From IMG/VR virus record IMGVR_UViG_3300042470_001171, positions 1 through 64,000 of that record: DNA of 64,000 nt; one strand, written 5' to 3'. The notes beneath the pieces are model-generated. The model searched no databases, had not been told where the DNA came from, and was given only the letters and a program-made list of their open reading frames with translations. The position numbers were made by a program, and so were the translations under genes. Below, piece after piece: positions 1 through 64,000 of the stretch (position 1 is the first letter of the stretch; each line of letters opens with the position of its first letter). Source of the stretch: a virus.

Positions 1-640
1 AACAATGTATCGGTGATCAATCCTGTCACCAATGCGGTGGTAGCGACCATCACCGTTGGCACTGCGCCTCTCGCCGTTGGCTATGCGCCGACCAGTGATC
101 GGATCTATGTGGCGAATCAAAACACCATCAATGTATCGGTGATCAATCCTGTCACCAATGCGGTGGTAGCGACCATCACCGTTGGCACTGCGCCTCTCGC
201 CGTTGGCTATGCGCCGACCAGTGATCGGATCTATGTGGCGAATCAAAACACCAACAATGTGTCGGTAATCAATCCTGTCACCAATGCGGTGGTAGCGACC
301 ATCGCGGTTGGCACTGCGCCTTACGGCGTTGCCTATGCGCCGACCAGTGATCGGATCTATGTGGCGAATCAAACCACCAACAATGTGTCGGTAATCAATC
401 CTGTCACCAATGCGGTGGTAGCGACCATCACCGTTGGCACTGCGCCTCTCGCCGTTGCCTATGCGCCGACCAGTGATCGGATCTATGTGGCGAATTTTAG
501 CGCCATCAATGTATCGGTGATCAATCCTGTCACCAATGCGGTGGTAGCAACCATCACCGTTGGCACTGCGCCTATCGCCGTTGGCTATGCGCCGACCAGT
601 GATCGGATCTATGTGGCGAATTTTAGCGCCAACAATGTGT
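1..640 (+). repeat. Five tandem 126-bp repeats (beta-propeller blades)
   Basis: Units begin every 126 bp from base 1 and differ at only a few positions, e.g. blade ends NQNTIN, NQNTNN, NQTTNN, NFSAIN and NFSANN. Such identity favours copy-number change by recombination or slippage. The array probably continues left of the window. Confidence 0.9.
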
Positions 641-3600
641 CGGTAATCAATCCTCGGGCAAATCTAGTTGATGCAGGCACCCGAGCCAGGGTGACCTTCG
701 CTCCAGGGTTGACCAATGCTGTTGCCGTAGGCGATGCCCTACAGTTCTGGGGAGCAGGCAACAAATTTGTTAGTGCCAGACTGCGATTAGCCAGTGCAAG
801 CTTTCCTAGCGCTGCTCGGCTATCAACGGACCTTGCTAATGGCTTTGCCTCGATTCGCAATACCAGCACTGCTACTTTTTATCGTAATTTAATACTTGCC
901 AATTTCGATGGCACCAGTTCGGTGACCGTCAATGGGACAAGCATTGCGCCCAACGCCGAAACTACTATTGGCTATTACAACATCACCACCCCTGTATTTT
1001 CGATCAATGTTACGGCTAGAGACCTAGATTTTTATTACAAAGCTGGCACTAGCTATCTGATTGCCACCAGCACCACTAACCAACTATTTCTTTACGCCTT
1101 TGATGCTACTACCGTATCAAGTGCCCCAGCGATCAAAGCGACTTTCACCACTAACGGGCTGAGCGCTTCTACACCTCGCCATCTAAGCTTTACAAAAGTA
1201 GGCTCTGATTTAGTCCTGCTGGTAGTGGGGGACACCATTAACCTGCTCTACCGCTTTGCTGACAACATTTTTGATGGCACCGGCACCATTACTATCAACG
1301 GCCAAACTATTGCCCACTCTAGCGGCTATGCCGTACCCACCAGCGCAGCATTGTTTTATTGGCTGCACAATACTACTGCTACCGACTCACTTTTAGGTGC
1401 GCTCTACCATAACACCGCAGCTAACCGCACTGTGATCGCTTTTGTGACCACCGCTGGCGTTAATGCCTACGAGCTGAACCTTGATGCTTTCAATGGCAGC
1501 GCTACAGTCAATGTCAAGGGTACTGATGTGATCCCCGTCAACAGGCAGTACACGTTGCCGGAGTACCTGTCCAGCTTCCAGATCCCTTCCTACACCGCCC
1601 CCCTAGCATTAAACTACAACAGTACTGATGCCGCCAATAGTTTCATCTCCGGCAATGCCAGTCGGATCGCTAGGCTAAATCAACTCAACCGCTTTAATAC
1701 AGTCATCGACCTACTGGCCCAAAGCTATACCACTGCCCCGGCCATCACCAAAACCTCTGCTAATGGTCCGCTGACTCTATCTACTGCCATCACCGCATTC
1801 CAGGCACTCTCTATTTTAGTGATTGGCGCTAGCTTGATCAGCTTGCGAAATAGCGATGGCACCACCGGCTACGCCAATGGCGAATATTACCCCTACGCCT
1901 ACACAGCTACCGACGACGCCGAGGGCACGATAAACGAAGGATTTACCTTGTCTGGGGCCGCGGCAGGTATTACCGGCACCTACCGCTTTACCATGTCCTC
2001 TGGCACTACCCTGACGCTAGGCAGCAAGGCCACCTATAACGACAACTTTACCGTCCCCTCCGGGGCTACCCTGGCGATCAGCCAGAACACCACCATTGGC
2101 AGCAATCTGATCCTCCAGGCGGGGGCGAATGTGGTGGCGGCTAACAATGTTGGTCCCTTCACCCTCACCATTCCCTACAGCGACCCTGGCCTAATCTACG
2201 ACCCTACCAAAATCACCATTGTTTCCCAGATCCGATTCACTGCACCTAATTTTGCCGATGGCTCCAGAGCCTATGCCGCTAGGGTGCAAAGCTTCACAAT
2301 AGCTAGCACTGCCATCAATACCACCACCGATGTAATCACCCTGGGCAACGATAGCCAGGGTAGACCTGCGGCCTTTGCCACCGCCGCCCCTTGGACCCAG
2401 GTACGCTTTAGCCTCAATAGTGGCGCAACTTTGCCCACAACCACCAGTAATGTCCTTAAGGATGGTGGCTTCTATTACTGGAGCGACGGTAAACTTTTCG
2501 CTAGCATCGCCAATATTCCTAGCACCCCGGTGGACTTTACCAGCCAGGGCAGTGGTGACTTTACTCTAGCCGCTGAGACTGAACTGTTCAATGTCGTGGT
2601 GTCTGGCGGCAGCGGCCTTGCCCAAAACTTAAGCCTGCCCAATGGTGCCCTGGTACGGCTTAAGGCCACCTACTGGGCGGAGTCTGGCGACATAGCGACC
2701 TCTGGCAGCTTCCTGGATACCCGAGACAGTCTGCTAGTGTGGAGTACCACTGGCGGTATTACCGTGGGTGCAGCTATCGGCCCAACCGTCTTAGAACCTA
2801 TCCACGAAGCCATCGTTGCCAGCACCCAGATCCAAAGCAATAAATATGGCGTACTAACCCCGGCCAATACGGGCTCTGGCCTATCTCAGTTCACCATTGC
2901 CCTAGAGGGTGTGGGCACTCTTCAGATCAATTCCAATGATACTGACGGCGTTGAGTTGATTCAGAATATTTTTCTTTGGTGGTGCTGGGTGCGCAGCACA
3001 GAAGCAGGCATTCGGCTGGCTAGCTTTGACACCCTAGAGGCGCTGTCGTTCACCAGTTACCAGGCGGGGCGGGTAGAGGTTGAAAATACCAACAGCACCA
3101 CACCCCTCAGCATTGCAGGCGGGAGCATTACGTTTCCCGGCAGCAGTACCGGGATTGCCGCCACCAGCTATGCGATCAACCTGAACGCTGATGTGTTTGG
3201 CACTGGCGCAACGACGGGCCTGACCAGTCCTGAGATCCGGCAAGCTGTAGGGCTGGCTAGCGCTAATGTGGACACGCAGCTATCGGCAATCAACAGCAAG
3301 ACCACGAACTTGCCAGCAGCCCCCGCAGCCGTTGGTGATATTCCCACCACCACGCAAATCTGGACTCATGCTACCAGGGCACTCACGGATAAGGACAGTT
3401 TCAACCTTGCCAGCTCCCAGACTTTTAGTACTACCGGATCAGTCGGTAGCGTAACTGGTGCTGTGGGCAGTGTCACCGGTGCCGTAGGTAGTGTCACCGG
3501 GGCGGTAACGGTAGGCATCATTAACAACAATGTGATCACGGCAAATGCTATTGCTACTGACGCATTTGACGCCGATGCCATTGCCGCTAGTGCAGTGACC

Positions 3601-3711
3601 GAGATCCAGGCAGGCCTAGCGACTCAGGCCAGCGTAGACACCAAGGCTAGTCAGGCTAGTGTGGATGCACTCAACGCCAAGGCCGACGACATTACGGCAT
3701 TGGTGCTATAG
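1..3711 (+). CDS. Tail fibre / appendage protein with YVTN-type beta-propeller repeats (5' end outside window)
   Basis: The frame is open from base 1, so the gene starts upstream; at least 1232 residues are visible. The first ~210 residues are five near-identical 42-residue units (126-bp DNA repeats) with the pattern INPVTNAVVATITVGTAP...SDRIYVAN, typical of YVTN beta-propeller blades. A long Ser/Thr/Gly-rich beta region follows, then a tail with repeated GSVTGAV units near residue 1165 and a heptad-like end. This architecture suits a receptor-binding fibre. The next gene's ribosome site overlaps its stop codon, so 1-6.1 kb probably forms a late operon. The propeller call is firm; the fibre role is inferred from context. 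Confidence 0.7.
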   Translation, partial: NNVSVINPVTNAVVATITVGTAPLAVGYAPTSDRIYVANQNTINVSVINPVTNAVVATITVGTAPLAVGYAPTSDRIYVANQNTNNVSVINPVTNAVVATIAVGTAPYGVAYAPTSDRIYVANQTTNNVSVINPVTNAVVATITVGTAPLAVAYAPTSDRIYVANFSAINVSVINPVTNAVVATITVGTAPIAVGYAPTSDRIYVANFSANNVSVINPRANLVDAGTRARVTFAPGLTNAVAVGDALQFWGAGNKFVSARLRLASASFPSAARLSTDLANGFASIRNTSTATFYRNLILANFDGTSSVTVNGTSIAPNAETTIGYYNITTPVFSINVTARDLDFYYKAGTSYLIATSTTNQLFLYAFDATTVSSAPAIKATFTTNGLSASTPRHLSFTKVGSDLVLLVVGDTINLLYRFADNIFDGTGTITINGQTIAHSSGYAVPTSAALFYWLHNTTATDSLLGALYHNTAANRTVIAFVTTAGVNAYELNLDAFNGSATVNVKGTDVIPVNRQYTLPEYLSSFQIPSYTAPLALNYNSTDAANSFISGNASRIARLNQLNRFNTVIDLLAQSYTTAPAITKTSANGPLTLSTAITAFQALSILVIGASLISLRNSDGTTGYANGEYYPYAYTATDDAEGTINEGFTLSGAAAGITGTYRFTMSSGTTLTLGSKATYNDNFTVPSGATLAISQNTTIGSNLILQAGANVVAANNVGPFTLTIPYSDPGLIYDPTKITIVSQIRFTAPNFADGSRAYAARVQSFTIASTAINTTTDVITLGNDSQGRPAAFATAAPWTQVRFSLNSGATLPTTTSNVLKDGGFYYWSDGKLFASIANIPSTPVDFTSQGSGDFTLAAETELFNVVVSGGSGLAQNLSLPNGALVRLKATYWAESGDIATSGSFLDTRDSLLVWSTTGGITVGAAIGPTVLEPIHEAIVASTQIQSNKYGVLTPANTGSGLSQFTIALEGVGTLQINSNDTDGVELIQNIFLWWCWVRSTEAGIRLASFDTLEALSFTSYQAGRVEVENTNSTTPLSIAGGSITFPGSSTGIAATSYAINLNADVFGTGATTGLTSPEIRQAVGLASANVDTQLSAINSKTTNLPAAPAAVGDIPTTTQIWTHATRALTDKDSFNLASSQTFSTTGSVGSVTGAVGSVTGAVGSVTGAVTVGIINNNVITANAIATDAFDADAIAASAVTEIQAGLATQASVDTKASQASVDALNAKADDITALVL

Positions 3712-3719
3712 GAGGAGCT

Positions 3720-4118
3720 ATGGGCGTTATCTACCGACCAATCTCACTCCTCCCTGACCTCGGTGATGCGGTCACCACCGCCACCGCCAGCATCAACCTA
3801 TCGGCCCTCAGTGCGGTAATCCTCGACAATGCTGGCCAGTTTGCCTATGCAGACAGTGGCACCCCCAGCCATGCCTACCGAGTCGCTGGTATTCTGCCCT
3901 ATGCGATCAGCCAAGGCACCGAAGGGGCTGCCTACAGGCTAGGGGAAATTAGCGATGCGGTGTGGAACTGGACCCGAGGTAGTCCCATTTACCTGGGCGC
4001 CAATGGCCAGCTTACCCAGACGCCACCGACAACAGGATTCTTGCTAGTGTTGGCTCAGCCTGTTTCCCCGACTGTGATTAACCTTCAACTACCTTCTCCC
4101 ATATTCTTAGGAGCTTAA
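3720..4118 (+). CDS. Hypothetical phage appendage protein
   Basis: 132 residues. A strong GGAGG site at 3711-3715 overlaps the stop of the preceding fibre gene. The start MGVIYRPISLLPDLGDAV is followed by small-residue, beta-type sequence with no Cys or membrane segment. I recognise no domain. Position in the fibre operon suggests a virion protein. Confidence 0.6.
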   Translation: MGVIYRPISLLPDLGDAVTTATASINLSALSAVILDNAGQFAYADSGTPSHAYRVAGILPYAISQGTEGAAYRLGEISDAVWNWTRGSPIYLGANGQLTQTPPTTGFLLVLAQPVSPTVINLQLPSPIFLGA

Positions 4119-4122
4119 AGCC

Positions 4123-4641
4123 ATGACCACAAATAAGTTTCTGACCGTCGTAAACGGCAACACCACACTGACTCAAGCAGTCACCAGCAGTGCTGGAGTA
4201 GCCGACGCCAATAAAATACCTTCACTTGATACAAACGGGACGCTTAGCCCTACCTTTTTGCCTACTGGAGTTGAACTCCAAACGGTAGTCCTGCCGACCA
4301 GCGAGAACCTAGTCGCGGGCGATTTTATCAACATCTTTGACGATAGTGGCACTGTTAAGGCACGTAAAGCGGACGCCAGCAATGGGCGAGAAGCACGGGG
4401 CTATGTCCTGACAGCGGTTACATCGCCTGCTAACGCCACGATTTATCTGACTGGCCGCAATACTGGTGTCATTAGCGCAACAGTAGGGCCAGTATACCTA
4501 AGCGCCACAACTCCCGGAGGCTTTTCATCTACTCAACCCGCCACCCCTGGCGCAAATGTGATCCTCCAGCCACTGGGCCATGCCCTCTCACCTACGTCGA
4601 TTCTTTTTGAATATGACAGACCCATTGCCCTGACGGTATAG
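4123..4641 (+). CDS. Hypothetical virion-associated protein
   Basis: 172 residues, starting 4 nt after the previous stop. The N-terminus has the form common in phage fibre and decoration proteins, with a linker ADANKIPSLDTNGTLSP before a beta-rich C-terminal domain (EARGYVLTAV, GPVYLSATTPGG). It may be a head or tail decoration domain. Function unproven; operon position supports a structural role. Confidence 0.6.
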   Translation: MTTNKFLTVVNGNTTLTQAVTSSAGVADANKIPSLDTNGTLSPTFLPTGVELQTVVLPTSENLVAGDFINIFDDSGTVKARKADASNGREARGYVLTAVTSPANATIYLTGRNTGVISATVGPVYLSATTPGGFSSTQPATPGANVILQPLGHALSPTSILFEYDRPIALTV

Positions 4642-4645
4642 CGCC

Positions 4646-4945
4646 ATGACTAAGGCAGTCCAGCTCGGCAGTTCGGGCAACCTGGAGACCACCAACATTT
4701 TGCCGCTGGTCTCCTTGCGGCCTGAACCGTTTTACAAAACCATCACCCGCACCGATGGCGCTATCACGCAAATCAGCATCTACGTCAGCAATGGCGGGGC
4801 GGAGCTATACCGCAAAGCCATCACCCGCACCAATGGCGCCATTACCAGCATCACCGAGACTGACTACACCCGCAGCCCTGCGGTGACCCGCACCAAGACC
4901 ATTATCCGCACCGATGGCGCTATTACTGCCATAGGAGTCGCCTAA
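4646..4945 (+). CDS. Small hypothetical protein with TRTDGAIT repeats
   Basis: 99 residues. Three copies of a short motif (ITRTDGAITQI, ITRTNGAITSI, IIRTDGAITAI) alternate with variable segments, suggesting a repetitive beta-strand fold. Its stop overlaps the next start (TAATG), showing translational coupling. No known family recognised; probable minor virion component. Confidence 0.6.
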   Translation: MTKAVQLGSSGNLETTNILPLVSLRPEPFYKTITRTDGAITQISIYVSNGGAELYRKAITRTNGAITSITETDYTRSPAVTRTKTIIRTDGAITAIGVA

Positions 4946-5364
4946 TGCCCCAAACCATTACCAGTGCCGCAATCCTAGGTTCTCGCTACACCAGCGGGGT
5001 GCAGTATCGCCTATTCGATGGCACCACCTTGGGTGCACTCACTAACGCTACCCACCTGGGTAACGGTATCTGGCGAGCGGTGGTGCAACTACCGGACGCT
5101 GGCGGCGAAGTGCGCTGGTTTGCCAATGCCGGGGCGGTGCCACTCGGGGTCGATGTGGTGGGTGCTGTGAACCCGGACATTGCTAGCACCCTGGCCCTGG
5201 CCCAAGCTTTTACCATGGGGCGCTTTAGGATCGACTATCCCAACAGTACTGCAACCCAGTACAACGTAGATGGCACCGTGCGCAAGGTGTTCAGTCTGCT
5301 AGATGATCAGGGCAACCCTGCCATCGATGCCCAGTCTGCCGTTGATCGGGTGCCGTTGCCATGA
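4945..5364 (+). CDS. Hypothetical phage structural protein
   Basis: 139 residues, coupled by a TAATG overlap to the preceding gene. Beta-rich N-terminal half (SRYTSGVQYRLFDGTTLG, GNGIWRAVVQLPDAGG) resembles small phage appendage proteins that recur as tandem genes near fibres. C-terminal part FSLLDDQGNPAIDAQSAVDR. No recognised catalytic motif. Confidence 0.6.
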   Translation: MPQTITSAAILGSRYTSGVQYRLFDGTTLGALTNATHLGNGIWRAVVQLPDAGGEVRWFANAGAVPLGVDVVGAVNPDIASTLALAQAFTMGRFRIDYPNSTATQYNVDGTVRKVFSLLDDQGNPAIDAQSAVDRVPLP

Positions 5365-5401
5365 GAAACCATATTCCTGACGTCAGCAAAAAGGTGTAGC
5401 C

Positions 5402-5689
5402 ATGCTCTACCCCCTCGGCCTAACCGGCACCCTCTATCCCCTTGGCCTGCACCCTGGCCTGATCCTGGGGCTACGCCTGCTCAAGTGCATCCCCTGCATC
5501 CACCTGGATAGCCTCGCCCCTGCCCTGGACCTGCTAGCCCAGCACCCTAGCCTGGAACTGGCTAGCACTATCCCTAGCCTGGATCTGACCACCCTGGCCC
5601 CAGCCCTAGCGGTAGCGGCCATTATTGCAGGGTTGAATATTGGATCCATTGCGCCCACACTTAGCCTGGAGGATTGTGATTGTGACTGA
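5402..5689 (+). CDS. Leu/Pro-rich repetitive small protein
   Basis: 95 residues of low complexity. Short Leu/Pro motifs repeat (YPLGL twice, then SLAPALDLL, TIPSLDLT, TLAPALAV, SIAPTLSL) and it ends with acidic Cys-rich DCDCD. It lies in the fibre operon and overlaps the next gene by 8 nt. Function unknown; could be a membrane-active or solenoid-like protein. Confidence 0.5.
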   Translation: MLYPLGLTGTLYPLGLHPGLILGLRLLKCIPCIHLDSLAPALDLLAQHPSLELASTIPSLDLTTLAPALAVAAIIAGLNIGSIAPTLSLEDCDCD

Positions 5690-6116
5690 TGCTTTGAACG
5701 GAAAAACAGTATTGGTGGGAGCTGGCCTGGCCGGGCTAACCTGGGCATTTACCCGGCCCAGTGCGGATACCGTCACCAACTACACCAACGCCAGTATATC
5801 GGTGCGGTTCTTCGAGCTGGACAAGAAGTTTAAGCCGATCAGCACCACGCCAGCGCTGTCGCTCAGCATAGGCTCTGGCATCACCCGCAGCACCAATACC
5901 GCTAGCTCCCAGGCTGGCCTGTTCCAGGTGACAGCGGCCCAGCTAGGCACCCTGCTAGGCACCGCTGAGGCCAAGAACTTTGCCTATGTCTGGTACATTC
6001 AGCCAGCGGGCTATGAAGCTGTGCGGGCATTTGTGGGCGATGGCTATGATGGGCGGTTCCTGCTAGCCAAAGAGGGCTATGCAGGATCCCAGGACGGGGA
6101 GATCAAGGTGTCGTAG
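5682..6116 (+). CDS. Hypothetical appendage protein (GTG start)
   Basis: 144 residues if translation begins at the GTG at 5682, 8-9 nt after GGAGG at 5668-5672; an in-frame GTG at 5676 is the alternative. Beta-rich (ASISVRFFELDKKFKPIST, FAYVWYIQPAGYEAV) without recognised domain. Last gene of the left structural operon; it converges with a leftward gene and overlaps it by 40 nt. Confidence 0.55.
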   Translation: MTDALNGKTVLVGAGLAGLTWAFTRPSADTVTNYTNASISVRFFELDKKFKPISTTPALSLSIGSGITRSTNTASSQAGLFQVTAAQLGTLLGTAEAKNFAYVWYIQPAGYEAVRAFVGDGYDGRFLLAKEGYAGSQDGEIKVS

Positions 6117-6343
6117 CAGCGTTGGCCACAGACATACTCACCCAATAACAGCGATCCCCAGCTAGCTGGTTGCTGACAGACCTGGCAAGACTCTGGCCGG
6201 TCCAGGCGGATCAAAACGTCATGGCCATAGTCAACCTCATCGGCCCCCAGCGGCCAGCCGGTTGGCTCTGGCGTATCCCCGGCTAGCTCGTCTAGCATAG
6301 TCCCTAGCCGGTCTAGCTCGTTCAGCATGGCCTGGAGGTCCAT
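6077..6343 (-). CDS. Small acidic protein with Cys pairs
   Basis: 88 residues. A helical N-terminus (MDLQAMLNELDRLGTMLDEL) precedes a Cys-rich half with CQVCQ and, 16 residues later, CGQRC, a plausible zinc ribbon. Its start overlaps the stop of the upstream membrane gene by one nt. Function unknown. Confidence 0.55.
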   Translation of the reverse strand: MDLQAMLNELDRLGTMLDELAGDTPEPTGWPLGADEVDYGHDVLIRLDRPESCQVCQQPASWGSLLLGEYVCGQRCYDTLISPSWDPA

Positions 6344-6495
6344 CAGAACCTACCCGTGGCTACCAGCCAGGCCAGCACCGCTACAGCACCGATGGCCATG
6401 CCGGACAGCGTGAAGCGGATCTCGTGTTCAAAGACCTCGCGGCGGGCAATTTCATGGGCAATGGCCCGGACCTGCGCTTTGATGTCCTCGCTCAT
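6343..6495 (-). CDS. Small single-pass membrane protein
   Basis: 50 residues from the ATG at 6495, preceded by GAGGGA. A charged amphipathic N-terminus (MSEDIKAQVRAIAHEIARRE) is followed by one C-terminal membrane segment (GMAIGAVAVLAWLVATG). A GGGCACCCTA element lies just upstream at 6521-6530. Small accessory membrane protein; function unknown. Confidence 0.55.
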   Translation of the reverse strand: MSEDIKAQVRAIAHEIARREVFEHEIRFTLSGMAIGAVAVLAWLVATGRF

Positions 6496-6520
6496 GGTGG
6501 ATCCCTCAGAGAATTTTTTA

Positions 6521-6530
6521 TAGGGTGCCC
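6521..6530 (-). promoter_or_regulatory. GGGCACCCTA element before the 6495 gene
   Basis: On the minus strand GGGCACCCTATAAAA stands about 26 nt before the start codon. The same decamer occurs upstream of several late and regulatory genes in this window. Confidence 0.45.
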
Positions 6531-6545
6531 AGGTTGGTGGTTGTG

Positions 6546-6600
6546 TGCTATACTCGGGGTAGCACATTGACAATTTGTGGTGACAGGTGACAGTGATGAA
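6546..6600 (+). promoter_or_regulatory. CRISPR leader, array 1
   Basis: Begins TGTGCTATACT (extended -10 like) and continues through TTGACAATTTGTGGTGACAG and GTGACAGTGA to the first repeat. The same order of blocks is found before arrays 2, 3 and 4, marking a conserved leader with its own promoter. Confidence 0.65.
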
Positions 6601-6738
6601 TCCCACTCCGGTGGGGGTTTCTCGACCACCGCCGCCTATATGGTGGACTTTGCCCCTCGCAAACACCTCCCCGCTTCGGTGGGGGTTTCTCGCTCTGACT
6701 GAGGCCTCAAAGCACACCCCACCACCGTGGGAGTCCTC
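6600..6738 (+). CRISPR. CRISPR array 1: three repeats, two spacers
   Basis: Hairpin cores are TCCCACTCCGGTGGGGG (6601), CCCCGCTTCGGTGGGGG (6669) and CCCCACCACCGTGGGAG (6717). The middle repeat has the full left part GCAAACACCT; the last is truncated. Unit lengths are 68 and 48 nt. The array runs right and ends against the stop of the leftward 6737 gene. Confidence 0.75.
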
Positions 6739-7360
6739 AGCCAGCCTTAGCGATCCGCCATTGCTCGGCCAATGCGGCCATAAATTGCTCTGGATCCAGG
6801 CCCAGATCTACTGCCCTGGCCGCTAGCTCGGCTGCCGTGGCCGGGCTTAATTTTCCCTCAAGTTCGATCAGCTTTACCAGCGCCGTTGCTAGGCTACCAA
6901 TGGCCCGCAGGTCGCTGGTAGCCCGTGCATCACAGATCGACTGCACCACCTGCTCAATGGCTGTGCGCACATGCTCCAGGTTGGTCTTTTTGGTGCGGTA
7001 GCTGCCCAGGTCTGTCGCTGGCGGTGGTGGCGGTGCTGTCTTGGCCTTGTGGGGCACCTTTGCCGCCTCGCCTGGTGCATCCGCCATGGCTAGCTTTCTG
7101 GCCTGCCAGTCGCCTGCCTTGGCCCAGCCGCTGATCGTGGTATTGCCACAGCGGTCAAACCCTTCGCCCTTCAGCCGCCTGGATATTTCAGCCCATTGAG
7201 GCCCCAGCTCGCAGTACAACTCAAAGCCCCGTTCCTTGCAGGCTGGCGTAGCAGGCTGGCCGGAAGTCTTCACCACCTGCCGGTTGCCCCGCCTAGCACC
7301 AGGAGCTGGCTTGGGCGCATGCTTGGATCGTAGCTTTGGTGTAGGTTTCTTGGTTGCCAT
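6737..7360 (-). CDS. HTH DNA-binding protein, terminase small subunit-like
   Basis: 207 residues from the ATG at 7360; a longer frame would run through a terminator, so it is rejected. A basic N-terminus (MATKKPTPKLRSKHAPKP) precedes a helix-turn-helix-like block (ELGPQWAEISRRLKGEG, then STISGWAKAGDW-type sequence). A Pro/Ala linker and a helical C-terminal region (EHVRTAIEQVVQSICDA, IELEGKLSPATAAELAARAV) complete it. This plan is seen in small terminase subunits, but no large subunit is nearby. It could instead be a regulator. Confidence 0.5.
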   Translation of the reverse strand: MATKKPTPKLRSKHAPKPAPGARRGNRQVVKTSGQPATPACKERGFELYCELGPQWAEISRRLKGEGFDRCGNTTISGWAKAGDWQARKLAMADAPGEAAKVPHKAKTAPPPPPATDLGSYRTKKTNLEHVRTAIEQVVQSICDARATSDLRAIGSLATALVKLIELEGKLSPATAAELAARAVDLGLDPEQFMAALAEQWRIAKAG

Positions 7361-7378
7361 GGATCCAGAATGCCCAGG

Positions 7379-7410
7379 CAACAAAAAACCCCAGCCGTGG
7401 CCGGGGTCGG
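7379..7410 (-). terminator. Intrinsic terminator after CRISPR array 2
   Basis: On the minus strand CCCCGGCCACGGCTGGGG is followed by TTTTTTGTT. It lies between array 2 and the start of the 7360 gene, so the array transcript would end here. Confidence 0.75.
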
Positions 7411-7445
7411 AGTGGTGCATCTACAAAGCCTAATTTAACACGACT

Positions 7446-7460
7446 GGCTTATAGTTGGGT
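7446..7460 (+). promoter_or_regulatory. Dispersed GGCTTATAGTTGGGT element
   Basis: One of about thirteen copies of this asymmetric motif in the window. Here it lies at the distal end of array 2. Confidence 0.5.
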
Positions 7461-7463
7461 GTC

Positions 7464-7650
7464 AAAAGAAAAACCCCCACCAGTGTGGGGACTCGCCAGA
7501 GTCAAGAAGCACCCCCACCAGTATGGGGCGAGGGAGAGAACTCTGAAACATCCCCACCACTGTGGGGAAACATGCAACTATAGTTTGGATCCACCCCCAC
7601 CAAAATGGGGCTAGGTATTGTCATCGACACACCCCCACCAGCGTGGGGCC
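7464..7650 (-). CRISPR. CRISPR array 2: five short-unit repeats
   Basis: Read on the minus strand, five hairpins of form CCCCANNNTGGTGGGG lie 38-43 nt apart (core A positions 7637, 7599, 7556, 7517, 7479). A 7-nt tail ending in TC follows each, e.g. GTGTGTC, GTGGATC, ATGTTTC. This leaves spacers of only about 15-20 nt. A leader lies upstream and a terminator downstream, so this is a self-contained unit of short crRNAs. Confidence 0.75.
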
Positions 7651-7697
7651 ACCGTCACCAAATTTTCAAGGTTCCTGTCCCCTACTATAGCACAGTT
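7651..7697 (-). promoter_or_regulatory. CRISPR leader, array 2
   Basis: Minus-strand order: TGTGCTATAGTAGGGGACAG, GAACCTTGAAAATTTGGTG, ACGGTGG, first repeat. This matches the leaders of arrays 3 and 4 almost base for base apart from a short deletion. Confidence 0.7.
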
Positions 7698-7705
7698 AGC
7701 ACGGT

Positions 7706-8566
7706 TTAGCTAGCCGGTTCCAGTGAAACCACAACGCCAGCGGACTTGGTGGGAGTCAGCCTCAGCCAGACGCCGCCTAGGGACTTTGGCATGACGATCC
7801 GCTCCACCGCCCAGCCGTTGCCGCCCTGAAACTCCTCCTTGTAGGTGCCCGTCTGTACATGGTATCGGGGAGTTACCCGCACCTTGCCGGTTTCGATCAA
7901 CCGGTAGCAGGGGTGAGAAACGATGCTCCGCTCGTGATTGTGGCCATTGACGATCACATCAGCATCTGGTGCAATGCTGGCATACCGGCCACCGCCCATG
8001 GTGCCCTTGGTGACAATACCGCCCCAGGCCCCATGGTGGAAGAACAAGTTGCACCGCCGAACAGACTCGACGCCCTGACCCCGTTCCTTGTAGAACACAA
8101 ACCGAATCCAGCCCTGATAGCCCATGTGCTCGGTGATGGCCCCATGGCGGTCCCGCAGCTGCTGTACCACATTAGCCAGTGGGTCTATCTCCTGGTGGTT
8201 GATGATGGCTGTCTCATGGTTGCCGTTGCCCATCATCAGGATCTCCTGGCCGTAGGGTGCCAGAATGTCAGCGGACTCCTTGAATACCAAGTCGAAATAA
8301 TTGGCCCCCTGGTGCTCGGGGCGAATGCTGGCCTTGCTGCCGCGCCTGTCCCGCTTGCCCTGCATCAAGCACAGCACATCGCCAAAAAATAAGGCCCTGC
8401 CGTTGAGAGCCTTCATCTTTTCCAGGTGACTAAAAAATAGCTTGCGATCACATTTTGGGTTATCCAGGTGAATGTCGCTGGCCAGCAAAAAGTGATAGGC
8501 TTCCTCCCCGGTGTAGCGGATCCGGATTTCGAGGACTTCATCTGATAGTCGTCGCGTGGTTAGCAT
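7706..8566 (-). CDS. Calcineurin-like metallophosphoesterase
   Basis: 286 residues. The metallophosphoesterase motifs appear in order: SDIHLDN (~30), FFGDV (~62), GNGNHE (~116), HHGAWGG (~178) and NGHNHE (~209), covering the dinuclear metal ligands. The family hydrolyses phosphodiesters; phage members often act on DNA or nucleotides. Substrate cannot be read here. It lies downstream of a terminator and so is probably transcribed from its own promoter. Confidence 0.85.
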   Translation of the reverse strand: MLTTRRLSDEVLEIRIRYTGEEAYHFLLASDIHLDNPKCDRKLFFSHLEKMKALNGRALFFGDVLCLMQGKRDRRGSKASIRPEHQGANYFDLVFKESADILAPYGQEILMMGNGNHETAIINHQEIDPLANVVQQLRDRHGAITEHMGYQGWIRFVFYKERGQGVESVRRCNLFFHHGAWGGIVTKGTMGGGRYASIAPDADVIVNGHNHERSIVSHPCYRLIETGKVRVTPRYHVQTGTYKEEFQGGNGWAVERIVMPKSLGGVWLRLTPTKSAGVVVSLEPAS

Positions 8567-8600
8567 TTTGTTACAACCAGCACTATCTAAATAGTGCCCA

Positions 8601-8633
8601 AAACAAAAACCCCAGCTTATAGCCGGGGTTTGG
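8601..8633 (-). terminator. Intrinsic terminator ending the 10.9-8.6 kb leftward operon
   Basis: Minus strand: CCCCGGCTATAAGCTGGGG followed by TTTTTGTTTT. It separates the small-gene operon from the phosphoesterase gene. Confidence 0.8.
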
Positions 8634-8649
8634 ACGGCGCAAAAAAGGC

Positions 8650-8796
8650 TTACTTTTTGCGCTTTTTGTCTGCGTTTTCCGCTGCGGCAATGGCGATCAC
8701 AACGGCACCAGTTACGGCAAACAAAGCTGCATCAACTGGGCTGGCAATGCCTTGGCTGGCGGGCATGGGTAGATCGGCGGGTTGCATGGTGTTCAT
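8650..8796 (-). CDS. Small membrane protein
   Basis: 48 residues, MNTMQPADLPMPASQ... with one hydrophobic segment (ALFAVTGAVVIAIAAA) and a basic end KKRKK. The start is fixed by the CCACTTACAGAGGA leader immediately upstream. It could be a holin-like or accessory membrane peptide. Confidence 0.6.
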   Translation of the reverse strand: MNTMQPADLPMPASQGIASPVDAALFAVTGAVVIAIAAAENADKKRKK

Positions 8797-8824
8797 GGTC
8801 TGTGGTCCTCTGTAAGTGGCCTGG

Positions 8825-9031
8825 TTAGTCTCCCCCCAGGGTGTTAAACGTGATCCGCTGGATGTCGCGGATCTTGACTTGGTTAGGCGATAGGGCGTGG
8901 ATCTGGGCTATTTGCAGCTGTGCAGCCGCCACAGCCATGCGAATATCTCCGCTAGCGATCTGGACAGTCGAACTGCCCTCCATCACCCCGCTTGCGTAAG
9001 CTTTCTGCCATTTAAAAACATAAGTCGCCAT
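8825..9031 (-). CDS. Small hypothetical protein
   Basis: 68 residues: MATYVFKWQKAYASGVMEG, then a helical middle and QVKIRDIQRITFNTLGGD. Starts 1 nt after the preceding stop in a tightly packed operon. No family recognised. Confidence 0.6.
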   Translation of the reverse strand: MATYVFKWQKAYASGVMEGSSTVQIASGDIRMAVAAAQLQIAQIHALSPNQVKIRDIQRITFNTLGGD

Positions 9032-9032
9032 A

Positions 9033-9182
9033 TCAATAAACCTCGTCTAGTTGTTGCTGTAGGGTCTCCTGCCAGCCCTGTTGCTGGCTTTGCTGTGCTT
9101 CCTGGCCTTGCTGCTGCTGTTGCCGTAGTTCCCGGCGTAGCTCGGCGGCCAGGGTATCGGCCAAAGACTTGCGTCGCTTCAT
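9033..9182 (-). CDS. Gln-rich small protein
   Basis: 49 residues: MKRRKSLADTLAAELRRELR followed by a run rich in Gln. The start overlaps the preceding stop (ATGA) and the stop is 1 nt from the next start, which supports it despite its size. A charged amphipathic helix with a Q-rich tail; function unknown. Confidence 0.6.
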   Translation of the reverse strand: MKRRKSLADTLAAELRRELRQQQQQGQEAQQSQQQGWQETLQQQLDEVY

Positions 9183-9385
9183 GGCTCTTCCTCCAGCCGG
9201 GCTTGGTTCACCTTGGCCATTTCAGCAAACAGGGCAGCGGCTAAGTCACCCTGGAGGGCGTTGATACTGTTGTGCATCACGTTAGCCTCATCCATGGCGG
9301 ACTCCAGTTCACCCCGCCAGTAGGCCAAGTAGGCCAGCAGGCAGGCTAAGATCTCGGTGCGGGTAGGGTCAATGGGTAAGTTCAT
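9179..9385 (-). CDS. Small hypothetical helical protein
   Basis: 68 residues, mainly helical (TEILACLLAYLAYWRGELES, ALFAEMAKVNQARLEEEP). It starts 2 nt after the upstream stop and overlaps the downstream start by 4 nt. Function unknown. Confidence 0.6.
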   Translation of the reverse strand: MNLPIDPTRTEILACLLAYLAYWRGELESAMDEANVMHNSINALQGDLAAALFAEMAKVNQARLEEEP

Positions 9386-9387
9386 GG

Positions 9388-9567
9388 TTATATCCCCAAA
9401 GATGGTAGGTTTCGGATCTGGGCTAGCACTAGCTCTAGTTCCTGCTGTGCATCCCCGTCTTCAGGGTGCCTAGCAATGATCTGGCGCATGTGGCTAGCTC
9501 TGGTATGCAGAAAAATGGATAGCTGCCCGGCCAGGCAGGGGCGTAGCCGGGCGGTGGTGGCGGCCAT
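9388..9567 (-). CDS. Small hypothetical protein
   Basis: 59 residues from an ATG that overlaps the stop of the RecT-like gene (TAATG), which favours this start over the longer frame. Basic helical protein (MAATTARLRPCLAGQLSIFL, QQELELVLAQIRNL). Possibly linked to recombination by position. Confidence 0.6.
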   Translation of the reverse strand: MAATTARLRPCLAGQLSIFLHTRASHMRQIIARHPEDGDAQQELELVLAQIRNLPSLGI

Positions 9568-10202
9568 TACTTTGAGCGGATCATTTGCTCTAGCTGGTCG
9601 CATTGCTCCGGCGTAAGCTGGTTGGGCGAAGTTGCGCCGAAGGTAGCCAGCATGGCTATCACTTCCTCGCGGCTAACGCCAAGGCTTTCCCGTATGTCCT
9701 GGATGCGTCGGTTTTGGTCCAGGGCGGCACCAGGGATAGTGTCAGCTTCGGTTTCGTCGAGCATCCCTAGCCCGCAGATCGACAGGGTAACCCGGCGCTT
9801 AGCTTTGGTCTCTGCCTTCATCAAGGCATTGGCCAACGCCTCACCAGAGAGGCCTTTGATGGGCACCACGCCGGTAGACTCATCTCGGCGGCCATAGGCG
9901 TTGGTGGCCCTAGCTAACACCACATAGCAGTCATCTACACGGGTACGCTCCACCAGCTCCACCGAAATGCCGTGGATGCTACGCAGTTGGTCGGTGGCGT
10001 CTTTCCGTGCGTACAAGGTTAGGCGGCCAGACAGTTTCAGATACTCGAAGGGCCTAGACAATGGGTTTAGGCCAACACTGCTACACAGAGCATTGTAATA
10101 GTTCATTCGCTCTGCTGGCGATAGTGCGGCCAAGTCCCCGTGGACTAGCACCTTTTCGAGGGTCTGGGCCTGGGCTTGAGGCTGGGCAATAATGTCAGTC
10201 AT
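9567..10202 (-). CDS. Putative RecT-like single-strand annealing protein
   Basis: 211 residues. The order LNPLSRPFEYLKLSGRLTLY, then ARKDATDQLRSIHGISVE, then ANALMKAETKAKRRVTLSIC and GLGMLDETE matches a class of phage recombination proteins that bind and anneal single-stranded DNA. A partner exonuclease is not seen. Leader and GGAGAACCACC precede the start. With the clamp, SSB and DnaB encoded elsewhere, this would serve recombination-dependent replication. Family assignment is from memory of motif order. Confidence 0.6.
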   Translation of the reverse strand: MTDIIAQPQAQAQTLEKVLVHGDLAALSPAERMNYYNALCSSVGLNPLSRPFEYLKLSGRLTLYARKDATDQLRSIHGISVELVERTRVDDCYVVLARATNAYGRRDESTGVVPIKGLSGEALANALMKAETKAKRRVTLSICGLGMLDETEADTIPGAALDQNRRIQDIRESLGVSREEVIAMLATFGATSPNQLTPEQCDQLEQMIRSK

Positions 10203-10241
10203 GGGTGGTTCTCCTAAGGGGCCCGGAGGCCCCAGCGTGGT

Positions 10242-10523
10242 TTAGAATTCGTCGTCAGCAAACGCTTCGGCCCGGACATCGGCGGGACACGATACGTCGC
10301 CCACCCTGGCCCCAGGGACTTCATCGGCGAAGATACCGGCTAGCTGAGTGGCTAGGAACACTTCACCACGGCCAGGAATGACCCGGACATGAAGGTTAAA
10401 CCATTCCCCGGAAGGGTAGATGACCTGGGCGACGTAAATTTTCACTCGGGGATCGTCGCTGATCGGCTCTTGGACTAGATCCAGCGCGGTGGGCTCGTAG
10501 CGTTCGATGGTAGTGGGATACAT
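10242..10523 (-). CDS. Hypothetical early protein
   Basis: 93 residues, acidic, beta-rich centre (VKIYVAQVIYPSGEWFNLHV, GEVFLATQLAGIFADEV). The leader CCACTTACAGAG plus AACCACC precedes the ATG. First gene of the RecT-like operon; perhaps a regulator or recombination accessory, but nothing diagnostic is visible. Confidence 0.6.
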   Translation of the reverse strand: MYPTTIERYEPTALDLVQEPISDDPRVKIYVAQVIYPSGEWFNLHVRVIPGRGEVFLATQLAGIFADEVPGARVGDVSCPADVRAEAFADDEF

Positions 10524-10594
10524 GGTGGTTCTCTGTAAGTGGTGTGGATGTGGCGGAACAGGAGGGGGCCAGCAAGTGCCAGCCCCAGGGGACT

Positions 10595-10903
10595 CTAGCC
10601 TAGGTGGCCCGGCTGAGGGGGACGGCCACCAGGGAACTGGTTCCGCTTGTCAGACTCAGCGCTAGCCACTACAGCGGTGCTGCGGCGGTTCGTGCAGGTG
10701 CCGTTCATGCACCGGGGGAATTGATCTCGGCTGGACTTGCTGAGTTGCTGGCTACCTTCCCGAGCACAGTCGGGATCCGAGCTGTAGCGCTCAGTCGGAC
10801 AGTGCCCGTCACCACGCAGTGCCACGGTGCTAGAGGCCAGAGAGGCGCCAGCGGGCAGGAACAGAGCAGCGGCCAGGACGGTTGCGGGGAAATGAAGTAA
10901 CAT
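10595..10903 (-). CDS. Small secreted protein with signal peptide
   Basis: 102 residues. N-terminal signal peptide (MLLHFPATVLAAALFLPAGA, likely cut near SLAS) and four Cys in the mature part (CPTERY, DCAREG, RCMNGTC). The CCACTTACAAAGGA leader supports this strand over the open frame on the opposite strand. Exported function unknown; surface exclusion is one possibility. Confidence 0.55.
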   Translation of the reverse strand: MLLHFPATVLAAALFLPAGASLASSTVALRGDGHCPTERYSSDPDCAREGSQQLSKSSRDQFPRCMNGTCTNRRSTAVVASAESDKRNQFPGGRPPQPGHLG

Positions 10904-10935
10904 TAGGGAAGATCCTTTGTAAGTGGATTTAACTT

Positions 10936-10963
10936 AAGGGGCGAGTCGTTGGCGCGACGGACC
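10936..10963 (-). promoter_or_regulatory. Hairpin in the 5' leader of the 10903 gene
   Basis: Minus strand AAGGGG-TCC-GTCG-loop-CGAC-TCG-CCCCTT forms a two-part stem. The upstream ACCCC at ~10972 could pair with the same GGGG, giving an alternative fold, so an attenuator-like control is possible. Confidence 0.35.
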
Positions 10964-11184
10964 CCTTTTCTCTGGGGTGACAGAACCCGGCTATTAGCTA
11001 GCGGTTGTTGGTTGCTGTCGATATTTCAATAGTAGGGCCTGGGCTTGGCATCTGTCAACTCATTAATAGCAATATTCTAATAGCTATCGCTTATAGGTAT
11101 CCCAAGAAAGCATCAGGTATTGTGCTACCCTGTTTTGGGAGATCTACGCGATAATTGGGAATGTCCAGCCAAGAGGAGATAACT

Positions 11185-11388
11185 ATGAAATCCCTAAGGG
11201 TGGCCTCCGGCCTCACTCAGGAGCAATTGGCGCGGAAGTTAGATATTTCCGTGTCTACCGTTCGCAATTGGGACGCTGGCAGATCGTTCCCTCACCTAAG
11301 CCCTGCAGCCATGGAAGCGCTAGCAGCAGCCCTGGGAACTGATCTGACGACTCTGGCAGCCGCCGAGCGAGCCCAGCGCAATGGCTAG
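11185..11388 (+). CDS. XRE-family (Cro/CI-like) HTH regulator
   Basis: 67 residues. LRVASGLTQEQLARKLDISV followed by STVRNWDAGRS is the canonical helix-turn-helix of XRE regulators. The ATG at 11185 follows AGAGGAGATAACT, a better start than ATG 11161. The AT-rich region upstream (10970-11150), unlike the GC-rich surroundings, probably holds operators and the divergent promoters. Candidate repressor or Cro-like protein of the lysogeny switch. Confidence 0.85.
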   Translation: MKSLRVASGLTQEQLARKLDISVSTVRNWDAGRSFPHLSPAAMEALAAALGTDLTTLAAAERAQRNG

Positions 11389-11412
11389 AATGGCGGTGTT
11401 TTGTTGTTTTAG

Positions 11413-11428
11413 AACCCAACTAAAAGCC
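11413..11428 (-). promoter_or_regulatory. Dispersed element AACCCAACTAAAAGCC
   Basis: Copy of the recurrent element, 25 nt after the XRE stop codon. A second copy lies at 11527-11542 and a third at 11798-11813, so three flank this short gene group. Confidence 0.5.
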
Positions 11429-11439
11429 GCTGGCTATTT

Positions 11440-11522
11440 GCCCACAACAGTGGGCGTGTTTCGTGGGATCAAGGCTTTTCTGTGTCAAGAATGACGCATA
11501 CCACCCCACCGCCGTGGGGGTT
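11440..11522 (+). CRISPR. Leaderless CRISPR unit: two repeats, one spacer
   Basis: GCCCACAACAGTGGGCGTG (11440) and CCCCACCGCCGTGGGGG (11503) are 64 nt apart, about a full-length unit. They lie after the XRE gene and in its orientation, with no leader. Confidence 0.5.
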
Positions 11523-11573
11523 ATAAAACCCAACTCTAAGCCACAATCCACACATTTACAGAGAAAAACCACT

Positions 11574-11837
11574 ATGAAAGGCTGGACATTTATTCACAAC
11601 GGGAATGGCTACTGCCGTCCGGATCGGGAAGAGGTCGAAGAACTGCTTGCCGATCTAATCGAGAAAGACAAATTCTTTAAAAGGGAGTCAAAGTTTTCCT
11701 ACTGCGCCCCTGACGGCAGTCCTATCCAGTACGCCCAGGTGACGGTAGAGGAAGGCCACCTGATCAGCTACAAGGCAATTAAGCCACCCACCTCAAGAAC
11801 CCAACTAAAAGCCACCAGCCATCAGCCACACACTTAA
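11574..11837 (+). CDS. Hypothetical protein
   Basis: 87 residues from the ATG at 11574, chosen because a TTTACAGAGAAAAACCACT leader precedes it and the longer frame runs through a CRISPR repeat. MKGWTFIHNGNGYCRPDREE, an acidic-basic helical middle and YAQVTVEEGHLISYKAI. No family recognised. Confidence 0.55.
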   Translation: MKGWTFIHNGNGYCRPDREEVEELLADLIEKDKFFKRESKFSYCAPDGSPIQYAQVTVEEGHLISYKAIKPPTSRTQLKATSHQPHT

Positions 11838-11848
11838 AGACAACCGCC

Positions 11849-12448
11849 ATGCTGGCCAGACAACCCCTCGACTTCTATCCCACCCCCGGCCTGCTCACCT
11901 GGGCCTTGCTGGATAGCCATCGCTTTGTCCCCTGGCGCAACCAGGCCACCGTGCTGGAGCCCTGCAATGGCGAGGGTGCGATCAGCGATGTGCTGAAAGA
12001 ATCTGGCTTGTTCCGCCTGGTGGATACCGCCGACATTGATCCGGCCAAGACCAAGCCAGCAACCGCCATCGGTGCCACCAGCTTCACCATGGACGCCACC
12101 GATCCGCAAGCCTGGGCCCGGATGGCCCGCTACGACTGGGTGATCACGAACCCGCCCTACAACCAAGCCCCGGCGATCTTGCCATTGGCCTACGACAACT
12201 GCCGGGTGGGCATGGCCATGTTGTTGCGCCTCAGTTACCTGGAGCCCTGCAACAACCGGGCCCGCTGGCTGGCAGAACACCCGCCGGCCAAGCTGATCGT
12301 CTTTAACCCCCGGCCACGGTTCCGGGCGGATACAGTCGGCAGCGACTCGGTGACTAGCGCCTGGTTTATCTGGCACCGCTTCGGCAATAGCCAAGGGACT
12401 GAGCTTGAATTTTGTACTAACTGGAGAAACCATGGAACTGACAATTGA
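11849..12448 (+). CDS. DNA N6-adenine methyltransferase
   Basis: 199 residues. The SAM-binding motif I is VLEPCNGEGAISDVL (~30-44) and the catalytic NPPY motif is DWVITNPPYNQAP (~97-109), typical of adenine-N6 DNA methyltransferases. An N-terminal DFYPTP motif is also usual in phage members. It overlaps the start of dnaN by 17 nt, so the two are coupled. It may protect phage DNA from restriction or mark it for regulation. Target sequence unknown. Confidence 0.85.
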   Translation: MLARQPLDFYPTPGLLTWALLDSHRFVPWRNQATVLEPCNGEGAISDVLKESGLFRLVDTADIDPAKTKPATAIGATSFTMDATDPQAWARMARYDWVITNPPYNQAPAILPLAYDNCRVGMAMLLRLSYLEPCNNRARWLAEHPPAKLIVFNPRPRFRADTVGSDSVTSAWFIWHRFGNSQGTELEFCTNWRNHGTDN

Positions 12449-13565
12449 CGCCAAAGGCCTAGCCGCTGTCCTGGCCCTGCCTAACCGGGCGGTGCCAAAC
12501 AGGCCCAGCAACCCTGTACTAACTAACCTGCTGCTCAATGCTGAGGGGGATACCCTGGCGGTGACAGGCAGTGACCTGGGAGCGGTGACCATCACCGCCA
12601 AGGCCAAGGCCAGCATTGCCGTAGAGGGCGAGATCCTGCTACCGGCCAAGCTACTCACCGATATGGTGGGGCGGATGGACGGGAACCTAGCGCTTAACTG
12701 GGATCCAGAAACCAGCCAGGCCACCATCAGCACTCTGGGAGGCAAGTATTCCCTATCCGGCCAGCCCGGGGAGGACTACCCGCTGATCGAGCGGGCAGAG
12801 GGCCAGCAGCTAACCATGGAGGCCAGCACCTTGGCCAGGGCACTAGAGTCCACGCTAGTCACCGCTAGCGATGACGAGAGTAAGCAGATCCTTTGTGGCG
12901 TTCACCTGCAACCCGTTGCCGATGGCCTCGAGGTTGCCTCCACCGATGGCCATCGCCTCAGCGTGTTCCCCGTGGCCCAGGAGGGCATTGAAGCATTTAC
13001 CCCTGTCACACTGCCTAGCAAAGGCCTGAAGGCCCTGAGTGGGCACCTGGGCAAGGCTGAGGGGATGGTGACGGTAACGCTAGACAACACCATCGCCACC
13101 TTTGACCTGGGTGGCCTGGTATTTACCACCCGGCTACTGGAGGGCCAGTATCCAGAGTACCGCCGACTCATCCCCCAGGCCTTTGTAGTGGAGACCCTGA
13201 TCAACCGGCAAGCCTGGATCGATGCCCTGAGCCGGATCATGGTGGTGGCTAGCCAAAAGCAAGGCATCATCAGGCACCAGTGGAATGACCAGGGACAGCT
13301 AGTGCTAGAAGCTGACGTACAAGGCTCTAGCGGGCGGGAGCTGGTTGACTGTGAGGCCAGCGAAGGCCAGGGTGAGGACGTGCTGGGCAAAGCTAAGAAT
13401 CCCATGGCCTTTAACGGCGACTACCTGCTGGATGGCCTCAAGGCCTTCGGCAGCGAGCAGGTGATCCTGCACACCAACACCCCGACCAGCCCAGCCACGA
13501 TCACCGCCCCCGGCAGCAGCCAGGTGTACCTGGTGATGCCAGTACAAATCAGGGACCAGATTTAG
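12432..13565 (+). CDS. dnaN: DNA polymerase III beta subunit (sliding clamp)
   Basis: 377 residues, near the bacterial length of ~366. Start at 12432 (MELTIDAKGLAAVL) after GGAGAAACC rather than the in-frame upstream Met. Three clamp domains are recognisable: NRPSNPVLTNLLLNAEGDTL, KQILCGVHLQPVADGLEVAS with STDGHRLSV, and the closing CTLPVQ-type end LVMPVQI. A phage-encoded clamp implies recruitment of host polymerase III or capture of phage partners; two proteins in the window carry clamp-binding-like motifs. Confidence 0.93.
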   Translation: MELTIDAKGLAAVLALPNRAVPNRPSNPVLTNLLLNAEGDTLAVTGSDLGAVTITAKAKASIAVEGEILLPAKLLTDMVGRMDGNLALNWDPETSQATISTLGGKYSLSGQPGEDYPLIERAEGQQLTMEASTLARALESTLVTASDDESKQILCGVHLQPVADGLEVASTDGHRLSVFPVAQEGIEAFTPVTLPSKGLKALSGHLGKAEGMVTVTLDNTIATFDLGGLVFTTRLLEGQYPEYRRLIPQAFVVETLINRQAWIDALSRIMVVASQKQGIIRHQWNDQGQLVLEADVQGSSGRELVDCEASEGQGEDVLGKAKNPMAFNGDYLLDGLKAFGSEQVILHTNTPTSPATITAPGSSQVYLVMPVQIRDQI

Positions 13566-13593
13566 ACCACACACTTACAGAGGAGACAAGACC

Positions 13594-13983
13594 ATGGAAC
13601 GCTTTACTTTTGCCGACTGCACCATCCAGGGCAGGCTGATCCGAGACCCCGAACTGCACACAACACCGTCTGGCAGCGCCCGTTGCCAGACCGCTATCAA
13701 TTGGTACAGCGGCAAGCACGCCAATGGCGAACCGTACTACAGCCTAATCGACGTAACGATCTGGAAGGAAGCAGGCATGGACGCTGTTGACAACTTACGC
13801 AAGGGCGACCGTGTGAAAATGGTCGGCTCACTGAAACGAGAACAATGGCAGGACAAAAATACTGGCGGCAACCGCTCTAAGCATGTGCTGCACGTTTGGG
13901 ATGCAGTCGAGCTGATCGAGCGCCCCAACCAGGACCAGCCAGCCCAGCCCAGCCAGCCCACCTACGAGGACATCCCCTTCTAA
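13594..13983 (+). CDS. ssb: Single-stranded DNA-binding protein
   Basis: 129 residues. OB-fold sequence (GRLIRDPELHTTPSGSARCQ, DVTIWKEAGMDAVDNLRKGD, RVKMVGSLKREQW) then a Gln/Pro linker and the acidic partner-binding tip YEDIPF. The leader ACACTTACAGAGGAGA precedes the ATG. It binds replication intermediates and docks host or phage repair proteins through its C-terminus. One-nt overlap with the next gene. Confidence 0.93.
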   Translation: MERFTFADCTIQGRLIRDPELHTTPSGSARCQTAINWYSGKHANGEPYYSLIDVTIWKEAGMDAVDNLRKGDRVKMVGSLKREQWQDKNTGGNRSKHVLHVWDAVELIERPNQDQPAQPSQPTYEDIPF

Positions 13984-14177
13984 TGAGCAGACTATCTTTA
14001 CGCCCCGGCTACTCCGTATCGTTCCGCGTCACCAAAGATAAGCCATGGATGGCGGCTACCGTACAATCCGTGGTAGGCAGTACAGTCTGGATCCGGCTAA
14101 ATGCCGATATTGACGGGCTCATCAGCCTGAACCTGGACGACCCAGCCGACTTGGACTGCATTGGCACGCCGTTCTAG
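13983..14177 (+). CDS. Small SH3-like hypothetical protein
   Basis: 64 residues starting in the TAATG that ends ssb. Beta-rich: LRPGYSVSFRVTKDKPWMAA, TVQSVVGSTVWIRLN. The spacing suggests a small barrel. Co-translated with ssb, so a replication accessory role is possible. Confidence 0.6.
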   Translation: MSRLSLRPGYSVSFRVTKDKPWMAATVQSVVGSTVWIRLNADIDGLISLNLDDPADLDCIGTPF

Positions 14178-14183
14178 ATGAGA

Positions 14184-14206
14184 CGACAGATCCCACCACC
14201 GTGGGA
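14184..14206 (+). CRISPR. Solitary CRISPR repeat hairpin
   Basis: TCCCACCACCGTGGGAGTGC lies about 10 nt after the stop of the ssb-linked gene and before its terminator, in the same orientation. Could release one short RNA from the mRNA 3' end if cut by Cas6e. Confidence 0.45.
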
Positions 14207-14230
14207 GTGCCTACGGGCACGTTTGAGAGT

Positions 14231-14262
14231 TAAAAACCCCGGCATAAGCTGGGGTTTTTATT
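14231..14262 (+). terminator. Intrinsic terminator of the dnaN-ssb operon
   Basis: AACCCCGGCATAAGCTGGGGTT followed by TTTATT. Confidence 0.8.
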
Positions 14263-14346
14263 GCCAGTTATTGACTGAGTTATTGATCATTCCGATCAAT
14301 TCTTGGCCTGTGCCAGCTACTGTGCCACTAATTTACCTGGGGTATA

Positions 14347-14376
14347 TTGACAAGCCCGATATAGTGGGGGTATATT
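14347..14376 (+). promoter_or_regulatory. Promoter (TTGACA-N18-TATATT family)
   Basis: -35 TTGACA 14347-14352, -10 TATATT 14371-14376. The spacer contains GATATA and G-runs, shared by seven other promoters in the window. An in-frame ATG at 14383 lies too near the start site for a normal leader. Confidence 0.75.
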
Positions 14377-14415
14377 AGAGACATGGAACGAACCACTTAC
14401 ACCGAGGACCGACTG

Positions 14416-14598
14416 ATGACCACCTTCACCACCACCCCTGCCGCTACCCCCACCTTTCGGAACGCCGCCCGCTGGCTCACCCGCCAGCCCTGGCAGTCAG
14501 ACCCAGCTTACTGGGTAGCCCAGGCCAAGACCCGCTACGACCTCACCAACCACCAAGTAGCCGCCCTACTCAACAACATGCAGCTACAACTAGGCTAG
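14416..14598 (+). CDS. Small hypothetical protein
   Basis: 60 residues from the ATG at 14416, which follows the CCACTTACACCGAGGAC leader. An in-frame ATG at 14383, 7 nt past the -10 box, could give a leaderless longer form. Sequence: MTTFTTTPAATPTFRNAARW, then AKTRYDLTNHQVAALLNNMQ. Flanked by its own promoter and terminator, so a stand-alone small gene. Confidence 0.55.
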   Translation: MTTFTTTPAATPTFRNAARWLTRQPWQSDPAYWVAQAKTRYDLTNHQVAALLNNMQLQLG

Positions 14599-14614
14599 GC
14601 CACCGCCACCCTAC

Positions 14615-14648
14615 ACTCCAGCCCCTCCCCCCGGAGGGGTTTTTTATT
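14615..14648 (+). terminator. Intrinsic terminator
   Basis: CCCCTCCCCCCGGAGGGG followed by TTTTTTATT. Confidence 0.8.
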
Positions 14649-14685
14649 GTGACAGTGGTTGTGCCACTAATTTACCTGGGGTATA

Positions 14686-14715
14686 TTGACAAGCCCTATA
14701 TACCCCCTGTATATT
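14686..14715 (+). promoter_or_regulatory. Promoter (TTGACA-N18-TATATT family)
   Basis: -35 TTGACA 14686-14691, -10 TATATT 14710-14715. Upstream ~35 nt (GTGCCACTAATTTACCTGGG) is identical to that of the 14347 promoter, so the whole unit is duplicated. Confidence 0.75.
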
Positions 14716-14806
14716 GAGAACATACAAAGCAACCCACCCCGGATGGCTGGAACACCAGAAACGCTAGCCCAGGCAGGGGAGGGAGAATACACAAAAGGAG
14801 ACCACT

Positions 14807-15028
14807 ATGATTAAGTTCGAGCGCAAGAGCAACGGATCCCGTGAAGCCAAACTAAACATCAAAGGTCTTAACGCTTTTGCTAAAGCGGTAGAGCTTCAAA
14901 AGCTTGAGCGCCAAGGCTACACCGTTATGCCTTACAGATACGAAACCGACTCCAAAGGGTTTTTCACCAAGACAGTTTGGCTATACCGGGCTCACTGCGA
15001 AAACCGCACCATCTGGATCCACGCCTAA
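14807..15028 (+). CDS. Small basic hypothetical protein
   Basis: 73 residues, strong AAAAGGAG site. Basic N-terminus (MIKFERKSNGSREAKLNIKG), helix FAKAVELQKLERQGYTV and Tyr/Trp-rich end. Single-gene unit between its own promoter and terminator. A host-takeover or regulatory role is likely from this arrangement, but no family is recognised. Confidence 0.6.
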   Translation: MIKFERKSNGSREAKLNIKGLNAFAKAVELQKLERQGYTVMPYRYETDSKGFFTKTVWLYRAHCENRTIWIHA

Positions 15029-15062
15029 CCACCCTGCCACCCGGCGGGGTGGTTTTTTATTG
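15029..15062 (+). terminator. Intrinsic terminator
   Basis: ACCACCCTGCCACCCGGCGG followed by GGTGGTTTTTTATT. Confidence 0.8.
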
Positions 15063-15098
15063 TGACAGTCATTGTGCCACTAATTAGCCCGGGGTATA

Positions 15099-15128
15099 TT
15101 GACAACCCCAATATAGGGGGGGTATATT
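15099..15128 (+). promoter_or_regulatory. Promoter (TTGACA-N18-TATATT family)
   Basis: -35 TTGACA 15099-15104, -10 TATATT 15123-15128. Third tandem copy of the 14.3/14.7 kb promoter unit, but no ordinary gene follows it. Confidence 0.75.
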
Positions 15129-15129
15129 A

Positions 15130-15330
15130 GAGACATGGCCGAAAGGGCCGAGGGGATGCTACCCCCTAGTCAAAGCTTCCGGCGGGGGGAGATACGCAGT
15201 AACGAGATCTACATCGGTCAGCGCTGATAGCCAGACACCGCTTAAAGATCCTGTAGGGGCCGCAAGGTTCCTAGTGCCGGAGCCCTTCGTTTAGCGGGGC
15301 TGCCCACGGTGCCCCCCAGAGGGGAAGAAC
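15130..15330 (+). ncRNA. Candidate structured RNA from the third tandem promoter
   Basis: About 200 nt with no long frame follows a strong promoter and ends against a leftward gene. It is stem-rich: GGCCGAAAGGGCC (15137-15149), GGGGATGCTACCCC (~15152-15165), CAGCGCTG, AGCCC...GGGCT near 15280-15300 and CCCC...GGGG near 15312-15324. A 30-codon leaderless frame (MAERAEGMLPPSQSFRR...) starts at the first ATG and is the alternative. I do not recognise a known RNA class. Confidence 0.4.
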
Positions 15331-15337
15331 ACTGGTA

Positions 15338-15751
15338 CTACAAACTACAGGGGCGGTCAATGTGGTGGACGCCAAGATCGCATCCCTTGATCCTCAATGC
15401 TGCGTACTCCCCCCGCCTCTGTGTCTGGCCTGGGAATAACGATAGCTGCACTTGCTGAGGTTCAGCGGCAGGGCGGCCAACATCCTGATTTAGCCATTCC
15501 AGATAACCTGGATCGCTACCGCCCAGGTTAGGCCCTGGCGCTGGATGCTGGATCCCGCCAACCTTGACGATAGTGCGCTTTACCCATGGCGGATCCAGTA
15601 GGTTGCCTTCTATGTGGTTATACCAACGCATTTCTATAGCTCGGTGACACAATGCCCGGCCACGCATAGCCGTCAAGATATCACCCGTCCTGGCCGCTTC
15701 AGTAAGTAGCGCCTGTCCCTGCTCAAAAAGACATTTAGCCTCGTCTATCAT
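15338..15751 (-). CDS. Hypothetical protein with clamp-binding-like motif
   Basis: 137 residues. Helical N-terminal half (MIDEAKCLFEQGQALLTEAA, MRGRALCHRAIEM) and a C-terminal segment with QVQLSLF (residues ~99-105), matching the bacterial sliding-clamp motif QL[SD]LF. Co-translated with the sigma factor through overlapping stop and start. It may tether something to the phage DnaN. Function inferred from the motif only. Confidence 0.55.
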   Translation of the reverse strand: MIDEAKCLFEQGQALLTEAARTGDILTAMRGRALCHRAIEMRWYNHIEGNLLDPPWVKRTIVKVGGIQHPAPGPNLGGSDPGYLEWLNQDVGRPAAEPQQVQLSLFPGQTQRRGEYAALRIKGCDLGVHHIDRPCSL

Positions 15752-16338
15752 TGCGCCAGCCCCCAGCAGCTCACCTCGTAGACTGGCTCTGGCTCCCAGT
15801 CTGGCTCTGGTGGTGGCCTGCTATCGGGTAGCTCCCAGCAGTCGGTTAAGCCAGCCGCTAGCGGTGCATCCAGGCTGAGGCAGTCTGGCCGTAGCAACGC
15901 ATTGAGCGCCTGCGGGATCTGGTCTATCGGGATCCGGGTAGCGCTGGCCATGGCGGCATGGCTGGCCCGCTCGTCATAGAGCTGGCGTAGCAGGGTGAAC
16001 CGGTCTGACCAGCTACGCGGTATCTTCAGCGTCACCGCCCGGTCCCGGCGATGGTGCAATATCTCACCCCGGATGTAGGGCACAGCGTAGCTACTGAAGG
16101 CGGTGCCCTTAGCTGGGTTGTAGCGGTCCACTGCCTTGATCAGGCCGATCACTCCCACCTGCACCAGATCCTCGAATACTTCCACGCCGTCCTGGGCATA
16201 GCGGCCAGCTATCTTCTCCACCAGCCCCAGGTTGATCAGGATCAGAGTGTCGCGGGTACGCTTATAGTCGGCGGCTTTTAGTTGGGTTCTAAGCCGCGCA
16301 AATAACTCTTGTGTTTGGATCCGTATTTCCCGGCTCAT
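15748..16338 (-). CDS. RNA polymerase sigma-70 family factor (SigF/group 3-like)
   Basis: 196 residues. Region 2 is clear: LINLGLVEKIAGRYAQDGVE, FEDLVQVGVIGLIKAVDRYN, then FSSYAVPYIRGEILHHRRDR (2.3-2.4, promoter opening and -10 recognition). A region 3-like helix set follows (ERASHAAMASATRIPIDQIP). A canonical region 4 is not visible and the C-terminus is Pro/Glu-rich. It would redirect host RNA polymerase to phage promoters, perhaps late genes. Divergent from the integrase. Confidence 0.85.
   Translation of the reverse strand: MSREIRIQTQELFARLRTQLKAADYKRTRDTLILINLGLVEKIAGRYAQDGVEVFEDLVQVGVIGLIKAVDRYNPAKGTAFSSYAVPYIRGEILHHRRDRAVTLKIPRSWSDRFTLLRQLYDERASHAAMASATRIPIDQIPQALNALLRPDCLSLDAPLAAGLTDCWELPDSRPPPEPDWEPEPVYEVSCWGLAQ
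16273..16288 (+). promoter_or_regulatory. Dispersed element inside the sigma gene
   Basis: GGCTTTTAGTTGGGTT within the N-terminal codons of the sigma gene, about 60 bp downstream of its start. Confidence 0.45.
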
Positions 16339-16428
16339 GCCACCCCCACCAGCCGATATAGTCAGTGTTCCCCTATACTATACTGGGTAAACTGTCAAGC
16401 TGGATCCAGTTGTGGGCACCCTGAAGCC
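16339..16428. promoter_or_regulatory. Divergent control region of sigma factor and integrase
   Basis: Contains TGTCAA 16393-16398 (TTGACA on minus), AT-rich TATACTATAC around 16374-16383 and GGGCACCCTG at 16414-16423 before the integrase ATG. The sigma -10 cannot be placed at normal spacing with confidence. Confidence 0.45.
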
Positions 16429-17316
16429 ATGGATACTATTACCGTCACCTCCCAGCCCTCCCAGACTGCTAGCCTTGCCCTGCAGCAGGCCAGTAGCGAC
16501 GACCACCTGATCGAGATGTGGATCAGTCGTTCCCGAAGTGCTGGCACCCAGAAAGCCTACCGTCGAGCGATCACCCGGCTACGGGCTTGGCTAGCCCACC
16601 ACGACTGCCACCAGCTAGCCATGGTCACAGCGGCCATGCTGATCGACTATGAGGCCACGTTCCCGAAGCGCTGGAGCGATGCTACCTGCAACCTGCACAA
16701 GGCCGCCATCAAGTCGCTGTGGAAGTTTGGCAGCTCCATTCGTTACCTGCACTTTAATGTCCCCCATGCTGTCTACCGGCTAGGCAAGCCCAGGCCAGTC
16801 ATGGCGGAGCGGATCCTAACCGAAGGCGAAATGAGGCGGGCCATTGCCAAGGAACCTAGCCTGGAGGCCCAGCTATTCCTGCGCTTCCTATTTGCTACTG
16901 GCGTTCGGGCCAGCGAGGCGCTAGCGGTGCGGTGGTGTGACCTGCACCTACGCGGCCAGCGGGTGTTCCTGGCTATCCACCACGGCAAGGGCGACAAGGC
17001 CCGCGAGATCGGATGCTCCAAGGCTGTCTACGACGCGCTGATCCAGGCCCGGCCAGAGGATGCGCTGGACCAGGACGAAATATTCCCGGTGCCCTACCTG
17101 ATCGCTTGGCAATGGGTGAAGGTGGCCATGGCCAGGATCGGCAAGCCCCAGGCTAGCCCCCACTGGCTGCGCCATGCCCATGCTGTCACCGCAGCCGCCC
17201 ATGGCTCCGACTGGTGGAGCATTGCACAGCAATTAGGCCACGCCCGGCCGTCGTTCACAATGGACCGCTACGCCCATTTTAATGGGGTGTTTAGCTCGGA
17301 CTATGTGGATATTTAA
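16429..17316 (+). CDS. Tyrosine recombinase / phage integrase
   Basis: 295 residues from ATG 16429. N-terminal SAM-like DNA-binding domain (SRSAGTQKAYRRAITRLRAW), then the catalytic domain with Arg I in ATGVRASEALAVRW (~160), HWLRHAHA (His/Arg II, ~245), LGHARP (His III, ~270) and nucleophile Tyr in MDRYAHF (~280). It would integrate or resolve the phage genome. Not coupled to any visible excisionase; att sites were not identified. Confidence 0.92.
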   Translation: MDTITVTSQPSQTASLALQQASSDDHLIEMWISRSRSAGTQKAYRRAITRLRAWLAHHDCHQLAMVTAAMLIDYEATFPKRWSDATCNLHKAAIKSLWKFGSSIRYLHFNVPHAVYRLGKPRPVMAERILTEGEMRRAIAKEPSLEAQLFLRFLFATGVRASEALAVRWCDLHLRGQRVFLAIHHGKGDKAREIGCSKAVYDALIQARPEDALDQDEIFPVPYLIAWQWVKVAMARIGKPQASPHWLRHAHAVTAAAHGSDWWSIAQQLGHARPSFTMDRYAHFNGVFSSDYVDI

Positions 17317-17356
17317 GCGCCTAAAACGCACAAAGCCCGGCAAAGCCAGGGCGGAA

Positions 17357-18029
17357 ACTCCCACGATGGTGGGGTATAGGATAGGTACGGGCTGGAGGAA
17401 CGCCCACTAGAGTGGGGAATGCCAAGCCCAGTTTCACGCTGGAGCGATAGGGGCAAGACTCACCCCCACCAAAGTGGGGAGGTGTTTGCGAGGTGACGGG
17501 TCAGGCTAGCAAACTGGCCCTAACCGAGAAACCCCCACCGGAGTGGGGAGGTGTTTGCGAGTTAAGGGTGCTGGCGCGGTGCCTGACACTGACGAAAGGG
17601 AAAAACCCCCACCGAAGCGGGGAGGTGTTTGCGAATGCCGAGTCAATCGTGGTGGGCCTAACAGCTACCCCGGAGAAACCCCCACCGAAGCGGGGAGGTG
17701 TTTGCGAGCAGTGGGATCGGCACATTCAACGTCGGAGCGGTGGTCGATCAACCCCCACCGGAGTGGGGAAGTGTTTACCAGGCTGTTGTAAACGGGTTTC
17801 CGGCACATAGAAAAACCCCCACGAGGGTGGGGATACTGTGTTTCAGCCACCTCAAGGGCCAGGGGCGTGATAGGATAAACCCCCACCGAAGTGGGGAGGT
17901 GTTTGCGCTTGGGCACCGTGGCGCAATACGGCTTTTTCTCGGAGAAACCCCCACCAAAGCGGGGAGGTGTTTGCGAGAGGGTGCCCTATGGGCTGTCACT
18001 ATCGGCAGAAAAACCCCCACCGGAGTGGG
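17357..18029 (-). CRISPR. CRISPR array 3: eleven repeats, mostly full-length
   Basis: On the minus strand, repeats read GCAAACACCTCCCCGCTTCG then GTGGGGGTTTCTC, close to type I-E repeats. Plus-strand core positions (A of CCCAC) are 18019, 17953, 17885, 17821, 17757, 17684, 17611, 17537, 17468, 17406, 17363. Units are 66, 68, 64, 64, 73, 73, 74, 69, 62, 43 nt. With a ~36-nt repeat, spacers are ~28-38 nt. Repeats at 17821, 17406 and 17363 are degenerate. No cas gene lies within 1.3 kb. Confidence 0.9.
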
Positions 18030-18080
18030 TCCACCGTCACCTACCACCAAATTTTCAAAGTTCTTGCCCCCACTATAGCA
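18030..18080 (-). promoter_or_regulatory. CRISPR leader, array 3
   Basis: Minus strand: TTTGTGCTATAGTGGGGGCA, AGAACTTTGAAAATTTGGTG, GTAGGTGACGGTGG, first repeat. The TGTGCTATAGT block is an extended -10 promoter. Confidence 0.75.
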
Positions 18081-18111
18081 CAAAGCTGGCCAGTTGGTGC
18101 AGGCAAAGCAA

Positions 18112-18146
18112 ACCCCCGGCGAGGGCCAGGGGTGGCAGGCAGGCTA
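18112..18146 (-). terminator. Intrinsic terminator after the 18151 gene
   Basis: Minus strand CCCCTGGCCCTCGCCGGGGG followed by TTTGCTTT. Confidence 0.7.
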
Positions 18147-18150
18147 GGGG

Positions 18151-18390
18151 CTAGATCCCCAGGCCAGAATCCAGCCAAGTGTCCGTGCATCGCTCCCAGC
18201 CAAGCCCATCCAGCAGGGCGAGGATGCGGGCGGTGGTGAAGTGCTGGTAGTTAACCTCGTCGGGAGCCAACAGGCTGGCCTCGCTAGCAGCCCGCCAGAG
18301 GGCGTCTAGGGCCATCTGGACAAGGCCCATGCGGGTGGCAGAGATATAAATGTCCCGCTGATCTCTTTGGTAGGGGTTGTCTCGTTTCAT
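18151..18390 (-). CDS. Small hypothetical protein
   Basis: 79 residues with the CCACTTACACTGAGAGGATC leader. Polar N-terminus (MKRDNPYQRDQRDIYISATR), helical middle (LVQMALDALWRAASEAS) and acidic end. No family recognised. Confidence 0.6.
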   Translation of the reverse strand: MKRDNPYQRDQRDIYISATRMGLVQMALDALWRAASEASLLAPDEVNYQHFTTARILALLDGLGWERCTDTWLDSGLGI

Positions 18391-18408
18391 GGCGTGATCC
18401 TCTCAGTG

Positions 18409-18459
18409 TAAGTGGTTGGTCCCCTCGCTGCGCTGTGGGGTGGCAGCGGTAGCCTAGGC
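18409..18459 (-). repeat. 51-bp direct repeat, copy 1
   Basis: Same as 18693-18743 with two mismatches. It covers the CCACTTA leader of one gene and the intergenic spacer before it, and reaches the 3' end of the upstream gene. A likely tandem duplication scar. Confidence 0.8.
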
Positions 18460-18674
18460 TAGTCCTGAGTAGTCAGATAGGGAGTGCCTACTCCCACTCT
18501 GGGATCATGCTCGTGTTCAGCCTCGTATGCGGCTACATCGTCTGATGACATGGTGTTTAGTTCCTTCCCGTCCACCCAGTAACCACCGTTACTGTCGAAG
18601 ATCAAGACGGTCTGATCTAGTTGGTCCTGAGTCATTTGAGAGGTTATGTCTCGAAGTTGTCGCCAAGTTATCAT
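18459..18674 (-). CDS. Small acidic hypothetical protein
   Basis: 71 residues: MITWRQLRDITSQMTQDQLD, QTVLIFDSNGGYWVDGKEL, then SSDDVAAYEAEHEHDPRVG. The form resembles small phage proteins with a DNA-mimic-like acidic charge. Leader CCACTTACCC precedes. Function unknown. Confidence 0.6.
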   Translation of the reverse strand: MITWRQLRDITSQMTQDQLDQTVLIFDSNGGYWVDGKELNTMSSDDVAAYEAEHEHDPRVGVGTPYLTTQD

Positions 18675-18692
18675 TTGTTTAGACTCCGTGGG

Positions 18693-18743
18693 TAAGTGGT
18701 TGGTCCCCTCGCTACGCTGTGGGGTGGCAGCGGTGGCCTAGGC
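18693..18743 (-). repeat. 51-bp direct repeat, copy 2
   Basis: Partner of 18409-18459; contains the CCACTTAC leader and ends in the last codons of the upstream gene. Confidence 0.8.
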
Positions 18744-19205
18744 GGCCAGACTAGCCAGTAGCTCAGTCTTTTTCATCCGAGCTGCACCCTTGACGCCCCG
18801 AGCAGTGCCCAGCTTGCGCAACTCCCGGATACCCAGGGCGGCCAGCGGGGTGGCCTCGGGTTGGGGTTGGGGCACTGGGCTAGCTACCGGTGCCGGGGCT
18901 GGCTCTGGGGCCTCCTGGACGGGCTCAGGGGCTTGGCAGCTATCCACCCAGGCATCAACCCTGGGCTGCAGCCATAGCCGGGTTAGCTTGCCAGCCAGGT
19001 AGGCCAGCAGGCCCAGGCAGGCAATCATCTGGCCAGCCCAGCGGTAACGAGCCATGGCGGCTTCAGAAAAGAATGCTTCGGTATACAGGCCCCAGGCCCA
19101 GGCCGTGACCTGGCAAGCCCGGTCAGAGGCTCCGTACCAGGTCTCCCAGGCAGCGGCGACAAAAGAACCATTGTGGCGGGTGGTGGTGATAGTGGCAGTG
19201 TTCAT
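18738..19205 (-). CDS. Hypothetical protein with C-terminal Rho-N/SAP-like domain
   Basis: 155 residues from the ATG at 19205. N-terminal part with aromatic helix and one hydrophobic segment (MIACLGLLAYLAGKL), a long Pro/Glu/Ala linker, and a C-terminal helix pair LGIRELRKLGTARGVKGAAR then KKTELLASLA, as in Rho-N or SAP nucleic-acid-binding domains. Possibly a membrane-linked DNA-binding protein. Confidence 0.6.
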   Translation of the reverse strand: MNTATITTTRHNGSFVAAAWETWYGASDRACQVTAWAWGLYTEAFFSEAAMARYRWAGQMIACLGLLAYLAGKLTRLWLQPRVDAWVDSCQAPEPVQEAPEPAPAPVASPVPQPQPEATPLAALGIRELRKLGTARGVKGAARMKKTELLASLAA

Positions 19206-19259
19206 GGCGTTAATCCTTGTGTAGTGTGGATGGCCGCTGTAGCGGTGCGGCATGTCACC

Positions 19260-19289
19260 AATATAGCCGGGGTATATCGGGCCTGTCAA
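19260..19289 (-). promoter_or_regulatory. Promoter (TTGACA-N18-TATATT family) for the 19205 gene
   Basis: Minus strand -35 TTGACA (19289-19284), -10 TATATT (19265-19260), spacer with GATATA. Upstream GTGCCACTAATATACC matches the 14-15 kb promoters. Confidence 0.75.
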
Positions 19290-19327
19290 TATGCTAGGGG
19301 TATATTAGTGGCACAACTTCTGGCACA

Positions 19328-19426
19328 CTCCCACCAAGTGGGAAGTAGGGGATACCGACATAGGATCCACTCCCACGCTGGTGGGGCCTCTTCATGCAGT
19401 GATCCACTCCCACCGCAGTGGGTATC
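19328..19426 (-). CRISPR. Leaderless mini-array after cas5e: three repeats
   Basis: Minus-strand hairpins CCCACTGCGGTGGGAGTGGA, CCCCACCAGCGTGGGAGTGG and CCCACTTGGTGGGAGTG at 19412, 19375 and 19333 (plus-strand core A). Units 37 and 42 nt. The first hairpin is within 20 nt of the cas5e stop codon, in the operon's direction. Confidence 0.7.
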
Positions 19427-19429
19427 GCG

Positions 19430-19876
19430 CTAGGCCTCCTCCCGGGCAACAGCCCAGATCGGGCCAGACGGGACACAATTACGCCGTCCTAGGTATAGCT
19501 GGAATTTAGGCCGGGCCAGCGCCTTGGCAATGGTGCGGATCTGCTGCAAGTCACCCCGCAGGGTAACGGTAGAACTGAAGTCGCTCAGGTAGTGCCGGGT
19601 GGTGATGGCATTGCGGCCTGGGGCCCCGTCATAGGTGATAGCATCGCGGATGGTGTGGAAGTCCTCCAACACTCCGCCATGGCTTGTCTCGCCTATCTCC
19701 ACCTGCAGCCCGTCCAGTTCCGGCGCTGACTGGCCTCGACGTATCCCCAGGGCAGCACACAACATGCCGCGGATCGCCGACTCAGTTGGGGCATCCTCCG
19801 TCAGTCGTTGCTGCAGCCGTGGCCCGGTGCCATAGGCAGCCATGGGGCCTGCTAGCTTCAGGACTAGCCTAGGCAT
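19430..19876 (-). CDS. cas5e: Cas5e (CasD)-like, short
   Basis: 148 residues from the ATG at 19876, overlapping cas7e. Family landmarks in order: LVLKLAGPMAAYGTG, ESAIRGMLCAALGIRRG, DFHTIRDAITYDG, HYLSDFSSTVTLRGD and FQLYLGRRNCVPSGPIWA. In Cascade, Cas5e caps the 5' handle of the crRNA and holds Cas8e. E. coli CasD is ~224 residues; here the protein ends just after the LGRR block, so the C-terminal third is missing. This is a native stop, with no in-frame continuation seen. Confidence 0.88.
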   Translation of the reverse strand: MPRLVLKLAGPMAAYGTGPRLQQRLTEDAPTESAIRGMLCAALGIRRGQSAPELDGLQVEIGETSHGGVLEDFHTIRDAITYDGAPGRNAITTRHYLSDFSSTVTLRGDLQQIRTIAKALARPKFQLYLGRRNCVPSGPIWAVAREEA

Positions 19877-21122
19877 AGGCCACCTCCTTGCCAGCACCCA
19901 TGGCTACTTGCAGGGCCCCATCAATGGCCCCGTCCAGGGGCTGGCCGAACCAGCCTGGCTGGGTAGTCACTTCAGCTTTGTACAGCGACTTGTCGCCGTA
20001 GATGACGTTTAGCCGGTCCTGGTACTGGCGCAGCGCATCAGCGGCCTGGTGCGGGATACCCTGGGCTAGGAAGTCGTCGTCGGTGGTGCAGCTATTGATT
20101 GACACATGGAATGCCGGTGCCAAGGTGTAAGGCTGAGCCGCTGTCACCCGCACCTGCACATAGTCTGGCCGAGTTAGATGGGCATGGCTGCGCACATAGC
20201 CAGTCGGCAGGGTAGTGCAGAATGCTGTCAGGAATCCCCGGGCAAACTGCTGGGCCAGCTCGGGGTCGCCGATCAAGCGGGCCAGCTCAGTGACATTCAG
20301 GTTGGCATAGCGGTAGTAGACGGGCGAGATGATGGGCAGCTCCCCCAGGTGGCCAGCGCCAGACTTAGATTCCTCATCCAAGGGTTCAATGTCATCTTCG
20401 GCGGTGAAAAAGTCCGGCTCACCAATCACTTGGCCCATGCCCTTGACATTGGTGATACCAAAGGAATTAACCGAGATCGCATCCGCCACTTGGGTGCAGC
20501 CATCGACGCTGGCCTCAGTCAGGCTAGCCATCATCCGGCCAAACAGTGCGACATCCCCTGGTACTTGCTGGCCTAGCTTGCCCAGAGCTTTGCGGATGCC
20601 CTGCAAATCCCTGGCGCTAGGTTTTTCAGGCGCTGGAGCCTTCTTGGGGTTTATATCCAAAGCCTCCTGGTAACGCTGGGCCCGCTCCAGCATATCTCCC
20701 AGTAGCACCGAATGATCGGCGGCCAGAGCGGCAATGGTGTCCAGCTCATGCTCAGACAGGAATAACAGGTTGCCGCTATCCTCCAGCATGGCCGGGATCA
20801 GGTTGTCGTCTTTGAGGTTGAACAAGCCCAACAAGAACCGAGCCACCATCAAGTTATCAGCGTCACCGCCCAAAAAGCCAGTGCAGCAGCAGGATAGGCG
20901 ACTGGCCAGGGCGACGTCATGGCGACGGCTGCGGAAAGCCAAGGCCTTGCGGTCAACGGCCATCCATTCCCCATAGTGTTGCCGGGCGGCCCGTTTCTGG
21001 GACTGGCTGGAGAGCCGGGCCCGCCAGCTACCACCGTATTGGATCTTTTTGGGTGCCCCGGACTTGTCCCGGTTGGCATTGCTGGGCGGTAAAGCGTGGA
21101 TCAGGTGCACTTCGATAAACAT
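19869..21122 (-). CDS. cas7e: Cas7e (CasC/Cse4) crRNA backbone protein
   Basis: 417 residues, GGGAGGAACCCT before the ATG. Diagnostic segments: FIEVHLIHALPPSNANRD, WRARLSSQSQKRAARQ, GDVALFGRMMASLTEA, QVADAISVNSFGITN, PDFFTAEDDIEP and SPVYYRYANLNVTELA. Cas7e polymerises along the guide. It is somewhat longer than E. coli CasC (363), with an extra helical segment around residues 130-170 and a long C-terminus. Full-length, unlike its Cas5e and Cas8e partners. Confidence 0.93.
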   Translation of the reverse strand: MFIEVHLIHALPPSNANRDKSGAPKKIQYGGSWRARLSSQSQKRAARQHYGEWMAVDRKALAFRSRRHDVALASRLSCCCTGFLGGDADNLMVARFLLGLFNLKDDNLIPAMLEDSGNLLFLSEHELDTIAALAADHSVLLGDMLERAQRYQEALDINPKKAPAPEKPSARDLQGIRKALGKLGQQVPGDVALFGRMMASLTEASVDGCTQVADAISVNSFGITNVKGMGQVIGEPDFFTAEDDIEPLDEESKSGAGHLGELPIISPVYYRYANLNVTELARLIGDPELAQQFARGFLTAFCTTLPTGYVRSHAHLTRPDYVQVRVTAAQPYTLAPAFHVSINSCTTDDDFLAQGIPHQAADALRQYQDRLNVIYGDKSLYKAEVTTQPGWFGQPLDGAIDGALQVAMGAGKEVAYA

Positions 21123-21155
21123 AGGGTTCCTCCCTTAAGGACTGGGCCTGGTGGC

Positions 21156-21297
21156 CACCCCCACCGCCGTGGGGCCTTTTTGGTTGTCGATCCACACCCA
21201 CCGGAGTAGGTTGTATGACGTGTCTGTGCAGGAGACACCCCCACCGGAGTGGGGCCACTGCTCAGCCCTGAGACACCCCCACCAATGCTGGCGCGGG
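21156..21297 (-). CRISPR. Leaderless mini-array between cas6e and cas7e: four repeats
   Basis: Core A positions 21281, 21243, 21200 and 21163; units 38, 43, 37 nt. The first, degenerate hairpin lies in the last codons of cas6e (encoding PALVGVSQG). The others fill the gap before cas7e. Orientation is that of the operon, so Cas6e cleavage would cut its own mRNA. Confidence 0.7.
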
Positions 21298-21876
21298 CTC
21301 AGGCGTAGTCACCGCCGCCACCGGCAGCAACGACAGCAGGCCGCAGCCGTACGCCTTTTCCCGGCCAATGCCGTTGACCATGGCATCAGCTAGCCGCTGG
21401 CTATGGGTCACCGTCAGATACCCGTCCACTACCGATACCTCAATGGGGAATGAACGAGTGTAATGCTCACGGCGCACATGATCATGGTGTTTTTGCACTC
21501 GCACCTGGCGCACCTCGAAGGTAGCACCTAGCCGATCCTCCCTGGCGGCCAGCCACTCAGCGGCAGGCACCGGATAGCGCCGACACCGGTCATCCCGGTT
21601 ACTTTGGGCCACAGAGTTGAGCCCCAGGCGGAAGCGGTAACGCTCCCCAACATTAAGCAGGTTATGCCTAAACTCCAGCTTCACCTGGGCCTCATAGGCT
21701 TTAGGCCACTTGGGCTTTTCTACCGACTGCACCAGGATGGATCCGCCGTCAACCCGGAACAATGCCCCGACTTGGCTGCGGGGGTCTGGGCCCAGATCGT
21801 CAGGAAAGCCCGCCATCACATAGCGGTGCAGGCTTCCATGGCCATCTGGCCGGGCAAAACGAGAAAGGTATAGCAT
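21262..21876 (-). CDS. cas6e: Cas6e (CasE/Cse3) crRNA endoribonuclease
   Basis: 204 residues. The N-terminus LYLSRFARPDG with LHRYVMAGFPD (candidate catalytic His ~17) and the C-terminal Gly-rich loop GIGREKAYGCGLLSLLPV are hallmarks of Cas6e. The central VGERYRFRLGLNSVAQ and RRYPVPAAEWLAAR also align with CasE. Cas6e cuts below the repeat hairpin, leaving a short 5' handle. It starts in the TAATG at the end of the nuclease gene. The last codons overlap a repeat. Confidence 0.92.
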   Translation of the reverse strand: MLYLSRFARPDGHGSLHRYVMAGFPDDLGPDPRSQVGALFRVDGGSILVQSVEKPKWPKAYEAQVKLEFRHNLLNVGERYRFRLGLNSVAQSNRDDRCRRYPVPAAEWLAAREDRLGATFEVRQVRVQKHHDHVRREHYTRSFPIEVSVVDGYLTVTHSQRLADAMVNGIGREKAYGCGLLSLLPVAAVTTPEPAPALVGVSQG

Positions 21877-22520
21877 TATCGTGATCCTCCGTAAACGGTT
21901 CTGTAATTGGCTTGCCGCAGCCAGTCCACCGCAGCAGTCTGGCTGGACAAAGTAAATGTGTTGCTATCGAACCGCACCACTTGCAGCTCGACGCCCAGGC
22001 GGCCCTGGACTAGCTGGGCACCCCGGGCCTGACGTTGGCCACCTACGATCAGGCGGTGCAGAAAAGCTTGGTCTTCGGCGGCAATAGGGCCATCCTGAAA
22101 ACTGCGCTTGATGCGCCCCACATGATCGCAAATGTCTGCCTTGGCCCGCTCGAAGCTGATCGGCACCCCAGCAATGCAATAAGTTGGTCGGGGCACCGCT
22201 GGCACTATCTCCCAGGTGAAGCTGGACAGCTCCCCGCTATCGCGGTGGGTCCGTAAGCGTTCCACCGTGGACTTAGCCGGTAGGCCAGTCTCATGGAATA
22301 GCACCAGGTGCTTTTTGCTGGGCCGAGTCCAGCGTCGTTGGTAACTGTTGCCCTGGCCGATGGCCTCCCGCACCTGGTCGGCAGGCTTTACCTCCACCAG
22401 CGTGTCGTACTGAGCACCGTCGACGACTATGTCAATGCGGTCCTGACCTACGGGCACCTCAGTGCGGCCACCATGGCGGACGGCCCAAGCGTCCCGAATA
22501 ATGTCATGGGGGAAGTTCAT
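21876..22520 (-). CDS. PD-(D/E)XK nuclease-like protein in the cas operon
   Basis: 214 residues, first gene of the cas operon. The nuclease core reads E21, RID30IVV, LVE43VK45 and Q56GNSY60: an acidic residue, D-(x12)-ExK, and a RecB-type QxxxY. The C-terminal half (ICDHVGRIKRSFQDGPI, AFLHRLIVGGQRQARG) is unlike Cas11 or Cas3 and I do not recognise it. It could supply DNA cleavage to a Cas3-less Cascade, act like Cas4, or be an unrelated defence nuclease. Fold call is good; role is inferred from position. Confidence 0.7.
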   Translation of the reverse strand: MNFPHDIIRDAWAVRHGGRTEVPVGQDRIDIVVDGAQYDTLVEVKPADQVREAIGQGNSYQRRWTRPSKKHLVLFHETGLPAKSTVERLRTHRDSGELSSFTWEIVPAVPRPTYCIAGVPISFERAKADICDHVGRIKRSFQDGPIAAEDQAFLHRLIVGGQRQARGAQLVQGRLGVELQVVRFDSNTFTLSSQTAAVDWLRQANYRTVYGGSR

Positions 22521-22590
22521 CTGTGGTTTTCCAACCCAATTAATGGCTTATAGTTGGATGGTAACACTTTTTTGTTATCTGGAGAACTAC
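22521..22590. promoter_or_regulatory. Divergent control region of the cas genes
   Basis: Only 70 bp separate the nuclease start from the cas8e start. It contains a dyad of the dispersed element: AACCCAATTAATGGC (22532-22546) and GGCTTATAGTTGGA (22545-22558). TATAGT in the right half is a candidate cas8e -10. The two divergent units are probably co-regulated by whatever binds this element. Confidence 0.55.
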
Positions 22591-23409
22591 ATGACCGACA
22601 TCTTTACCTACCCCTGCATTGCCACCCCCCAGGGCACCGCCAGCCTAGCCGATCTGCTGGCCAGCCCTGAAGCCTACACCGACATCAGCGAACCCCACCT
22701 CACCCGCCAGGCGTTCCTACGCCTGCTGCTAGCCATGGCCAGTGTCACCATGAAAAACCAGCCCCTATCAGGCGATATGCCGCTGTGGAACAACTGGGGC
22801 GAGCCAGGCTTCCTGCAGGTAACAGGCCTGCCTGAGGCCTCCACCCGTAGCCCCCAAGCGATCATGGATTTGATGGATGGCTCCGGCCCCGCCCTGGTGC
22901 CCCGCAACTTCCTAGCCGCCCCAACCGAGGCCGACCTGATCAAGGCGCTGATCACCGCCTACTTCTGCGATAGGCCCGGGCTCAAGGCTCAGGTGAAGGG
23001 CCTGCCAGTATCTGGGCCCAAGCCTAGCCACATGGGCCAGCTAGTGGCCTGGAAGTGGGGCGATACCCTAGCAGACTTCCTGGAGCTCAACGGCGTGGCA
23101 ACGTCCTCCTGGGTGCCCTGGTGGAAGCGCCCCATCGACTACGGCGAGACGCTGGACGCTGACAACCCCGATCTGGTGCAATACCTCATGTGGCCATGGC
23201 GGCGACTCCAGGCATTCCCTGGCGGCATTGTCGTGGCCGCTGGCGTGAAATGCACCGTAGCCGATCCCTGGGCAATTGCCCGGGCCAGCCTGCGCCACCT
23301 GAGCAAAGGGCTAGCCGAGTTCGAGTTGACCGGGCCTGCCAGGGTGTCGGGCATGGTGCTGAACCAGGCTAGCCCGCTGGCGTGGAAGGAATGGGTGATA
23401 GCTAGGTAG
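22591..23409 (+). CDS. cas8e: Cas8e (CasA/Cse1)-like, short form
   Basis: 272 residues from ATG 22591 after CTGGAGAACTAC. Cse1-like order: ASLADLLASPE, LTRQAFLRLLLAMASVT, EPGFLQVTGLPEAST, QAIMDLMDGSGPALVPRN, ALITAYFCDRPG, PSHMGQLVAWKWGDTLADF and SSWVPWWKRPIDYGETLD then VQYLMWPWRRLQAF. E. coli CasA has ~502 residues; here the protein stops where the C-terminal four-helix bundle would begin. That bundle takes part in target binding and Cas3 recruitment in known systems. Assignment rests on motif order, not a search. Confidence 0.72.
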   Translation: MTDIFTYPCIATPQGTASLADLLASPEAYTDISEPHLTRQAFLRLLLAMASVTMKNQPLSGDMPLWNNWGEPGFLQVTGLPEASTRSPQAIMDLMDGSGPALVPRNFLAAPTEADLIKALITAYFCDRPGLKAQVKGLPVSGPKPSHMGQLVAWKWGDTLADFLELNGVATSSWVPWWKRPIDYGETLDADNPDLVQYLMWPWRRLQAFPGGIVVAAGVKCTVADPWAIARASLRHLSKGLAEFELTGPARVSGMVLNQASPLAWKEWVIAR

Positions 23410-23423
23410 GTCTGCAGGGGGTG

Positions 23424-23452
23424 TTGACAAGTCGATTCACCCCCTGTATATT
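23424..23452 (+). promoter_or_regulatory. Promoter (TTGACA-N17-TATATT family)
   Basis: -35 TTGACA 23424-23429, -10 TATATT 23447-23452, then the CCACTTACACCGAGGAC leader of the 23488 gene. Confidence 0.75.
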
Positions 23453-23487
23453 GAAATTGTTGAACCACTTACACCGAGGACAAAGCT

Positions 23488-23778
23488 ATGCTCACGAATT
23501 ACAATCCTTCTGAAATAGAAGAATTGAACAAAAAATTGGCCCCTGAGCAATGGGAGCCGATCACGTTTCAAGTCATAGACGAGGACAATAACGTCCACGA
23601 AAACATCCCTGGGAAATCGCTCTGGGTAGATCGCCGCTATGAAGTGGTGACATACCCATCAGGGCGAAAAGGCGTCCAGCTTCTAGGCGGCTGCCTAGAA
23701 ACGGTTCTTCTTCGAGAGCCGGAAACTGAAGAGGGCAAGAAGCAAGCCCTGCGGCTCAACATGCGGGTTGAAGTTTAG
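23488..23778 (+). CDS. Small acidic hypothetical protein next to cas8e
   Basis: 96 residues, acidic (MLTNYNPSEIEELNKKLAPE, QVIDEDNNVHENIPGKS, LREPETEEGKKQA). Own promoter, leader and terminator. Lower GC than its neighbours. Sits between cas8e and array 4, so a role linked to CRISPR control is conceivable, but nothing in the sequence shows it. Confidence 0.6.
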   Translation: MLTNYNPSEIEELNKKLAPEQWEPITFQVIDEDNNVHENIPGKSLWVDRRYEVVTYPSGRKGVQLLGGCLETVLLREPETEEGKKQALRLNMRVEV

Positions 23779-23799
23779 ATCGCCAACCCCCCACCCCTC

Positions 23800-23836
23800 C
23801 CGCAGACCCCGGCCCCATGGCTGGGGTTTTTGCTTG
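23800..23836 (+). terminator. Intrinsic terminator
   Basis: ACCCCGGCCCCATGGCTGGGGT followed by TTTTGCTT; lies just before the array 4 leader. Confidence 0.75.
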
Positions 23837-23854
23837 GGCAGCTATGGCCAGCCT

Positions 23855-23909
23855 TGTGCTATAGTGTTGGCAGGAACCTTGACAACTTGGTGGTAGGTGA
23901 CGGTGGATC
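23855..23909 (+). promoter_or_regulatory. CRISPR leader, array 4
   Basis: TTGTGCTATAGTGTTGGCAG, GAACCTTGACAACTTGGTGG, TAGGTGACGGTGGATC, first repeat. Nearly identical to the array 3 leader on the opposite strand. Confidence 0.75.
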
Positions 23910-24491
23910 CCACTTCGGTGGGGGTTTTTCGTACCCCCGACAGGGCCTTAACGGCGCGTGGCAAACAGCTCCCCACTTTGGTGGGGGTTTTTCTTTTTTC
24001 TAGCCACGATCAACGGGCTGAGCGACTCGCAAACACCGCCCCACTTCGGTGGGGGTTTCTCCCGTGTGACAGCGCATTCCTTTTCATCCCCGCCTTGGTG
24101 GGGGTGTGTCGATTTGCGGTTAACTCATGCACCCCACCCCCGTGGGAGTCTGTCTGCCATTGCCCGGGCCAGCCAGCTAGCCCCACCACTGTGGGGGTGG
24201 GTCAAGCGGATCCCGTCAGCCCCACAGCGTGGGGGTTTCTCCTGTTACCGGTCATGCCCACCATCGTGGGAGTCTGTCCCTACAAAAATCAGCCCATTCC
24301 GGTGGGAGTCTGTCACCCTGGCTCAGCTACCTAGCCCCACCAGCGTGGGGGTGTCTCGGCTGATTTTGAGGCGGGCGTGGCGGTATCGGTCACCTAGCCC
24401 CACCAGCGTGGGGGTGTCTCGCCTTCGCCTCACGATCCCCACCAGCGTGGGAGTGGATCTTGACAGCCCTTAGCCCACCCCGTGGGAGTCT
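23908..24491 (+). CRISPR. CRISPR array 4: thirteen repeats, long to short units
   Basis: Core T of GTGGG at 23919, 23982, 24050, 24099, 24143, 24192, 24230, 24267, 24303, 24346, 24409, 24448, 24483. Units are 63, 68, 49, 44, 49, 38, 37, 36, 43, 63, 39, 35 nt. Leader-proximal repeats keep the left part GCAAACAC; distal ones are reduced to the hairpin plus a short tail such as GAGTCTGTC or GTGTCTCG. Distal spacers are therefore ~13-20 nt. It ends before the convergent RHH gene. Confidence 0.88.
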
Positions 24492-24634
24492 ATATGTACT
24501 ACTTAAATACACCATGTATTCGTTTGCCTCCAAGGAAATTGTATCCGCAACTTTTCAAACCTGCACACCGCAAGGGTTTAGCGCCTTACCTCTAAAAGAT
24601 AATAGGCATTAATTCCCCCAGGCCATTTTTTAGC
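24492..24634. other. AT-rich intergenic region
   Basis: From the last repeat of array 4 to the stop of the RHH gene. Markedly AT-rich (e.g. TGTACTACTTAAATACACCA, TAATAGGCATTAATTCCCCC). No gene, promoter or clear terminator recognised. Confidence 0.4.
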
Positions 24635-25000
24635 CTATTTTGGATCCAAATACTCCCTCAAAGCCGCTTCAATTACGGTGCTGCGGTAAGAGCGATCCGC
24701 CTCTGCCCGAGCATCCACCAGGGCCAGTAGGTCAGCGTCCAGGGTAATGGCTACCTTGGCCTTGGGCTGGTCGCCCTGCTGGCGGGGTGGCTTGCGCACT
24801 ACCCAGAATGATAGCCGTCGGCGCTTGCCGTCCTCCACCACCTGCTGGTTGATTTTGCCAGCCAGCAAAGCCTGCATGGCCTCCGTCTTTGGCTTGGTCT
24901 TGGACAAAAAGTAGGACGATCCCCAGTTTTCGGCCATGGCCACGGCGGGGTCTTCGTCCTGGTGGATAGAGATAGTCAGAAGGTTGGTAGTGGTTGCCAT
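24635..25000 (-). CDS. Ribbon-helix-helix (CopG/Arc-like) regulator
   Basis: 121 residues from the ATG at 25000; the longer frame runs through operator repeats. The C-terminal RHH is KAKVAITLDADLLALVDARA followed by RSYRSTVIEAALREYLDPK. The N-terminal ~80 residues (TISIHQDEDPAVAMAENWG, RRRLSFWVVRKPP) are unfamiliar and may bind a ligand or partner. Upstream GGTATGAC repeats suggest autoregulation. Faces CRISPR array 4. Confidence 0.75.
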   Translation of the reverse strand: MATTTNLLTISIHQDEDPAVAMAENWGSSYFLSKTKPKTEAMQALLAGKINQQVVEDGKRRRLSFWVVRKPPRQQGDQPKAKVAITLDADLLALVDARAEADRSYRSTVIEAALREYLDPK

Positions 25001-25092
25001 AGTCATACCTTTGGGCGCTGTCAAAAGTATGCCCATAGTCATACTTTGCAAGGGGTTGCAAGGTATGACCCTATCCATTGCAGAGGTATGAA
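25001..25092 (-). promoter_or_regulatory. GGTATGAC operator cluster upstream of the RHH gene
   Basis: Five related boxes: AGTCATACCT (25001), AGTATGCC (~25027), AGTCATACTT (~25037), GGTATGACC (~25062) and GGTATGAAC (~25084), in both orientations. Clustered short operators are usual for RHH repressors. Confidence 0.6.
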
Positions 25093-25145
25093 CCCCCCAA
25101 AACCCTAGCGCCAAGGCTGGCCTAGCGTTCGTGGCCTAGCGCCAA

Positions 25146-25180
25146 AACAAAGCCCCCAGCGAGGGCTAGGGGTGGAGGGT
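25146..25180 (-). terminator. Intrinsic terminator after the 25199 gene
   Basis: Minus strand CCCCTAGCCCTCGCTGGGGG followed by CTTTGTTTT. Confidence 0.7.
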
Positions 25181-25198
25181 GGGGGGGTAACGCCGAAT

Positions 25199-25510
25199 CT
25201 ACCAAATAGTAGACTGGATAGGATGCCCTTCGGCATCCTGGTAACAGACTTCAAGATCTTCTCCCTGAATGTTCAGCTTCGTCACGTGCTCAAAGTCGTC
25301 GACAATCCGGCAGTGCTCCGGCAACCCCAAGCACTGAGACTCGGGAATGCGGGCAGCCGCAACGTACTGAAAATAGGAACCCGCTTCGGTACGGGTGCTG
25401 GGTATTTCCAACCATTCAATCCCGGGAATAACAGGAGAGTGATGGGAAGTCAATTGCCCGTCACGGACGTCACAGACAACAAGCTTTACATTTTCAACTT
25501 TAGTATTCAT
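25199..25510 (-). CDS. Hypothetical early protein
   Basis: 103 residues from the ATG after the CCACTTACGGAGAAGGTT leader. Beta-rich acidic protein (MNTKVENVKLVVCDVRDGQL, then IPGIEWLEIPSTRTEAGSYF). Stand-alone gene with a promoter of the TATATT family. Function unknown. Confidence 0.6.
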   Translation of the reverse strand: MNTKVENVKLVVCDVRDGQLTSHHSPVIPGIEWLEIPSTRTEAGSYFQYVAAARIPESQCLGLPEHCRIVDDFEHVTKLNIQGEDLEVCYQDAEGHPIQSTIW

Positions 25511-25540
25511 AACCTTCTCCGTAAGTGGTTCAACAATTTC

Positions 25541-25569
25541 AATATACCCCCGCCATATCGGCATGTCAA
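25541..25569 (-). promoter_or_regulatory. Promoter (TTGACA-N17-TATATT family)
   Basis: Minus strand -35 25569-25564, -10 25546-25541; upstream GTGCCAGTAATTTACTGGGG matches the family's flank. Confidence 0.75.
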
Positions 25570-25607
25570 TACACCCCCAGTAAATTACTGGCACAACCTC
25601 TGGCACA

Positions 25608-25682
25608 CTCCCACCACAGTGGGATCCGCCTGCAGCAGTCCAGCGACACACCTCCACGACACACCCCCACCGCAGCGGGGAA
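25608..25682 (-). CRISPR. Leaderless CRISPR unit after the FtsK-like gene: two repeats
   Basis: Minus-strand hairpins CCCCGCTGCGGTGGGGGTGT (~25669) and CCCACTGTGGTGGGAGTG (~25613), 56 nt apart with a possible decayed third copy (CCTCCACGA) between. First repeat starts 4 nt after the stop codon of the ATPase gene. Confidence 0.6.
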
Positions 25683-25686
25683 CCTG

Positions 25687-26985
25687 CTAGGCGGTCTCCT
25701 GGCCTGGCTTGGTCCGGTAGAATGGCGTCAGTCGCTGGATCGGCGGGATAGCCAGATCAGGCACAACGCCGATCCTCAGGCTATTGGCGTAGATGGCATA
25801 GGTGCGGTTTACCCCGGGCTGGTTGCGGATCTGGCTGTGGTAGCCTTGGGCAGCCTGTCGGTCGGCGGGGGAGCGGATCAAGGCAGGATCCTGGAGCATG
25901 TTGTCAATGCTCTTGCTGTTGCCCTCCATCGGCTTGCCCAGGTTGTCCTGGGTGGTCTTGCAGCCTAGCCCCAGGGTGCATAGGTTATCCCGTAGGCCAC
26001 TGCTAAAGGTATTCCTGCCGCCAGACAGGCTCAGATCGCCTAGCAGGTGCGACTGGTTCACCATGATCAGGTGCATGTTTAGCTCCCGGCCTGCGGCGAT
26101 CAGACTAAGCAAGCGTTGCTCCATGGCCGACTTGACAGAGCCCTCCATGGCGCTGCACTTGCCCTTTAGCAGCATCCATTCGTCGAATACCGCCCAGATG
26201 TGGTTACCCACCGGGCGGCCCGCTTGGTTCAGCTCAAAGCGTCGTTCTAGCTCAGCTTCCAAGTCCCTGACTACCATCACATAGTCAACGCCAGACTTCA
26301 TCCTGGTAACAGCTGGGGTCAACTGTCCCCACTTGGAGCCCTTGGGATCACAGATCACCAGTTCATCGCCGCGGTTGGCCAGGATAGCGCACAAGCACTG
26401 AAGCAGGTGAGTTTTACCGGATCCAGTCGTCGCCGATAGCAAGATATGGATCTGGCTGGCCAGGTACTGGGGCAGGCTAGTGGCCAGCGGTACTGGCTTC
26501 CACCCCTCCACCACTGGCTCCGGTGGCGTCGCTGGCTGGCTTGGCGGTGGTGGTGACGGTGCGGGGCTCGCTGGGCTGGGCTGGCTTTTGGCCTTTGCTG
26601 GACTTTCCCCCTCCGTCTCCAGAGGGGGCAGCACTTTTGGGGCGCTAGCCATGGCACGTTCTATGAACATGTCCAACGTTTCCCGTTGATCAGCTTTCAA
26701 GCCTTGGAGCAATACCGATGGATCCTGGTAACTCTTGGCTACGATCTGACGGTTCTTGCGCAGCCTGCGGGCACCGTCGTAGGCCACCAGGCTAGCGGCG
26801 GCATAAGCAACTGCAGGGATCGACGAAAATGCAGAGAACAGCAGAAACACAACAACCCCCAAGGGTACATGGGCCTTAGGGATCTGTTGGGCGTAGTGCT
26901 GCCTCAACATATCGTTGAGAAATTCTGGAGCTTGCGAACTGCCTTTCAGGCTACTTGGCACGGGCTTTTGCTGACTCATGGCCAC
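25687..26985 (-). CDS. FtsK/HerA-like DNA translocase ATPase
   Basis: 432 residues (a second Met lies at 26979). N-terminal hydrophobic segment (~40-65, VPLGVVVFLLFSAFSSIPAV), Pro/Ser-rich linker, then Walker A LLSATTGSGKTHLLQ (~183), ELVICDPKGSKWGQL and Walker B HIWAVFDEWMLL (~262). Membrane anchor plus motor matches FtsK/HerA or coupling-protein types that move DNA. With three membrane-protein genes upstream it may form a membrane DNA-transfer or segregation machine. Substrate direction unknown. Confidence 0.8.
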   Translation of the reverse strand: MAMSQQKPVPSSLKGSSQAPEFLNDMLRQHYAQQIPKAHVPLGVVVFLLFSAFSSIPAVAYAAASLVAYDGARRLRKNRQIVAKSYQDPSVLLQGLKADQRETLDMFIERAMASAPKVLPPLETEGESPAKAKSQPSPASPAPSPPPPSQPATPPEPVVEGWKPVPLATSLPQYLASQIHILLSATTGSGKTHLLQCLCAILANRGDELVICDPKGSKWGQLTPAVTRMKSGVDYVMVVRDLEAELERRFELNQAGRPVGNHIWAVFDEWMLLKGKCSAMEGSVKSAMEQRLLSLIAAGRELNMHLIMVNQSHLLGDLSLSGGRNTFSSGLRDNLCTLGLGCKTTQDNLGKPMEGNSKSIDNMLQDPALIRSPADRQAAQGYHSQIRNQPGVNRTYAIYANSLRIGVVPDLAIPPIQRLTPFYRTKPGQETA

Positions 26986-27463
26986 CTCCTAAGAAACCGG
27001 GCACCTTTCCGCCCCGGCTAAGGTACTGCTGGACACACAACTGCATTCCAAACACACAGGCCAGGATCGACGCTACGGCCTGCCAGCGGATGTCGCCAAA
27101 CGTCACTCCACCAATGGCCACCAACTTATAACTGGATACTGGCGGCCACACCAAAAGGCCTGCAATAAAGTCCACCGCATAGCCCAGCGTGGCCCAGAGG
27201 GTAGCATCCAGCAGCTCTTCTGGATCCGCCAGAGCAAAGCTGGGCACCTTGCCGCCGACCAACTTATTTAGCGTCGGGAAAATTCCCGCGCCGCCATTGG
27301 TGAGGAATATAGGCTTCAGCTCGAAGCCCTGGACAAGCAGAAACACCACGACAGCGATTAGGCCACCCAGGCGACCGCCAAAGGTATCCTGGCCGACGGC
27401 GTTATAGGCCTTGAGGCTGTTGACAAAGATCGCTCCAGCCAACACCAGAAACAAGTACTTCAT
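26951..27463 (-). CDS. Multi-pass membrane protein
   Basis: 170 residues from ATG 27463. About four hydrophobic helices (YLFLVLAGAIFVNSLKAY, LGGLIAVVVFLLVQGF, TLWATLGYAVDFIAGLLVW, AVASILACVFGMQLCVQ) and a soluble loop. Overlaps the ATPase start and the upstream stop, so tightly coupled. Probably part of the same membrane complex. Confidence 0.65.
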   Translation of the reverse strand: MKYLFLVLAGAIFVNSLKAYNAVGQDTFGGRLGGLIAVVVFLLVQGFELKPIFLTNGGAGIFPTLNKLVGGKVPSFALADPEELLDATLWATLGYAVDFIAGLLVWPPVSSYKLVAIGGVTFGDIRWQAVASILACVFGMQLCVQQYLSRGGKVPGFLGGGHESAKARAK

Positions 27464-27954
27464 TGGCCACCTCCCGCATGACGGGCCAGCCATGCCTGCT
27501 TGTACTGGCCGACGTCAAGGGTGCCATTGAAGGCGTACTCTTGTACTCTGCCATCGCCGTCGATAACGCCAGTATTGCCAGAGGTGTCGCACACCACCTG
27601 GCCACGGCTGTAGGTGCGGCCCTGCCAGTTGATAGGCATCATGCCCTCTGCAATGGGTTGGGCGGTAATGTCAGTGGCCCCGGTTACAGCCGTCTCTGGC
27701 CGCTGGAAATCAGCCTTGACGTAGTGAAAGGTGCAGCCCGCTTCATAGCGTTGGGCTGCCACCTCAGCCATTTGGCTTAAGTGGTCCTGGGTGCTGAGCG
27801 CGGCTACCTGCTCCTTGGCCGACTCCCGGCGTTGCTCTTTCACGGCCTTGCCGTCCTGCAGGATAGCAGCCCCCTGCTCAGTGCCACCTGAAAACAGGGT
27901 AAAGCCCACCAAGACAAGGCCGCCAATGGGCAAAATCAATTCTTCAATGCTCAT
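27460..27954 (-). CDS. Membrane-anchored hypothetical protein
   Basis: 164 residues. N-terminal anchor (MSIEELILPIGGLVLVGFTL), a charged helix (KEQRRESAKEQVAALS) and an extracytoplasmic-looking domain with two Cys (AGCTFHYV, QVVCDTSGN). Overlaps both neighbours by 4 nt. Function unknown; operon partner of the ATPase. Confidence 0.65.
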   Translation of the reverse strand: MSIEELILPIGGLVLVGFTLFSGGTEQGAAILQDGKAVKEQRRESAKEQVAALSTQDHLSQMAEVAAQRYEAGCTFHYVKADFQRPETAVTGATDITAQPIAEGMMPINWQGRTYSRGQVVCDTSGNTGVIDGDGRVQEYAFNGTLDVGQYKQAWLARHAGGGQ

Positions 27955-28325
27955 TCGTCCATCCCTCCAGCGTAGGGGTTTTCAGGCTTGGGGGTGGGAT
28001 CGGTAGCCCGACGGCGGCGCTCCATGACTACACTGCCAGCCACCATGGCGGCAACAGCGGCCAGCACCGCAATGAACAGCCAGGGCGGGCCAGCGGGCTC
28101 AGCCACCGCAGCAACCGGCTCAGCCACGGGTATAGGCTCAGTGGTTGCCAGCGGCGTAGCTACAGGCACCGCCTGGCCATGCTGGGTGAGGCCACGGATG
28201 TCGCAAACACCCGCAGCGTCTAGCTCAAACCATGCCTCTCTGGGACTGAGGCCAGCCTCCAGCGGGTATTGCTGATCGCCCCATAGCAGGTAGTTGGTGT
28301 CCCGGGGGGCGGGGCTCGATACCAT
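27951..28325 (-). CDS. Membrane-anchored hypothetical protein
   Basis: 124 residues from the ATG at 28325, the one placed just after the CCACTTACAAAG leader. Soluble N-terminal part (YLLWGDQQYPLEAGLSPREA), Pro/Ala/Val linker, one C-terminal membrane segment (WLFIAVLAAVAAMVAGSVVM) and a basic tail. Coupled to the next gene. Confidence 0.6.
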   Translation of the reverse strand: MVSSPAPRDTNYLLWGDQQYPLEAGLSPREAWFELDAAGVCDIRGLTQHGQAVPVATPLATTEPIPVAEPVAAVAEPAGPPWLFIAVLAAVAAMVAGSVVMERRRRATDPTPKPENPYAGGMDE

Positions 28326-28360
28326 GTCCTGGCACCGAGGCTTTGTAAGTGGATCCATTG

Positions 28361-28525
28361 TCAAGGTTCTCCGAGGATGAAGGTGGACAATTGCCGCCAT
28401 AGCAACGGGCCATTGGCTTTTTGTTGGCACAAATCGGCACCCAGGCTAAAGCCAACAAAAAGCCCCACCACAAAAATGGCGGTGGCCAGGATGGCCAGAA
28501 GGCCGTCGTCATGATCGCTGTGCAT
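28361..28525 (-). CDS. Small membrane protein
   Basis: 54 residues: MHSDHDDGLLAILATAIFVV, GLFVGFSLGADL and a polar tail ending LGEP. One membrane segment after an acidic N-terminus. The frame with charged start and single helix is preferred over an overlapping longer frame. It begins the ATPase operon. Confidence 0.5.
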   Translation of the reverse strand: MHSDHDDGLLAILATAIFVVGLFVGFSLGADLCQQKANGPLLWRQLSTFILGEP

Positions 28526-28556
28526 GGCTTGGCAAAAGGAGCGGAGTCTTACCGCT

Positions 28557-28620
28557 CACCCCCACAATGGTGGGGCAATTAAAGCGCTTCAGCAGGATCC
28601 ACCCCCACTGGCGTGGGGCT
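28557..28620 (-). CRISPR. Leaderless CRISPR unit: two repeats, one short spacer
   Basis: Minus-strand hairpins CCCCACGCCAGTGGGGGTGG and CCCCACCATTGTGGGGGTGA, 43 nt apart. The first lies within 6 nt of the stop of the 28626 gene and shares its direction. Confidence 0.65.
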
Positions 28621-28625
28621 TGGCC

Positions 28626-29048
28626 CTAGTCCTCGTCAGTGCCACCGTAGGCAGCGGGCAAGCGCAGGGCCGGAGGCTGGATCCCGGCAGAGAAAGCTTT
28701 GAAGCGTTCCACCAAATCAGCGTCAGGACGCTTAGGCAAAAGGCCAGAAATGTCAATCGGCTCAATGGTGGTGTTGATCGTCATGGACCGGACGTTGGCC
28801 AGCCGGGCCATGACAGCGCCCATCAAGCCTTGGCCGCTAAGGGCGTCTTCAAGCAAAGGCGCTATCTGATCAGCCAGGCGCTCCTTAGTGGAGCTGTACT
28901 GCTCGGCCAGGCTGGCCAGGGCCAGGGCGTCTGACTGCATCTGGCCAGCAATGGCCATGGCCAGCTCATGGCCAGCGGCTAGCGGCGCAACACCCTCGGG
29001 GGTGCCGGTGGACTGAGACTGTTCGTTAAGTTGATCGGAGAGGTTCAT
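28626..29048 (-). CDS. Helical hypothetical protein
   Basis: 140 residues, largely helical (HELAMAIAGQMQSDALALAS, EQYSSTKERLADQIAPLLED) with an acidic C-terminus. The start overlaps the preceding stop by 4 nt. Pair-wise arrangement under the 29334 operator recalls partition or replication-control operons, but no family is recognised. Confidence 0.6.
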   Translation of the reverse strand: MNLSDQLNEQSQSTGTPEGVAPLAAGHELAMAIAGQMQSDALALASLAEQYSSTKERLADQIAPLLEDALSGQGLMGAVMARLANVRSMTINTTIEPIDISGLLPKRPDADLVERFKAFSAGIQPPALRLPAAYGGTDED

Positions 29049-29302
29049 AGGTTGTGGTCCTTTGCAAATTGGATTGTAAGTTGGCGGGCTGATTCCTTTG
29101 TTCGCCTGGAGCCTCGCAACTGAGCATAGTAAGCCAGTACTCTGGCGTACTGCGGAGTAAAAGCCTCATGTTTCAAAGCCAATTCTTTACGCAGTTCATA
29201 CAGTCGGCTACGGCTAACCTGGCGGCTAGCCAATGAACTGACTAATGACCGGAAATGATGCTCCGACATTAAGGCGTCGATCTGGCTGTCAGGATGCTCC
29301 AT
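29045..29302 (-). CDS. Small basic, probably DNA-binding protein
   Basis: 85 residues, basic and helical: FRSLVSSLASRQVSRSRLYE, LRKELALKHEAFTPQYARVL. Polar helix spacing suggests DNA binding. It is first in its operon and lies 32 nt from the TCGAACATTG operator array. Confidence 0.55.
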   Translation of the reverse strand: MEHPDSQIDALMSEHHFRSLVSSLASRQVSRSRLYELRKELALKHEAFTPQYARVLAYYAQLRGSRRTKESARQLTIQFAKDHNL

Positions 29303-29333
29303 AACGAGAAATCAACCTTTCGGGACGGTCTCA

Positions 29334-29387
29334 TCGAACATTGTCGAACATTGTCGAACATTACAGGACGTTCGACAATGTTCGACG
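29334..29387. promoter_or_regulatory. TCGAACATTG operator array (three direct, two inverted copies)
   Basis: Direct copies start at 29334, 29344 and 29354, i.e. every 10 bp. After ~9 bp, GTTCGACAATGTTCGAC (29370-29386) is the inverted form. One-turn spacing and symmetry suit cooperative binding by an RHH protein such as the 29492 product, as operator or centromere-like site. Confidence 0.7.
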
Positions 29388-29474
29388 TAGGATCCACCAT
29401 AGCACAGCCTAGCCATTTTTGTGTCATTTATTTGGCGCTTTTGCGGGGACTGGTGGTAGGCTGTGACAGTTGTT

Positions 29475-29480
29475 ATAATT
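29475..29480 (+). promoter_or_regulatory. -10 box of the RHH gene
   Basis: TATAAT lies 11-12 nt before the ATG at 29492, so the mRNA leader must be very short. No good -35 match is visible, which suggests activator dependence. Confidence 0.45.
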
Positions 29481-29491
29481 TGTAGCTTTCT

Positions 29492-29680
29492 ATGGCCGAC
29501 ACAAGAAACCAGACCACCATCACCCTAAGCTGGCGGGCCTGTCGAGAATATGAAGAGGTCGCCGAATGGTTGGGCGTTCCTCCAGCTAGCCTGATGCGGT
29601 TCATTTTAGAAGAACACCACCGCTCAGCAGAGTTTCACGAACTACTCCAGCGGGCCAGGAAACGTGAAGCCCAGCCCTAG
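29492..29680 (+). CDS. Small RHH-like DNA-binding protein
   Basis: 62 residues: TTITLSWRACREYEEVAEWL then VPPASLMRFILEEHHRSAEF, the strand-helix-helix layout of RHH proteins. Divergent from the 29302 operon with the TCGAACATTG array between them. Probable autorepressor or partition-site binder. Confidence 0.6.
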   Translation: MADTRNQTTITLSWRACREYEEVAEWLGVPPASLMRFILEEHHRSAEFHELLQRARKREAQP

Positions 29681-29793
29681 GGTTTACGTCAAAAATAGTA
29701 CGTGGTATAAAGTTTTGATCAGTACCGCCGTTCTAATGCGGATATTGGGTATAGGAGTTTGGACTATTAACAAACTTACAGTCAGTCCTGGAA

Positions 29794-30072
29794 ATGAGCA
29801 CACGGATGGATCAAGCGTTGGAGCGGCTTGACAGTTGCATTGCGCTATATCGAGAAGTCGGTATTACTGGTTATAAATTGGAGTTGCACCCTGATTGCCC
29901 AGGCGTTTGGATCCTGGTATTGACTTGCACTCAAGCCAATGAGGCTGTGTTCAAGTCATTGCGTTCGATCTGGCTTATCTGCTCGGAGGAGTGGATCCTA
30001 GGCGGCATTCAGGTCAACGACCTGCAGCCACTCATGGCAGATAGCCTCAACCTTTGCCGCTGTTGGCCCTGA
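29794..30072 (+). CDS. Hypothetical protein
   Basis: 92 residues (MSTRMDQALERLDSCIALYR, GITGYKLELHPDCPGVWILV). An ACTTACAG leader ~15 nt upstream supports the start. Its 3' end overlaps a convergent gene by 26 nt. AT content above neighbours. No family recognised. Confidence 0.5.
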   Translation: MSTRMDQALERLDSCIALYREVGITGYKLELHPDCPGVWILVLTCTQANEAVFKSLRSIWLICSEEWILGGIQVNDLQPLMADSLNLCRCWP

Positions 30073-30391
30073 TCGGGTTACCGTTGGCATCGGCTTTACC
30101 GAAGTAGATGTCGAACAACGCTGCTGCTGTCACCGGCTGGCCATTGCCTAGCCGCAGCACGCCAGCGCTTTCTAGTGCCCACAACACCTCCATCGCCGGG
30201 GCCCCGGAGCGGCCATAGCGAGGGGATAGGTGCTGCAGGGTGCCAATGCCGATGATGACACCGGTGTCCTCTTCCAGCCTGTGGCAAAACTCGATCCAGT
30301 TTGTGCATCCATAGTTGCTACGAATAGCAACCAAGCAATCCGCAAAATTATGCGGGCTTGCATCCTCTCCCCAACTTATTCTAACTGGCAT
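30047..30391 (-). CDS. HTH-like hypothetical protein
   Basis: 114 residues. NFADCLVAIRSNYGCTNWIE, FCHRLEEDTGVIIGIGTLQH then EVLWALESAGVLRLGNGQPV resemble a helical DNA-binding domain with a small C-terminal part. Candidate regulator. Convergent with the 29794 gene. Confidence 0.5.
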   Translation of the reverse strand: MPVRISWGEDASPHNFADCLVAIRSNYGCTNWIEFCHRLEEDTGVIIGIGTLQHLSPRYGRSGAPAMEVLWALESAGVLRLGNGQPVTAAALFDIYFGKADANGNPIRANSGKG

Positions 30392-30553
30392 TTTGTTTTT
30401 TCCTCTCTAGGGTTCACACCCCTAGCTTAGCACCCAACTTAAAGCAGGCAACCGTAGACAGCCAGAACCCTTCTAGTAGCAAAAGCCACAGCGTTTGTCG
30501 CCATGCGCTAGCCGATACAGGCGCATATCAAAGCGGGCACCCTAAAAAGACGG

Positions 30554-30588
30554 TTGCCAGTTTATAGCTGCTGACTTATAATTGGGTT
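30554..30588 (+). promoter_or_regulatory. Promoter overlapped by the dispersed element
   Basis: -35 TTGCCA 30554-30559, 17-nt spacer, -10 TATAAT 30577-30582. The dispersed element GACTTATAATTGGGTT (30573-30588) covers the -10, so a bound protein would block it. Confidence 0.65.
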
Positions 30589-30608
30589 GTAGTTTACAAG
30601 TTCACGCC

Positions 30609-30758
30609 ATGCAACAAAAACTAGTGCGGCTAGATCGAGGGCTGCATTACGAAGCTAAGGTCTACGCCACTAAAAGGCAAACTTCTCTCAAGGAGCTAAC
30701 CGAGACGGCCTTAGCCGAGTACATGCAGCGCAACCCTGACCCAGGCCAAGCGGCCTAG
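30609..30758 (+). CDS. Small RHH (CopG-like) regulator
   Basis: 49 residues: KLVRLDRGLHYEAKVYATKR then TSLKELTETALAEYMQ, a textbook ribbon-helix-helix. It is preceded by a promoter and an upstream GGGCACCCTA box (30535-30544). It sits before the initiator operon and may control it. Confidence 0.7.
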   Translation: MQQKLVRLDRGLHYEAKVYATKRQTSLKELTETALAEYMQRNPDPGQAA

Positions 30759-30770
30759 GGTTTTTTATTG
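30742..30770 (+). terminator. Intrinsic terminator
   Basis: CCAGGCCAAGCGGCCTAGGG followed by TTTTTTATT, overlapping the end of the RHH gene. Confidence 0.65.
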
Positions 30771-30793
30771 TCCACCTTTAGCAAAGAACAACG

Positions 30794-31963
30794 ATGGAGA
30801 AACAAATTTCAGATCTCGTCCGCATGGGCGAGACCATTCAGGCTCGAATCAAGCGGTTTGGGCCCCAGACAGCCCTAAGCATTACGAGGGCAGTCCTCGC
30901 GCTCAACGAGAACGAGGTTAACCAGGTGCAGGCCGAGCTAGAGCGTCTAGCGGAGCAGCTAGGCATTGTCGAGGGGATCAACGGATGGGTGTTGGACATC
31001 GGCGCTCTCATCCTTCGCATGAAGGACGACATCCATGCGGCCATTATCCGCACTGGACCCCAGACTACCCTTAACATCACTGTGGCCATTTTGGGTCTGG
31101 CCAAGTCCGATGCTAAGCAGGTGCAAGCCAATCTGGAGCGCCTGGCGGATCAGCTTGGCATCGCCCAAGGAGAAAAAGGCTGGGTGCTCGATACCAGCAT
31201 TCTCGCACCCGAACAGAAACGCAGATACACGTTGGAAAGCCATCGGATCCAGGTAGCACAGAAGGTTGCCTATGAAATGGGTCTGGAGGGCAAGCCTGAA
31301 GTAGCTTGGCGGGCCTTGTCTCGGCGGGTAACTGAACTAACCGGAGAGAAGATCCACGAGGCTTGGTTTGCGCCGTCTGGGCGAGGGGCTCACTTCCGGG
31401 AACACATCGAGGCATCCTTTGCCGATGGCGTGGCTGAGCGGGAGAAACAGATCGACGCCGTGGCTAGCGAGCTAGGTGGCATCGTCGAGGAAGTTGTTGG
31501 TGCCACCAATGGCAATGGCAATGGCCACCACCTGGACGACGGGCCTACCGAGGAAGACTTGACACTCATTCAGGAGATCGCCAAGCTTGAGGCTGACGCT
31601 GAAGAATACCAAGATCGCATCAAGGCGCTAGAGGCCCAGCTAGCGGCCATAGCCTGGGCCAAAGGCGAAGCTGAAGAATACCAAAACAAGATCGCCGAGC
31701 TAGAGGCCCAGCTAGCGGCCTCAGCACCGACCCAGGTACAAACACTCCAGCCAGATACCGGAGGCACCCTAGAGGGGATTCTAGCGGCCCTAGAAACCCA
31801 ACTAGAAGCCGCTAGCCTAAAGGCAGAAGCAGCGACTAAGGCGGTCGAAGCTGCCCAGGAGCAGGCGGAACTGGCTGAACTCGGCGTGGACCAGGCCCGC
31901 CAGCGGCTCCAGGCTGCACTAGAGGCAGTAAATACCCTCCAGTCGCTCAAGGAGGGTGAATGA
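30794..31963 (+). CDS. Coiled-coil protein with N-terminal tandem domain
   Basis: 389 residues. Residues ~10-65 and ~75-130 are repeats of one domain (FGPQTALSITRAVLALNENE versus TGPQTTLNITVAILGLAKSD; ELERLAEQLGIVEG versus NLERLADQLGIAQG). A middle domain follows (RIQVAQKVAYEMGLEGKPEV), then two EEYQ..I..LEAQLA repeats and a long coiled coil to the end. First gene of the replication operon and coupled to the next. Perhaps a replication or partition scaffold; function not recognised. Confidence 0.6.
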   Translation: MEKQISDLVRMGETIQARIKRFGPQTALSITRAVLALNENEVNQVQAELERLAEQLGIVEGINGWVLDIGALILRMKDDIHAAIIRTGPQTTLNITVAILGLAKSDAKQVQANLERLADQLGIAQGEKGWVLDTSILAPEQKRRYTLESHRIQVAQKVAYEMGLEGKPEVAWRALSRRVTELTGEKIHEAWFAPSGRGAHFREHIEASFADGVAEREKQIDAVASELGGIVEEVVGATNGNGNGHHLDDGPTEEDLTLIQEIAKLEADAEEYQDRIKALEAQLAAIAWAKGEAEEYQNKIAELEAQLAASAPTQVQTLQPDTGGTLEGILAALETQLEAASLKAEAATKAVEAAQEQAELAELGVDQARQRLQAALEAVNTLQSLKEGE

Positions 31964-32394
31964 AGGGTGCTGTCCTAAGCGCCCCTGCGGTGGTCCGTCA
32001 GTTGCAGCCACAGCACTGGCGGGCCCTCAACTTGAAGGGGCGTCTACTTGTGTTTGAGTCCATGCTGACCTACGACCCGGCTAGTGCCCTGCGCTATGCC
32101 CGGTTTGTGGCAGGCGAACGCCTGGATCCAGTAGCTCATGATCCAGAGAATACTACTCCGCCAGAGGTTAAGGCCATTAAGCGCCAGGTAGCCATGCAGG
32201 CCAGCGAATGGCTAGCCCAGGCCATGGAGCCAGAATGCTTTGCCGACTACGAGCGGCAGATCGTGGCGCTCATGAAAGGCAAGCGCTATGTGGTGCGCTA
32301 TCAGATTGGGCTACAGCTGGGCCTCTATGGCCGGGCGGTTGCCATCCACAGCCCCATGTTTGTCAGGAAAAACTCAGCCTATTACCTGGCCTAA
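31960..32394 (+). CDS. Hypothetical replication-operon protein
   Basis: 144 residues, 4-nt overlap with the coiled-coil gene. Basic helical protein (PQHWRALNLKGRLLVFESML, ERQIVALMKGKRYVVRYQIG). Located directly before the initiator; may assist it. No family recognised. Confidence 0.6.
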   Translation: MKGAVLSAPAVVRQLQPQHWRALNLKGRLLVFESMLTYDPASALRYARFVAGERLDPVAHDPENTTPPEVKAIKRQVAMQASEWLAQAMEPECFADYERQIVALMKGKRYVVRYQIGLQLGLYGRAVAIHSPMFVRKNSAYYLA

Positions 32395-32445
32395 CCCTGT
32401 CTTGTGTTCCCTTCCCCTATCCACCCTCACACCCAAGGAGTTCCT

Positions 32446-33366
32446 ATGGGCGCAACCTTACACCCCGTATTCCAGCGGGAATCCATGATCTGGCAAAGCA
32501 TTCTGACCGCCAACGAAAAGCTATTGCTGCTTTGCCTCAACTCGTTCCTAGGCGCTGATGGCCGATGCTTCCCCAGCATTGCCACCATGAGCCGGATGAC
32601 TGGCCTCAGTCGCAGCACGACTAACCGCACCCTGGCCCTACTCGAAGACCAAGCCATCATCAACAGCCAGCAACGCTACCGCGATGACGGCAGCCAGACC
32701 GCCAGTGATCGGTTCCTGGATTTTGATGCCATTCCAATGGCCAAACCGGATCCAGATCCAGCCGAAAATCAAGGCGGGGGGGTATGTCAAAATGACATGG
32801 GGGTGTGTCAGGATGACATGGGGGTGTGTCACAGTGAAACGGGGGGGGTGTCAGACTGGGAGGGGGGGGGTGTCAGCTTGACACACCAAGAACTATCCAG
32901 AAGAACTATCCAGAAGAACTATCTAGATCTTTTCCCCCCTACCCCCCGTTCAGAAAAAAAAGGGAAAAAAGAAACCAGCAAGCTGGATCCGGAAAGAACT
33001 GTTGCGCCGCCCGCCGCCGCGCCGGTGGCCGCAGTGGATCCATCCAAGCCTGATCCATTCGCGGCCCAGTTTGCGCCCAGGCCGTGGCGGGAGAATGGGT
33101 GGGGCAAGATCTTGCCAAAGTTCTGCGAGTTCATGGTTGCTGGCAAGCACATTGTTGTTGACGGGCAGATGAACCCTAAGACGAAGGCGATGTACCATGT
33201 GTCAAACTTGGAGCGAGATGGCAAATGGGATAAACTGGAATATCTCTGGGCTGAGTACCAAGCCAGCCTGCAGCCAGCCAGGCCAAAGGCTAAGCTGGCC
33301 ACGGAAAGCTATGACGAGCGGGTGCGTCGGGAGATGAACCAACACCAACAGAGGGAACACGCATGA
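32446..33366 (+). CDS. Replication initiator with winged-helix N-terminus (lambda O-like arrangement)
   Basis: 306 residues from ATG 32446 after AAGGAG. The N-terminus IWQSILTANEKLLLLCLNSF, RCFPSIATMSRMTGLSRSTT and NRTLALLEDQ is the helix_36-type HTH of phage and plasmid initiators. Residues ~110-150 are Gly/Val-rich and encoded by DNA iterons. A Pro/Ala linker and a C-terminal domain (RPWRENGWGKILPKFCEFMV) follow. Overlaps dnaB by 4 nt, so it may load the helicase. The internal origin recalls lambda gene O. Confidence 0.75.
   Translation: MGATLHPVFQRESMIWQSILTANEKLLLLCLNSFLGADGRCFPSIATMSRMTGLSRSTTNRTLALLEDQAIINSQQRYRDDGSQTASDRFLDFDAIPMAKPDPDPAENQGGGVCQNDMGVCQDDMGVCHSETGGVSDWEGGGVSLTHQELSRRTIQKNYLDLFPPTPRSEKKGKKETSKLDPERTVAPPAAAPVAAVDPSKPDPFAAQFAPRPWRENGWGKILPKFCEFMVAGKHIVVDGQMNPKTKAMYHVSNLERDGKWDKLEYLWAEYQASLQPARPKAKLATESYDERVRREMNQHQQREHA
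32774..32925 (+). other. Candidate replication origin inside the initiator gene
   Basis: Five related iterons begin at about 32774, 32798, 32819, 32841 and 32861, each a G-run plus TGTGTCA or TGTCA (e.g. TGGGGGTGTGTCAGGATGAC). They are followed by three 13-bp AT-rich direct repeats AAGAACTATCCAG at 32887, 32900 and 32913, then an A-rich tract to ~32975. Iterons plus AT-rich 13-mers is the usual layout of an initiator-bound origin. Confidence 0.65.
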
Positions 33367-34721
33367 TTGCTCAAGTCAAAGTACCCGTGCCTGTGGGCGA
33401 GGATGGCCTATTGCCGCCCCAGGCCATCGAGGCAGAGCGCGCCATCCTGGGTGCCTTGCTCTACCAGCCGGACCTGCTGGAAGAGGTCTCGGACCTGCTA
33501 TCGCCTAAAGCCTTTTACCTGGACTCCCACCGCCTGTTGTACGAAACCTGCCTTAGCCTGCTAGCCCGGGGCATCCCCTGCGATATGCTGCAGGTGGCCA
33601 TGGCGCTGGATGCCAAGCAGTTGGAGAGGGTCGGTGGCCGGGCAGGCCTGGCCAGCTTCCTGGATAGCGTCGTCAGTGGTGCGGCAGTCGATCTGCACTG
33701 CCAGCAGGTCATGGAAACCTGGACCCGGCGTCGGCTAGGCAAGCTGGGCCAGCTGATGGTGCAGCTACAGCACGAGAAAGTGCCGCTGGATGCCTTGCTA
33801 GAGCGGGCAGAAGCTGAGCTATCGGCTCTGATGCTGCAGGAGTCCACCGGTGGCCTGGTGCCCATGGCCGAAGTCGCTGCCGAGGTGTACACCGAAGTCG
33901 AGGCCAGGCTAGAGAGCCGGGAACTGCCAGGCTATCAAACCGGCTTCTCCCAGTTGGACGTCATGCTAAACGGTGGGCTCATGCCCGGGGACTTGATCAT
34001 TGCCGCTGGCCGCCCTGCAATGGGTAAGACCGCCTTCAGCCTCAACCTGGCTAATTTTTTGGCTGTTAAAACCCAACTAACAGCCTGCGTCTTTTCGCTA
34101 GAGATGGGTAGACAGCAGCTTGGATACAGGTTATTCTCGGCAGAGGCGAGCATTGAAACAGGCCTGATGAAGAAGGGACTTGTCACCGACAAGCAAATGT
34201 CCACCCTGGCTGGCACCGTTGCCAACCTGGCGGATCGGCCGATTTGGATTGACGACAACCCTTTGCCTAGCTTCAGCTACATCCGCAGCCAATGCCGCCG
34301 CCAAAAGCGTCGCCATGGTGCACTGGGGCTAGTCATGATCGACTACCTCCAGTTGATGGCCGATGGCCAGGCCAGTGGCAACCGGGCCATGGAGCTAGGC
34401 CACCTTACCCGCAGCCTCAAGATGCTGGCCAGGGAGCTGGACTGCCCGGTGCTGGTGCTTAGCCAGCTTAGCCGGGGCGTCGAGTCCAGGACCAACAAGC
34501 GGCCCCTGATGAGCGATTTGCGCGAGTCTGGATCCATTGAGCAGGACGCTGACTTGATCATGATGCTGTACCGGGATGAGTACTACGACCCGGAGTCCGT
34601 AGACAAGGGCATTGCCGAGGTGATTGTCACCAAGAACCGCAATGGCCCGACCGGCACCGTGAAGCTTCTTTTCGAGCCGCAATACCAGCGGTTTTCCGAT
34701 GCAACCTTTGAGGAGTACTGA
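33363..34721 (+). CDS. dnaB: Replicative DNA helicase DnaB
   Basis: 452 residues, normal DnaB length. N-terminal domain PPQAIEAERAILGALLYQPD; linker helix; RecA-like domain with Walker A IAAGRPAMGKTAFSLN (~215), CVFSLEMGRQQL, Walker B LGLVMIDYLQLM (~320), VLSQLSRGVESR and EQDADLIMMLYRDEYY with the arginine-finger region. Unwinds DNA at the phage fork. Overlaps both neighbours by 4 or 1 nt. Contains a copy of the dispersed element at 34070-34085. Confidence 0.96.
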   Translation: MIAQVKVPVPVGEDGLLPPQAIEAERAILGALLYQPDLLEEVSDLLSPKAFYLDSHRLLYETCLSLLARGIPCDMLQVAMALDAKQLERVGGRAGLASFLDSVVSGAAVDLHCQQVMETWTRRRLGKLGQLMVQLQHEKVPLDALLERAEAELSALMLQESTGGLVPMAEVAAEVYTEVEARLESRELPGYQTGFSQLDVMLNGGLMPGDLIIAAGRPAMGKTAFSLNLANFLAVKTQLTACVFSLEMGRQQLGYRLFSAEASIETGLMKKGLVTDKQMSTLAGTVANLADRPIWIDDNPLPSFSYIRSQCRRQKRRHGALGLVMIDYLQLMADGQASGNRAMELGHLTRSLKMLARELDCPVLVLSQLSRGVESRTNKRPLMSDLRESGSIEQDADLIMMLYRDEYYDPESVDKGIAEVIVTKNRNGPTGTVKLLFEPQYQRFSDATFEEY

Positions 34722-35569
34722 TGAAAAGCGTTACATCAGTCAGCGGCGGCAAGACAAGCGCTTATATGGCGTTTCACTACCCAACGGACTACTACATTTT
34801 TTCAGTAGTCCTGACTGACCATGCGCCATCAGCACCTAAGGATTCTGGCCTGCTGCGGGAGGCTCAGGCTAGGATTCCTGGCTTTATTGCTACCCATGAA
34901 GCTGACCAGACTTTGGCCAATGTCCTAAGGCTAGAGCAAGAGCTAGGCAAGCCGATCCAATGGGTGGCGGCAGAATATAGCCTAGATCGGTTTGTTGCGA
35001 AACAAACCGATCTACCTAACTACCGTTCAGGTGGCCCGATGCTACCTAATAAGCAGTTGCGGTTCTGCACTATTCAGCAAAAGATCATGCCGATCTTTTG
35101 GCATGTATGGCGGTTTTGGTGGGACGGCGACCCACTGCTGATGAATATTGGCTTTAGGTGGGATGAACCCAGACGGGTAGAAGGCTGGAACTGCGACAAC
35201 GACAAGGTAAAAGCGCCAGTGGCTTGTGGGCTAACGCCTGATAAGCGCTGGCAGTATACCACCGTCGAATGGCGAGTGCCCCAGTTTCCTTTGTACAACG
35301 ACAGGATCAGTCACAACACTATCCGCCAATTCTGGAATCGTAAGGGCTGGGTGTTCCCTGAAATTAGCAACTGTCGCTTTTGCTTCCACCACACAGCGGT
35401 ACAGCTCCAACGCCAAGCCGTGTTGGAACCCGAAAACTTGCAATGGTGGCTAGCGCAAGAGGAGCGGGTTGGGGCCAGCTTTGGCACTCGTCCATTAGCT
35501 GAAATCCTGCGCCAGCCAGTGTTAGACGTGTTTGACGACAACCGGCAATCTTGTTTTTGTGGAGATTAA
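34721..35569 (+). CDS. PAPS reductase/ATP-pyrophosphatase-like protein
   Basis: 282 residues. PP-loop SVSGGKTSAYMAF at residues 5-17, then RFCTIQQKIMPIFWHVW and a Cys pair CRFCFHH (~218) with CFCGD at the end. Phage members of this superfamily are often called PAPS reductase or DndC-like and may modify nucleic acid rather than assimilate sulfate. Starts in the dnaB stop (TGATG-type overlap), so it is part of the replication operon. Substrate unknown. Confidence 0.75.
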   Translation: MKSVTSVSGGKTSAYMAFHYPTDYYIFSVVLTDHAPSAPKDSGLLREAQARIPGFIATHEADQTLANVLRLEQELGKPIQWVAAEYSLDRFVAKQTDLPNYRSGGPMLPNKQLRFCTIQQKIMPIFWHVWRFWWDGDPLLMNIGFRWDEPRRVEGWNCDNDKVKAPVACGLTPDKRWQYTTVEWRVPQFPLYNDRISHNTIRQFWNRKGWVFPEISNCRFCFHHTAVQLQRQAVLEPENLQWWLAQEERVGASFGTRPLAEILRQPVLDVFDDNRQSCFCGD

Positions 35570-35571
35570 TC

Positions 35572-35877
35572 ATGCCATTACCTTGTCTGCCAGTGCATGT
35601 GGTTGTTGCCACACAGCCTGGAATGTCTCAAAGTTTCGAGTGCCAGATTCCTGCCTTCAGCGAAGAGTCCGATCCAGCTGCTGCTGCCGCTGTGTGGCTG
35701 TGGCGCAAGTGGGGCGATATGCTGGTGCCCCCCGCCCAGCCCTGGCCCTGGCCGCTGGAGCAGTACACGGTGTTTTATGAGCTGCCTTTTAGCGGGCGGT
35801 TAGTGTTTGAGTCCCAGGCAGGCTATGCGCCGCCAGCCTGTTGGCCTAGGCCCGTCCTGCAGGAGGTGGCGGTGTGA
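35572..35877 (+). CDS. Hypothetical protein
   Basis: 101 residues from ATG 35572. Trp/Pro-rich (AAAAAVWLWRKWGDMLVPPA, PWPWPLEQYTVFYELPF). 2 nt after the previous stop and overlapping the next start. No family recognised. Confidence 0.55.
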   Translation: MPLPCLPVHVVVATQPGMSQSFECQIPAFSEESDPAAAAAVWLWRKWGDMLVPPAQPWPWPLEQYTVFYELPFSGRLVFESQAGYAPPACWPRPVLQEVAV

Positions 35878-36065
35878 TGGATTCGTTGTCGCTTGAGAAA
35901 CAGCTTGAGGTCAACACCTTTGAGCGGGTAGTCGATGGCCTAGCTTTTACTGAGGCTAACTTCAAGGAACTGCAGGAGATCTGCAAGGGCCTGAAGCGAC
36001 TCGAAGTAGGTCAGCGGGCCTTCCTGGCTGATCAGGTCAAGTCGGCATGGGGGAAGCTGTCATGA
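35874..36065 (+). CDS. Small helical protein
   Basis: 63 residues; GTG at 35874 or ATG at 35877 after AGGAGG. Helical (LEKQLEVNTFERVVDGLAF, KELQEICKGLKRLEVG). Overlaps the next gene. Function unknown. Confidence 0.55.
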   Translation: MMDSLSLEKQLEVNTFERVVDGLAFTEANFKELQEICKGLKRLEVGQRAFLADQVKSAWGKLS

Positions 36066-36298
36066 GTGAGGCCAACCGCTTGATCGGCCTACTGCGCCGC
36101 ATGCAACGCCACCGCAACAATGACCGGGTTCTGGCCATGCCTAGCACCGTAGGCCACTACCGTAAAGCAATGGCCCCAGATATTTGCCTGGGCTGCCAAT
36201 ACCACAGCCCTAGCAGCCGGTTTTACCTGCCCTGTGCGGTGCGCCCCTACGGCCCACCGGCCAACGATACCTGCCCTGATCAAGAGCCACGACCATGA
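36062..36298 (+). CDS. Small protein with Cys motifs
   Basis: 78 residues from the ATG in TCATGA at the previous stop. Basic helix (LIGLLRRMQRHRNNDRVLA) then CLGCQYHS and later C..PYGPPANDTCPDQ, a possible zinc site. Coupled on both sides. Confidence 0.55.
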   Translation: MSEANRLIGLLRRMQRHRNNDRVLAMPSTVGHYRKAMAPDICLGCQYHSPSSRFYLPCAVRPYGPPANDTCPDQEPRP

Positions 36299-36522
36299 AC
36301 CTAGCCCGACAACTGGCGGCCTATTGCACCGCCAACCCTGAAGAAACCAGCCGACTGGTGGAGGTCGCCATTGGCTACCTGCTAGAGCAGGCTAGCCCGG
36401 AGAACCTGCAAGCCATGGCAGCGCTGATGCCCAGGTCAGAGCCAGGGGCATCGTTGGCCTTGAGCCTGCGGATACTGGCTGAGGACAGGCGGACCTCGCC
36501 CTTTAGCCTGGGAGGGAAGTGA
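36295..36522 (+). CDS. Small hypothetical protein
   Basis: 75 residues, helical (NLARQLAAYCTANPEETSRL, VEVAIGYLLEQASPENLQAM). 4-nt overlaps with both neighbours place it in the replication-modification operon. No family recognised. Confidence 0.55.
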   Translation: MNLARQLAAYCTANPEETSRLVEVAIGYLLEQASPENLQAMAALMPRSEPGASLALSLRILAEDRRTSPFSLGGK

Positions 36523-37445
36523 TGAACTACTACAACGAAAATGATCCCCAAGCGTCGGCATGGTTGAAGGAGTTGATAGCTCAGGGCGCTTTGCCGGATG
36601 GCGTTGTTGACGATAGGAGCATTGAGGATGTCACTCCAATTGAGCTTGAGCCTTACGTCCAATGCCACTTCTTCGCCGGTATCGGCGGGTGGCCCTATGC
36701 CTTGCAACTTGCCGGATGGCCAGAGGACCGACCCGTATGGACCGGTAGTTGCCCATGCCAGCCTTTCAGCGCGGCAGGCAAAGGAGCGGGGACTGCTGAT
36801 GAGCGGCACCTATGGCCAGCGTTCTTTTGGCTCATTAGCCAGTGTCGCCCTGAGATCGTCTTTGGTGAGCAGGTTGCATCAAGCGATGCCCTTGGATGGT
36901 GGGATGTTGTATCAACTGACCTGGAAGCAGCGGACTACGCCTGCGGGGGAGTCGATCTATGCGCTGCGGGCGTCGGCGCGTTCCATCTGCGCCAGCGACT
37001 GTACTGGGTTGGCACCTTGGTCAACACCCCAAGCCAAGGACAACAAGGGCGGCTACAGCCGTCGGTGGGTGGAGAACGTTCACGGGCGATCTCTCAACGA
37101 TCAGGTGATGTTAGTTCCCTGGCCAACCCCGGCGGCCAGGGATTGGAAATCGAGCGCCAGCAACAAACATGGGGACAATGCCAGACCCTTGAACGAGGTA
37201 GCCAAGCTAACCCATGGCGACACCCCGACTGGCTCCCCTGCCGAGACGGCAAAGCCCGGCCAGCTCAATCCGGCATTTTCCCGTTGGTTAATGGGGTTCC
37301 CGCCGATCTGGTGTGTGGCAGCAATCCTGGCATGCCGGCAAATGAAACGGCGGAAGCCAGAACCATGAGGCTACGCGGCTACGGAAACGCCATCGTTCCC
37401 CAGCTAGCCGCCCAGTTTATTGCAGCAGTCATGAGAGGCAAATAG
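36519..37445 (+). CDS. DNA (cytosine-5) methyltransferase
   Basis: 308 residues. Motif I CHFFAGIGGWPYALQLAGW (~50), motif IV GSCPCQPFSAAGKG with catalytic Cys (~81), motif VI variant FGEQVAS instead of ENV, motif VIII LRQRLYWVG, and motif X RLRGYGNAIVPQLAAQF. The region between VIII and X is short and Gln/Gly-rich, because a second gene is read there in the +1 frame. Would methylate phage DNA for protection or regulation. Confidence 0.88.
   Translation: MMNYYNENDPQASAWLKELIAQGALPDGVVDDRSIEDVTPIELEPYVQCHFFAGIGGWPYALQLAGWPEDRPVWTGSCPCQPFSAAGKGAGTADERHLWPAFFWLISQCRPEIVFGEQVASSDALGWWDVVSTDLEAADYACGGVDLCAAGVGAFHLRQRLYWVGTLVNTPSQGQQGRLQPSVGGERSRAISQRSGDVSSLANPGGQGLEIERQQQTWGQCQTLERGSQANPWRHPDWLPCRDGKARPAQSGIFPLVNGVPADLVCGSNPGMPANETAEARTMRLRGYGNAIVPQLAAQFIAAVMRGK
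36628..37368 (+). CDS. Overprinted gene inside the cytosine methyltransferase (+1 frame)
   Basis: 246 residues from the ATG at 36628, 8 nt after AGGAG (36615-36619). It reads as a coherent phage protein family: LSARQAKERGLLMSGTYGQR, YQLTWKQRTTPAGESIYALR, PWPTPAARDWKSSASNK and GQLNPAFSRWLMGFPPIW. Such sequences are seen beside C5 methyltransferases in many phages. Both frames appear constrained, so this is likely genuine dual coding. Function unknown; perhaps a methyltransferase partner. Confidence 0.65.
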   Translation: MSLQLSLSLTSNATSSPVSAGGPMPCNLPDGQRTDPYGPVVAHASLSARQAKERGLLMSGTYGQRSFGSLASVALRSSLVSRLHQAMPLDGGMLYQLTWKQRTTPAGESIYALRASARSICASDCTGLAPWSTPQAKDNKGGYSRRWVENVHGRSLNDQVMLVPWPTPAARDWKSSASNKHGDNARPLNEVAKLTHGDTPTGSPAETAKPGQLNPAFSRWLMGFPPIWCVAAILACRQMKRRKPEP

Positions 37446-37447
37446 CC

Positions 37448-37645
37448 ATGCAACTAAGCTCCCAGGCAAAGGCCACATTCCGCAAAGGCATTGCCCGCAC
37501 CAAAGCCGCCCAGGCTGCGGCCAAGGAGCTAGCCGCCCTGGTGCTAGCCCAGCCAGACGCCCCGCCAGCCATGCAGGCCCTGGCCCGGCAGGTGCTTGAT
37601 CCGGTGGTGGTGGTAATGGAGGAAGAGCAGCAGGACGCGGCGTAG
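37448..37645 (+). CDS. Small Ala-rich helical protein
   Basis: 65 residues: MQLSSQAKATFRKGIARTKA then AAKELAALVLAQPDAPPAMQ and an acidic end EEEQQDAA. Three nt after the methyltransferase stop. Followed directly by a CRISPR mini-array. Confidence 0.55.
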   Translation: MQLSSQAKATFRKGIARTKAAQAAAKELAALVLAQPDAPPAMQALARQVLDPVVVVMEEEQQDAA

Positions 37646-37650
37646 GCCAG

Positions 37651-37892
37651 GCCCCACGGGTGTGGGGGTGAGTCTTGCGACTCTTGAGGCCCACTGCGGT
37701 GGGGGTGTCTCGACTTGGGGAAAGGTGCCCCACCAAGTGGGGGTGAGTCGAGATGGCGGGGAGGCCCACTGCGGTGGGGGTGAGTCGGTTTAGCTCCTGT
37801 GCCCCACTAGGTGGGGGTGACTCCTACAGGGTTATGGTGTCCCACGGGGTGGGGGTGGCTCAGTAGCCTTTGAGGCCCCACGGGGTGGGGGA
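37651..37892 (+). CRISPR. Leaderless mini-array of seven repeats with a 37-nt period
   Basis: Core T positions 37663, 37700, 37738, 37775, 37812, 37850, 37886; units 37, 38, 37, 37, 38, 36 nt. Repeats read GCCCCACTAGGTGGGGGTGA then CTC or GTC. Spacers are 13-15 nt: e.g. TTGCGACTCTTGAG, GACTTGGGGAAAGGT, GAGATGGCGGGGAG, GGTTTAGCTCCTGT, CTACAGGGTTATGGT, AGTAGCCTTTGAG, all different. It begins 6 nt after the upstream stop codon, in the same direction. Confidence 0.8.
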
Positions 37893-37919
37893 AGAAACCC
37901 AGCCATGGGCTAATGATTG

Positions 37920-37995
37920 GGTTGTGCTAAAATAGAAGTGCCCTAGGGCGGCTCAACACCCCAGGGCAATGTCCCCTACCACAACTAGGAGAGCT
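37920..37995 (+). promoter_or_regulatory. Leader region of the antirepressor gene
   Basis: Contains a candidate -10 TAAAAT (~37929), a GCCCTAGGGC palindrome (37943-37952) repeated imperfectly as CCCAGGGC (37963), and GGAGAGCT before the ATG. Possible operator hairpin. Confidence 0.4.
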
Positions 37996-38697
37996 ATGAA
38001 TAGCTTAGCAGTTTTTGAGTTTGATTACAGTGGTTCCACCGTTCGCAGCACCGAGGATCGGCGGTTTAGTGTCTACGATGTGCTGGTAGCGTTCGGGGTG
38101 GCTGATAAGCCATCCAACGCTAAGAATGTCTATGATCGGCTTGCTGCAAGCAATCTAGAACTAACTACGATCTGTAGTAAGTTCAAATTCCCAGGCCGAG
38201 GGCAGCGAGACACCCCGGTAGCCACTGAAGAGGGCATCTACCAGATCCTGATGCTGTGCCCTGGCCAGCGTGGTGCAGAGTTCCGGGCCTGGGCCGCTGG
38301 CATTCTTGCCGACCCAGACAAGGCCCTGACCCATGCTGTCAGCAAGTACAAGCGCCAAGGCCGATCCGACAACTGGATTAAGGCTAGGCTAGACGGCAAG
38401 CTGAACCGCCGACACTTCACCGATACCCTCAAGGAACACGGTGTTGAAGGTATTGGCTATGCCAAGTGCAGCGATGCTATCAACGTCCCGATCCTGGGTG
38501 CCCCGGCCAAGCAGATCCAGCAGGCCCGGGGAGTAGTGCATACCAGGGATGGGCTTGATGATGTGGAGCTAGCGGCCATCAGCCTGGCTGAAGCAGTGGC
38601 TAGAAGGTCAATTGACCAGGATAGCCGCTGGGGCAATAGCCAGTGCGAAGAGGCTTGCGGCGATGCAGCTAGGAAGGTGAAGCGGGTTTTCGAGTAG
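37996..38697 (+). CDS. Phage antirepressor with BRO-N domain
   Basis: 233 residues from ATG 37996. BRO-N/antirepressor features: RFSVYDVLVAFGVADKPSNA, ASNLELTTICSKFKFPGRGQ, TPVATEEGIYQILMLCPGQR and FRAWAAGILADPDKA. The C-terminal part (DNWIKARLDGKLNRRHFTDT, GIGYAKCSDAINVPILG) is shared by cyanobacterial and phage antirepressors. It probably counteracts a repressor to permit lysis. A dispersed element copy follows the stop at 38701. Confidence 0.8.
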   Translation: MNSLAVFEFDYSGSTVRSTEDRRFSVYDVLVAFGVADKPSNAKNVYDRLAASNLELTTICSKFKFPGRGQRDTPVATEEGIYQILMLCPGQRGAEFRAWAAGILADPDKALTHAVSKYKRQGRSDNWIKARLDGKLNRRHFTDTLKEHGVEGIGYAKCSDAINVPILGAPAKQIQQARGVVHTRDGLDDVELAAISLAEAVARRSIDQDSRWGNSQCEEACGDAARKVKRVFE

Positions 38698-38700
38698 TAG

Positions 38701-38714
38701 AACCCAACTGTAAG
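38701..38714 (-). promoter_or_regulatory. Dispersed element AACCCAACTGTAAG
   Basis: Copy immediately after the antirepressor stop codon. Confidence 0.45.
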
Positions 38715-38779
38715 CTGGTGGCTGTTGTCTGGGAATTATATGTTAAGCTGGATCCACAGCTTGACAAAATCCCTCGGTT

Positions 38780-40654
38780 ATGCGTAATACTCCTGACGAC
38801 AGCCAGATCAAACTGTTTGACTTTTTTGATGAAGTCAAGCCTAAGATTGAGCTAGGGCAGTCGTTTGAGCGCGTCGACGATGCTGCTAAGCAAGGGTTGA
38901 TTCCGCCGTACGATTTTCAAAGTCCTGAAGGAATACCGTTTTGGCTACTGGTTACTGCATCAGGGTTCAAGGGGGAAGAGCGAGATGATTGTTGTGACCT
39001 TTACGCCAAAAAGGGCTCAACCGACCTTGTCGATCCTGTGCAGTTGCCGGTCGAGCTAGCATGTCTGGCTCTATATAAAAATATTGAGTTTTATCGGTCC
39101 ACGAAGGCTGTTGACGATGACGCAATTATTGTCAGCATTGGCAGCAAACTTGGTAGCCTGAAGCAGGCGATCATTGATTCCGGTCAGACGATTTCTCAGT
39201 CTCAGTCAGTCAGGCGGGTGTTGACTGCCAGGGCATTGATTGATTACCTAGGGATTGGCGGGCATCCGTTTTTTGGTGAACAGGATCAAAGGTCAGGCCT
39301 GGAAATTAAGGTAGATGAGCGAATATTAAAGGCTTGCGTCCGTCCGATCACGGGTACTAATCTGCGGAGTAAAGCCCGAGGTAACGGGGATGAAGAGCGC
39401 AGTCTTTATCCTGATCGGATTGAATATTTAGTTCAGCAAGAAAAGTTATATACCTGGAAGGAACGTAGGGTTAACTACTACTGCGTGACCCCTCCGCCAG
39501 ATGAGCCAGATCCAGCCTCGGCTGTCGTTGAAGCTGAGGTTGAGGTAGTCGAAGTTGCCCAGGAAAGTCCTGGGGCGTTGGTACCAATCGCCCAAGCCCT
39601 GACCAATGCTGAGACGCTGCAAGACGTTTTAGAACACGGAGTTCGGCAGAGGTTTTATGAGACTTTTCAGGAAGACAAAAACCAGGAGTTGTTTGAAGGC
39701 GCTTTACTTGCCTGCGCTAGAGGAATAGGCCGTCAGTTTGAATGGGTCATGTTTGAAGGCAAGAAATGGCTAACGGTCAAACAGCTGGCATCATTGCTGA
39801 GCCTGGAGGAAAATAGCGTTCTTTGGTGGTTTAGAGGCTGCCCCGTACAAGAAACTGTTTTAACTGAGCGGTTGGCCGGGGATAGGTTAAAAAACTACAA
39901 AAACATTTATAACCCCCTGACCCCTCCAGAGGCAGGTGAGTGGTACTCACCTGCCTCTGGAGGGGTAGAGGGGTTGTTTGACAAAACGGTCCATCCATTT
40001 TCATCTCACTTGCTATTGTTCAACCCTGCCGGGGCGTCTTGGATAGCTTTGGCGGCGCGTACTGAGCCAGCCGAGTTGATTAAGAGCAGTTTTTGGGTTG
40101 CATTGGCAGAGATCGCTAATGTCCTAAAAGGTCAGATACAAACATCGGGAAATTCTCTTCAAACTTCCGATCCAGTCGCGTGGGAAATGTTGGTTAACAT
40201 ACATAGGGATGTACAGATTGTGAAAGATCGGTTGGATAATAATGTAGTTCCTACAACTATTAGGACAGAAGAGATAGTGAACGAAATCAACAGAAACACA
40301 AGCTCCCCACGGAGACATTTTCTCCCAGAAGCTATATCTGGCGCTATAGAGGCTTTCCTGTACATCACGCTCAATGCCGGGCGGGATGTCATAGACCAAA
40401 CGTTACTGATCAACGCTGATGGGTCTAAAACTAAAGATTGCGAGCTTGATCACATAAGGAGCAGGTCAGTCAGATCTGCCGAAAATTGTATGCCGCTAAG
40501 TAAATCTACTCATCTCAAAAAAACCCACGGACAACTGACACCTGAGGAAAAATCCACGCTTGAAAGGGCGGAAAAGGCCATAGAACACTATTGGGCACAG
40601 AAGAGTCAGATAGAGCCCTATCAGCCGGGCCTTTTACTTGACACCCAACTATAA
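38780..40654 (+). CDS. Large accessory protein with C-terminal HNH-like motif
   Basis: 624 residues, AT-richer than its surroundings. N-terminus contains QIKLFDFF (~9-16), which resembles a clamp-binding QxxLF motif. Middle sections (EWVMFEGKKWLTVKQLASLL, NPLTPPEAGEWYSP, FSSHLLLFNPAGASWIALAA) recall DNA-binding BRO-like proteins. The C-terminus CELDHIRSRSVRSAENC, MPLSKSTHLKKTHG fits HNH nuclease spacing. A perfect hairpin lies inside the gene. Perhaps a homing or defence nuclease; role unknown. Confidence 0.6.
   Translation: MRNTPDDSQIKLFDFFDEVKPKIELGQSFERVDDAAKQGLIPPYDFQSPEGIPFWLLVTASGFKGEERDDCCDLYAKKGSTDLVDPVQLPVELACLALYKNIEFYRSTKAVDDDAIIVSIGSKLGSLKQAIIDSGQTISQSQSVRRVLTARALIDYLGIGGHPFFGEQDQRSGLEIKVDERILKACVRPITGTNLRSKARGNGDEERSLYPDRIEYLVQQEKLYTWKERRVNYYCVTPPPDEPDPASAVVEAEVEVVEVAQESPGALVPIAQALTNAETLQDVLEHGVRQRFYETFQEDKNQELFEGALLACARGIGRQFEWVMFEGKKWLTVKQLASLLSLEENSVLWWFRGCPVQETVLTERLAGDRLKNYKNIYNPLTPPEAGEWYSPASGGVEGLFDKTVHPFSSHLLLFNPAGASWIALAARTEPAELIKSSFWVALAEIANVLKGQIQTSGNSLQTSDPVAWEMLVNIHRDVQIVKDRLDNNVVPTTIRTEEIVNEINRNTSSPRRHFLPEAISGAIEAFLYITLNAGRDVIDQTLLINADGSKTKDCELDHIRSRSVRSAENCMPLSKSTHLKKTHGQLTPEEKSTLERAEKAIEHYWAQKSQIEPYQPGLLLDTQL
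39919..39965. repeat. Perfect 22-bp inverted repeat inside a coding region
   Basis: Left arm 39919-39940 (ACCCCTCCAGAGGCAGGTGA...), 3-nt loop GGT, right arm 39944-39965 fully complementary. It encodes PPEAGEWYSPASGGV in the middle of the HNH-like gene. Long enough to form a stable hairpin in DNA or mRNA. Confidence 0.9.
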
Positions 40655-40656
40655 GC
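40643..40656 (-). promoter_or_regulatory. Dispersed element ACCCAACTATAAGC
   Basis: Covers the stop codon of the HNH-like gene. Confidence 0.45.
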
Positions 40657-40666
40657 GGCTAGCCTG

Positions 40667-40785
40667 TTGACACATTCTGCAGCCGGTGTTAGCATGTTGG
40701 TTCCTGGCCTGGGGTGGTGCCTGGGCTTTGGTAGTAATTTCGCTTTTTTGGAGAAGGACGGTCGTTAGGCCGTCTTTTTTATGCC
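40667..40785 (+). ncRNA. Candidate short transcript with own promoter and terminator
   Basis: -35 TTGACA 40667-40672, 17-nt spacer, -10 TAGCAT 40690-40695, and terminator GACGGTCGTTAGGCCGTC-TTTTTT ending ~40782. The ~80-nt transcript holds only a 24-codon frame (MLVPGLGWCLGFGS...). Either a small RNA or a tiny peptide gene; no other rightward gene follows. Confidence 0.4.
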
Positions 40786-40787
40786 TT

Positions 40788-40851
40788 ACCCCCCACCCCA
40801 GCCCGCTGGCCACCTGGCGGGCTTTGTCGTGGCTGGCCAGGGCTGGCCCTA
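40788..40851. repeat. ~62-bp direct repeat, copy 1
   Basis: ACCCCAGCCCGCTGGCCACC... to GGCCAGGGCTGGCCC; recurs at 42023-42086. Contains a GC-rich hairpin CCCGCTGGCCACCTGGCGGG followed by CTTTGT, possibly a terminator for rightward transcripts. Confidence 0.8.
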
Positions 40852-41397
40852 GCGGTACGGGTCCACCGGGCCTATGGCCTTCCCCCCAGCCACCACAGCC
40901 CGGGCATCCACATCAGCGCCATAGCTAGCCATGGCATCCGCCGCCACTTCAGCCATAGCCAGGTCTAGCCTAGCTAGGTAAAGCTGGGGCCTAGCTGGCC
41001 AGATGCAGCATAGCCCGGGCTCTGCCGCCAGGGCATCTCCACTGGCCACCAGGGTAAGGTACTGGGCGGTGTCGGGGTCGATGGGATCATGGGGGAGGGT
41101 AGACAGCAGCCAGTCTGCCACCAGGCGGGCCTTGATCTCCTGGCCATGGCATAGCCAGCCGTAGAACACCTCCCGCAGATCTCGCACCCAGGCAGGGCAC
41201 CACCACAACACCTCCCCGGCCTCCAGCATGGCCGCCAGGGCATCAGTAGGGTATCCGGTAGCCTCCAGTGCCTCAACGTGGGCGCTGACAGCTTCTAGGG
41301 CTTCCTGGTCCAGGTCGGTGGCAAACCATAGCTCCCAGTCGGCTGAGGCTGTTGCTGAGGCGGCCTGGGCTTCCAGGTAAGCGGTGGTGGGGCTCAT
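40849..41397 (-). CDS. Hypothetical helical protein
   Basis: 182 residues, Ala/Glu-rich, Trp-containing (LEAQAASATASADWELWFAT, LEAGEVLWWCPAWVRDLREV, LYLARLDLAMAEVAADAMAS). Overlaps the upstream gene's stop. No family recognised. GC-rich codon use typical of the element. Confidence 0.6.
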   Translation of the reverse strand: MSPTTAYLEAQAASATASADWELWFATDLDQEALEAVSAHVEALEATGYPTDALAAMLEAGEVLWWCPAWVRDLREVFYGWLCHGQEIKARLVADWLLSTLPHDPIDPDTAQYLTLVASGDALAAEPGLCCIWPARPQLYLARLDLAMAEVAADAMASYGADVDARAVVAGGKAIGPVDPYR

Positions 41398-41753
41398 GGT
41401 TTGTCAGTCTTCCCAAAGAAAAAGTTGGCAGTGTCCTGGGCCACCCGATAGGACGGCCTATGAGGCTGTTCATCCCTGCGGATCGGGGTGACTCCCATGG
41501 TATTGCAATAGGCGTAGATGGCCTCCCTCAATAGCGCCATGTCTTTGCTGCGCCATAGCTTCATCGGGTGAATGCCCAGGGTGTCGACGATCAGCTTCTG
41601 GCACCATCCAGGGTTAACGCCTTGGGACTCCATGAATAGGAAAAAGTCTTTCCCCGCCTGCCTGCACTTTTCCGATAGTTCATCGTCAGAGTAGCGGGAT
41701 ATAACCTCTTCAATTTGCTGCAAAATTGCCAGGATCTTCTGGTTTTGGTTCAT
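41394..41753 (-). CDS. Hypothetical protein
   Basis: 119 residues: MNQNQKILAILQQIEEVISR, DELSEKCRQAGKDFFLFMES and GVTPIRRDEQPHRPSYRVAQ. Coupled to the 41397 gene. The 5' region has GTTCCATCG...CGGTGGAAC inverted halves (41800-41830) that may be an operator. Function unknown. Confidence 0.6.
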   Translation of the reverse strand: MNQNQKILAILQQIEEVISRYSDDELSEKCRQAGKDFFLFMESQGVNPGWCQKLIVDTLGIHPMKLWRSKDMALLREAIYAYCNTMGVTPIRRDEQPHRPSYRVAQDTANFFFGKTDKP

Positions 41754-41881
41754 AATGTTTGTGCCTCACTTGTTAGCTGAATTAACGGTGGGGTAGCCGT
41801 TCCATCGTTTGTTGACGCAAGCGGTGGAACGCATCTACTATTTTACCCCATTTTTGATTAAAAGTCTTGGCCAGGGCAGGC
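41754..41881. other. Upstream region of the 41753 gene
   Basis: Holds the GTTCCA/TGGAAC inverted pair at ~41800-41830 and an AT-rich stretch at 41833-41865; no coding frame supported. Confidence 0.4.
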
Positions 41882-41924
41882 CCCAAAGCAAAACCCCCAG
41901 CTAGGCCGGGGGTCTGCGGGGGAG
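41882..41924 (-). terminator. Intrinsic terminator (duplicate 1)
   Basis: Minus strand ACCCCCGGCCTAGCTGGGGG followed by TTTTGCTTTGG. The same 42 bp recurs at 42086-42129. Confidence 0.8.
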
Positions 41925-42012
41925 TGTGGTTAGCACCAGGCTTCAAGCCCTTGGCTTCGACTTCCGTAGGCTAGCGACTGACGGGGAGGACAGCATCTCC
42001 GCCTAACCCCAC
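41925..42012 (-). ncRNA. Candidate structured RNA between duplicated terminators
   Basis: Minus strand: closing stem GGTTAG (5') with CTAACC (3'), internal hairpins GGAG...CTCC and AAGCC-AAG-GGCTT, then a terminator at 41924-41882. No open frame. Either a small RNA or a leader of the 41753 gene. No promoter could be placed. Confidence 0.3.
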
Positions 42013-42022
42013 TCCCCCCCCC

Positions 42023-42086
42023 ACCACTCCCCCACCCCAGCCCGCTGGCCACCTGGCGGGCTTTGTCGTGGCTGGCCAGGGCTGGC
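42023..42086. repeat. ~62-bp direct repeat, copy 2
   Basis: Partner of 40788-40851; continues into the duplicated terminator, so the duplicated block here is over 100 bp in total. Confidence 0.8.
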
Positions 42087-42129
42087 CCCAAAGCAAAACC
42101 CCCAGCTAGGCCGGGGGTCTGCGGGGGAG
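42086..42129 (-). terminator. Intrinsic terminator (duplicate 2)
   Basis: Same hairpin as 41882-41924; ends the 42313 gene. Confidence 0.8.
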
Positions 42130-42136
42130 GTGGTGG

Positions 42137-42313
42137 CTAGGCTACCTCGATCAGGGCCAGTAGCTTGGCCATTTCGTCACTGTTGTCTACGGTGTAGGCC
42201 CCGTTGCCATCGTTGCAGGTGACTTCCAGGGAGTCCTCGTTAACCTCGATGCTGACGATATGGGCCAGGTTGAGCAGGTAAGCGCCGTCTTGGATGGAAA
42301 TAAACTTGGGCAT
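42137..42313 (-). CDS. Small acidic hypothetical protein
   Basis: 58 residues from the ATG after CCACTTACCGAGGACC. MPKFISIQDGAYLLNLAHIV then SIEVNEDSLEVTCNDGNGAY. Beta-rich and acidic. Own promoter and terminator. Confidence 0.6.
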   Translation of the reverse strand: MPKFISIQDGAYLLNLAHIVSIEVNEDSLEVTCNDGNGAYTVDNSDEMAKLLALIEVA

Positions 42314-42346
42314 GGGTCGGTCCTCGGTAAGTGGTTCGATACCCTC

Positions 42347-42375
42347 AATATACCCCCCCTGTATCGAACTGTCAA
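42347..42375 (-). promoter_or_regulatory. Promoter (TTGACA-N17-TATATT family)
   Basis: Minus strand -35 42375-42370, -10 42352-42347, followed by the CCACTTAC leader of the 42313 gene. Confidence 0.75.
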
Positions 42376-42460
42376 CCCCGGCCATGGGTTTTTTGTTGAC
42401 GGCCATAGGCTTTTGTTCGGGTTTCTGCTAGGCTAGTGGGGACGTACATCGGATCCACCC

Positions 42461-42922
42461 ATGACTAAGACCCTTGCCCGCCTTGCCGACCTAGAGCCTG
42501 CCATCCTAGCTGAGCGGCCAGCCAGCGCTGATGCCCTGGGCGACCTACAACGCGCCATCCAACTGGTGAATGATGGCCTAGTCAGCGGGGAGCCTGTTGA
42601 TACCATGGCTGCCCGGTATGTGGCCTGCATGGAGGCCCTGGTGGTGCTAGCCAGCCAGCAAGGCAGTAGCTTGGCCCAGTGTCGGGAGTCGTTGCAGGAG
42701 CCGATCAAAGGCTTTAGCCAGTTCTACAATAGCCAGCATCCCACCTGGGAGAAGCTGCCCCTGTGGATGTCCTGCCTAGCTGGGGCGCTTAAGTATTACT
42801 CGAAAATGGCGATATACCACCTAGGCGCTATTTCTGAGGCTATCAACGACGGTGCCCGGATCAACCTGGCCAGGACCGCAGACGACCTGCTGGCCATGCA
42901 CTGGGCGGACAAGGTAGGCTAG
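42461..42922 (+). CDS. Hypothetical helical protein
   Basis: 153 residues, helical (MTKTLARLADLEPAILAERP, AARYVACMEALVVLASQQGS, WMSCLAGALKYYSKMAIYHL). Starts after GGATCCACCC without a strong ribosome site. No family recognised. First gene before the head module. Confidence 0.55.
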   Translation: MTKTLARLADLEPAILAERPASADALGDLQRAIQLVNDGLVSGEPVDTMAARYVACMEALVVLASQQGSSLAQCRESLQEPIKGFSQFYNSQHPTWEKLPLWMSCLAGALKYYSKMAIYHLGAISEAINDGARINLARTADDLLAMHWADKVG

Positions 42923-42944
42923 GGCCAGTTAGCCCGGAGGAACC

Positions 42945-43085
42945 ATGACCCAAGACCAGATGATCGTTGAGCTACAGGCCATGTCAGCCTTGCTGAAGAG
43001 TGGCCAGGACTTTGACCGGGAGGCCCTGATCGCGGAGCTGAGCCAGCTGCGGGACCAGCTGCGGGCTGAGGCAGAAGCAGAGTAG
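42945..43085 (+). CDS. Small coiled-coil protein
   Basis: 46 residues, CGGAGG 8 nt upstream. MTQDQMIVELQAMSALLKSG then EALIAELSQLRDQLRAEAEA, a short heptad coil. Followed by a terminator. Supported by ribosome site and position. Confidence 0.5.
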   Translation: MTQDQMIVELQAMSALLKSGQDFDREALIAELSQLRDQLRAEAEAE

Positions 43086-43104
43086 CCTTACCACCCCGCC
43101 AGTA

Positions 43105-43132
43105 CCCCGGCTAGCCCGGGGTTTTTTATTGC
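43105..43132 (+). terminator. Intrinsic terminator
   Basis: ACCCCGGCTAGCCCGGGGT followed by TTTTTATT. Confidence 0.8.
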
Positions 43133-43138
43133 AGGCTG

Positions 43139-43167
43139 TTGACGGTTCGATATGGTGGGGGTATAGT
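43139..43167 (+). promoter_or_regulatory. Promoter (TTGACG-N17-TATAGT, same family)
   Basis: -35 43139-43144, -10 43162-43167, spacer with GATATGGTGGGGG as in the other members; then CCACTTACGAGGATC before the ATG. Confidence 0.7.
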
Positions 43168-43199
43168 GGAGGAAAGAAACCACTTACGAGGATCACGTT

Positions 43200-43445
43200 A
43201 TGTCTACGCCTACTATGTGTCAAACCTTTGGGGCTGAGGTCAATCAAGCATTGGTGATGTTTGCGCCTGAGTACATGGGCGGCACAGTCGAGCAAGTTTC
43301 GTATGGTGATCGTGATGGTTGCCGCTATCAGAAGGATGACTTGATTATCGTTTTCGATGGCAGTCGTGTCAGCATTCCGCATAAAAACATCACCACTCAC
43401 TCGGTATGGTCTACCGTTGGCAAATATTTCTACAAGCCAGAGTAG
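43200..43445 (+). CDS. Small hypothetical protein
   Basis: 81 residues: MSTPTMCQTFGAEVNQALVM, GTVEQVSYGDRDGCRYQKDD, VSIPHKNITTHSVWSTVGKY. Lower GC than neighbours. Stand-alone gene with promoter, leader and terminator; resembles the other small early genes in layout. Function unknown. Confidence 0.6.
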   Translation: MSTPTMCQTFGAEVNQALVMFAPEYMGGTVEQVSYGDRDGCRYQKDDLIIVFDGSRVSIPHKNITTHSVWSTVGKYFYKPE

Positions 43446-43463
43446 CCTGACTCCACGCCACCC

Positions 43464-43492
43464 CACCCCGGCTAGTCCGGGGTTTTTTGTTG
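43464..43492 (+). terminator. Intrinsic terminator
   Basis: ACCCCGGCTAGTCCGGGGT followed by TTTTTGTTG. Confidence 0.8.
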
Positions 43493-43495
43493 CCT

Positions 43496-43505
43496 GGGCA
43501 CCCTA
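43496..43505 (+). promoter_or_regulatory. GGGCACCCTA element before the structural module
   Basis: Stands between the last early terminator and the first gene of the head-tail module, a natural place for a late promoter or operator. Confidence 0.5.
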
Positions 43506-43527
43506 AACAAAACGATGGGGATCTGCT

Positions 43528-43710
43528 ATGGCTATTGTCTACATTGTCCTGGGCCTGGCTGCCATGACAGCCTGCCTCCTGTTTGCCGGGGCCACCCGGG
43601 TCGCTATCCGTCGCCGGCATCGCTCCTGGGTATCCACCGCCTGGGCCTCGGTGATCAGCGCTGGCTGGGTCGTGGTCGCTGTCCGTGGCCTGATGCAGTT
43701 GTGGCACTAA
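43528..43710 (+). CDS. Small membrane protein
   Basis: 60 residues with two hydrophobic helices (MAIVYIVLGLAAMTACLLFA and WASVISAGWVVVAVRGLM) joined by a basic loop RVAIRRRHRS. Could be holin-like, though the lysin is 13 kb away. First gene after the early/late junction. Confidence 0.55.
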   Translation: MAIVYIVLGLAAMTACLLFAGATRVAIRRRHRSWVSTAWASVISAGWVVVAVRGLMQLWH

Positions 43711-43713
43711 ACT

Positions 43714-44070
43714 ATGTTGCTTTACTATCCCGATGGCCAGTCCATCAACATTCCAGACATTGACGCGCCTGCATGGATCCGACTCCATGGCATGACCACC
43801 GAACCGCCGTCAAGCCCGGCCCCATTGCCAGCGCCTAGCCCAGCTGCCATGCCCCAAGCTTTGGCCCTGATCAATGCAGCAGCTACGGCTGATGAGATCA
43901 GCGTCCTGCCCACCATCGGCAAGGGTGCGGCCAAGCTGATCCTGGAGGCCCGGCCAGAGGGTGGCTACCCGTCCCTAGCTGCTATCTGGGAGCAATGCCC
44001 TAGGGTGCTGGCAAGGCCCTATAGCACCGATCCAGCGGTGGTGGAGGCCTGGGATGCCGACGCCCCTTGA
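43714..44070 (+). CDS. Helix-hairpin-helix protein
   Basis: 118 residues. A Pro-rich linker (~30-48) precedes INAAATADEISVLPTIGKGA then AKLILEARPEGGYPSLAAIW, an HhH motif as in proteins binding DNA backbone. Its 3' end overlaps the next gene. Perhaps linked to packaging or head completion. Confidence 0.55.
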   Translation: MLLYYPDGQSINIPDIDAPAWIRLHGMTTEPPSSPAPLPAPSPAAMPQALALINAAATADEISVLPTIGKGAAKLILEARPEGGYPSLAAIWEQCPRVLARPYSTDPAVVEAWDADAP

Positions 44071-44548
44071 CCAGTACGCTAGCCTTACTTTGGTAATGAC
44101 GGTGCCAGCTACGGCTACCACCAACGCCAGCGGGCTGCCGGAGTCGTTGGTGACTACCCAGGTCGGCGTAGCGTGGATCAAGGTCGGCAATGATCGGCTA
44201 CTGCAGGAGGCGGGCAGTACCTTGACCGAGATCCCGCTAGAGGGTTACTTCCTGGCACCCCAGCGGCCAGCCTCGACGATCCGGCCCGGGGTAACCATGC
44301 CCGCTTATTTATGGCGGCTGTCGCAGGACTTCACGCTGATCAACCCCAGCACTGGCCTGTTGCGTACCTGGGGAAGCTTGGCTAGCTTCAATGCCTTTGT
44401 TGAGCGCAACCGCCGCCACCTCGACCACGAAGGCCAGTTTACCCTAGGCGCTACCCTGGCTAGCCAGTACCAGCTCCCTGATCAACTGCTAGGCAAAAAG
44501 CTATCAGGGGTATTTAGCTATCGGGTGCAGTGGGGTGATGTGGTGTGA
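44054..44548 (+). CDS. Hypothetical head-tail module protein
   Basis: 164 residues; ATG 44054 lies in the end of the HhH gene. Beta-rich (MPTPLDQYASLTLVMTVPAT, TRVGVAWIKVGNDR-type block, VTMPAYLWRLSQDFTLINPS). Its stop overlaps the GTG of the MuF-like gene. Probably a head-tail or packaging-associated structural protein; no family recognised. Confidence 0.5.
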   Translation: MPTPLDQYASLTLVMTVPATATTNASGLPESLVTTQVGVAWIKVGNDRLLQEAGSTLTEIPLEGYFLAPQRPASTIRPGVTMPAYLWRLSQDFTLINPSTGLLRTWGSLASFNAFVERNRRHLDHEGQFTLGATLASQYQLPDQLLGKKLSGVFSYRVQWGDVV

Positions 44549-46455
44549 GCCGCCAGCTAGTCAACATTGCCGACCGCTACGACGCCGAACTAGACAAGGC
44601 CAGTCAGGATGTGCTGAAGCGCATTGCAGCAGCCTATGACGTTAGCTACCGAGCTATGGTGGCTAAGCTGCGGGATGCCATGCCACGGCTGCAGCAGGCC
44701 GGCAGCATCTCTACGCTGGTGCGCCAGGGGGCGATTGCAGCGGAGCTGGGCGAGGCGCTCAAATTTCTTAACCCTAGCAATGAGCAAGCCATTGAGCAGC
44801 TAGGCTATGACGTAATTCAGCAGGCGGTTGACTTGGGCCAGCAAATGGCAGGCGACAGCTTGAACTATATCGGACTCCAGGCCCCGTTTACCACCATCCC
44901 GATTGGCGCAGTCCGTAACCAGGCGGAACGGTTCAGAGAGCGCCTAGTCAACTATTCCAACCAGCAAGCCAGCCAGATCAGCGCCGTAGTAGAGCAAGGT
45001 CTGATCCAAGGCTGGGGCACCCGCAAGATCGAAGGCCAGCTAAAGACGCTGGGGGTAAGCTTCAAGAGCAATGCGGAGACCATTGCCAGGACAGAAACCA
45101 TGAGCGCCTACAATGGGGCGGCCAAGAGCCGCTACGAGCAGGCAGGCGTGGCCTATGTGCAATGGATTGCCACCCCGGCTGAGGGCACCTGTAGCCTATG
45201 CTATGCCCGCAATACCAAAGCCTGGAAGACTGCCGAAGCGCCAGCGATCCCGGCCCATCCGCGCTGTCGTTGCACCTACCTACCAACGGCGTCGCTGAGT
45301 GACATTGACACCGCATTTTACGAAGACTACAGCAAGCAAGGCCTAGACGACCTGGAGCGCCAGGGCTTGCAGCCAGACAATGGGCCCACCTACTGGGAGA
45401 AAAAGGCAGGCGTCACCCCGGCTAAGCCTAGCTGGGTGCCAGGGCAGGCGGTGCCGGCTGCGCCGGCGGCGGCTAAGCCTGCGCTTAAATTTGAGGTACC
45501 TGAGCGCATTGGTAGCAACAACGTTAAGTTGTATGAAACCGCTGCGGGGCGCAGTCCTGAGCTTTCTAAGCAAGAGATCTTGAAAGCTCGCGAGTTTATG
45601 CCGAACGATGGCTACACGAAAGATAAAATCAAGAGAATTAGGTCTGAGTCTGCGTCTATCACCGCCGACGAGGCAAGGGCGATTGCATCTTACATTCACT
45701 CCGATTCTTACGGCGACATGGCTCGGAGGGTTTATGGTCCAAGCGATCAGCTGGGACCGGTCAGAGGTACTAACGCTGGCGTTGACGCAACAAATGTGCT
45801 TGCAGCGCAAGGCTTGCGCAAGTTAGCGGCTGTAACGGAAGACTCAATTAATGATAAAGCATTAGCTTTTGCTGAAAGAACGGGCAAGGATCCGGCGTTG
45901 TATGATAACGAAAGAGGGTTGACCCGACTAATGACGCTTGATAATGCGACAGCAGACAAGATCTTTAGTCGTTATCAAAAGGCGCTAAACGGTGACGAAC
46001 TGCTTGAAGAGGACACTTGGTTTGCAACTAGCACTCTTTCCCAGGATAAAATTCGTGTAGCCGGAGGAGTCAGCGCTAATTTCGTTTACAAGATCAGGCC
46101 GAGGCTCGATGGCGCGGGCCAAGGCCGTTATGTAGATCATTTTAAGAACGAGATGATCGAAGGCGAGGTTCTTTACCCTCCGTATTCCAGGTTTAGGGTA
46201 AAGTCGGTTCGCAAGGTCGACGGTTTAGAGCCAACTGTCGAGCAACAGCGTATGCGTGAAAATTCTTTAAACCTTAGGCGAGTGTCTGCCATGCAAGCAT
46301 TGCATGGCAGTAAATGGAAATCAGCCTGGAAGAAAGAGATTGGCGGCGAAGCTCCTAGTGCATCTGAGATGAAAAAATGGGAAGCTGATAGGGATGCGCT
46401 ACGCGGGATAAGATTTAGGCCGAATCAGTATGAGATTGAGCTAGAGGAGGTCTGA
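44545..46455 (+). CDS. MuF-like head protein with C-terminal ADP-ribosyltransferase-like domain
   Basis: 636 residues, GTG start in GTGA. Residues ~1-245 are a phage Mu gpF/SPP1 gp7-like minor head domain: TIARTETMSAYNGAAKSRY (~181), CSLCYARN and HPRCRCTYLP (~238). After a Pro/Ala linker the C-terminal ~310 residues are encoded by AT-richer DNA and carry R-S-E landmarks: LYDNERG (~453), TWFATSTLSQ (~491) and EGEVLYPP (~539). The MuF-plus-toxin plan is known from temperate phages. The enzyme class is inferred from motif spacing. Confidence 0.75.
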   Translation: MSRQLVNIADRYDAELDKASQDVLKRIAAAYDVSYRAMVAKLRDAMPRLQQAGSISTLVRQGAIAAELGEALKFLNPSNEQAIEQLGYDVIQQAVDLGQQMAGDSLNYIGLQAPFTTIPIGAVRNQAERFRERLVNYSNQQASQISAVVEQGLIQGWGTRKIEGQLKTLGVSFKSNAETIARTETMSAYNGAAKSRYEQAGVAYVQWIATPAEGTCSLCYARNTKAWKTAEAPAIPAHPRCRCTYLPTASLSDIDTAFYEDYSKQGLDDLERQGLQPDNGPTYWEKKAGVTPAKPSWVPGQAVPAAPAAAKPALKFEVPERIGSNNVKLYETAAGRSPELSKQEILKAREFMPNDGYTKDKIKRIRSESASITADEARAIASYIHSDSYGDMARRVYGPSDQLGPVRGTNAGVDATNVLAAQGLRKLAAVTEDSINDKALAFAERTGKDPALYDNERGLTRLMTLDNATADKIFSRYQKALNGDELLEEDTWFATSTLSQDKIRVAGGVSANFVYKIRPRLDGAGQGRYVDHFKNEMIEGEVLYPPYSRFRVKSVRKVDGLEPTVEQQRMRENSLNLRRVSAMQALHGSKWKSAWKKEIGGEAPSASEMKKWEADRDALRGIRFRPNQYEIELEEV

Positions 46456-46652
46456 TGTCACTTACGATTGAAGAAATGGCGCGAATCATTGTTGACAAAG
46501 AGATCCCTTTGTTACTAAGGATGGGGCCGCCTGACGAATACGCTGAGGATATTAAACTGGCACTAGCTGCTGGCCAACAAGATGACTATCTTGGCCTGGA
46601 TTACGATCAAGTGGTGGCTAAGCTTCGAGAAAATGCGAGGCAGGCGAAATAA
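46455..46652 (+). CDS. Candidate immunity protein for the MuF toxin
   Basis: 65 residues, acidic: MSLTIEEMARIIVDKEIPLL, MGPPDEYAEDIKLALAAGQQ, DYLGLDYDQVVAKLRENARQ. Starts 1 nt inside the toxin gene's last codons and has the same AT-rich codon use, so it moved with the toxin domain. Position and charge fit an immunity protein; homology not tested. Confidence 0.5.
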   Translation: MSLTIEEMARIIVDKEIPLLLRMGPPDEYAEDIKLALAAGQQDDYLGLDYDQVVAKLRENARQAK

Positions 46653-46658
46653 GCTTCA

Positions 46659-46668
46659 GGGCACCCTA
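46659..46668 (+). promoter_or_regulatory. GGGCACCCTA element
   Basis: 23 nt before the ATG of the tail-completion gene at 46691. Confidence 0.45.
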
Positions 46669-46690
46669 GATCCAGCGCTCTGGATCCGTC

Positions 46691-47203
46691 ATGGCTGTCT
46701 CTGTCGAATACACTGCCACTGGCATCAGCCTAGCCCAGTATGCGGCTAAGGTTTCTGACCTAGGCCCGGTGCTGAATGCTACAGGGGCCTATATCGAGCG
46801 CCTATCCAAGGAAGCCATCATCCGTGGCCAGACCATTGGCGGCAAGCCCCTAGCGCCCCTGGCCCCGTCCACTGTGGCCGAAAAGCAATACCGCAAGAAG
46901 GCCCGGGGCATCCTGCGCCGCGATGGCGGCCTACTGGCTAGCCTAGCCTTTGCCCGCACCAGCGCTACCGAGGTGCAGGTGGGCACTAACCTGGAGTATG
47001 CGCCATGGGTGATCCTAGGCACCCAGCCCTATACCATCCGGCCCCAGAGTGCAGCCCGGCTGCGGTTCTATGGCCAGGATGGCTGGCGTAGTGCCAAGCA
47101 GGTCAACCATCCTGGACTGCCGGAGCGTAATATTTTTGATGGGTTCCAAGACAAGGCGATCCCATTCTTTGTTGATGCCTTTGGAAAATACCTGGAGTCC
47201 TGA
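46691..47203 (+). CDS. Phage virion morphogenesis protein (Mu gpG/HK97 gp10-like)
   Basis: 170 residues. AAIIRGQTIGGKPLAPLAP-type segment, KKARGILRRDGGLLASLAFA and VQVGTNLEYAPWVILGTQPY match the tail-completion family in which a basic patch and a VGTN.YA.. motif recur. It would close the tail tube or connect head and tail. Overlaps the next gene by 1 nt. Confidence 0.75.
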   Translation: MAVSVEYTATGISLAQYAAKVSDLGPVLNATGAYIERLSKEAIIRGQTIGGKPLAPLAPSTVAEKQYRKKARGILRRDGGLLASLAFARTSATEVQVGTNLEYAPWVILGTQPYTIRPQSAARLRFYGQDGWRSAKQVNHPGLPERNIFDGFQDKAIPFFVDAFGKYLES

Positions 47204-47625
47204 TGAACACCCCATTCAGCCTAACTACAACCCTGATCCCTGTCCTGGTGGCCCGGCTGTCGCCCATTGCTGCCCTAGGCGTAGCGGTGCAAGGATTGCC
47301 CGATAGCAGACGCGAGAGCGGTTTTGTTGCCAATGATGCGGTAACGCTAGCCTGGATCGCCTGGAGCCCTGTCCAGGGGGCAGGGAACAGCGTTTCCGGG
47401 GCTGTTACCCAAACCATTACCTTGAACTGTCGCATATCGGTGCGTAAGCTTAGCCTACGGGACCAGGTAGCCGATCTGTTGTACCAGCGGCTAGCGGGCT
47501 GGCAGGTTAGCCAAGGAACATTCCTGCAGTATGGCGGCAGTGAAATTATCCCACCGGCTGACAATGACCCAGACTACCGCCAGGATGTGCGCTTTGCCAT
47601 GGTGGTTCAGAACCGGCCAGGGTGA
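47203..47625 (+). CDS. Tail terminator / minor tail protein
   Basis: 140 residues: NTPFSLTTTLIPVLVARLSP, GAVTQTITLNCRISVRKLSL and ADLLYQRLAGWQVSQGTFLQ, then DYRQDVRFAMVVQNRPG. Size, secondary-structure order and place between the gp10-like and tube genes fit a tail terminator. No direct motif proof. Confidence 0.6.
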   Translation: MNTPFSLTTTLIPVLVARLSPIAALGVAVQGLPDSRRESGFVANDAVTLAWIAWSPVQGAGNSVSGAVTQTITLNCRISVRKLSLRDQVADLLYQRLAGWQVSQGTFLQYGGSEIIPPADNDPDYRQDVRFAMVVQNRPG

Positions 47626-47627
47626 TG

Positions 47628-47707
47628 GGCACTCTTAAACCAGTGGGCGTGATGCCCCTAAAGATGGCGTGATGCCAGCATCCCACTAAAGCTTTAGAGG
47701 CAAAATC
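47628..47707 (+). promoter_or_regulatory. Intergenic region before the tail tube gene
   Basis: Contains GGGCACTCTTA (variant of GGGCACCCTA) and two copies of the near-palindrome GGCGTGATGCC (~47645 and ~47664). Potential promoter/operator raising tube-protein expression. Confidence 0.4.
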
Positions 47708-48484
47708 ATGTTCAAAGGTATTGGCGATCCGTGGATCCGCACCACGGCATTCTCTGGCACCAGCGCAAACGATCAACGAATGATGGTGCTGGGGCTACTA
47801 AGTTTCGAGTTGACGGCTGAATCTGAGTCCAAAGAATCGCAAAAGTTTAACAGCGAAGGTACCCTGGTTACCGCTAGCCGGGTGAAGGGCTCCACCAGCT
47901 ATAGCTTTACGCTGTCCTACAACGAAGTGGACTGGGGCACCCTGGGCTTTGCCCTAAACCAGTTTCCCCGCTCTGCCAGCGCTGTCACCATTCCTACCCT
48001 CAAGTATGGCACCGTCCCCGCGGCCGGGCCCTACACCATCACCGATGCAGGCATCAGCGCCTCTAACGTGTCGGTGGTAATCACCAAGTCCGGCGCGTGG
48101 GGCCAAGCTGGCCAGGCGCTGACGGTGGGTGGCTCTGGTGCCGGTACCGTTGCAGTGTCGGGTACGACGCTGACCTTCAATGCAGCCCAGGCGGGCGCTA
48201 GCGTGGCCTACCTGGCCTATGCCAGCTCCACCTACAATGCTCAGGACTATGGCGGTCCTACGGGCGGCAAGAGCTGGGGTACGTTCGAGTTTTGGGGCAC
48301 TATCTTTATGCCAACGCTTAGCAGTGGCACCAAGATCTACATCCCCGAAGCGTCGATCTCCGAAGACCCGACCATCACCATTGATGACGGGGTGCCAACG
48401 GTTGAGGTGGTCTGTGGTATGTCCACGCCAGCGGGCTGGGATAAGCCATTCCGTATCTTCAACCTGGATACGGCAACAGTCTAG
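47708..48484 (+). CDS. Major tail tube protein (putative)
   Basis: 258 residues, Ser/Thr/Gly-rich and beta-type (MMVLGLLSFELTAESESKES, SFTLSYNEVDWGTLGFALNQ, GTFEFWGTIFMPTLSSGTKI, GVPTVEVVCGMSTPAGW). A repeat-rich insertion (~110-165) resembles an Ig-like addition. Gene order before a chaperone-like gene and the tape measure supports the tube role. Confidence 0.65.
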   Translation: MFKGIGDPWIRTTAFSGTSANDQRMMVLGLLSFELTAESESKESQKFNSEGTLVTASRVKGSTSYSFTLSYNEVDWGTLGFALNQFPRSASAVTIPTLKYGTVPAAGPYTITDAGISASNVSVVITKSGAWGQAGQALTVGGSGAGTVAVSGTTLTFNAAQAGASVAYLAYASSTYNAQDYGGPTGGKSWGTFEFWGTIFMPTLSSGTKIYIPEASISEDPTITIDDGVPTVEVVCGMSTPAGWDKPFRIFNLDTATV

Positions 48485-48494
48485 GTAAGCGGCT

Positions 48495-49103
48495 ATGCCC
48501 TGGGTTAGTGACGATGACGGGTTTGACTACCGGCTATTGACGACTGGAGCGCTTGAGTTTCGGGACCGTCATGGCCGGTATCAACTGGTCTGGGGTTGCA
48601 ATGCCCAGGGCTGGCATGAATTTTGGGATCGGCTGGATCTGGTGCGGGAATTGCTAGCCAGCGCGCCGGATGACAAAACGTTGAGTGAACTATACCTGGA
48701 GCATCCAGCCTTTAGGCGACACTGTGACCGATGCCTGGAATTGAATGGCATCGACCCTGACTGGGTATCGCCCATGCTGATGCGCTGGCTATTGTTCCCC
48801 GCCGATGGCGAAACGCCAGCCCCCCTGGTGGCCCTCAATAGCCCCTACCCGGCCAAGCATCCACCCTTGCTAGGTGGTGAGCCGGTCAGTAGCCGGGTGG
48901 AGCTGCTAGCGGCCTTAGCGGCAGTCTGTGATGGCAACATGGCCGATGCGGTGGAGCTAGCCAATAGTACCCCCGCCAGGGATCTGCTAGCCGCGATGCA
49001 GTCCAGGGCCTGGGCGATGGCCAGCCAGGACGAAAAGGACAAGGCAATCTTGACCCAAAAGAAACGAGAAATGGCAGAGGCAAGGGGGCTGAACCGTGGC
49101 TGA
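48495..49103 (+). CDS. Tail assembly chaperone-like protein (by position)
   Basis: 202 residues between tube and tape measure genes, where siphoviruses encode assembly chaperones. Acidic N-terminal part (MPWVSDDDGFDYRLLTTGAL), helical middle with HCDRCLELN and basic end KKREMAEARGLNRG. No frameshift product was identified. The tape measure GTG lies in its last codons. Confidence 0.55.
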   Translation: MPWVSDDDGFDYRLLTTGALEFRDRHGRYQLVWGCNAQGWHEFWDRLDLVRELLASAPDDKTLSELYLEHPAFRRHCDRCLELNGIDPDWVSPMLMRWLLFPADGETPAPLVALNSPYPAKHPPLLGGEPVSSRVELLAALAAVCDGNMADAVELANSTPARDLLAAMQSRAWAMASQDEKDKAILTQKKREMAEARGLNRG

Positions 49104-52100
49104 TTTACGACTTGGGGTAAAGATCGGTGTCCAGGGTGGCGCTCAGTCGGCCAAAGAGATCCGTAACCTGGATGATCAGGTAAAGCGCCTGCAGGAACAA
49201 AATGCAAAGGCGGCCAGTACAGCCAAGTCCCTTGGCGCAGCCTATAACCTAAGTGGGGCTGAGGTAGACCAGCTGATCAACGAACTACGGCAGCTCGAAG
49301 GCCAGACCCGATCAACAGCAGGCGAGGCCAGAAAGCTGGATGCGGTATTCCAGGGGCTACTGCAGGGCTTTGGGCAACAGCTAACCCAGATTGGGTTTCA
49401 AGCCTTCAACAGCGCCGTCAGAGGCGTTGGTAATGTTATTGGTGGATCCATTTCAAGTTTTGTAGAGTTTCAGGGCGCACTGCAGCAGGCCGGTGCGATT
49501 AGCCAGAGCATTGGCACTCCTCAGTTTGAGGCGCTGGGCAACGAGATCGAGCGGCTGGGGATCGTCACGAGTAAGACACCTATCGAAATCGCCAAGACTG
49601 CTGTTGAATTAACTAGGGCGGGCTTTAGTGCGACAGAAACAGCTGACGCTCTTGAAGGCATTGCCAGGGCATCAGAGGCAACAGGAGAATCATTGGCGAC
49701 AGTCGGTGATATTGTGGCCAAGACGCTGCGGGCCTATGGGTTGCAGGCTAGTCAAAGCCTGGAGGTCGCTAATACTTTGGTGGCAACAGCAAACGCCACC
49801 AATACATCGGTATCAGGCCTCGGAGAGTCGTTCAAATATGTAGCCCCAGCTGCTGCTGCCGCTAATCAGTCTGTAGCAACTTCGGCTATTTTGCTAGGTG
49901 CATTGGGTGATGCTGGTATTCAAGGTAGCCAGGCGGGAACTAACCTTGCTGCAGCACTAGACAGGCTAAAGACTGCTTCGGCTGGCGCAAACAGTGAATA
50001 TGGCGATCTGGTCAAGGGAAACAAGAAGGCTACCCAGGCCTATGATCTGTTGGCGGCTAGCGTCAGAGATAGCAATGGCGAAGTCAGGGATCTGCTGCAA
50101 GTGATCCCCGAGATCCAAGCAGGCTTAGAAAACTTAAGCTCAGGCGATCAAGACCTAGTGCTTAAAGCTTTGTTTGGCATTGAAGGTGGTCGAGCGTTTC
50201 AAACCATTGCTAATACATCCATTGAGCGGATCCAAGAGATCACCGAAGAGGTTGCGGTATTAAGCCAGGAAGGGGAAGGTGCTGCAGTTAAGACCGGTAA
50301 ACTTTTGCTGGAGGGATTGTCAGGTAGCCTGGATCTGATTGGTGGATCCATTGGGACACTTAGAAATCAGCTGGGTGAGGCGTTTGGCCCGGCGCTGGAA
50401 GGATCCATCCGGTTTTTGACCGATGTGATTAATAAAATTATTGAAGCTGGCGATAGTTTTTCCGCCATCCAAGACGCTGGCACGCGTTTTGCTGAAACAT
50501 TGCGCGGCAATCCAGAGTTTGTGATTGAGCTGGCTAACGCATTTACAGACATCGCCAAGATACTTAGCCAGGGCATCGCTGATCAGATAAACCGAATCAC
50601 CACGGCACTGCAGACCAACCCACAAATCATCAGCGAGTTAGCCGCCAGGTTTGTTAGCGCCGCTGAGGCGGCTGGCCGGTTTGTGGCCTCCCTGCTGCAG
50701 ATCGCTGGTACTGTCGGCAGGATTGGCGCATCGTTTGCTGGTGCAGCTGGATCTTTGTTTACCAGTCTTGCCCCCACCCTGAGCGCATTGGTCGGAGTCA
50801 TCAATAGCGCAGTTCAAGCACTCCAGCCTTTGCTGTCCAATACCAAGCTGGTGGAGGTAGCCTTCCAAGCATTAGTAGTGCAGATGATTGCTGTGCGGGC
50901 TCAGAACTTAGTCAGCACATTTACCCAGATTACTGGCGGCCTTGTCGCCATGACCAGAAGCGTTATCGCTTCAACTGCAGCTACAAGAGCGCTGGCTACC
51001 GCCCAGGCCACGGGATCCAGGTCCGGCCTGCTATTGGCCCAGAACTTGGCTGCCCAAGGTGCTGCCGCCAGGACTGCGATCCAGGGCTTTGCCGGGGCCG
51101 CCGCCGCTGGCGCACAGTTCGCATTGCTGGCTGGAGCAATAGCTTCGGTGTCAGTCGCCTTGAGCCGGTTCAAGGATGGCGGCGCAGCGCTTAATGAAGG
51201 TGCTGACGACATTCGTAAGAGCTTGGCAGAAGTCCAGCTTGAACTGCAAGGAACCAGCAGCCAAGCTGCAGCCACTCAGCAGGGTTTACTGGAGTTGTTC
51301 CCTGCAGAGCCCCCGCCGACTGACTTTCTTGACAAAATTACTGAAAAGTTGGTGCAGATTAGGGAACGAATTGACGGGATTATAAAGTCTGTTCCTGGTA
51401 TGCAGCAGGCACTTCTTTTGGTGCCAGGTGCAAACGTAGCTCTTAACTTGCTGCCCGATACTACCAATGCTGAAAAGCAGCTTAATGACCAAAAGATAGC
51501 ATTAGAAAATATACTCACTGCCACCGATGAGGTGATTCGATCAACAGAACAATTTGGTACGACAGGGGTTAACGCCACTGGTCAGTACGTCAGTTCGCAA
51601 AAGCAAGCCCAAACCCAGCTTGAAGCTATTAATGCCACCCTGCTAGGGCTACAACGCCAGCAGGAAGGCTTGGATCCGGCCACGCTTGGGGCTGATGCGT
51701 ATCAGCAATTTACCACCCAGATCAATGCGTCTATCAAAGCATTAGAGCAAGAAAAGCTAGAGTTTCAGCGACGTTTTGACTTGGTGGACAGTTACCAGGA
51801 TCTAGTGACTCAGAACGCTAAGGCTTTACAGAAAATTGAGACAGATTCTCTCAACGCCCAGGCTAAGCTTGTCGAGGCAGGCGAGCCCCAGACGCGCATT
51901 TTGCAGGTTGAAGCTGACGCACTAAACAAGCGGGTAGCTCAAAATCGGGTATATGCCGACAAGCTAAAGACAGCTATTGAGGCTGGTATCTTGGATCCCA
52001 AAGAAGTCCAGCAGGCTCAGCTAGAAATTGAGTCTATCGAGCGTGATTCTGCTGATGCACGGCTGGCGATTGCTAACAAGCAGAAAGAGATCGCTCAGGC

Positions 52101-53643
52101 TGTAAGTGATGCGTTGGCTGATTCGGCTGAGGAACAGAAAAAAAGCCTTGAAGGGCTTACTGCCGCCAACCAGAAAGCCTTGTCCGACCTGGAGCTAGCC
52201 GCTGCCAACACCCGGGCTACCATCCTGGAGGCAGGCGGGGATCCGGCCAAGCTAGCTCAGGCGGAGCAGCAAGCTTTGAAAGATCGCATTGATGCTAACA
52301 AAGACTTCCTGGCTCAGCTAAAGGAGCTGACCCCGGCTGAGGGCGAGGAGGCCCAAAAGACTGCCGACCAGATCCGCCAGACTGAGCTAACCCTAGCCAA
52401 TGACCGGGTTGCCTTGGCCCAGCAGGTGCTTGAGGCGAAGGTAAAGGCGGCAGAAGAGGTAGCCAAGGCGGAAGTGGACCGGCTCAAGGAAGCGCGAGAC
52501 ACTGAGAGGGAGTCTGCACAGACGGAATTTGATACTCAGCAGGAGCAGGCTAGGAAAAGGTTTGGCGACGAGGATCGGGCGCGACAGGAGGCATTTGACG
52601 AAACACAGCAAAATAGTCGAGAAGCCTTTAATGAAAGCCAGCGAGATGCTGATGAAGCCTTTCAATTACGACAACAGAATGCGCAGAAAGCCTTCCAAAA
52701 GGCTCAACAAGCAGAGGCAAAACGATTCCAGGACCAGCTAAATGCAGAACGGGACCGGGGCAACCGGGAGTTTGACGCACTGCAAAAAGAGGTAGACCGT
52801 CGTGCCCAACTGGCTGAGGCGACCGGGGCGGAGCGGGCCGACTTGCAGCGTCAGTTTGATGAAGAAGATCGCCGGGCCAAAGAACGACGCAAGATTGAGC
52901 AGCAAGTGCTTAATCAGCGTGGATCCGTACTAGCTGATCAGGGCGACTTACTAAACCTGTCTCCCCTAGAACAGGCCAGGGCTGCATTTGAACAATCCTT
53001 GCAGGAAAAGCAAGTCGCATTTGACGAGCAGCAACAGATTGCACAGGAAGCGTTTGAGGTTAGGCAGCGAGCGGATCAGAAAATATTTGAGGACCAACAG
53101 AAGGAAGACCAAAGGCTTTTTGATAAAGTCCAACGAGAAGACCAGAAACTTTTTGAAACATCCCAGCAAGTTCTTCAAGAGCAGTTTCAGTCACGGCAGC
53201 AAGCAGCTGAAGCAGCCTTCAACGCCCAGCAACGCCAGCTAGACGAGCAAAGCGCCCAACGTCAGGCCGCTATCCTTGAGGCGGCTAGCCGTGGCATTGC
53301 GCCCCAGGTGCAGGCCCGGCGTGATGGTGGCCCGGTTGCGGCTGGCCAGCCCTACTTGGTAGGCGAGGAAGGCCCTGAGCTGATCACCCCCACCCGTCGG
53401 GGCTGGGTGCATACTGCAGGCGAGACAGCGGCTATCATGGCCCGTCAGCCCGTTATGGCCATCAAGCCCCAGTCTATAGCAGGCGTCGAGGCTAAGCTGT
53501 CGGAGCTGTTGCAAGAGGTGCGCCGGGGGCGGCGAGTGGTGGCCCCCACTAGCTTTACCCTGAACACTCAGAACCCGCTCAGTGATGCGGTGGAGCTACA
53601 GATCAAGCAAGTTAGGGCGCTGGCCCGGGGGAGGGTACTGTAA
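49096..53643 (+). CDS. Tape measure protein
   Basis: 1515 residues, GTG start overlapping the chaperone-like gene. N-terminal heptad helix (IRNLDDQVKRLQEQNAKAAS), a conserved TMP core (FVEFQGALQQAGAISQSIGT, TPIEIAKTAVELTRAGFSAT, LAALDRLKTAS-type block) and hydrophobic stretches near 640-700. Residues ~930-1400 are long coiled coils with AF/Q repeats (REAFNESQRDADEAFQLRQQ). The end has RRDGGPVAAGQPYLVGEEGP, typical of TMP C-termini. At roughly 1.5 angstrom per residue it predicts a tail near 0.2 micrometre. Confidence 0.92.
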   Translation: MADLRLGVKIGVQGGAQSAKEIRNLDDQVKRLQEQNAKAASTAKSLGAAYNLSGAEVDQLINELRQLEGQTRSTAGEARKLDAVFQGLLQGFGQQLTQIGFQAFNSAVRGVGNVIGGSISSFVEFQGALQQAGAISQSIGTPQFEALGNEIERLGIVTSKTPIEIAKTAVELTRAGFSATETADALEGIARASEATGESLATVGDIVAKTLRAYGLQASQSLEVANTLVATANATNTSVSGLGESFKYVAPAAAAANQSVATSAILLGALGDAGIQGSQAGTNLAAALDRLKTASAGANSEYGDLVKGNKKATQAYDLLAASVRDSNGEVRDLLQVIPEIQAGLENLSSGDQDLVLKALFGIEGGRAFQTIANTSIERIQEITEEVAVLSQEGEGAAVKTGKLLLEGLSGSLDLIGGSIGTLRNQLGEAFGPALEGSIRFLTDVINKIIEAGDSFSAIQDAGTRFAETLRGNPEFVIELANAFTDIAKILSQGIADQINRITTALQTNPQIISELAARFVSAAEAAGRFVASLLQIAGTVGRIGASFAGAAGSLFTSLAPTLSALVGVINSAVQALQPLLSNTKLVEVAFQALVVQMIAVRAQNLVSTFTQITGGLVAMTRSVIASTAATRALATAQATGSRSGLLLAQNLAAQGAAARTAIQGFAGAAAAGAQFALLAGAIASVSVALSRFKDGGAALNEGADDIRKSLAEVQLELQGTSSQAAATQQGLLELFPAEPPPTDFLDKITEKLVQIRERIDGIIKSVPGMQQALLLVPGANVALNLLPDTTNAEKQLNDQKIALENILTATDEVIRSTEQFGTTGVNATGQYVSSQKQAQTQLEAINATLLGLQRQQEGLDPATLGADAYQQFTTQINASIKALEQEKLEFQRRFDLVDSYQDLVTQNAKALQKIETDSLNAQAKLVEAGEPQTRILQVEADALNKRVAQNRVYADKLKTAIEAGILDPKEVQQAQLEIESIERDSADARLAIANKQKEIAQAVSDALADSAEEQKKSLEGLTAANQKALSDLELAAANTRATILEAGGDPAKLAQAEQQALKDRIDANKDFLAQLKELTPAEGEEAQKTADQIRQTELTLANDRVALAQQVLEAKVKAAEEVAKAEVDRLKEARDTERESAQTEFDTQQEQARKRFGDEDRARQEAFDETQQNSREAFNESQRDADEAFQLRQQNAQKAFQKAQQAEAKRFQDQLNAERDRGNREFDALQKEVDRRAQLAEATGAERADLQRQFDEEDRRAKERRKIEQQVLNQRGSVLADQGDLLNLSPLEQARAAFEQSLQEKQVAFDEQQQIAQEAFEVRQRADQKIFEDQQKEDQRLFDKVQREDQKLFETSQQVLQEQFQSRQQAAEAAFNAQQRQLDEQSAQRQAAILEAASRGIAPQVQARRDGGPVAAGQPYLVGEEGPELITPTRRGWVHTAGETAAIMARQPVMAIKPQSIAGVEAKLSELLQEVRRGRRVVAPTSFTLNTQNPLSDAVELQIKQVRALARGRVL

Positions 53644-54158
53644 TGGCAGCAGGGGAAATCAGGATCGGCATTGCTGGCAATAGCACCACCAACTTCAACA
53701 CCGCCAGCCTGGCTGTACTAACTTTGTACCGGGGCGAGGAAGGTATATCCTTCAGCCAGCGGGCCGCTATCGGCTATGACACCACGGGCACGCCCACCAA
53801 CTGGGGCACCACCCCGATCATCGGCCCTGCCTATGCGCCTAGGTTCCTGTGGACCTTGACGCCCTGGCTAACCACCAGCGAGGCCCAACACCTAGAGGCC
53901 CTGGCCATCTATCAGAAGTCCACTCAAAATGCCCTCAGGCTGATTGATGAAGTCGATCAGGTGGTTATAGACTCAACCTATAACAACCGCACCTTGCTAA
54001 GCCAGACAACGCCCTCCTGGGGGCCAGGCTATCGGGTAGGCTATGGCGTGTTTTCGGTGCAGCTACAGCTAGAGGATGCCTGGAGTGAATATATTGGCCA
54101 ATGGGCGGAGGATGACTCCGGAGCCAGGGCGGCGACGATTACCGCCGTCGAGCTTTGA
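53643..54158 (+). CDS. Minor tail protein
   Basis: 171 residues, start overlapping the tape measure stop (TAATG). Beta-rich (GEIRIGIAGNSTTNFNTASL, PRFLWTLTPWLTTSEAQHLE, LLSQTTPSWGPGYRVGYGVF). First gene after the tape measure, the usual place of distal tail proteins. Confidence 0.65.
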   Translation: MAAGEIRIGIAGNSTTNFNTASLAVLTLYRGEEGISFSQRAAIGYDTTGTPTNWGTTPIIGPAYAPRFLWTLTPWLTTSEAQHLEALAIYQKSTQNALRLIDEVDQVVIDSTYNNRTLLSQTTPSWGPGYRVGYGVFSVQLQLEDAWSEYIGQWAEDDSGARAATITAVEL

Positions 54159-54888
54159 TGACCATGCAAAAGCCATAGTCAGCGCCAACTTTATCGCCTA
54201 AGTCTTGCAGTATTTCAACGACAGATGGATCCTGATCGGTCAGGTAGCGCACTGGCCCATCGACATCTGGGATCCCCCAGTAGGGCATCAGGAATGAGCC
54301 GCAGCTAGCTTCTATGCTGAACCCGGCAGACTCCATCATGGCGGTCATCTCGCTGAAGGTAAACTCTTTGACATGATCGTAGGAGCATAGAAAGTCGCCG
54401 TGGCCCAGAGCGCGATTGATACGCAGGTGGAGCGAGTCGCGGTTAGGGGTAGTTAGCACTAGCAGCCCGCCTGGGGCTAGCACCCGATGCCATTCCTTGA
54501 GCGCCCTGTCAGGCTCTAACAGGTGCTCGATGGCTTCCTTGGCGATGACGGTGTTGAAGGTGCCATCCTCAAAGTCAAGCTGGCATACATCACCCTGTTG
54601 GTAGCTAAATTCAGGAAATGCTTGCTGGGCTAGCGCGATAGCCACATCGCTAATGTCGATGCCCGTATAGTCAGCCAATGGATCCAAGTATGGCGCAGAG
54701 CCGCCCTGACCGCAGCATACTTCCAGGATCCGCCCTGGGTCATCGCCCAGGTAGGCCATTGTCTTTTGGTTGAGGTCTTCCATGCGGGCAATATCCCACA
54801 ATAGCTGCAGCGAATAGGCCGTATTGGTGTCATAGCGGCTATTCATCGATTCACGGATCTCTTCGGCTGTCTTTTCGCAGTATGTCAT
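54139..54888 (-). CDS. SAM-dependent methyltransferase (class I), reverse-strand moron
   Basis: 249 residues. Motif I RILEVCCGQGGSAPYLDPL (~53), DYTGIDISDVAI, FSYQQGDVCQLDFEDG, FNTVIAKEAIEHLLEPDRAL and LAPGGLLVLTTPNRDSLHL are classic methyltransferase-11/25 features; TPNRDSLHLRIN is common in sugar or lipid O-methylation enzymes. Sole leftward gene in the tail operon, overlapping its neighbour by 20 nt, so probably an independently expressed lysogenic gene. Confidence 0.85.
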   Translation of the reverse strand: MTYCEKTAEEIRESMNSRYDTNTAYSLQLLWDIARMEDLNQKTMAYLGDDPGRILEVCCGQGGSAPYLDPLADYTGIDISDVAIALAQQAFPEFSYQQGDVCQLDFEDGTFNTVIAKEAIEHLLEPDRALKEWHRVLAPGGLLVLTTPNRDSLHLRINRALGHGDFLCSYDHVKEFTFSEMTAMMESAGFSIEASCGSFLMPYWGIPDVDGPVRYLTDQDPSVVEILQDLGDKVGADYGFCMVIKARRR

Positions 54889-54920
54889 AGTCCCTCAAAA
54901 TGCTGCTTCCAGAATGCCCA

Positions 54921-54930
54921 GGGCACCCTA
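54921..54930 (+). promoter_or_regulatory. GGGCACCCTA element
   Basis: 26 nt before the ATG at 54956; restarts rightward transcription after the reverse-strand gene. Confidence 0.5.
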
Positions 54931-54955
54931 AGGCTGTGACCTAGGGACAACAACC

Positions 54956-56908
54956 ATGCCTGCATTGATCCGCAGCCGACGCATACGGGTATTTATTGGC
55001 GCTGACCAGCAGGACTGGAGTACATCGGCGGGCGAGTTCTTGCCCCAGTGGGATAGCCTGTCAGAGTCGGGGCTGATTACCATATCGGCAACGCTGGAAA
55101 TTCTCAAAGTTAGCACCAACCCAGAAAGCATCGACCCCCGCGACAACCCAACCCGTTGGCGGCCCGGCCAGCTCGTCAGGGTCGAGGTAGCCAATAGTGC
55201 TGGAGCCTATGTCGTCCACCCGATGGGGCGCTTGTTCTTGCTGGAAGAGCCAGAGTTCCCGGCACCGGGGGAGGGCATTGTGTTGGAGCTAGGCTGTCGG
55301 CTGGCTTGGCACAATACCTTTGAGTACGACGATGAAAAGACCGGGGTGACGCTGGCTGCTGAGCTAAATTCAGGATCGGTTGTCATCAACTTGCTTAAGG
55401 CAAACGAGATCCTGCAAGCTGACATGGCCATAACAACGAACTGGCCCTATGGCGTAGTCAACCCAGACGGTAAAGGGCCGGGCGGCAGTTTTATTCAGCA
55501 AGCAGGCGAGATCGCCTACAGCAATGACTACCGGTTTTTGTACCAGAACACGGCAGGAACAGTGGTGGCTGGCCAGCTTAGCCTAGCCATAGCCAGCCCG
55601 ACAGCAACCATCACCCTGGGCACCAACGACGTGGCCTACCAAGCTGTGAAGACCGAGGGTAGTCCGCCAGACCAGATCAAGGTGGCGGGGTCAGGTGTTG
55701 TTAAGACCCGACTCAGGTATCCGATTGTTGATGTGGTGACAGTAGAAGGGGATAAGAGTCTTTATAAATACAGCAACTTTTTTGGGATTCAGACATGTGC
55801 CGGAGAAGGCACTATAGGCAGAACCACTACAAAAGTAGACCGCACGAAAAACGGAGCGCTGACCAATGAGGTAACAATTGTTCGTGAAGAAGGCATAACT
55901 GCTGGTGTTTCTAAAGATCCGGCAGTCGGGGCTAGTGGTCTTGCTGTTTGCGACTTAAGGAAATGGAAAACTACAACGACAACAAAAACGTTCAATGGTG
56001 CTAAGTTTGGCAGGCTAGAGCAGGAGATCCAGGAGATAGATCAAGAGCGTTTTACATATTTTGTTAGACAGGATGGGAGTTCTCAGATCGGATTTGTTGA
56101 TCTAGTCGGCAGGACGACCACAACTTACACTTACACTCAAGGCGAAACCGTTGAGCGCATAGAACGAGTCGAGGAGCAGATTCGATATTTGGTTGATGGA
56201 ACTTTGCAAAATCAACCTCCCTTTGAAACACCCAATACTCAACTTGTCGAAGTAAAGCGCGAGATTGACACATGGGAAAAGGTTGGCAAAGACACTTGGA
56301 AGAAAAGCCGCACTGAAAAGTATCCTCGCAAGTACAAGGACAATAACCCAGAAGGCGGTAGCGGAGCGCCGATCACCAGCAGCACTACGACGGTCAGCAA
56401 TTCTGGCGAGACGCAGCCACCCCGGGCTGAGCTTTTGGATGATGAATATTCCTTTGAAGATGTTGAATACCAGGCCACCATCAACTATACCCAGCCTGGC
56501 GGTGGCAGTGGCCGCACCAGAAAGCGGCTCTATGCCCTTCCCTATGGCTTCAGTCAGGCCCAGTGTGAAACCATGGCGCAGCTACACCTAAAGCTGATTG
56601 CAGGCCGCCACAGGGCCGCTATCGTCGAGCTACCGGTCACCGATGCACTGCTGACCGCGCCGCCCTTGTTTCCCTTCAATGTAGTAGAACCATCCGGGCG
56701 GATCTTGCACTACCGAGCCGATAGCGTCACCTGGGAGCATACGGTGGATACTTGCAAGGTGGCGGTGTCTGGCATCCTGGTGGGCACCACGCCAGCCCCG
56801 ACAGTGGGCAACCCCACCCCTGACCCAGAGCCCATCACTGGCACCATCGTGGTGGCTAATGCTGTGCCGGTCGAGGCCTCCGGCATTCAGGTGTTTGCCA
56901 CAGTATAA
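54956..56908 (+). CDS. Large minor tail / baseplate hub protein
   Basis: 650 residues. N-terminal part IRSRRIRVFIGADQQDWSTS, LTISATLEILKVSTNPESID-type block and WRPGQLVRVEVANSAG resembles hub proteins that close the tail tip. Residues ~255-500 are in AT-richer DNA and Thr/Lys-rich (KWKTTTTTKTFNGAKFG, EQEIQEIDQERFTYFVRQDG), suggesting an exchanged domain. The C-terminal part returns to the usual composition. Follows the distal tail genes. Confidence 0.65.
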   Translation: MPALIRSRRIRVFIGADQQDWSTSAGEFLPQWDSLSESGLITISATLEILKVSTNPESIDPRDNPTRWRPGQLVRVEVANSAGAYVVHPMGRLFLLEEPEFPAPGEGIVLELGCRLAWHNTFEYDDEKTGVTLAAELNSGSVVINLLKANEILQADMAITTNWPYGVVNPDGKGPGGSFIQQAGEIAYSNDYRFLYQNTAGTVVAGQLSLAIASPTATITLGTNDVAYQAVKTEGSPPDQIKVAGSGVVKTRLRYPIVDVVTVEGDKSLYKYSNFFGIQTCAGEGTIGRTTTKVDRTKNGALTNEVTIVREEGITAGVSKDPAVGASGLAVCDLRKWKTTTTTKTFNGAKFGRLEQEIQEIDQERFTYFVRQDGSSQIGFVDLVGRTTTTYTYTQGETVERIERVEEQIRYLVDGTLQNQPPFETPNTQLVEVKREIDTWEKVGKDTWKKSRTEKYPRKYKDNNPEGGSGAPITSSTTTVSNSGETQPPRAELLDDEYSFEDVEYQATINYTQPGGGSGRTRKRLYALPYGFSQAQCETMAQLHLKLIAGRHRAAIVELPVTDALLTAPPLFPFNVVEPSGRILHYRADSVTWEHTVDTCKVAVSGILVGTTPAPTVGNPTPDPEPITGTIVVANAVPVEASGIQVFATV

Positions 56909-56970
56909 AAAACCCCCAGCATTTCCCAAGGTGCTGAGGGCTGAGAGTTAGGAGTTCGTGTGCAGGGCAC
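56906..56970 (-). ncRNA. Candidate small RNA, ~65 nt
   Basis: Starts ~56970, after a perfect promoter, and ends at a hairpin CCCTCAGCACCTTGGGAAAT-GCTGGGGG with TTTTTT (56912-56907). No coding capacity. It is antisense to the last codon and the 3' flank of the hub gene. Confidence 0.55.
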
Positions 56971-56976
56971 AACCCA

Positions 56977-57005
56977 ACTATAAACCGTAGGCTAGTGGCT
57001 GTCAA
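56977..57005 (-). promoter_or_regulatory. Promoter of the candidate small RNA
   Basis: Minus strand -35 TTGACA 57005-57000, 17-nt spacer, -10 TATAGT 56982-56977. The -10 lies inside a dispersed element (AACCCAACTATAAACC, 56971-56986), so that element's binding protein would control it. Confidence 0.7.
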
Positions 57006-57011
57006 CCGGCT

Positions 57012-57021
57012 GGGCACCCTA
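57012..57021 (+). promoter_or_regulatory. GGGCACCCTA element before the lysis genes
   Basis: Reads GGGCACCCTATAGC, 24 nt before the ATG of the small membrane gene. Confidence 0.5.
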
Positions 57022-57044
57022 TAGCTAGCTAGCCCGGTCCAGTC

Positions 57045-57200
57045 ATGCGCACAGTTGCCATACTGCTAACCATCGTTATCGCTGCCACCTGGATCCAAGA
57101 TGCAGCCCGGAGACGTTCAGGTAGTGGCCGTCGAGTTTACCTTAGCCAGGAGAACCCATGGAACGCCCCACTCTTACCATTGCCGTCGATACCTACCTGA
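57045..57200 (+). CDS. Small membrane protein, holin/spanin-like candidate
   Basis: 51 residues: MRTVAILLTIVIAATWIQDA, then basic ARRRSGSGRR and a Pro-rich tail. One N-terminal membrane segment followed by positive charge. It precedes and overlaps the lysin gene in another frame, the usual place for lysis partners. Short and without a strong ribosome site. Confidence 0.4.
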   Translation: MRTVAILLTIVIAATWIQDAARRRSGSGRRVYLSQENPWNAPLLPLPSIPT

Positions 57201-57910
57201 AGCCGTTGCCTGAGCCAGCGGCTAGCTTTGAGGTTGAAGAAATTGCCAAGGTGCTGAAGGGCACCGTGATCCCGATCCTGGCCTATCGTCAAGAGCATGG
57301 CCATATCTGCTTCACCGTCGATGCCACTGGCTTCAACCTAGCCACCCTCCACCCATCTCGCAAAAATACCTGGTGGGTCTATGCTCAGCATTGCCTGGAC
57401 CCCCAAGGCCATGGCGCTGACAATGACCCCAAGGATACCCCCAGCGATACCGCCAAGGGCTATGGCATCGTCCTGCCAGGGTTCACTGGCAACTACTACA
57501 GCACCGACCCAATTGGCCTAAAAAGCCAGAGCTTTACCTGGGGTGAAGCGCTCCATGTCGATAGCGCTGGCAGCTACCGGCAACCTGCTAACCCGGATGT
57601 GGTCTACAAAATTATCAAGATCGCTGAGGTAATGCAGAATGTGCGTGGCCTATTCGGCGGCGCACCAGTCGTGGTTAACTCCTGGTACCGGGATCCAGTG
57701 ACTAACCGTAGGGTGGGCGGTGCCAGCCAGAGTCGGCATATGGTTGGCGATGCGGTTGACTTTCACATCCCTGGTGTATCGTTGGTGGATGTGTATAATC
57801 GTTTGGATCCATGGTGGGCTAGTCGAGGCGGGCTAGCCCGGGGCCAGGGTTTTGTGCATATTGATGGCCGGGGCTACCGGGCTCGATGGACCTATCCAGG
57901 GGTGAACTAA
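57158..57910 (+). CDS. Endolysin, M15-type zinc peptidase
   Basis: 250 residues, CCAGGAG before ATG. The C-terminal M15/peptidase domain has VVVNSWYRDPVTNRRVGGA, SQSRHMVGDAVDFHIPG (His and Asp zinc ligands, ~194-201) and GQGFVHIDGRGYRARW (third ligand, ~232). This family cuts peptidoglycan stem peptides. The N-terminal ~110 residues (VDTYLKPLPEPAASFEVEEI, GHICFTVDATGFNLATL) are probably a separate substrate-binding module. Confidence 0.85.
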   Translation: MERPTLTIAVDTYLKPLPEPAASFEVEEIAKVLKGTVIPILAYRQEHGHICFTVDATGFNLATLHPSRKNTWWVYAQHCLDPQGHGADNDPKDTPSDTAKGYGIVLPGFTGNYYSTDPIGLKSQSFTWGEALHVDSAGSYRQPANPDVVYKIIKIAEVMQNVRGLFGGAPVVVNSWYRDPVTNRRVGGASQSRHMVGDAVDFHIPGVSLVDVYNRLDPWWASRGGLARGQGFVHIDGRGYRARWTYPGVN

Positions 57911-58096
57911 ATGGTACCAAGACAGGCAATTGTCACCAAGACCGATGGCACGGCTGTACGGGGCCTTGCCCAGATCCAGGGACAGCGGCTGATCATCCAT
58001 GGCCCGGATGGCGCGTGGTATAACTACGCACTCAAGGACTGTACGATCATCTGGGATCCAGAGCGCAGGCGTAGTAGTGGGAACACTAAGGCATAA
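57911..58096 (+). CDS. Small hypothetical protein after the lysin
   Basis: 61 residues, ATG directly after the lysin stop. Beta-type: MVPRQAIVTKTDGTAVRGLA, QGQRLIIHGPDGAWYNYAL. Function unknown; probable virion or lysis accessory. Confidence 0.55.
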   Translation: MVPRQAIVTKTDGTAVRGLAQIQGQRLIIHGPDGAWYNYALKDCTIIWDPERRRSSGNTKA

Positions 58097-58108
58097 ACGG
58101 GGACTGAT

Positions 58109-59464
58109 ATGCCAGAGGTTGAACATAATATCCTGACTGGGGCCCAGCTCCATAGCTCGAAAGTGGTGACTTTCACCGGCGATCCGTCTAGCTATGTGCC
58201 AACTGAGGCAGGTATCCTGGTGCAATGCTTGACGGCACCCAATGCAGGTAAGCTGTACCGCACTACGGGCACTACTGCAGGGGCGCTAATGTCGGGCAGT
58301 GCCGCCGACGGCCAGGCGGCAACGGTAAGCATTGGCACCATCACCACTGGCAGCGCTGGCAGCAATGCCACAGTCACCAACAGCGGCACCACATCAGCGG
58401 CGGTGCTAGACTTCACCATCCCCCGGGGCGACGCGGGGGCCGGGGCCTTTGGCATCCGCTATACCTTCAGCACTAGCACCAGCAGCGGGCCTGGGGCTGG
58501 CCTGCTACGGCTTAACAATGCCAGCCCAGCCAGTGCCACCCAGCTTTATGTCAGCGAGACGGACCGCAATGGGGCGGCTATCGCTAGCCTGCTTGGCACC
58601 ATCGCCAATGGTAGCCCGATCCAGATCCTAGACGAGTCGGATCCATTGGCCTTTGCCTATTACACTGTCACCTCCTCCACAGACAACGGCACAGACCGCA
58701 CCCTAGCAGTGACCCATGTGGCCAGCAATGGCACCCTAGCAGGCGGGGTGACGCTGACCTGGGGGGTAGCTGGGGCGGCTGGATCGTCTGCGACCTCTGG
58801 CTTTGGCTTTAAGTACAGCTTCAATAGCACCACCACTAGCGGGCCAGCGGCGGGCCAGGTGCGGCTGAATAATGCAGCGTCTGCCAGCGCTACCCAGGTA
58901 TTTATTCACGAGACGGACCGCAACAGCAAGGCCATGGCCAGCCTGCTTAACTTGGTTGGGGCTGGGTCTGGCCTTCTGCTGGTCAGCGAGTCAGACCCCA
59001 GTCAGTATGCCTACTACACCGTCACCAGTAGCACCGATAACGGCAATGACCGGACGCTGGCGGTTGCCCATGTGGCCAGCAATGGCACGCTGAGCGGCAA
59101 CGTGACAGTCTCTATCGCTGGGGGCGGGACTGGCGGAGTCCAGGGCATCGGCACCGCATCGCCCCTAAACAGCATTACGCCCTTAGCCGCAAATTCGCTC
59201 TACGTCCAACGGACAACTGTTTTGAGCGATGCTCAGGGCGCTAGGGAAGTAGTCTGGGTGGCCACCGGCACCACTAGCGCTAGCTGGGTTGTGGCCTCAT
59301 CCAGTGCCATTCGGCGCAACAGTACTAGCAATCCTAATACAGTAGTGACGGCTAACTTTGCTGGCCAGTTTCTGATCAACTATGCCGTTGACATCTACGG
59401 CAATTCGACGGCGGCAACCCTTTATGTGTCAGGCAGTGGAGCAACGTCATGGTATGCCGTATAG
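58109..59464 (+). CDS. Tail fibre protein with duplicated module
   Basis: 451 residues. N-terminal fibre-like region with Gly/Ala/Ser collagen-type stretch near 90-115 (TIPRGDAGAGAFG). Two copies of a ~120-residue module follow: RYTFSTSTSSGPGAGLLRLN... and KYSFNSTTTSGPAAGQVRLN..., each ending YTVTSSTDNG..RTLAV.HVASNGTL. C-terminal small beta domain. Position after the lysin and before a glycosyltransferase fits a receptor-binding fibre. Confidence 0.7.
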   Translation: MPEVEHNILTGAQLHSSKVVTFTGDPSSYVPTEAGILVQCLTAPNAGKLYRTTGTTAGALMSGSAADGQAATVSIGTITTGSAGSNATVTNSGTTSAAVLDFTIPRGDAGAGAFGIRYTFSTSTSSGPGAGLLRLNNASPASATQLYVSETDRNGAAIASLLGTIANGSPIQILDESDPLAFAYYTVTSSTDNGTDRTLAVTHVASNGTLAGGVTLTWGVAGAAGSSATSGFGFKYSFNSTTTSGPAAGQVRLNNAASASATQVFIHETDRNSKAMASLLNLVGAGSGLLLVSESDPSQYAYYTVTSSTDNGNDRTLAVAHVASNGTLSGNVTVSIAGGGTGGVQGIGTASPLNSITPLAANSLYVQRTTVLSDAQGAREVVWVATGTTSASWVVASSSAIRRNSTSNPNTVVTANFAGQFLINYAVDIYGNSTAATLYVSGSGATSWYAV

Positions 59465-60402
59465 CCTTCATGCGCTACCCGGCACCAGATCGGCGGGTGG
59501 CAGGTCGGTACATCTCAACCAGGGAATTGGTTAGGGGCCTTAACGATATTGGCGTGCAAGCGTTCTATAGCCGTGATTCAGACGTTAAGGCAGATTACTA
59601 TGCTGTCGATTGCCTGGATGAAATTAAATGGCTACCCAAGGCAGATCCGGCCCAGCGCATTGCCTGGATCCGTCGGGATGTGTACCGACTGACTGCCCGG
59701 CCAGCTATTGATGGGGTTGGCCATTTGTTTGCTAGCAGTCAGTTTGTCGCCAATGCCTGGACCCAGTACCCGGTCACAGTTCTGCCAGATCCGGTCTATG
59801 TGCCACGGTGGATTCGCCCACATTTCCGCAGCGGTGTGTTGTATGTTGGTCGGGTGTGCCGCAGCAAGGGGATCCCATTATTGCTGCAAGCCATGAAGTT
59901 TCTTAACCCACGCTGGCGGCTTACCATTGCCGGGCCAATGGTTGAGGACTTTGGCCCCATGGTAGAAAACTATAACTTAGCGCGGCAGGTAAAGTTCATC
60001 GGCGAGCTAAGGCAGTGGCAGGTTGGGCGGCTGTATCGACAGGCAGAGTGTGTGGTGGTGCCTAGCCAGTTTGAGCCATTTGGGCGGGCCATTGTCGAGG
60101 CATGGGCGAACGGTTGTACGCCTATTGCTATCGCTGGCAGTGGTGGCCCCCAAGAAATTATGGGCGAGATGGGGCGGTATCCATACTTGATAGACCACAA
60201 CCCCATGCGACTAGCCGGAGCGATCCGCGAGGTCACCGACAATGGTCGGCGGCTTAGCTATGGCCATTGTCGCCAGCTAGCCCAGCCCTATGATCGACGC
60301 ATTATTGCCCAGCGTTTTATGGAGGCCCTAAATGGCAACCCAACCCATCACCAGCCGGGTGCTGAACAGCCAACAACAACGCCTAGAGGGCCAGCAGGCT
60401 AG
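59449..60402 (+). CDS. GT4-type glycosyltransferase
   Basis: 317 residues, starting within the fibre gene's end. GT-B fold landmarks: LYVGRVCRSKGIPLLLQAMK, WRLTIAGPMVEDFGP, VKFIGELRQWQVGRLYRQAE and the E-x7-E motif SQFEPFGRAIVEAWANG (~208), then PIAIAGSGGPQEIMG. Transfers sugar from a nucleotide donor. In a fibre operon it may glycosylate virion proteins or alter host surface glycans to exclude other phages. Confidence 0.85.
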   Translation: MVCRIAFMRYPAPDRRVAGRYISTRELVRGLNDIGVQAFYSRDSDVKADYYAVDCLDEIKWLPKADPAQRIAWIRRDVYRLTARPAIDGVGHLFASSQFVANAWTQYPVTVLPDPVYVPRWIRPHFRSGVLYVGRVCRSKGIPLLLQAMKFLNPRWRLTIAGPMVEDFGPMVENYNLARQVKFIGELRQWQVGRLYRQAECVVVPSQFEPFGRAIVEAWANGCTPIAIAGSGGPQEIMGEMGRYPYLIDHNPMRLAGAIREVTDNGRRLSYGHCRQLAQPYDRRIIAQRFMEALNGNPTHHQPGAEQPTTTPRGPAG

Positions 60403-61207
60403 CCAGTCGGCCAGTGCTGACCAGGCCCAGCGCACGGCCATCTATGACGGTGGCGGCAACTATCGCACCGTTGGCGCAGCCGGCAGCTACCGCCCCAAGG
60501 GAACGGTCACCTCTGGCGGGGTGCCGGTCGGCCAAGCAGTGCCAGCCAACAATGGTTTGGTTGGTGGTATGCCTGCTAGCTTTGGCGGCGATGCCCAAGC
60601 CATCCGCGACCTACGGGAACGCCTAGCCCAGGTCGCTGAGGAGCGAGGCTTCCAGGCATGGCAGGGCGACCCCAACACCCAAGGCCAGGGCGAGACACCC
60701 CTAGCGGCTAGGTACTTGTTTGACCGCTACCTAGACCGCGATACCATGACGCTGTACTACTGGCAGCAGTCGAGTGCTAACACAGGCGGCAGGTGGATCC
60801 CGGTTGCCTCTGGCCTGGACTCGCTGAGCGGCGGCATCGAAACGCCAGCGGTTAAGCAATACCCGTTGATCACCTACAACGATGAGCCACGCAAGATCAT
60901 GGCGTTGCACTTGCGGGTCAATGCGGATCCAGTCGTTGTGGCTAGTGTGACTCAAGGCGCTGGGGCTAGTACATTAGCTTGGACGGTCACCCAAAATAAC
61001 CAGCAGGTAAACCGCACCATCACGGCTACGCTGTTAGTCGATACCGCCAATGGCCAGAACCAGCCAGTAACCCTAGGCACCACGATCTTAGAGCTTGGCA
61101 GCCTGCTAAAGCTAGGCTTGACCGGCGTTACTGTCGGGCCTGAACTGCTGTCGTTTACGGTGCAGTTTCAGTCAGCAGCCTTTGATCTGGCCATGGAGGA
61201 AGAGTAG
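60332..61207 (+). CDS. Hypothetical virion protein
   Basis: 291 residues, overlapping the glycosyltransferase by 71 nt in another frame. N-terminus Gln/Ser-rich and helical (ITSRVLNSQQQRLEGQQASQ), then a middle with YLFDRYLDRDTMTLYYWQQS and a C-terminal beta domain (LHLRVNADPVVVASVTQGAG, LLSFTVQFQSAAFDLAMEEE). Probably a baseplate or fibre-attachment protein. Confidence 0.6.
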   Translation: MATQPITSRVLNSQQQRLEGQQASQSASADQAQRTAIYDGGGNYRTVGAAGSYRPKGTVTSGGVPVGQAVPANNGLVGGMPASFGGDAQAIRDLRERLAQVAEERGFQAWQGDPNTQGQGETPLAARYLFDRYLDRDTMTLYYWQQSSANTGGRWIPVASGLDSLSGGIETPAVKQYPLITYNDEPRKIMALHLRVNADPVVVASVTQGAGASTLAWTVTQNNQQVNRTITATLLVDTANGQNQPVTLGTTILELGSLLKLGLTGVTVGPELLSFTVQFQSAAFDLAMEEE

Positions 61208-61209
61208 GC

Positions 61210-62286
61210 ATGGGTAGGCAGCTAGGCTGGGTATGGTTTGGGGCGAGAGGGGCTAGGATCTATTGTGTTCCGTATTTTAATACCGCAGGAAATCAGTTTG
61301 GGATTGTAAACACAGGGTCAAACACATTGACGCTAACGACATTAGGCGCTAACCCTGGAATAGATTACTATTGGTTTAGATCTGTATCTGTAGGCAGGAA
61401 AGTTTATGCCTTGCCAACAACGCGCTTTTTTGGCACTAGTGATTATGAGTTTGGAATTATAGATACAGACACAGATACATTAACAATAACTGCGTTAGGC
61501 CTTAATCCGGGGATAGATTACTTTTGGATAGGCGTTTCAGCTGTAGGCACTAGGATTTATTGTATACCAAGCTCTGCTAGTGCAGGTAATCTATTTGGAA
61601 TAATAGACACAGAGACGGACACATTAACGTTATCAGCATTAGGGCTGGACGATCAGACAAGCTATAGATGGGGTGTTTCGGCGGCAGTAGCTACAAGGAT
61701 TTATTGTATTCCAGATTTTAACGTAGGGGCGAACCAGTTTGGAATTATAAACACGGAAACAAACACAATAGAGTTGACAACATTAGGAGTTTCACTTAAT
61801 GAGAATCATTGGTGGGAAACAATTCAGGCTGTAGGCACCAAGATCTACTGCATTCCTTATATTAATGCAAAGGGAAATTTATTTGGCATTATAGACACAG
61901 AAGCCAATATATTAACTTTAACGACACTAGGATTAAGCTCTGCCGTAGGGTACGCATGGATTGCTTCTGCAGTTGTAGGTACAAAAATTTATTGTATTCC
62001 ACAGCGCAACCTCGGAGGAAATCAGTTCGGCATCATAGACACAGAAACAAACACATTGACACTAACGACATTAGGTGCAGATCCTGCAATAAGTTATGGG
62101 TGGAGCGCATCTGCGGTCGTAGACAAGAAAATCTACTGTATCCCGACTCTGAACATTTTTAATGGAGGAAATCAGTTTGGGATTATAGACACAGAGACAA
62201 ACACATTGACGCTGACAACACTAGGCGAAAATTCTCAAGACGACTATCGCTGGTGGTCAGCTGTTGCAGTTCAGACCCAATCCTAA
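61210..62286 (+). CDS. Beta-propeller-like repeat protein (AT-rich)
   Basis: 358 residues made of seven ~47-50-residue repeats with the pattern VGTKIYCIP....GNQFGIIDTE then TNTLTLTTLG and an aromatic YxW. Seven blades suit a propeller. The DNA is clearly AT-richer than its surroundings, indicating recent acquisition. Unrelated in sequence to the YVTN propeller at 1 kb. Likely a receptor- or glycan-binding appendage. Confidence 0.7.
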   Translation: MGRQLGWVWFGARGARIYCVPYFNTAGNQFGIVNTGSNTLTLTTLGANPGIDYYWFRSVSVGRKVYALPTTRFFGTSDYEFGIIDTDTDTLTITALGLNPGIDYFWIGVSAVGTRIYCIPSSASAGNLFGIIDTETDTLTLSALGLDDQTSYRWGVSAAVATRIYCIPDFNVGANQFGIINTETNTIELTTLGVSLNENHWWETIQAVGTKIYCIPYINAKGNLFGIIDTEANILTLTTLGLSSAVGYAWIASAVVGTKIYCIPQRNLGGNQFGIIDTETNTLTLTTLGADPAISYGWSASAVVDKKIYCIPTLNIFNGGNQFGIIDTETNTLTLTTLGENSQDDYRWWSAVAVQTQS

Positions 62287-62390
62287 CCCCCACTCCAGTA
62301 CCGCCATGACACATCCTCTTTGCAGGTTATGTCATGGCACCCCTAGCCAGGGTCGCCATAGTAGGCTAGTCATGGGGGAGGGCGTAACCC

Positions 62391-63704
62391 ATGGCACACT
62401 ATCAGCTTTGTTATGGCCGGGTCAGCAGCAAGGACCAAAACCTGGACCTGCAGATCCAGCAATTTCAACAACAGGTAGAGTTTGACGAACTATTTACCGA
62501 GTCATTGTCTGGCCGCCGTCGGGACCGGCCCGAGTTTCTACGCCTAGTTGACCGGGCGCTTGAACTACGCCAGCACCGGCACCAGGTAACCGTCTGGGTG
62601 GTGGAATGGACCCGATGGGCAAGAGATACCGTCTGGGCGATGGAAAGCCTTGCCCAGCTAGAGGCCGCTGGCGTGCAGGTGAAGGAACTAACTACCGGCC
62701 AAGAAATCACGCTCCAGACCGCCTCAGGGCTGCTTACAACCGGCGTTAAGTCGCTCATGGCCCACTACTACTCTGAGGAGCTATCGGCACGGCTGAAGCG
62801 GGCTAACGTGCAACTACGCCGCCAGGGTAGGCCGATGGGTGGCCTGCCTCCCTTTGGCTACCAACGATCTGCTGACAATAGCTGCTACGAGCCCGGGCCA
62901 GACTGGGGCACGGCCAGAGAGGCGGTAGACTACTACCTAGAGCATGGCAACTTGCTACAGCTCACCCATATGATGCAAGACCGCTACGGCATTGGTCGAA
63001 ACAGGACGGTCTGGCGGGCGTGGCTAAAGAACCCTACCCTACGCGGTCACCTGCACTATCGCAAAACTAACGAATGGCGCTACAATGCTCACCCAGCCTT
63101 GATCAGCGAGGATGAGTACAAGCGTATCGAGTACTGGATCGACCTAAACCGTCAGCTGCGGGGCAACAACCAGGGCCGCATCCATGCGGTGCCGCCCATC
63201 GTGTCTTGTAGTTGTGGCTGTCGGTGCCGCCCCAACTCTCGCGGAAAGAATCGGTACTTTATCTGTGCTGCCAATGGTGGAGGATACCCTAACCGGCCAC
63301 GGTGCCCCCAGACCCGTTCCTGCCGCCAGGACATGATCGAAGCAGCTATCCAGGAGGCATTGATCGACCATGCCCAGGCTATCGCCCATAGCCTGAAATC
63401 TGACACAGCCTTTGACCCTGCCATTGCTGCCCTGGAGCAGGAGATAGCCGCACTCCAGCCCCTTGCCCACCGGGCTGCCATCGCTGAGGAGATAGCGTCC
63501 ATTGAGGCAGAGATCCTGGCTAGGCGTAGCCACCAGGGTCAGGCGCTAGCCAGCAGCCAGCAGCTACAGCAGCAAGCCATTGATGCCGCGTCGATGGACT
63601 GGAGTACCTTGGCCGCCCCAGAGCGCCGTCAGCTCTATGCTGAACTGGTGGAGCGGGTGATCATTCAAGGCAATGAAGTGCTAGAAGTACGGTTCAAGCG
63701 CTAA
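62391..63704 (+). CDS. Large serine recombinase
   Basis: 437 residues. Catalytic domain with nucleophile Ser in CYGRVSSKDQNLDLQIQQF (~8-26) and VWVVEWTRWARDTVWAMESL; resolvase end ELTTGQEITLQTASGLL. Then a recombinase domain (MGGLPPFGYQRSADNS, LKNPTLRGHLHYRKTNEW), a zinc ribbon SCSCGCRC...CAANGG..RCPQ (~265-305) and a C-terminal coiled coil. This is the plan of serine integrases. Second integration-type enzyme in the window. Confidence 0.9.
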   Translation: MAHYQLCYGRVSSKDQNLDLQIQQFQQQVEFDELFTESLSGRRRDRPEFLRLVDRALELRQHRHQVTVWVVEWTRWARDTVWAMESLAQLEAAGVQVKELTTGQEITLQTASGLLTTGVKSLMAHYYSEELSARLKRANVQLRRQGRPMGGLPPFGYQRSADNSCYEPGPDWGTAREAVDYYLEHGNLLQLTHMMQDRYGIGRNRTVWRAWLKNPTLRGHLHYRKTNEWRYNAHPALISEDEYKRIEYWIDLNRQLRGNNQGRIHAVPPIVSCSCGCRCRPNSRGKNRYFICAANGGGYPNRPRCPQTRSCRQDMIEAAIQEALIDHAQAIAHSLKSDTAFDPAIAALEQEIAALQPLAHRAAIAEEIASIEAEILARRSHQGQALASSQQLQQQAIDAASMDWSTLAAPERRQLYAELVERVIIQGNEVLEVRFKR

Positions 63705-63706
63705 GA

Positions 63707-63735
63707 AAAAACCCCCAGCAATGCCGGGGGCGAGG
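63707..63735 (-). terminator. Intrinsic terminator of the 63766 gene
   Basis: Minus strand CCCCCGGCATTGCTGGGGG followed by TTTTTTCTT. Abuts the end of the serine recombinase gene. Confidence 0.8.
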
Positions 63736-63765
63736 GAGAACCACAGAGGAGAAACTTAACAGACG

Positions 63766-64000
63766 CTAGTCAGAGGTCAGGTAGACCTGGCCGGTCAGGT
63801 TGCCGGGGGTGCTGGTCTTGGTGGCGGTGGCCCGCACATAGACTGCTTCCCCTTCGCCAGCGGCTGCCATCAAGCTATTGACAGCAGCACCATCGAGCGC
63901 CAGGTACTCTTTACGAGCATTGCTACCAGACAGTAACTTAATACTGCCCAGGGTCACTTCGTTGGTAAAGCTGGAGTTATCCGCACCGGTCACATTGACG
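63766..64000 (-). CDS. Partial structural-type protein (5' end outside window)
   Basis: At least 78 residues; the frame continues past the window end, so no start is assigned. VTLGSIKLLSGSNARKEYLA, AAAGEGEAVYVRATATKTST and GNLTGQVYLTSD form a beta-rich C-terminal domain as in small capsid decoration or head proteins. Leftward, opposite to the tail genes. Confidence 0.5.
   Translation of the reverse strand, partial: VNVTGADNSSFTNEVTLGSIKLLSGSNARKEYLALDGAAVNSLMAAAGEGEAVYVRATATKTSTPGNLTGQVYLTSD

What the first reader, a model, noticed from the sequence alone, without database searches (positions are those of the whole stretch)
37651..37892. Seven-repeat array with a strict ~37-nt period and 13-15-nt spacers
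Seen: units 37, 38, 37, 37, 38, 36 nt; all spacers differ. Known: I-E units are ~61 nt, and shorter spacers give smaller Cascade complexes. Such regularity argues for selection on short guides and not random decay.
Basis: partly seen in the sequence, partly recalled or inferred. Interest (0 to 1): 0.85.

Follow-up and report, generated by a model that had tools for sequence, protein, structure and literature searches.

The report
Phage CRISPR arrays with seed-length guides
A bacterial virus carries its own stripped-down CRISPR machinery (no cutting enzyme and no memory-making enzymes found) with many small arrays whose guides are less than half the usual length, yet evolve as working guides should, which suggests it uses CRISPR to bind rather than cut something outside its own genome.

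Summary
The array is real: seven hairpin repeats at 37652-37890 (+), units 37, 39, 36, 38, 38, 36 nt. It is one of about 12 repeat clusters in a 72.8-kb phage that encodes type I-E Cas5e, Cas7e and Cas6e, a truncated Cas8e-like protein and a nuclease-like protein. No Cas1, Cas3-HD or Cas11 was found in three phages of the group. Eight phages carry the same array at the same place; whole units are gained, lost and duplicated. Short units are not random decay. The Cas6e stem and parts of the 5' handle (GTnnnTC) hardly change. Guide lengths are discrete (12-16, 19-20, 24-25; none of 44 between). In 33 guide families, positions 1-5 and 8 changed twice in 198 sites, while 12 of 32 changes fall at positions 6, 12, 18 (P 0.002), the bases that Cascade flips out. 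Leader arrays run long-to-short: new spacers are normal length, old ones short. No targets were found, and own-genome matches are at chance. Best reading: a Cas3-less I-E variant whose mini-arrays make seed-length crRNAs that bind, not cut, non-self DNA. Main rival: RNA anti-CRISPR decoys. No transcript or binding data exist.

The parts
37652..37890 (+). Finding: leaderless mini-array, 7 hairpin repeats, 6 guides of 13-15 nt; its first stem begins 6 nt after the TAG stop of the 65-aa ORF 37448-37645
37652..37667 (+). One repeat stem-loop, CCCCAC GGGT GTGGGG (predicted Cas6e site)
37668..37675 (+). Its 8-nt 5' handle GTGAGTCT (bases 1-2 GT and 6-7 TC unchanged in all homologous pairs)
37817..37839 (+). 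Example handle plus guide: GTGACTCC then TACAGGGTTATGGTG, a guide shared by 7 phages with its first 9 bases unchanged
19430..19897 (-). cas5e (casD)
   Evidence: TIGR01868 6e-31; PF09704
19869..21122 (-). cas7e (casC), 417 aa, with insertions against the T. fusca protein
   Evidence: TIGR01869 6e-54; PDB 5u07 2e-34; alignment
21262..21876 (-). cas6e (casE); His17 in LHRYVMAGFP is invariant in 3 phages (likely the catalytic His) and the C-terminal glycine-rich motif is kept
   Evidence: TIGR01907 1e-13
21876..22520 (-). 214-aa protein overlapping cas6e; candidate PD-(D/E)XK nuclease (E21, D30, E43-V-K45 conserved)
   Evidence: weak PF03749 (SfsA RE domain) E 0.004
22591..23409 (+). Truncated Cas8e/Cse1-like protein, 272 aa, matching only the N-terminal part of Cse1
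   Evidence: dN/dS 0.14-0.19
17374..18030 (-). Leader array, 11 repeats, guide stretches 42,44,40,40,49,49,50,45,38,19; leader at about 18031-18100
23908..24488 (+). Leader array, 13 repeats, guide stretches 39,44,25,20,25,15,13,12,19,39,15,12; leader at about 23845-23907
7490..7648 (-). Leader array made only of short units (14,19,15,14)
6601..6732 (+). Leader array, 3 repeats (44,24)
19343..19423 (-). Leaderless mini-array directly after cas5e (13,19)
21174..21292 (-). Leaderless mini-array between cas6e and cas7e (14,19,13)
25624..25680 (-). Repeat pair 6 nt after the stop of gene 25687-26985
28575..28618 (-). Repeat pair 7 nt after the stop of gene 28626-29048 (19)
11440..11519 (+). Repeat pair (40), second repeat degenerate
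14191..14206 (+). Solitary repeat

Best explanation
The array is part of a phage-encoded type I-E-derived CRISPR system. Shown by sequence: cas5e, cas7e and cas6e under purifying selection, a Cas8e-like protein lacking the C-terminal part, no Cas1/Cas3-HD/Cse2 found, about 50 repeats in 12 clusters. Inferred steps: Cas6e cuts the mRNA-borne mini-arrays at each hairpin. The resulting crRNAs (8-nt handle, 13-15-nt guide stretch, stem-loop) are bound by Cas5e at the handle and Cas6e at the hairpin, with only 2-3 Cas7e between them instead of 6. The small complex binds DNA through an 8- to 14-base seed pairing and blocks transcription or replication of a non-self target (host or rival phage) without cutting. 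Leader arrays take up normal-length spacers, probably with host Cas1-Cas2; the old, leader-distal units and the leaderless mini-arrays form a conserved set of seed-only guides.
For: cas genes; dN/dS 0.04-0.19 at dS up to 0.9. Repeat anatomy fits Cas6e plus Cas5e: stem 2% changed, handle bases 1-2 and 6-7 0 of 336 each, against handle 3-5 36% and loop 31%. Guide lengths 12-16, 19-20, 24-25 with 0 of 44 at 17, 18, 21-23 (smoothed null expects 8-11); type I-F1 literature gives L = 6N-4, i.e. 8, 14, 20, 26, 32 (PMC7296934). Guide positions 1-5 and 8: 2 changes in 198 sites; 12 of 32 changes at 6, 12, 18, expected 4.9, P 0.0017; positions 1-8 change less than loops, P 6e-18 (sites not independent). 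Every sixth base is flipped out and the seed is 1-5 plus 7-8 in E. coli I-E (PMC5904413), where 5 seed pairs plus PAM suffice to bind. Short spacers repress without cutting in type I-B (PMC10989794). Polarity: 186 of 195 long/short pairs have the long unit nearer the leader, P<5e-5.
Against: No target found for any guide, short or long; own-genome seed matches are at chance. No RNA data. Best-fitting length period is 5.5 nt, with 5.0-6.25 about as good, so 6 is compatible, not proven; long-unit modes (about 40, 45, 49, 53) do not fit a 6-nt ladder from the same origin. The sixth-base excess rests on 32 changes, was noticed before being tested with the register fixed by published structure, and the families are not fully independent. 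Guide homology was defined by guide similarity, which lowers apparent guide divergence (but not the pattern among positions). Cas8e identity is by weak steps; the AlphaFold model failed.
Confidence: 0.55

Rival explanations
1. RNA anti-CRISPR decoys (Racr-like), possibly helped by dominant-negative phage Cas subunits: short crRNA mimics tie up host I-E Cas6, Cas5 and Cas7 in small dead-end complexes.
For: Racrs mimic repeats, occur as solitary units in phages and inhibit I-E (PMC10651486). Short complexes and missing Cas3/Cas11 fit a defective complex. No targets.
Against: A decoy needs stem and handle but no particular guide, yet guides are conserved in a seed and sixth-base pattern. The phage makes its own Cas5e/6e/7e. 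Leader arrays with turnover of 32-37-nt spacers, two of which overlap by 12 nt and so seem to come from one target, look like true memory.
Confidence: 0.22
2. Cas6e cleavage sites used for mRNA processing: hairpins behind stop codons trim or protect phage mRNA 3' ends or separate cas genes.
For: In 5 of 12 clusters a stem starts 6-7 nt after a stop codon of a gene on the same strand, also in relatives; two clusters lie behind cas genes.
Against: Does not need the invariant handle, discrete guide lengths, arrays of up to 11 units or conserved guides; leader arrays have their own promoter-like leader.
Confidence: 0.1
3. Neutral erosion: leader-distal units are old spacers shortened by deletion with no function.
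For: Short units are leader-distal and repeats at some ends are degenerate (11504, 37876).
Against: Guides change less than loops and handle bases 3-5; lengths are discrete; short units are more often shared between phages than long ones (28 of 45 against 10 of 46, P 1e-4); mini-arrays stand alone behind genes, away from leaders.
Confidence: 0.08
4. TIGR array (36-nt dual-spacer units served by a Nop-domain Tas protein).
For: Unit of about 37 nt in a phage; TIGR systems are mostly viral (PMC12045711).
Against: No Nop domain in three phages; one guide per unit with a Cas6-type hairpin; I-E cas genes present.
Confidence: 0.01

Closest known systems
Type I-E CRISPR-Cas (E. coli, Thermobifida fusca)
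   Same: Cas5e, Cas7e, Cas6e; hairpin repeat with an 8-nt 3' tail serving as 5' handle; leader and polarized arrays; new spacers mostly about 32-33 and 36-38 nt
   Different: Cas8e truncated, no Cas11, Cas3 or Cas1 found; old units carry 12-25-nt guide stretches; repeats scattered in 12 clusters, many leaderless behind genes
Virus-encoded CRISPR-Cas lacking adaptation and nuclease genes (huge phages, PMC7162821)
   Same: Phage-borne, no Cas1, compact arrays; repression without cleavage was proposed there
   Different: A 73-77-kb phage, type I-E, with seed-length guides
CreA / shortened-spacer repression by type I-B Cascade (PMC10989794)
   Same: Seed-length guide, repression without interference
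   Different: CreA is a single antitoxin RNA with a known promoter target; here dozens of guides with no known target
Racr RNA anti-CRISPRs (PMC10651486)
   Same: CRISPR-repeat mimics in phage genomes, solitary or in small arrays
   Different: Here they lie beside phage cas genes and the guides are conserved
Cas cassette on Thermosynechococcus sp. WC_1 MAG contig JAGVDA010000054.1 (L117)
   Same: Short Cas8e-like protein (279 aa) and Cas7e (41% identity) with an oppositely oriented Cas5e
   Different: Normal repeat units of about 60 nt; contig only 6.9 kb

Membership tests
Type I-E CRISPR-Cas | Cas5e, Cas7e, Cas6e | tested here: met
   TIGR01868, TIGR01869, TIGR01907 above cut-off
Type I-E CRISPR-Cas | Cas8e (Cse1) large subunit | tested here: inconclusive
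   No direct Pfam or PDB hit; 32% identity, E 2e-17, to the L117 ORF, which itself hits Cse1 weakly, E 0.003; hhalign E 3e-5 to the N-terminal part
Type I-E CRISPR-Cas | Cas11 (Cse2) | tested here: not met
   PF09485 absent in G000-G002; that control rang in only 2 of 14 genomes and missed E. coli, so the absence is less sure
Type I-E CRISPR-Cas | Cas3 helicase-nuclease | tested here: not met
   PF18019 (Cas3 HD domain) absent in G000-G002
Type I-E CRISPR-Cas | Cas1-Cas2 adaptation | tested here: not met
   PF01867 absent in G000-G002; Cas2 not tested
Type I-E CRISPR-Cas | Polarized arrays with leader and ~32-nt spacers | tested here: met
   14 leader arrays in 4 genomes, for their leader-proximal units only
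Racr RNA anti-CRISPR | Repeat mimic inhibits host CRISPR-Cas | not testable with these tools
   Host unknown; no assay
Racr RNA anti-CRISPR | Not associated with cas genes (solitary repeat units as described in PMC10651486) | tested here: not met
   cas5e/7e/6e in the same genome
TIGR-Tas | Nop-domain Tas protein | tested here: not met
   PF01798 absent
CreTA-like Cascade-guided regulation | Seed match to a promoter in the same genome | tested here: not met
   Own-genome seed matches at chance; the host genome was not available

The most novel reading that the evidence does not exclude
A type I CRISPR system with two tiers of memory: long spacers are captured at the leader and, with age, replaced by or trimmed to seed-only guides of quantized length that are kept by selection, copied into 3' UTRs of phage genes, and used by mini-Cascades of 2-4 Cas7 for binding without cutting.
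Probability: 0.25. Interest if true: 0.92.

Novelty: new variant of a known kind. Interest (0 to 1): 0.8.

Why it matters
Shortened type I guides are known mainly from engineered constructs and a few single regulatory RNAs. Here a phage lineage appears to keep dozens of them, and their substitution pattern echoes the base-flipping of Cascade, so base pairing in nature can be read from sequence alone. If true, it gives a natural minimal Cascade, a test of how phages use nuclease-free CRISPR, and a reason to lower the minimum spacer length in array finders (one survey read here used MINCED with a 25-nt minimum, PMC12607003, which would miss these arrays).

Tried and rejected
Rfam: no family matches. 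Intrinsic terminators: no T-run after the hairpins on the array strand. AlphaFold2 on the Cas8-like and nuclease-like proteins with 3-row alignments: pLDDT 34 and 37, not used. Targets: own and sister genomes by BLAST and spaced seeds, phage and plasmid collections, three exact scans of IMG/VR: none. The one strong long-unit match (27 nt in the phosphoesterase-like gene 7706-8566) comes from a unit that may carry duplicated coding sequence; not taken as a target. An apparent excess of seed matches in the own genome over shuffled guides vanished against random own-genome segments. The guide rates used loose clusters that mixed unrelated guides; replace them. Compensatory stem changes: too few to test. 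A 6-nt ladder for long units is not supported. Host: terminase hits include Leptolyngbya phages among others and the nearest cellular Cas7e is from a Thermosynechococcus MAG; a cyanobacterial host is likely, not shown.

Full report
WHAT IS THERE. The window is the first 64 kb of a 72,813-bp virus record. At 37652-37890 (+) lie seven copies of a hairpin CCCAC-(3-4 nt)-GTGGG, all but the last followed by GTnnnTC; units are 37, 39, 36, 38, 38, 36 nt. A scan for this motif over the whole phage gives 29+28 sites at score 16 or more (some are the palindrome read on the other strand), against 0 and 2 in the reversed genome. They form about 12 clusters: 6601-6717+, 7648-7490-, 11440-11504+, 14191+, 18030-17374-, 19423-19343-, 21292-21174-, 23908-24473+, 25680-25624-, 28618-28575-, 37652-37876+, and 72228-72306+ outside the window.

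CAS GENES. Between 19.4 and 22.5 kb on the minus strand lie a 214-aa unknown, cas6e, cas7e and cas5e in the order of transcription, with repeat clusters between cas6e and cas7e and after cas5e. Cas6e keeps His17 and the C-terminal glycine-rich motif in three phages. On the plus strand, 22591-23409 encodes a 272-aa protein with no Pfam or PDB match. It is 32% identical (E 2e-17) to a 279-aa protein beside cas7e on a Thermosynechococcus MAG contig (L117), whose N-terminus hits Cse1 weakly (E 0.003). A profile of the four aligns with the first 350 of 557 columns of full Cse1 proteins (hhalign E 3e-5, probability 48%). So it is most likely a Cas8e without the C-terminal part. The 214-aa protein keeps E21, D30 and E43-V-K45 and hits the SfsA RE domain at E 0.004: a candidate PD-(D/E)XK nuclease, no more. 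Cas1, Cas3-HD and Cse2 models find nothing in three phages of this group. The Cse2 control was weak (2 of 14 genomes), so the absence of Cas11 is less sure. dN/dS of the five genes is 0.04-0.19: they are maintained.

RELATIVES. IMG/VR holds relatives G001 (77.5 kb), G002 (74.2 kb, with a 127-bp terminal repeat) and several fragments. The finding's array sits at the same place, after the same 65-aa ORF, in eight phages counting this one, with 4 to 11 repeats. Whole repeat-guide units are shared, missing or tandemly duplicated (one guide three times in G005/G008); a unit of the 28.6-kb cluster in G000 recurs in this array in G002. This is how CRISPR arrays evolve. In 2.9 million viral contigs a two-repeat short-unit pattern was found only in this phage group.

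TWO KINDS OF UNIT. All arrays were measured from the end of the 8-nt handle to the next stem. Fourteen arrays in four genomes share a leader (TGTGCTATAGT...GGAACCTTGACAACTTGGTGGTAGGTGACGGTGG). In them the units next to the leader are long (about 38-55 nt, which in most includes a 13-nt 5' extension of the repeat, CTCGCAAACACCT, leaving spacers of mostly 32-33 or 36-38 nt), and those far from it are short (12-25 nt). 186 of 195 long/short pairs are in that order (permutation P<5e-5). Long units are mostly private to one phage (10 of 46 shared); short ones are mostly shared (28 of 45; P 1e-4; these two counts use the looser clusters). Two long spacers of G001 overlap by 12 nt, as if taken from one target. 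Leaderless clusters, the finding among them, are made mostly of short units, and in five clusters of G000 a stem starts 6-7 nt after the stop codon of a gene on the same strand.

WHY THE SHORT UNITS LOOK FUNCTIONAL. (a) Lengths: 44 short-unit clusters are 12-16, 19-20 or 24-25 nt; none is 17, 18 or 21-23, where smoothed nulls expect 8 to 11. The best period is 5.5 nt, with 5.0-6.25 nearly as good. For type I-F1, spacer length = 6N-4 for N Cas7 subunits (PMC7296934), and Cascade size follows crRNA length (PMC6828817). E. coli I-E has 37 nt between handle and stem (own knowledge: 32-nt spacer plus GAGTT), so 13, 19 and 25 would be 2, 3 and 4 Cas7. (b) Handle: bases 1-2 (GT) and 6-7 (TC) never change in homologous pairs (0 of 336 each; GT was also required of the repeats entered), bases 3-5 change in 36%, loops in 31%, stems in 2%. 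A Cas6-only role would not need the handle. (c) Guides: in 33 families of homologous short guides compared at equal length, positions 1-5 and 8 have 2 changes in 198 sites; positions 6, 12 and 18 hold 12 of 32 changes where 4.9 are expected (P 0.0017). In E. coli I-E the seed is positions 1-5 and 7-8, and every sixth base is flipped out and unpaired (PMC5904413; PMC13122317). I saw the peaks at 6 and 12 before testing them; the register was fixed by the handle and by published structure, not fitted, but the families are not fully independent and the numbers are small.

TARGETS. None found. Guides match their own genome no more than random own segments do, which speaks against self-regulation and fits non-self targets. 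Long spacers match nothing convincing in phages, plasmids or, for three tested exactly, IMG/VR. The host is unknown; a cyanobacterium is likely from the nearest Cas7e and some of the nearest terminases.

MECHANISM. In E. coli five seed pairs plus a PAM are often enough for Cascade to bind (PMC5904413), and type I-B spacers of 24 nt or less repress without cutting or priming (PMC10989794). A nuclease-free I-E effector with seed-length guides would therefore act as a repressor or roadblock. I give 0.55 to short guides acting by base pairing in small Cascade complexes; that the effect is repression of a host or rival-phage target is the less certain half of it. RNA decoys of the Racr type get 0.22: they explain short units and missing targets, but not guide conservation.

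MEMBERSHIP. It works like, and by Cas5e/Cas7e/Cas6e derives from, type I-E, but Cas3, Cas1 and Cas11 were tested and not found and Cas8e is truncated, so it is not a standard member: a new, phage-borne variant of a known kind.

Noticed in passing
L117 (JAGVDA010000054.1, Thermosynechococcus sp. WC_1 MAG) 3680-6907: A related cassette, cas5e(-)/truncated cas8e/cas7e, flanked by I-E arrays with normal repeat units of about 60 nt; possibly another phage or plasmid.
   Followed up: partly
21876-22520 (-): Candidate PD-(D/E)XK nuclease overlapping the cas6e start codon; might replace Cas3.
   Followed up: partly
37969-38697 (+): Protein downstream of the array matches PADLOC candidate defence family PDC-S13 (E 4e-24) and weakly BRO-N; not found at this position in several relatives.
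   Followed up: no
37652, 19423, 21254, 25680, 28618: A repeat stem begins 6-7 nt after the stop codon of the upstream gene, in five unrelated places and in relatives; reason unknown.
   Followed up: partly
19869-21122 (-): Phage Cas7e (417 aa) is longer than the cellular I-E Cas7 chains matched (314-378 aa), with insertions; Cas6e of G001 has a 24-aa insertion that G000 and G002 lack.
   Followed up: no
12405-13565 (+), 13594-13983 (+), 15748-16338 (-): Phage appears to carry its own sliding clamp and SSB (by reading the sequence) and a sigma factor (SigF-like hits).
   Followed up: no
1-654: 126-bp tandem repeats (5.2 copies) coding a repeated INPVTNAVVATITVG...YVANQ motif in a 1232-aa protein.
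   Followed up: no
32778-32876: 21-22-bp tandem repeats (GGGGGTGTGTCAAAATGACAT) inside the coding sequence upstream of dnaB.
   Followed up: no
25680-25624 (-) and G001/G002 homologues: Partial repeat duplication leaves guide stretches of 19 nt (G000) and 24 nt (G001, G002), differing by one 5-nt insertion between two length classes.
   Followed up: partly
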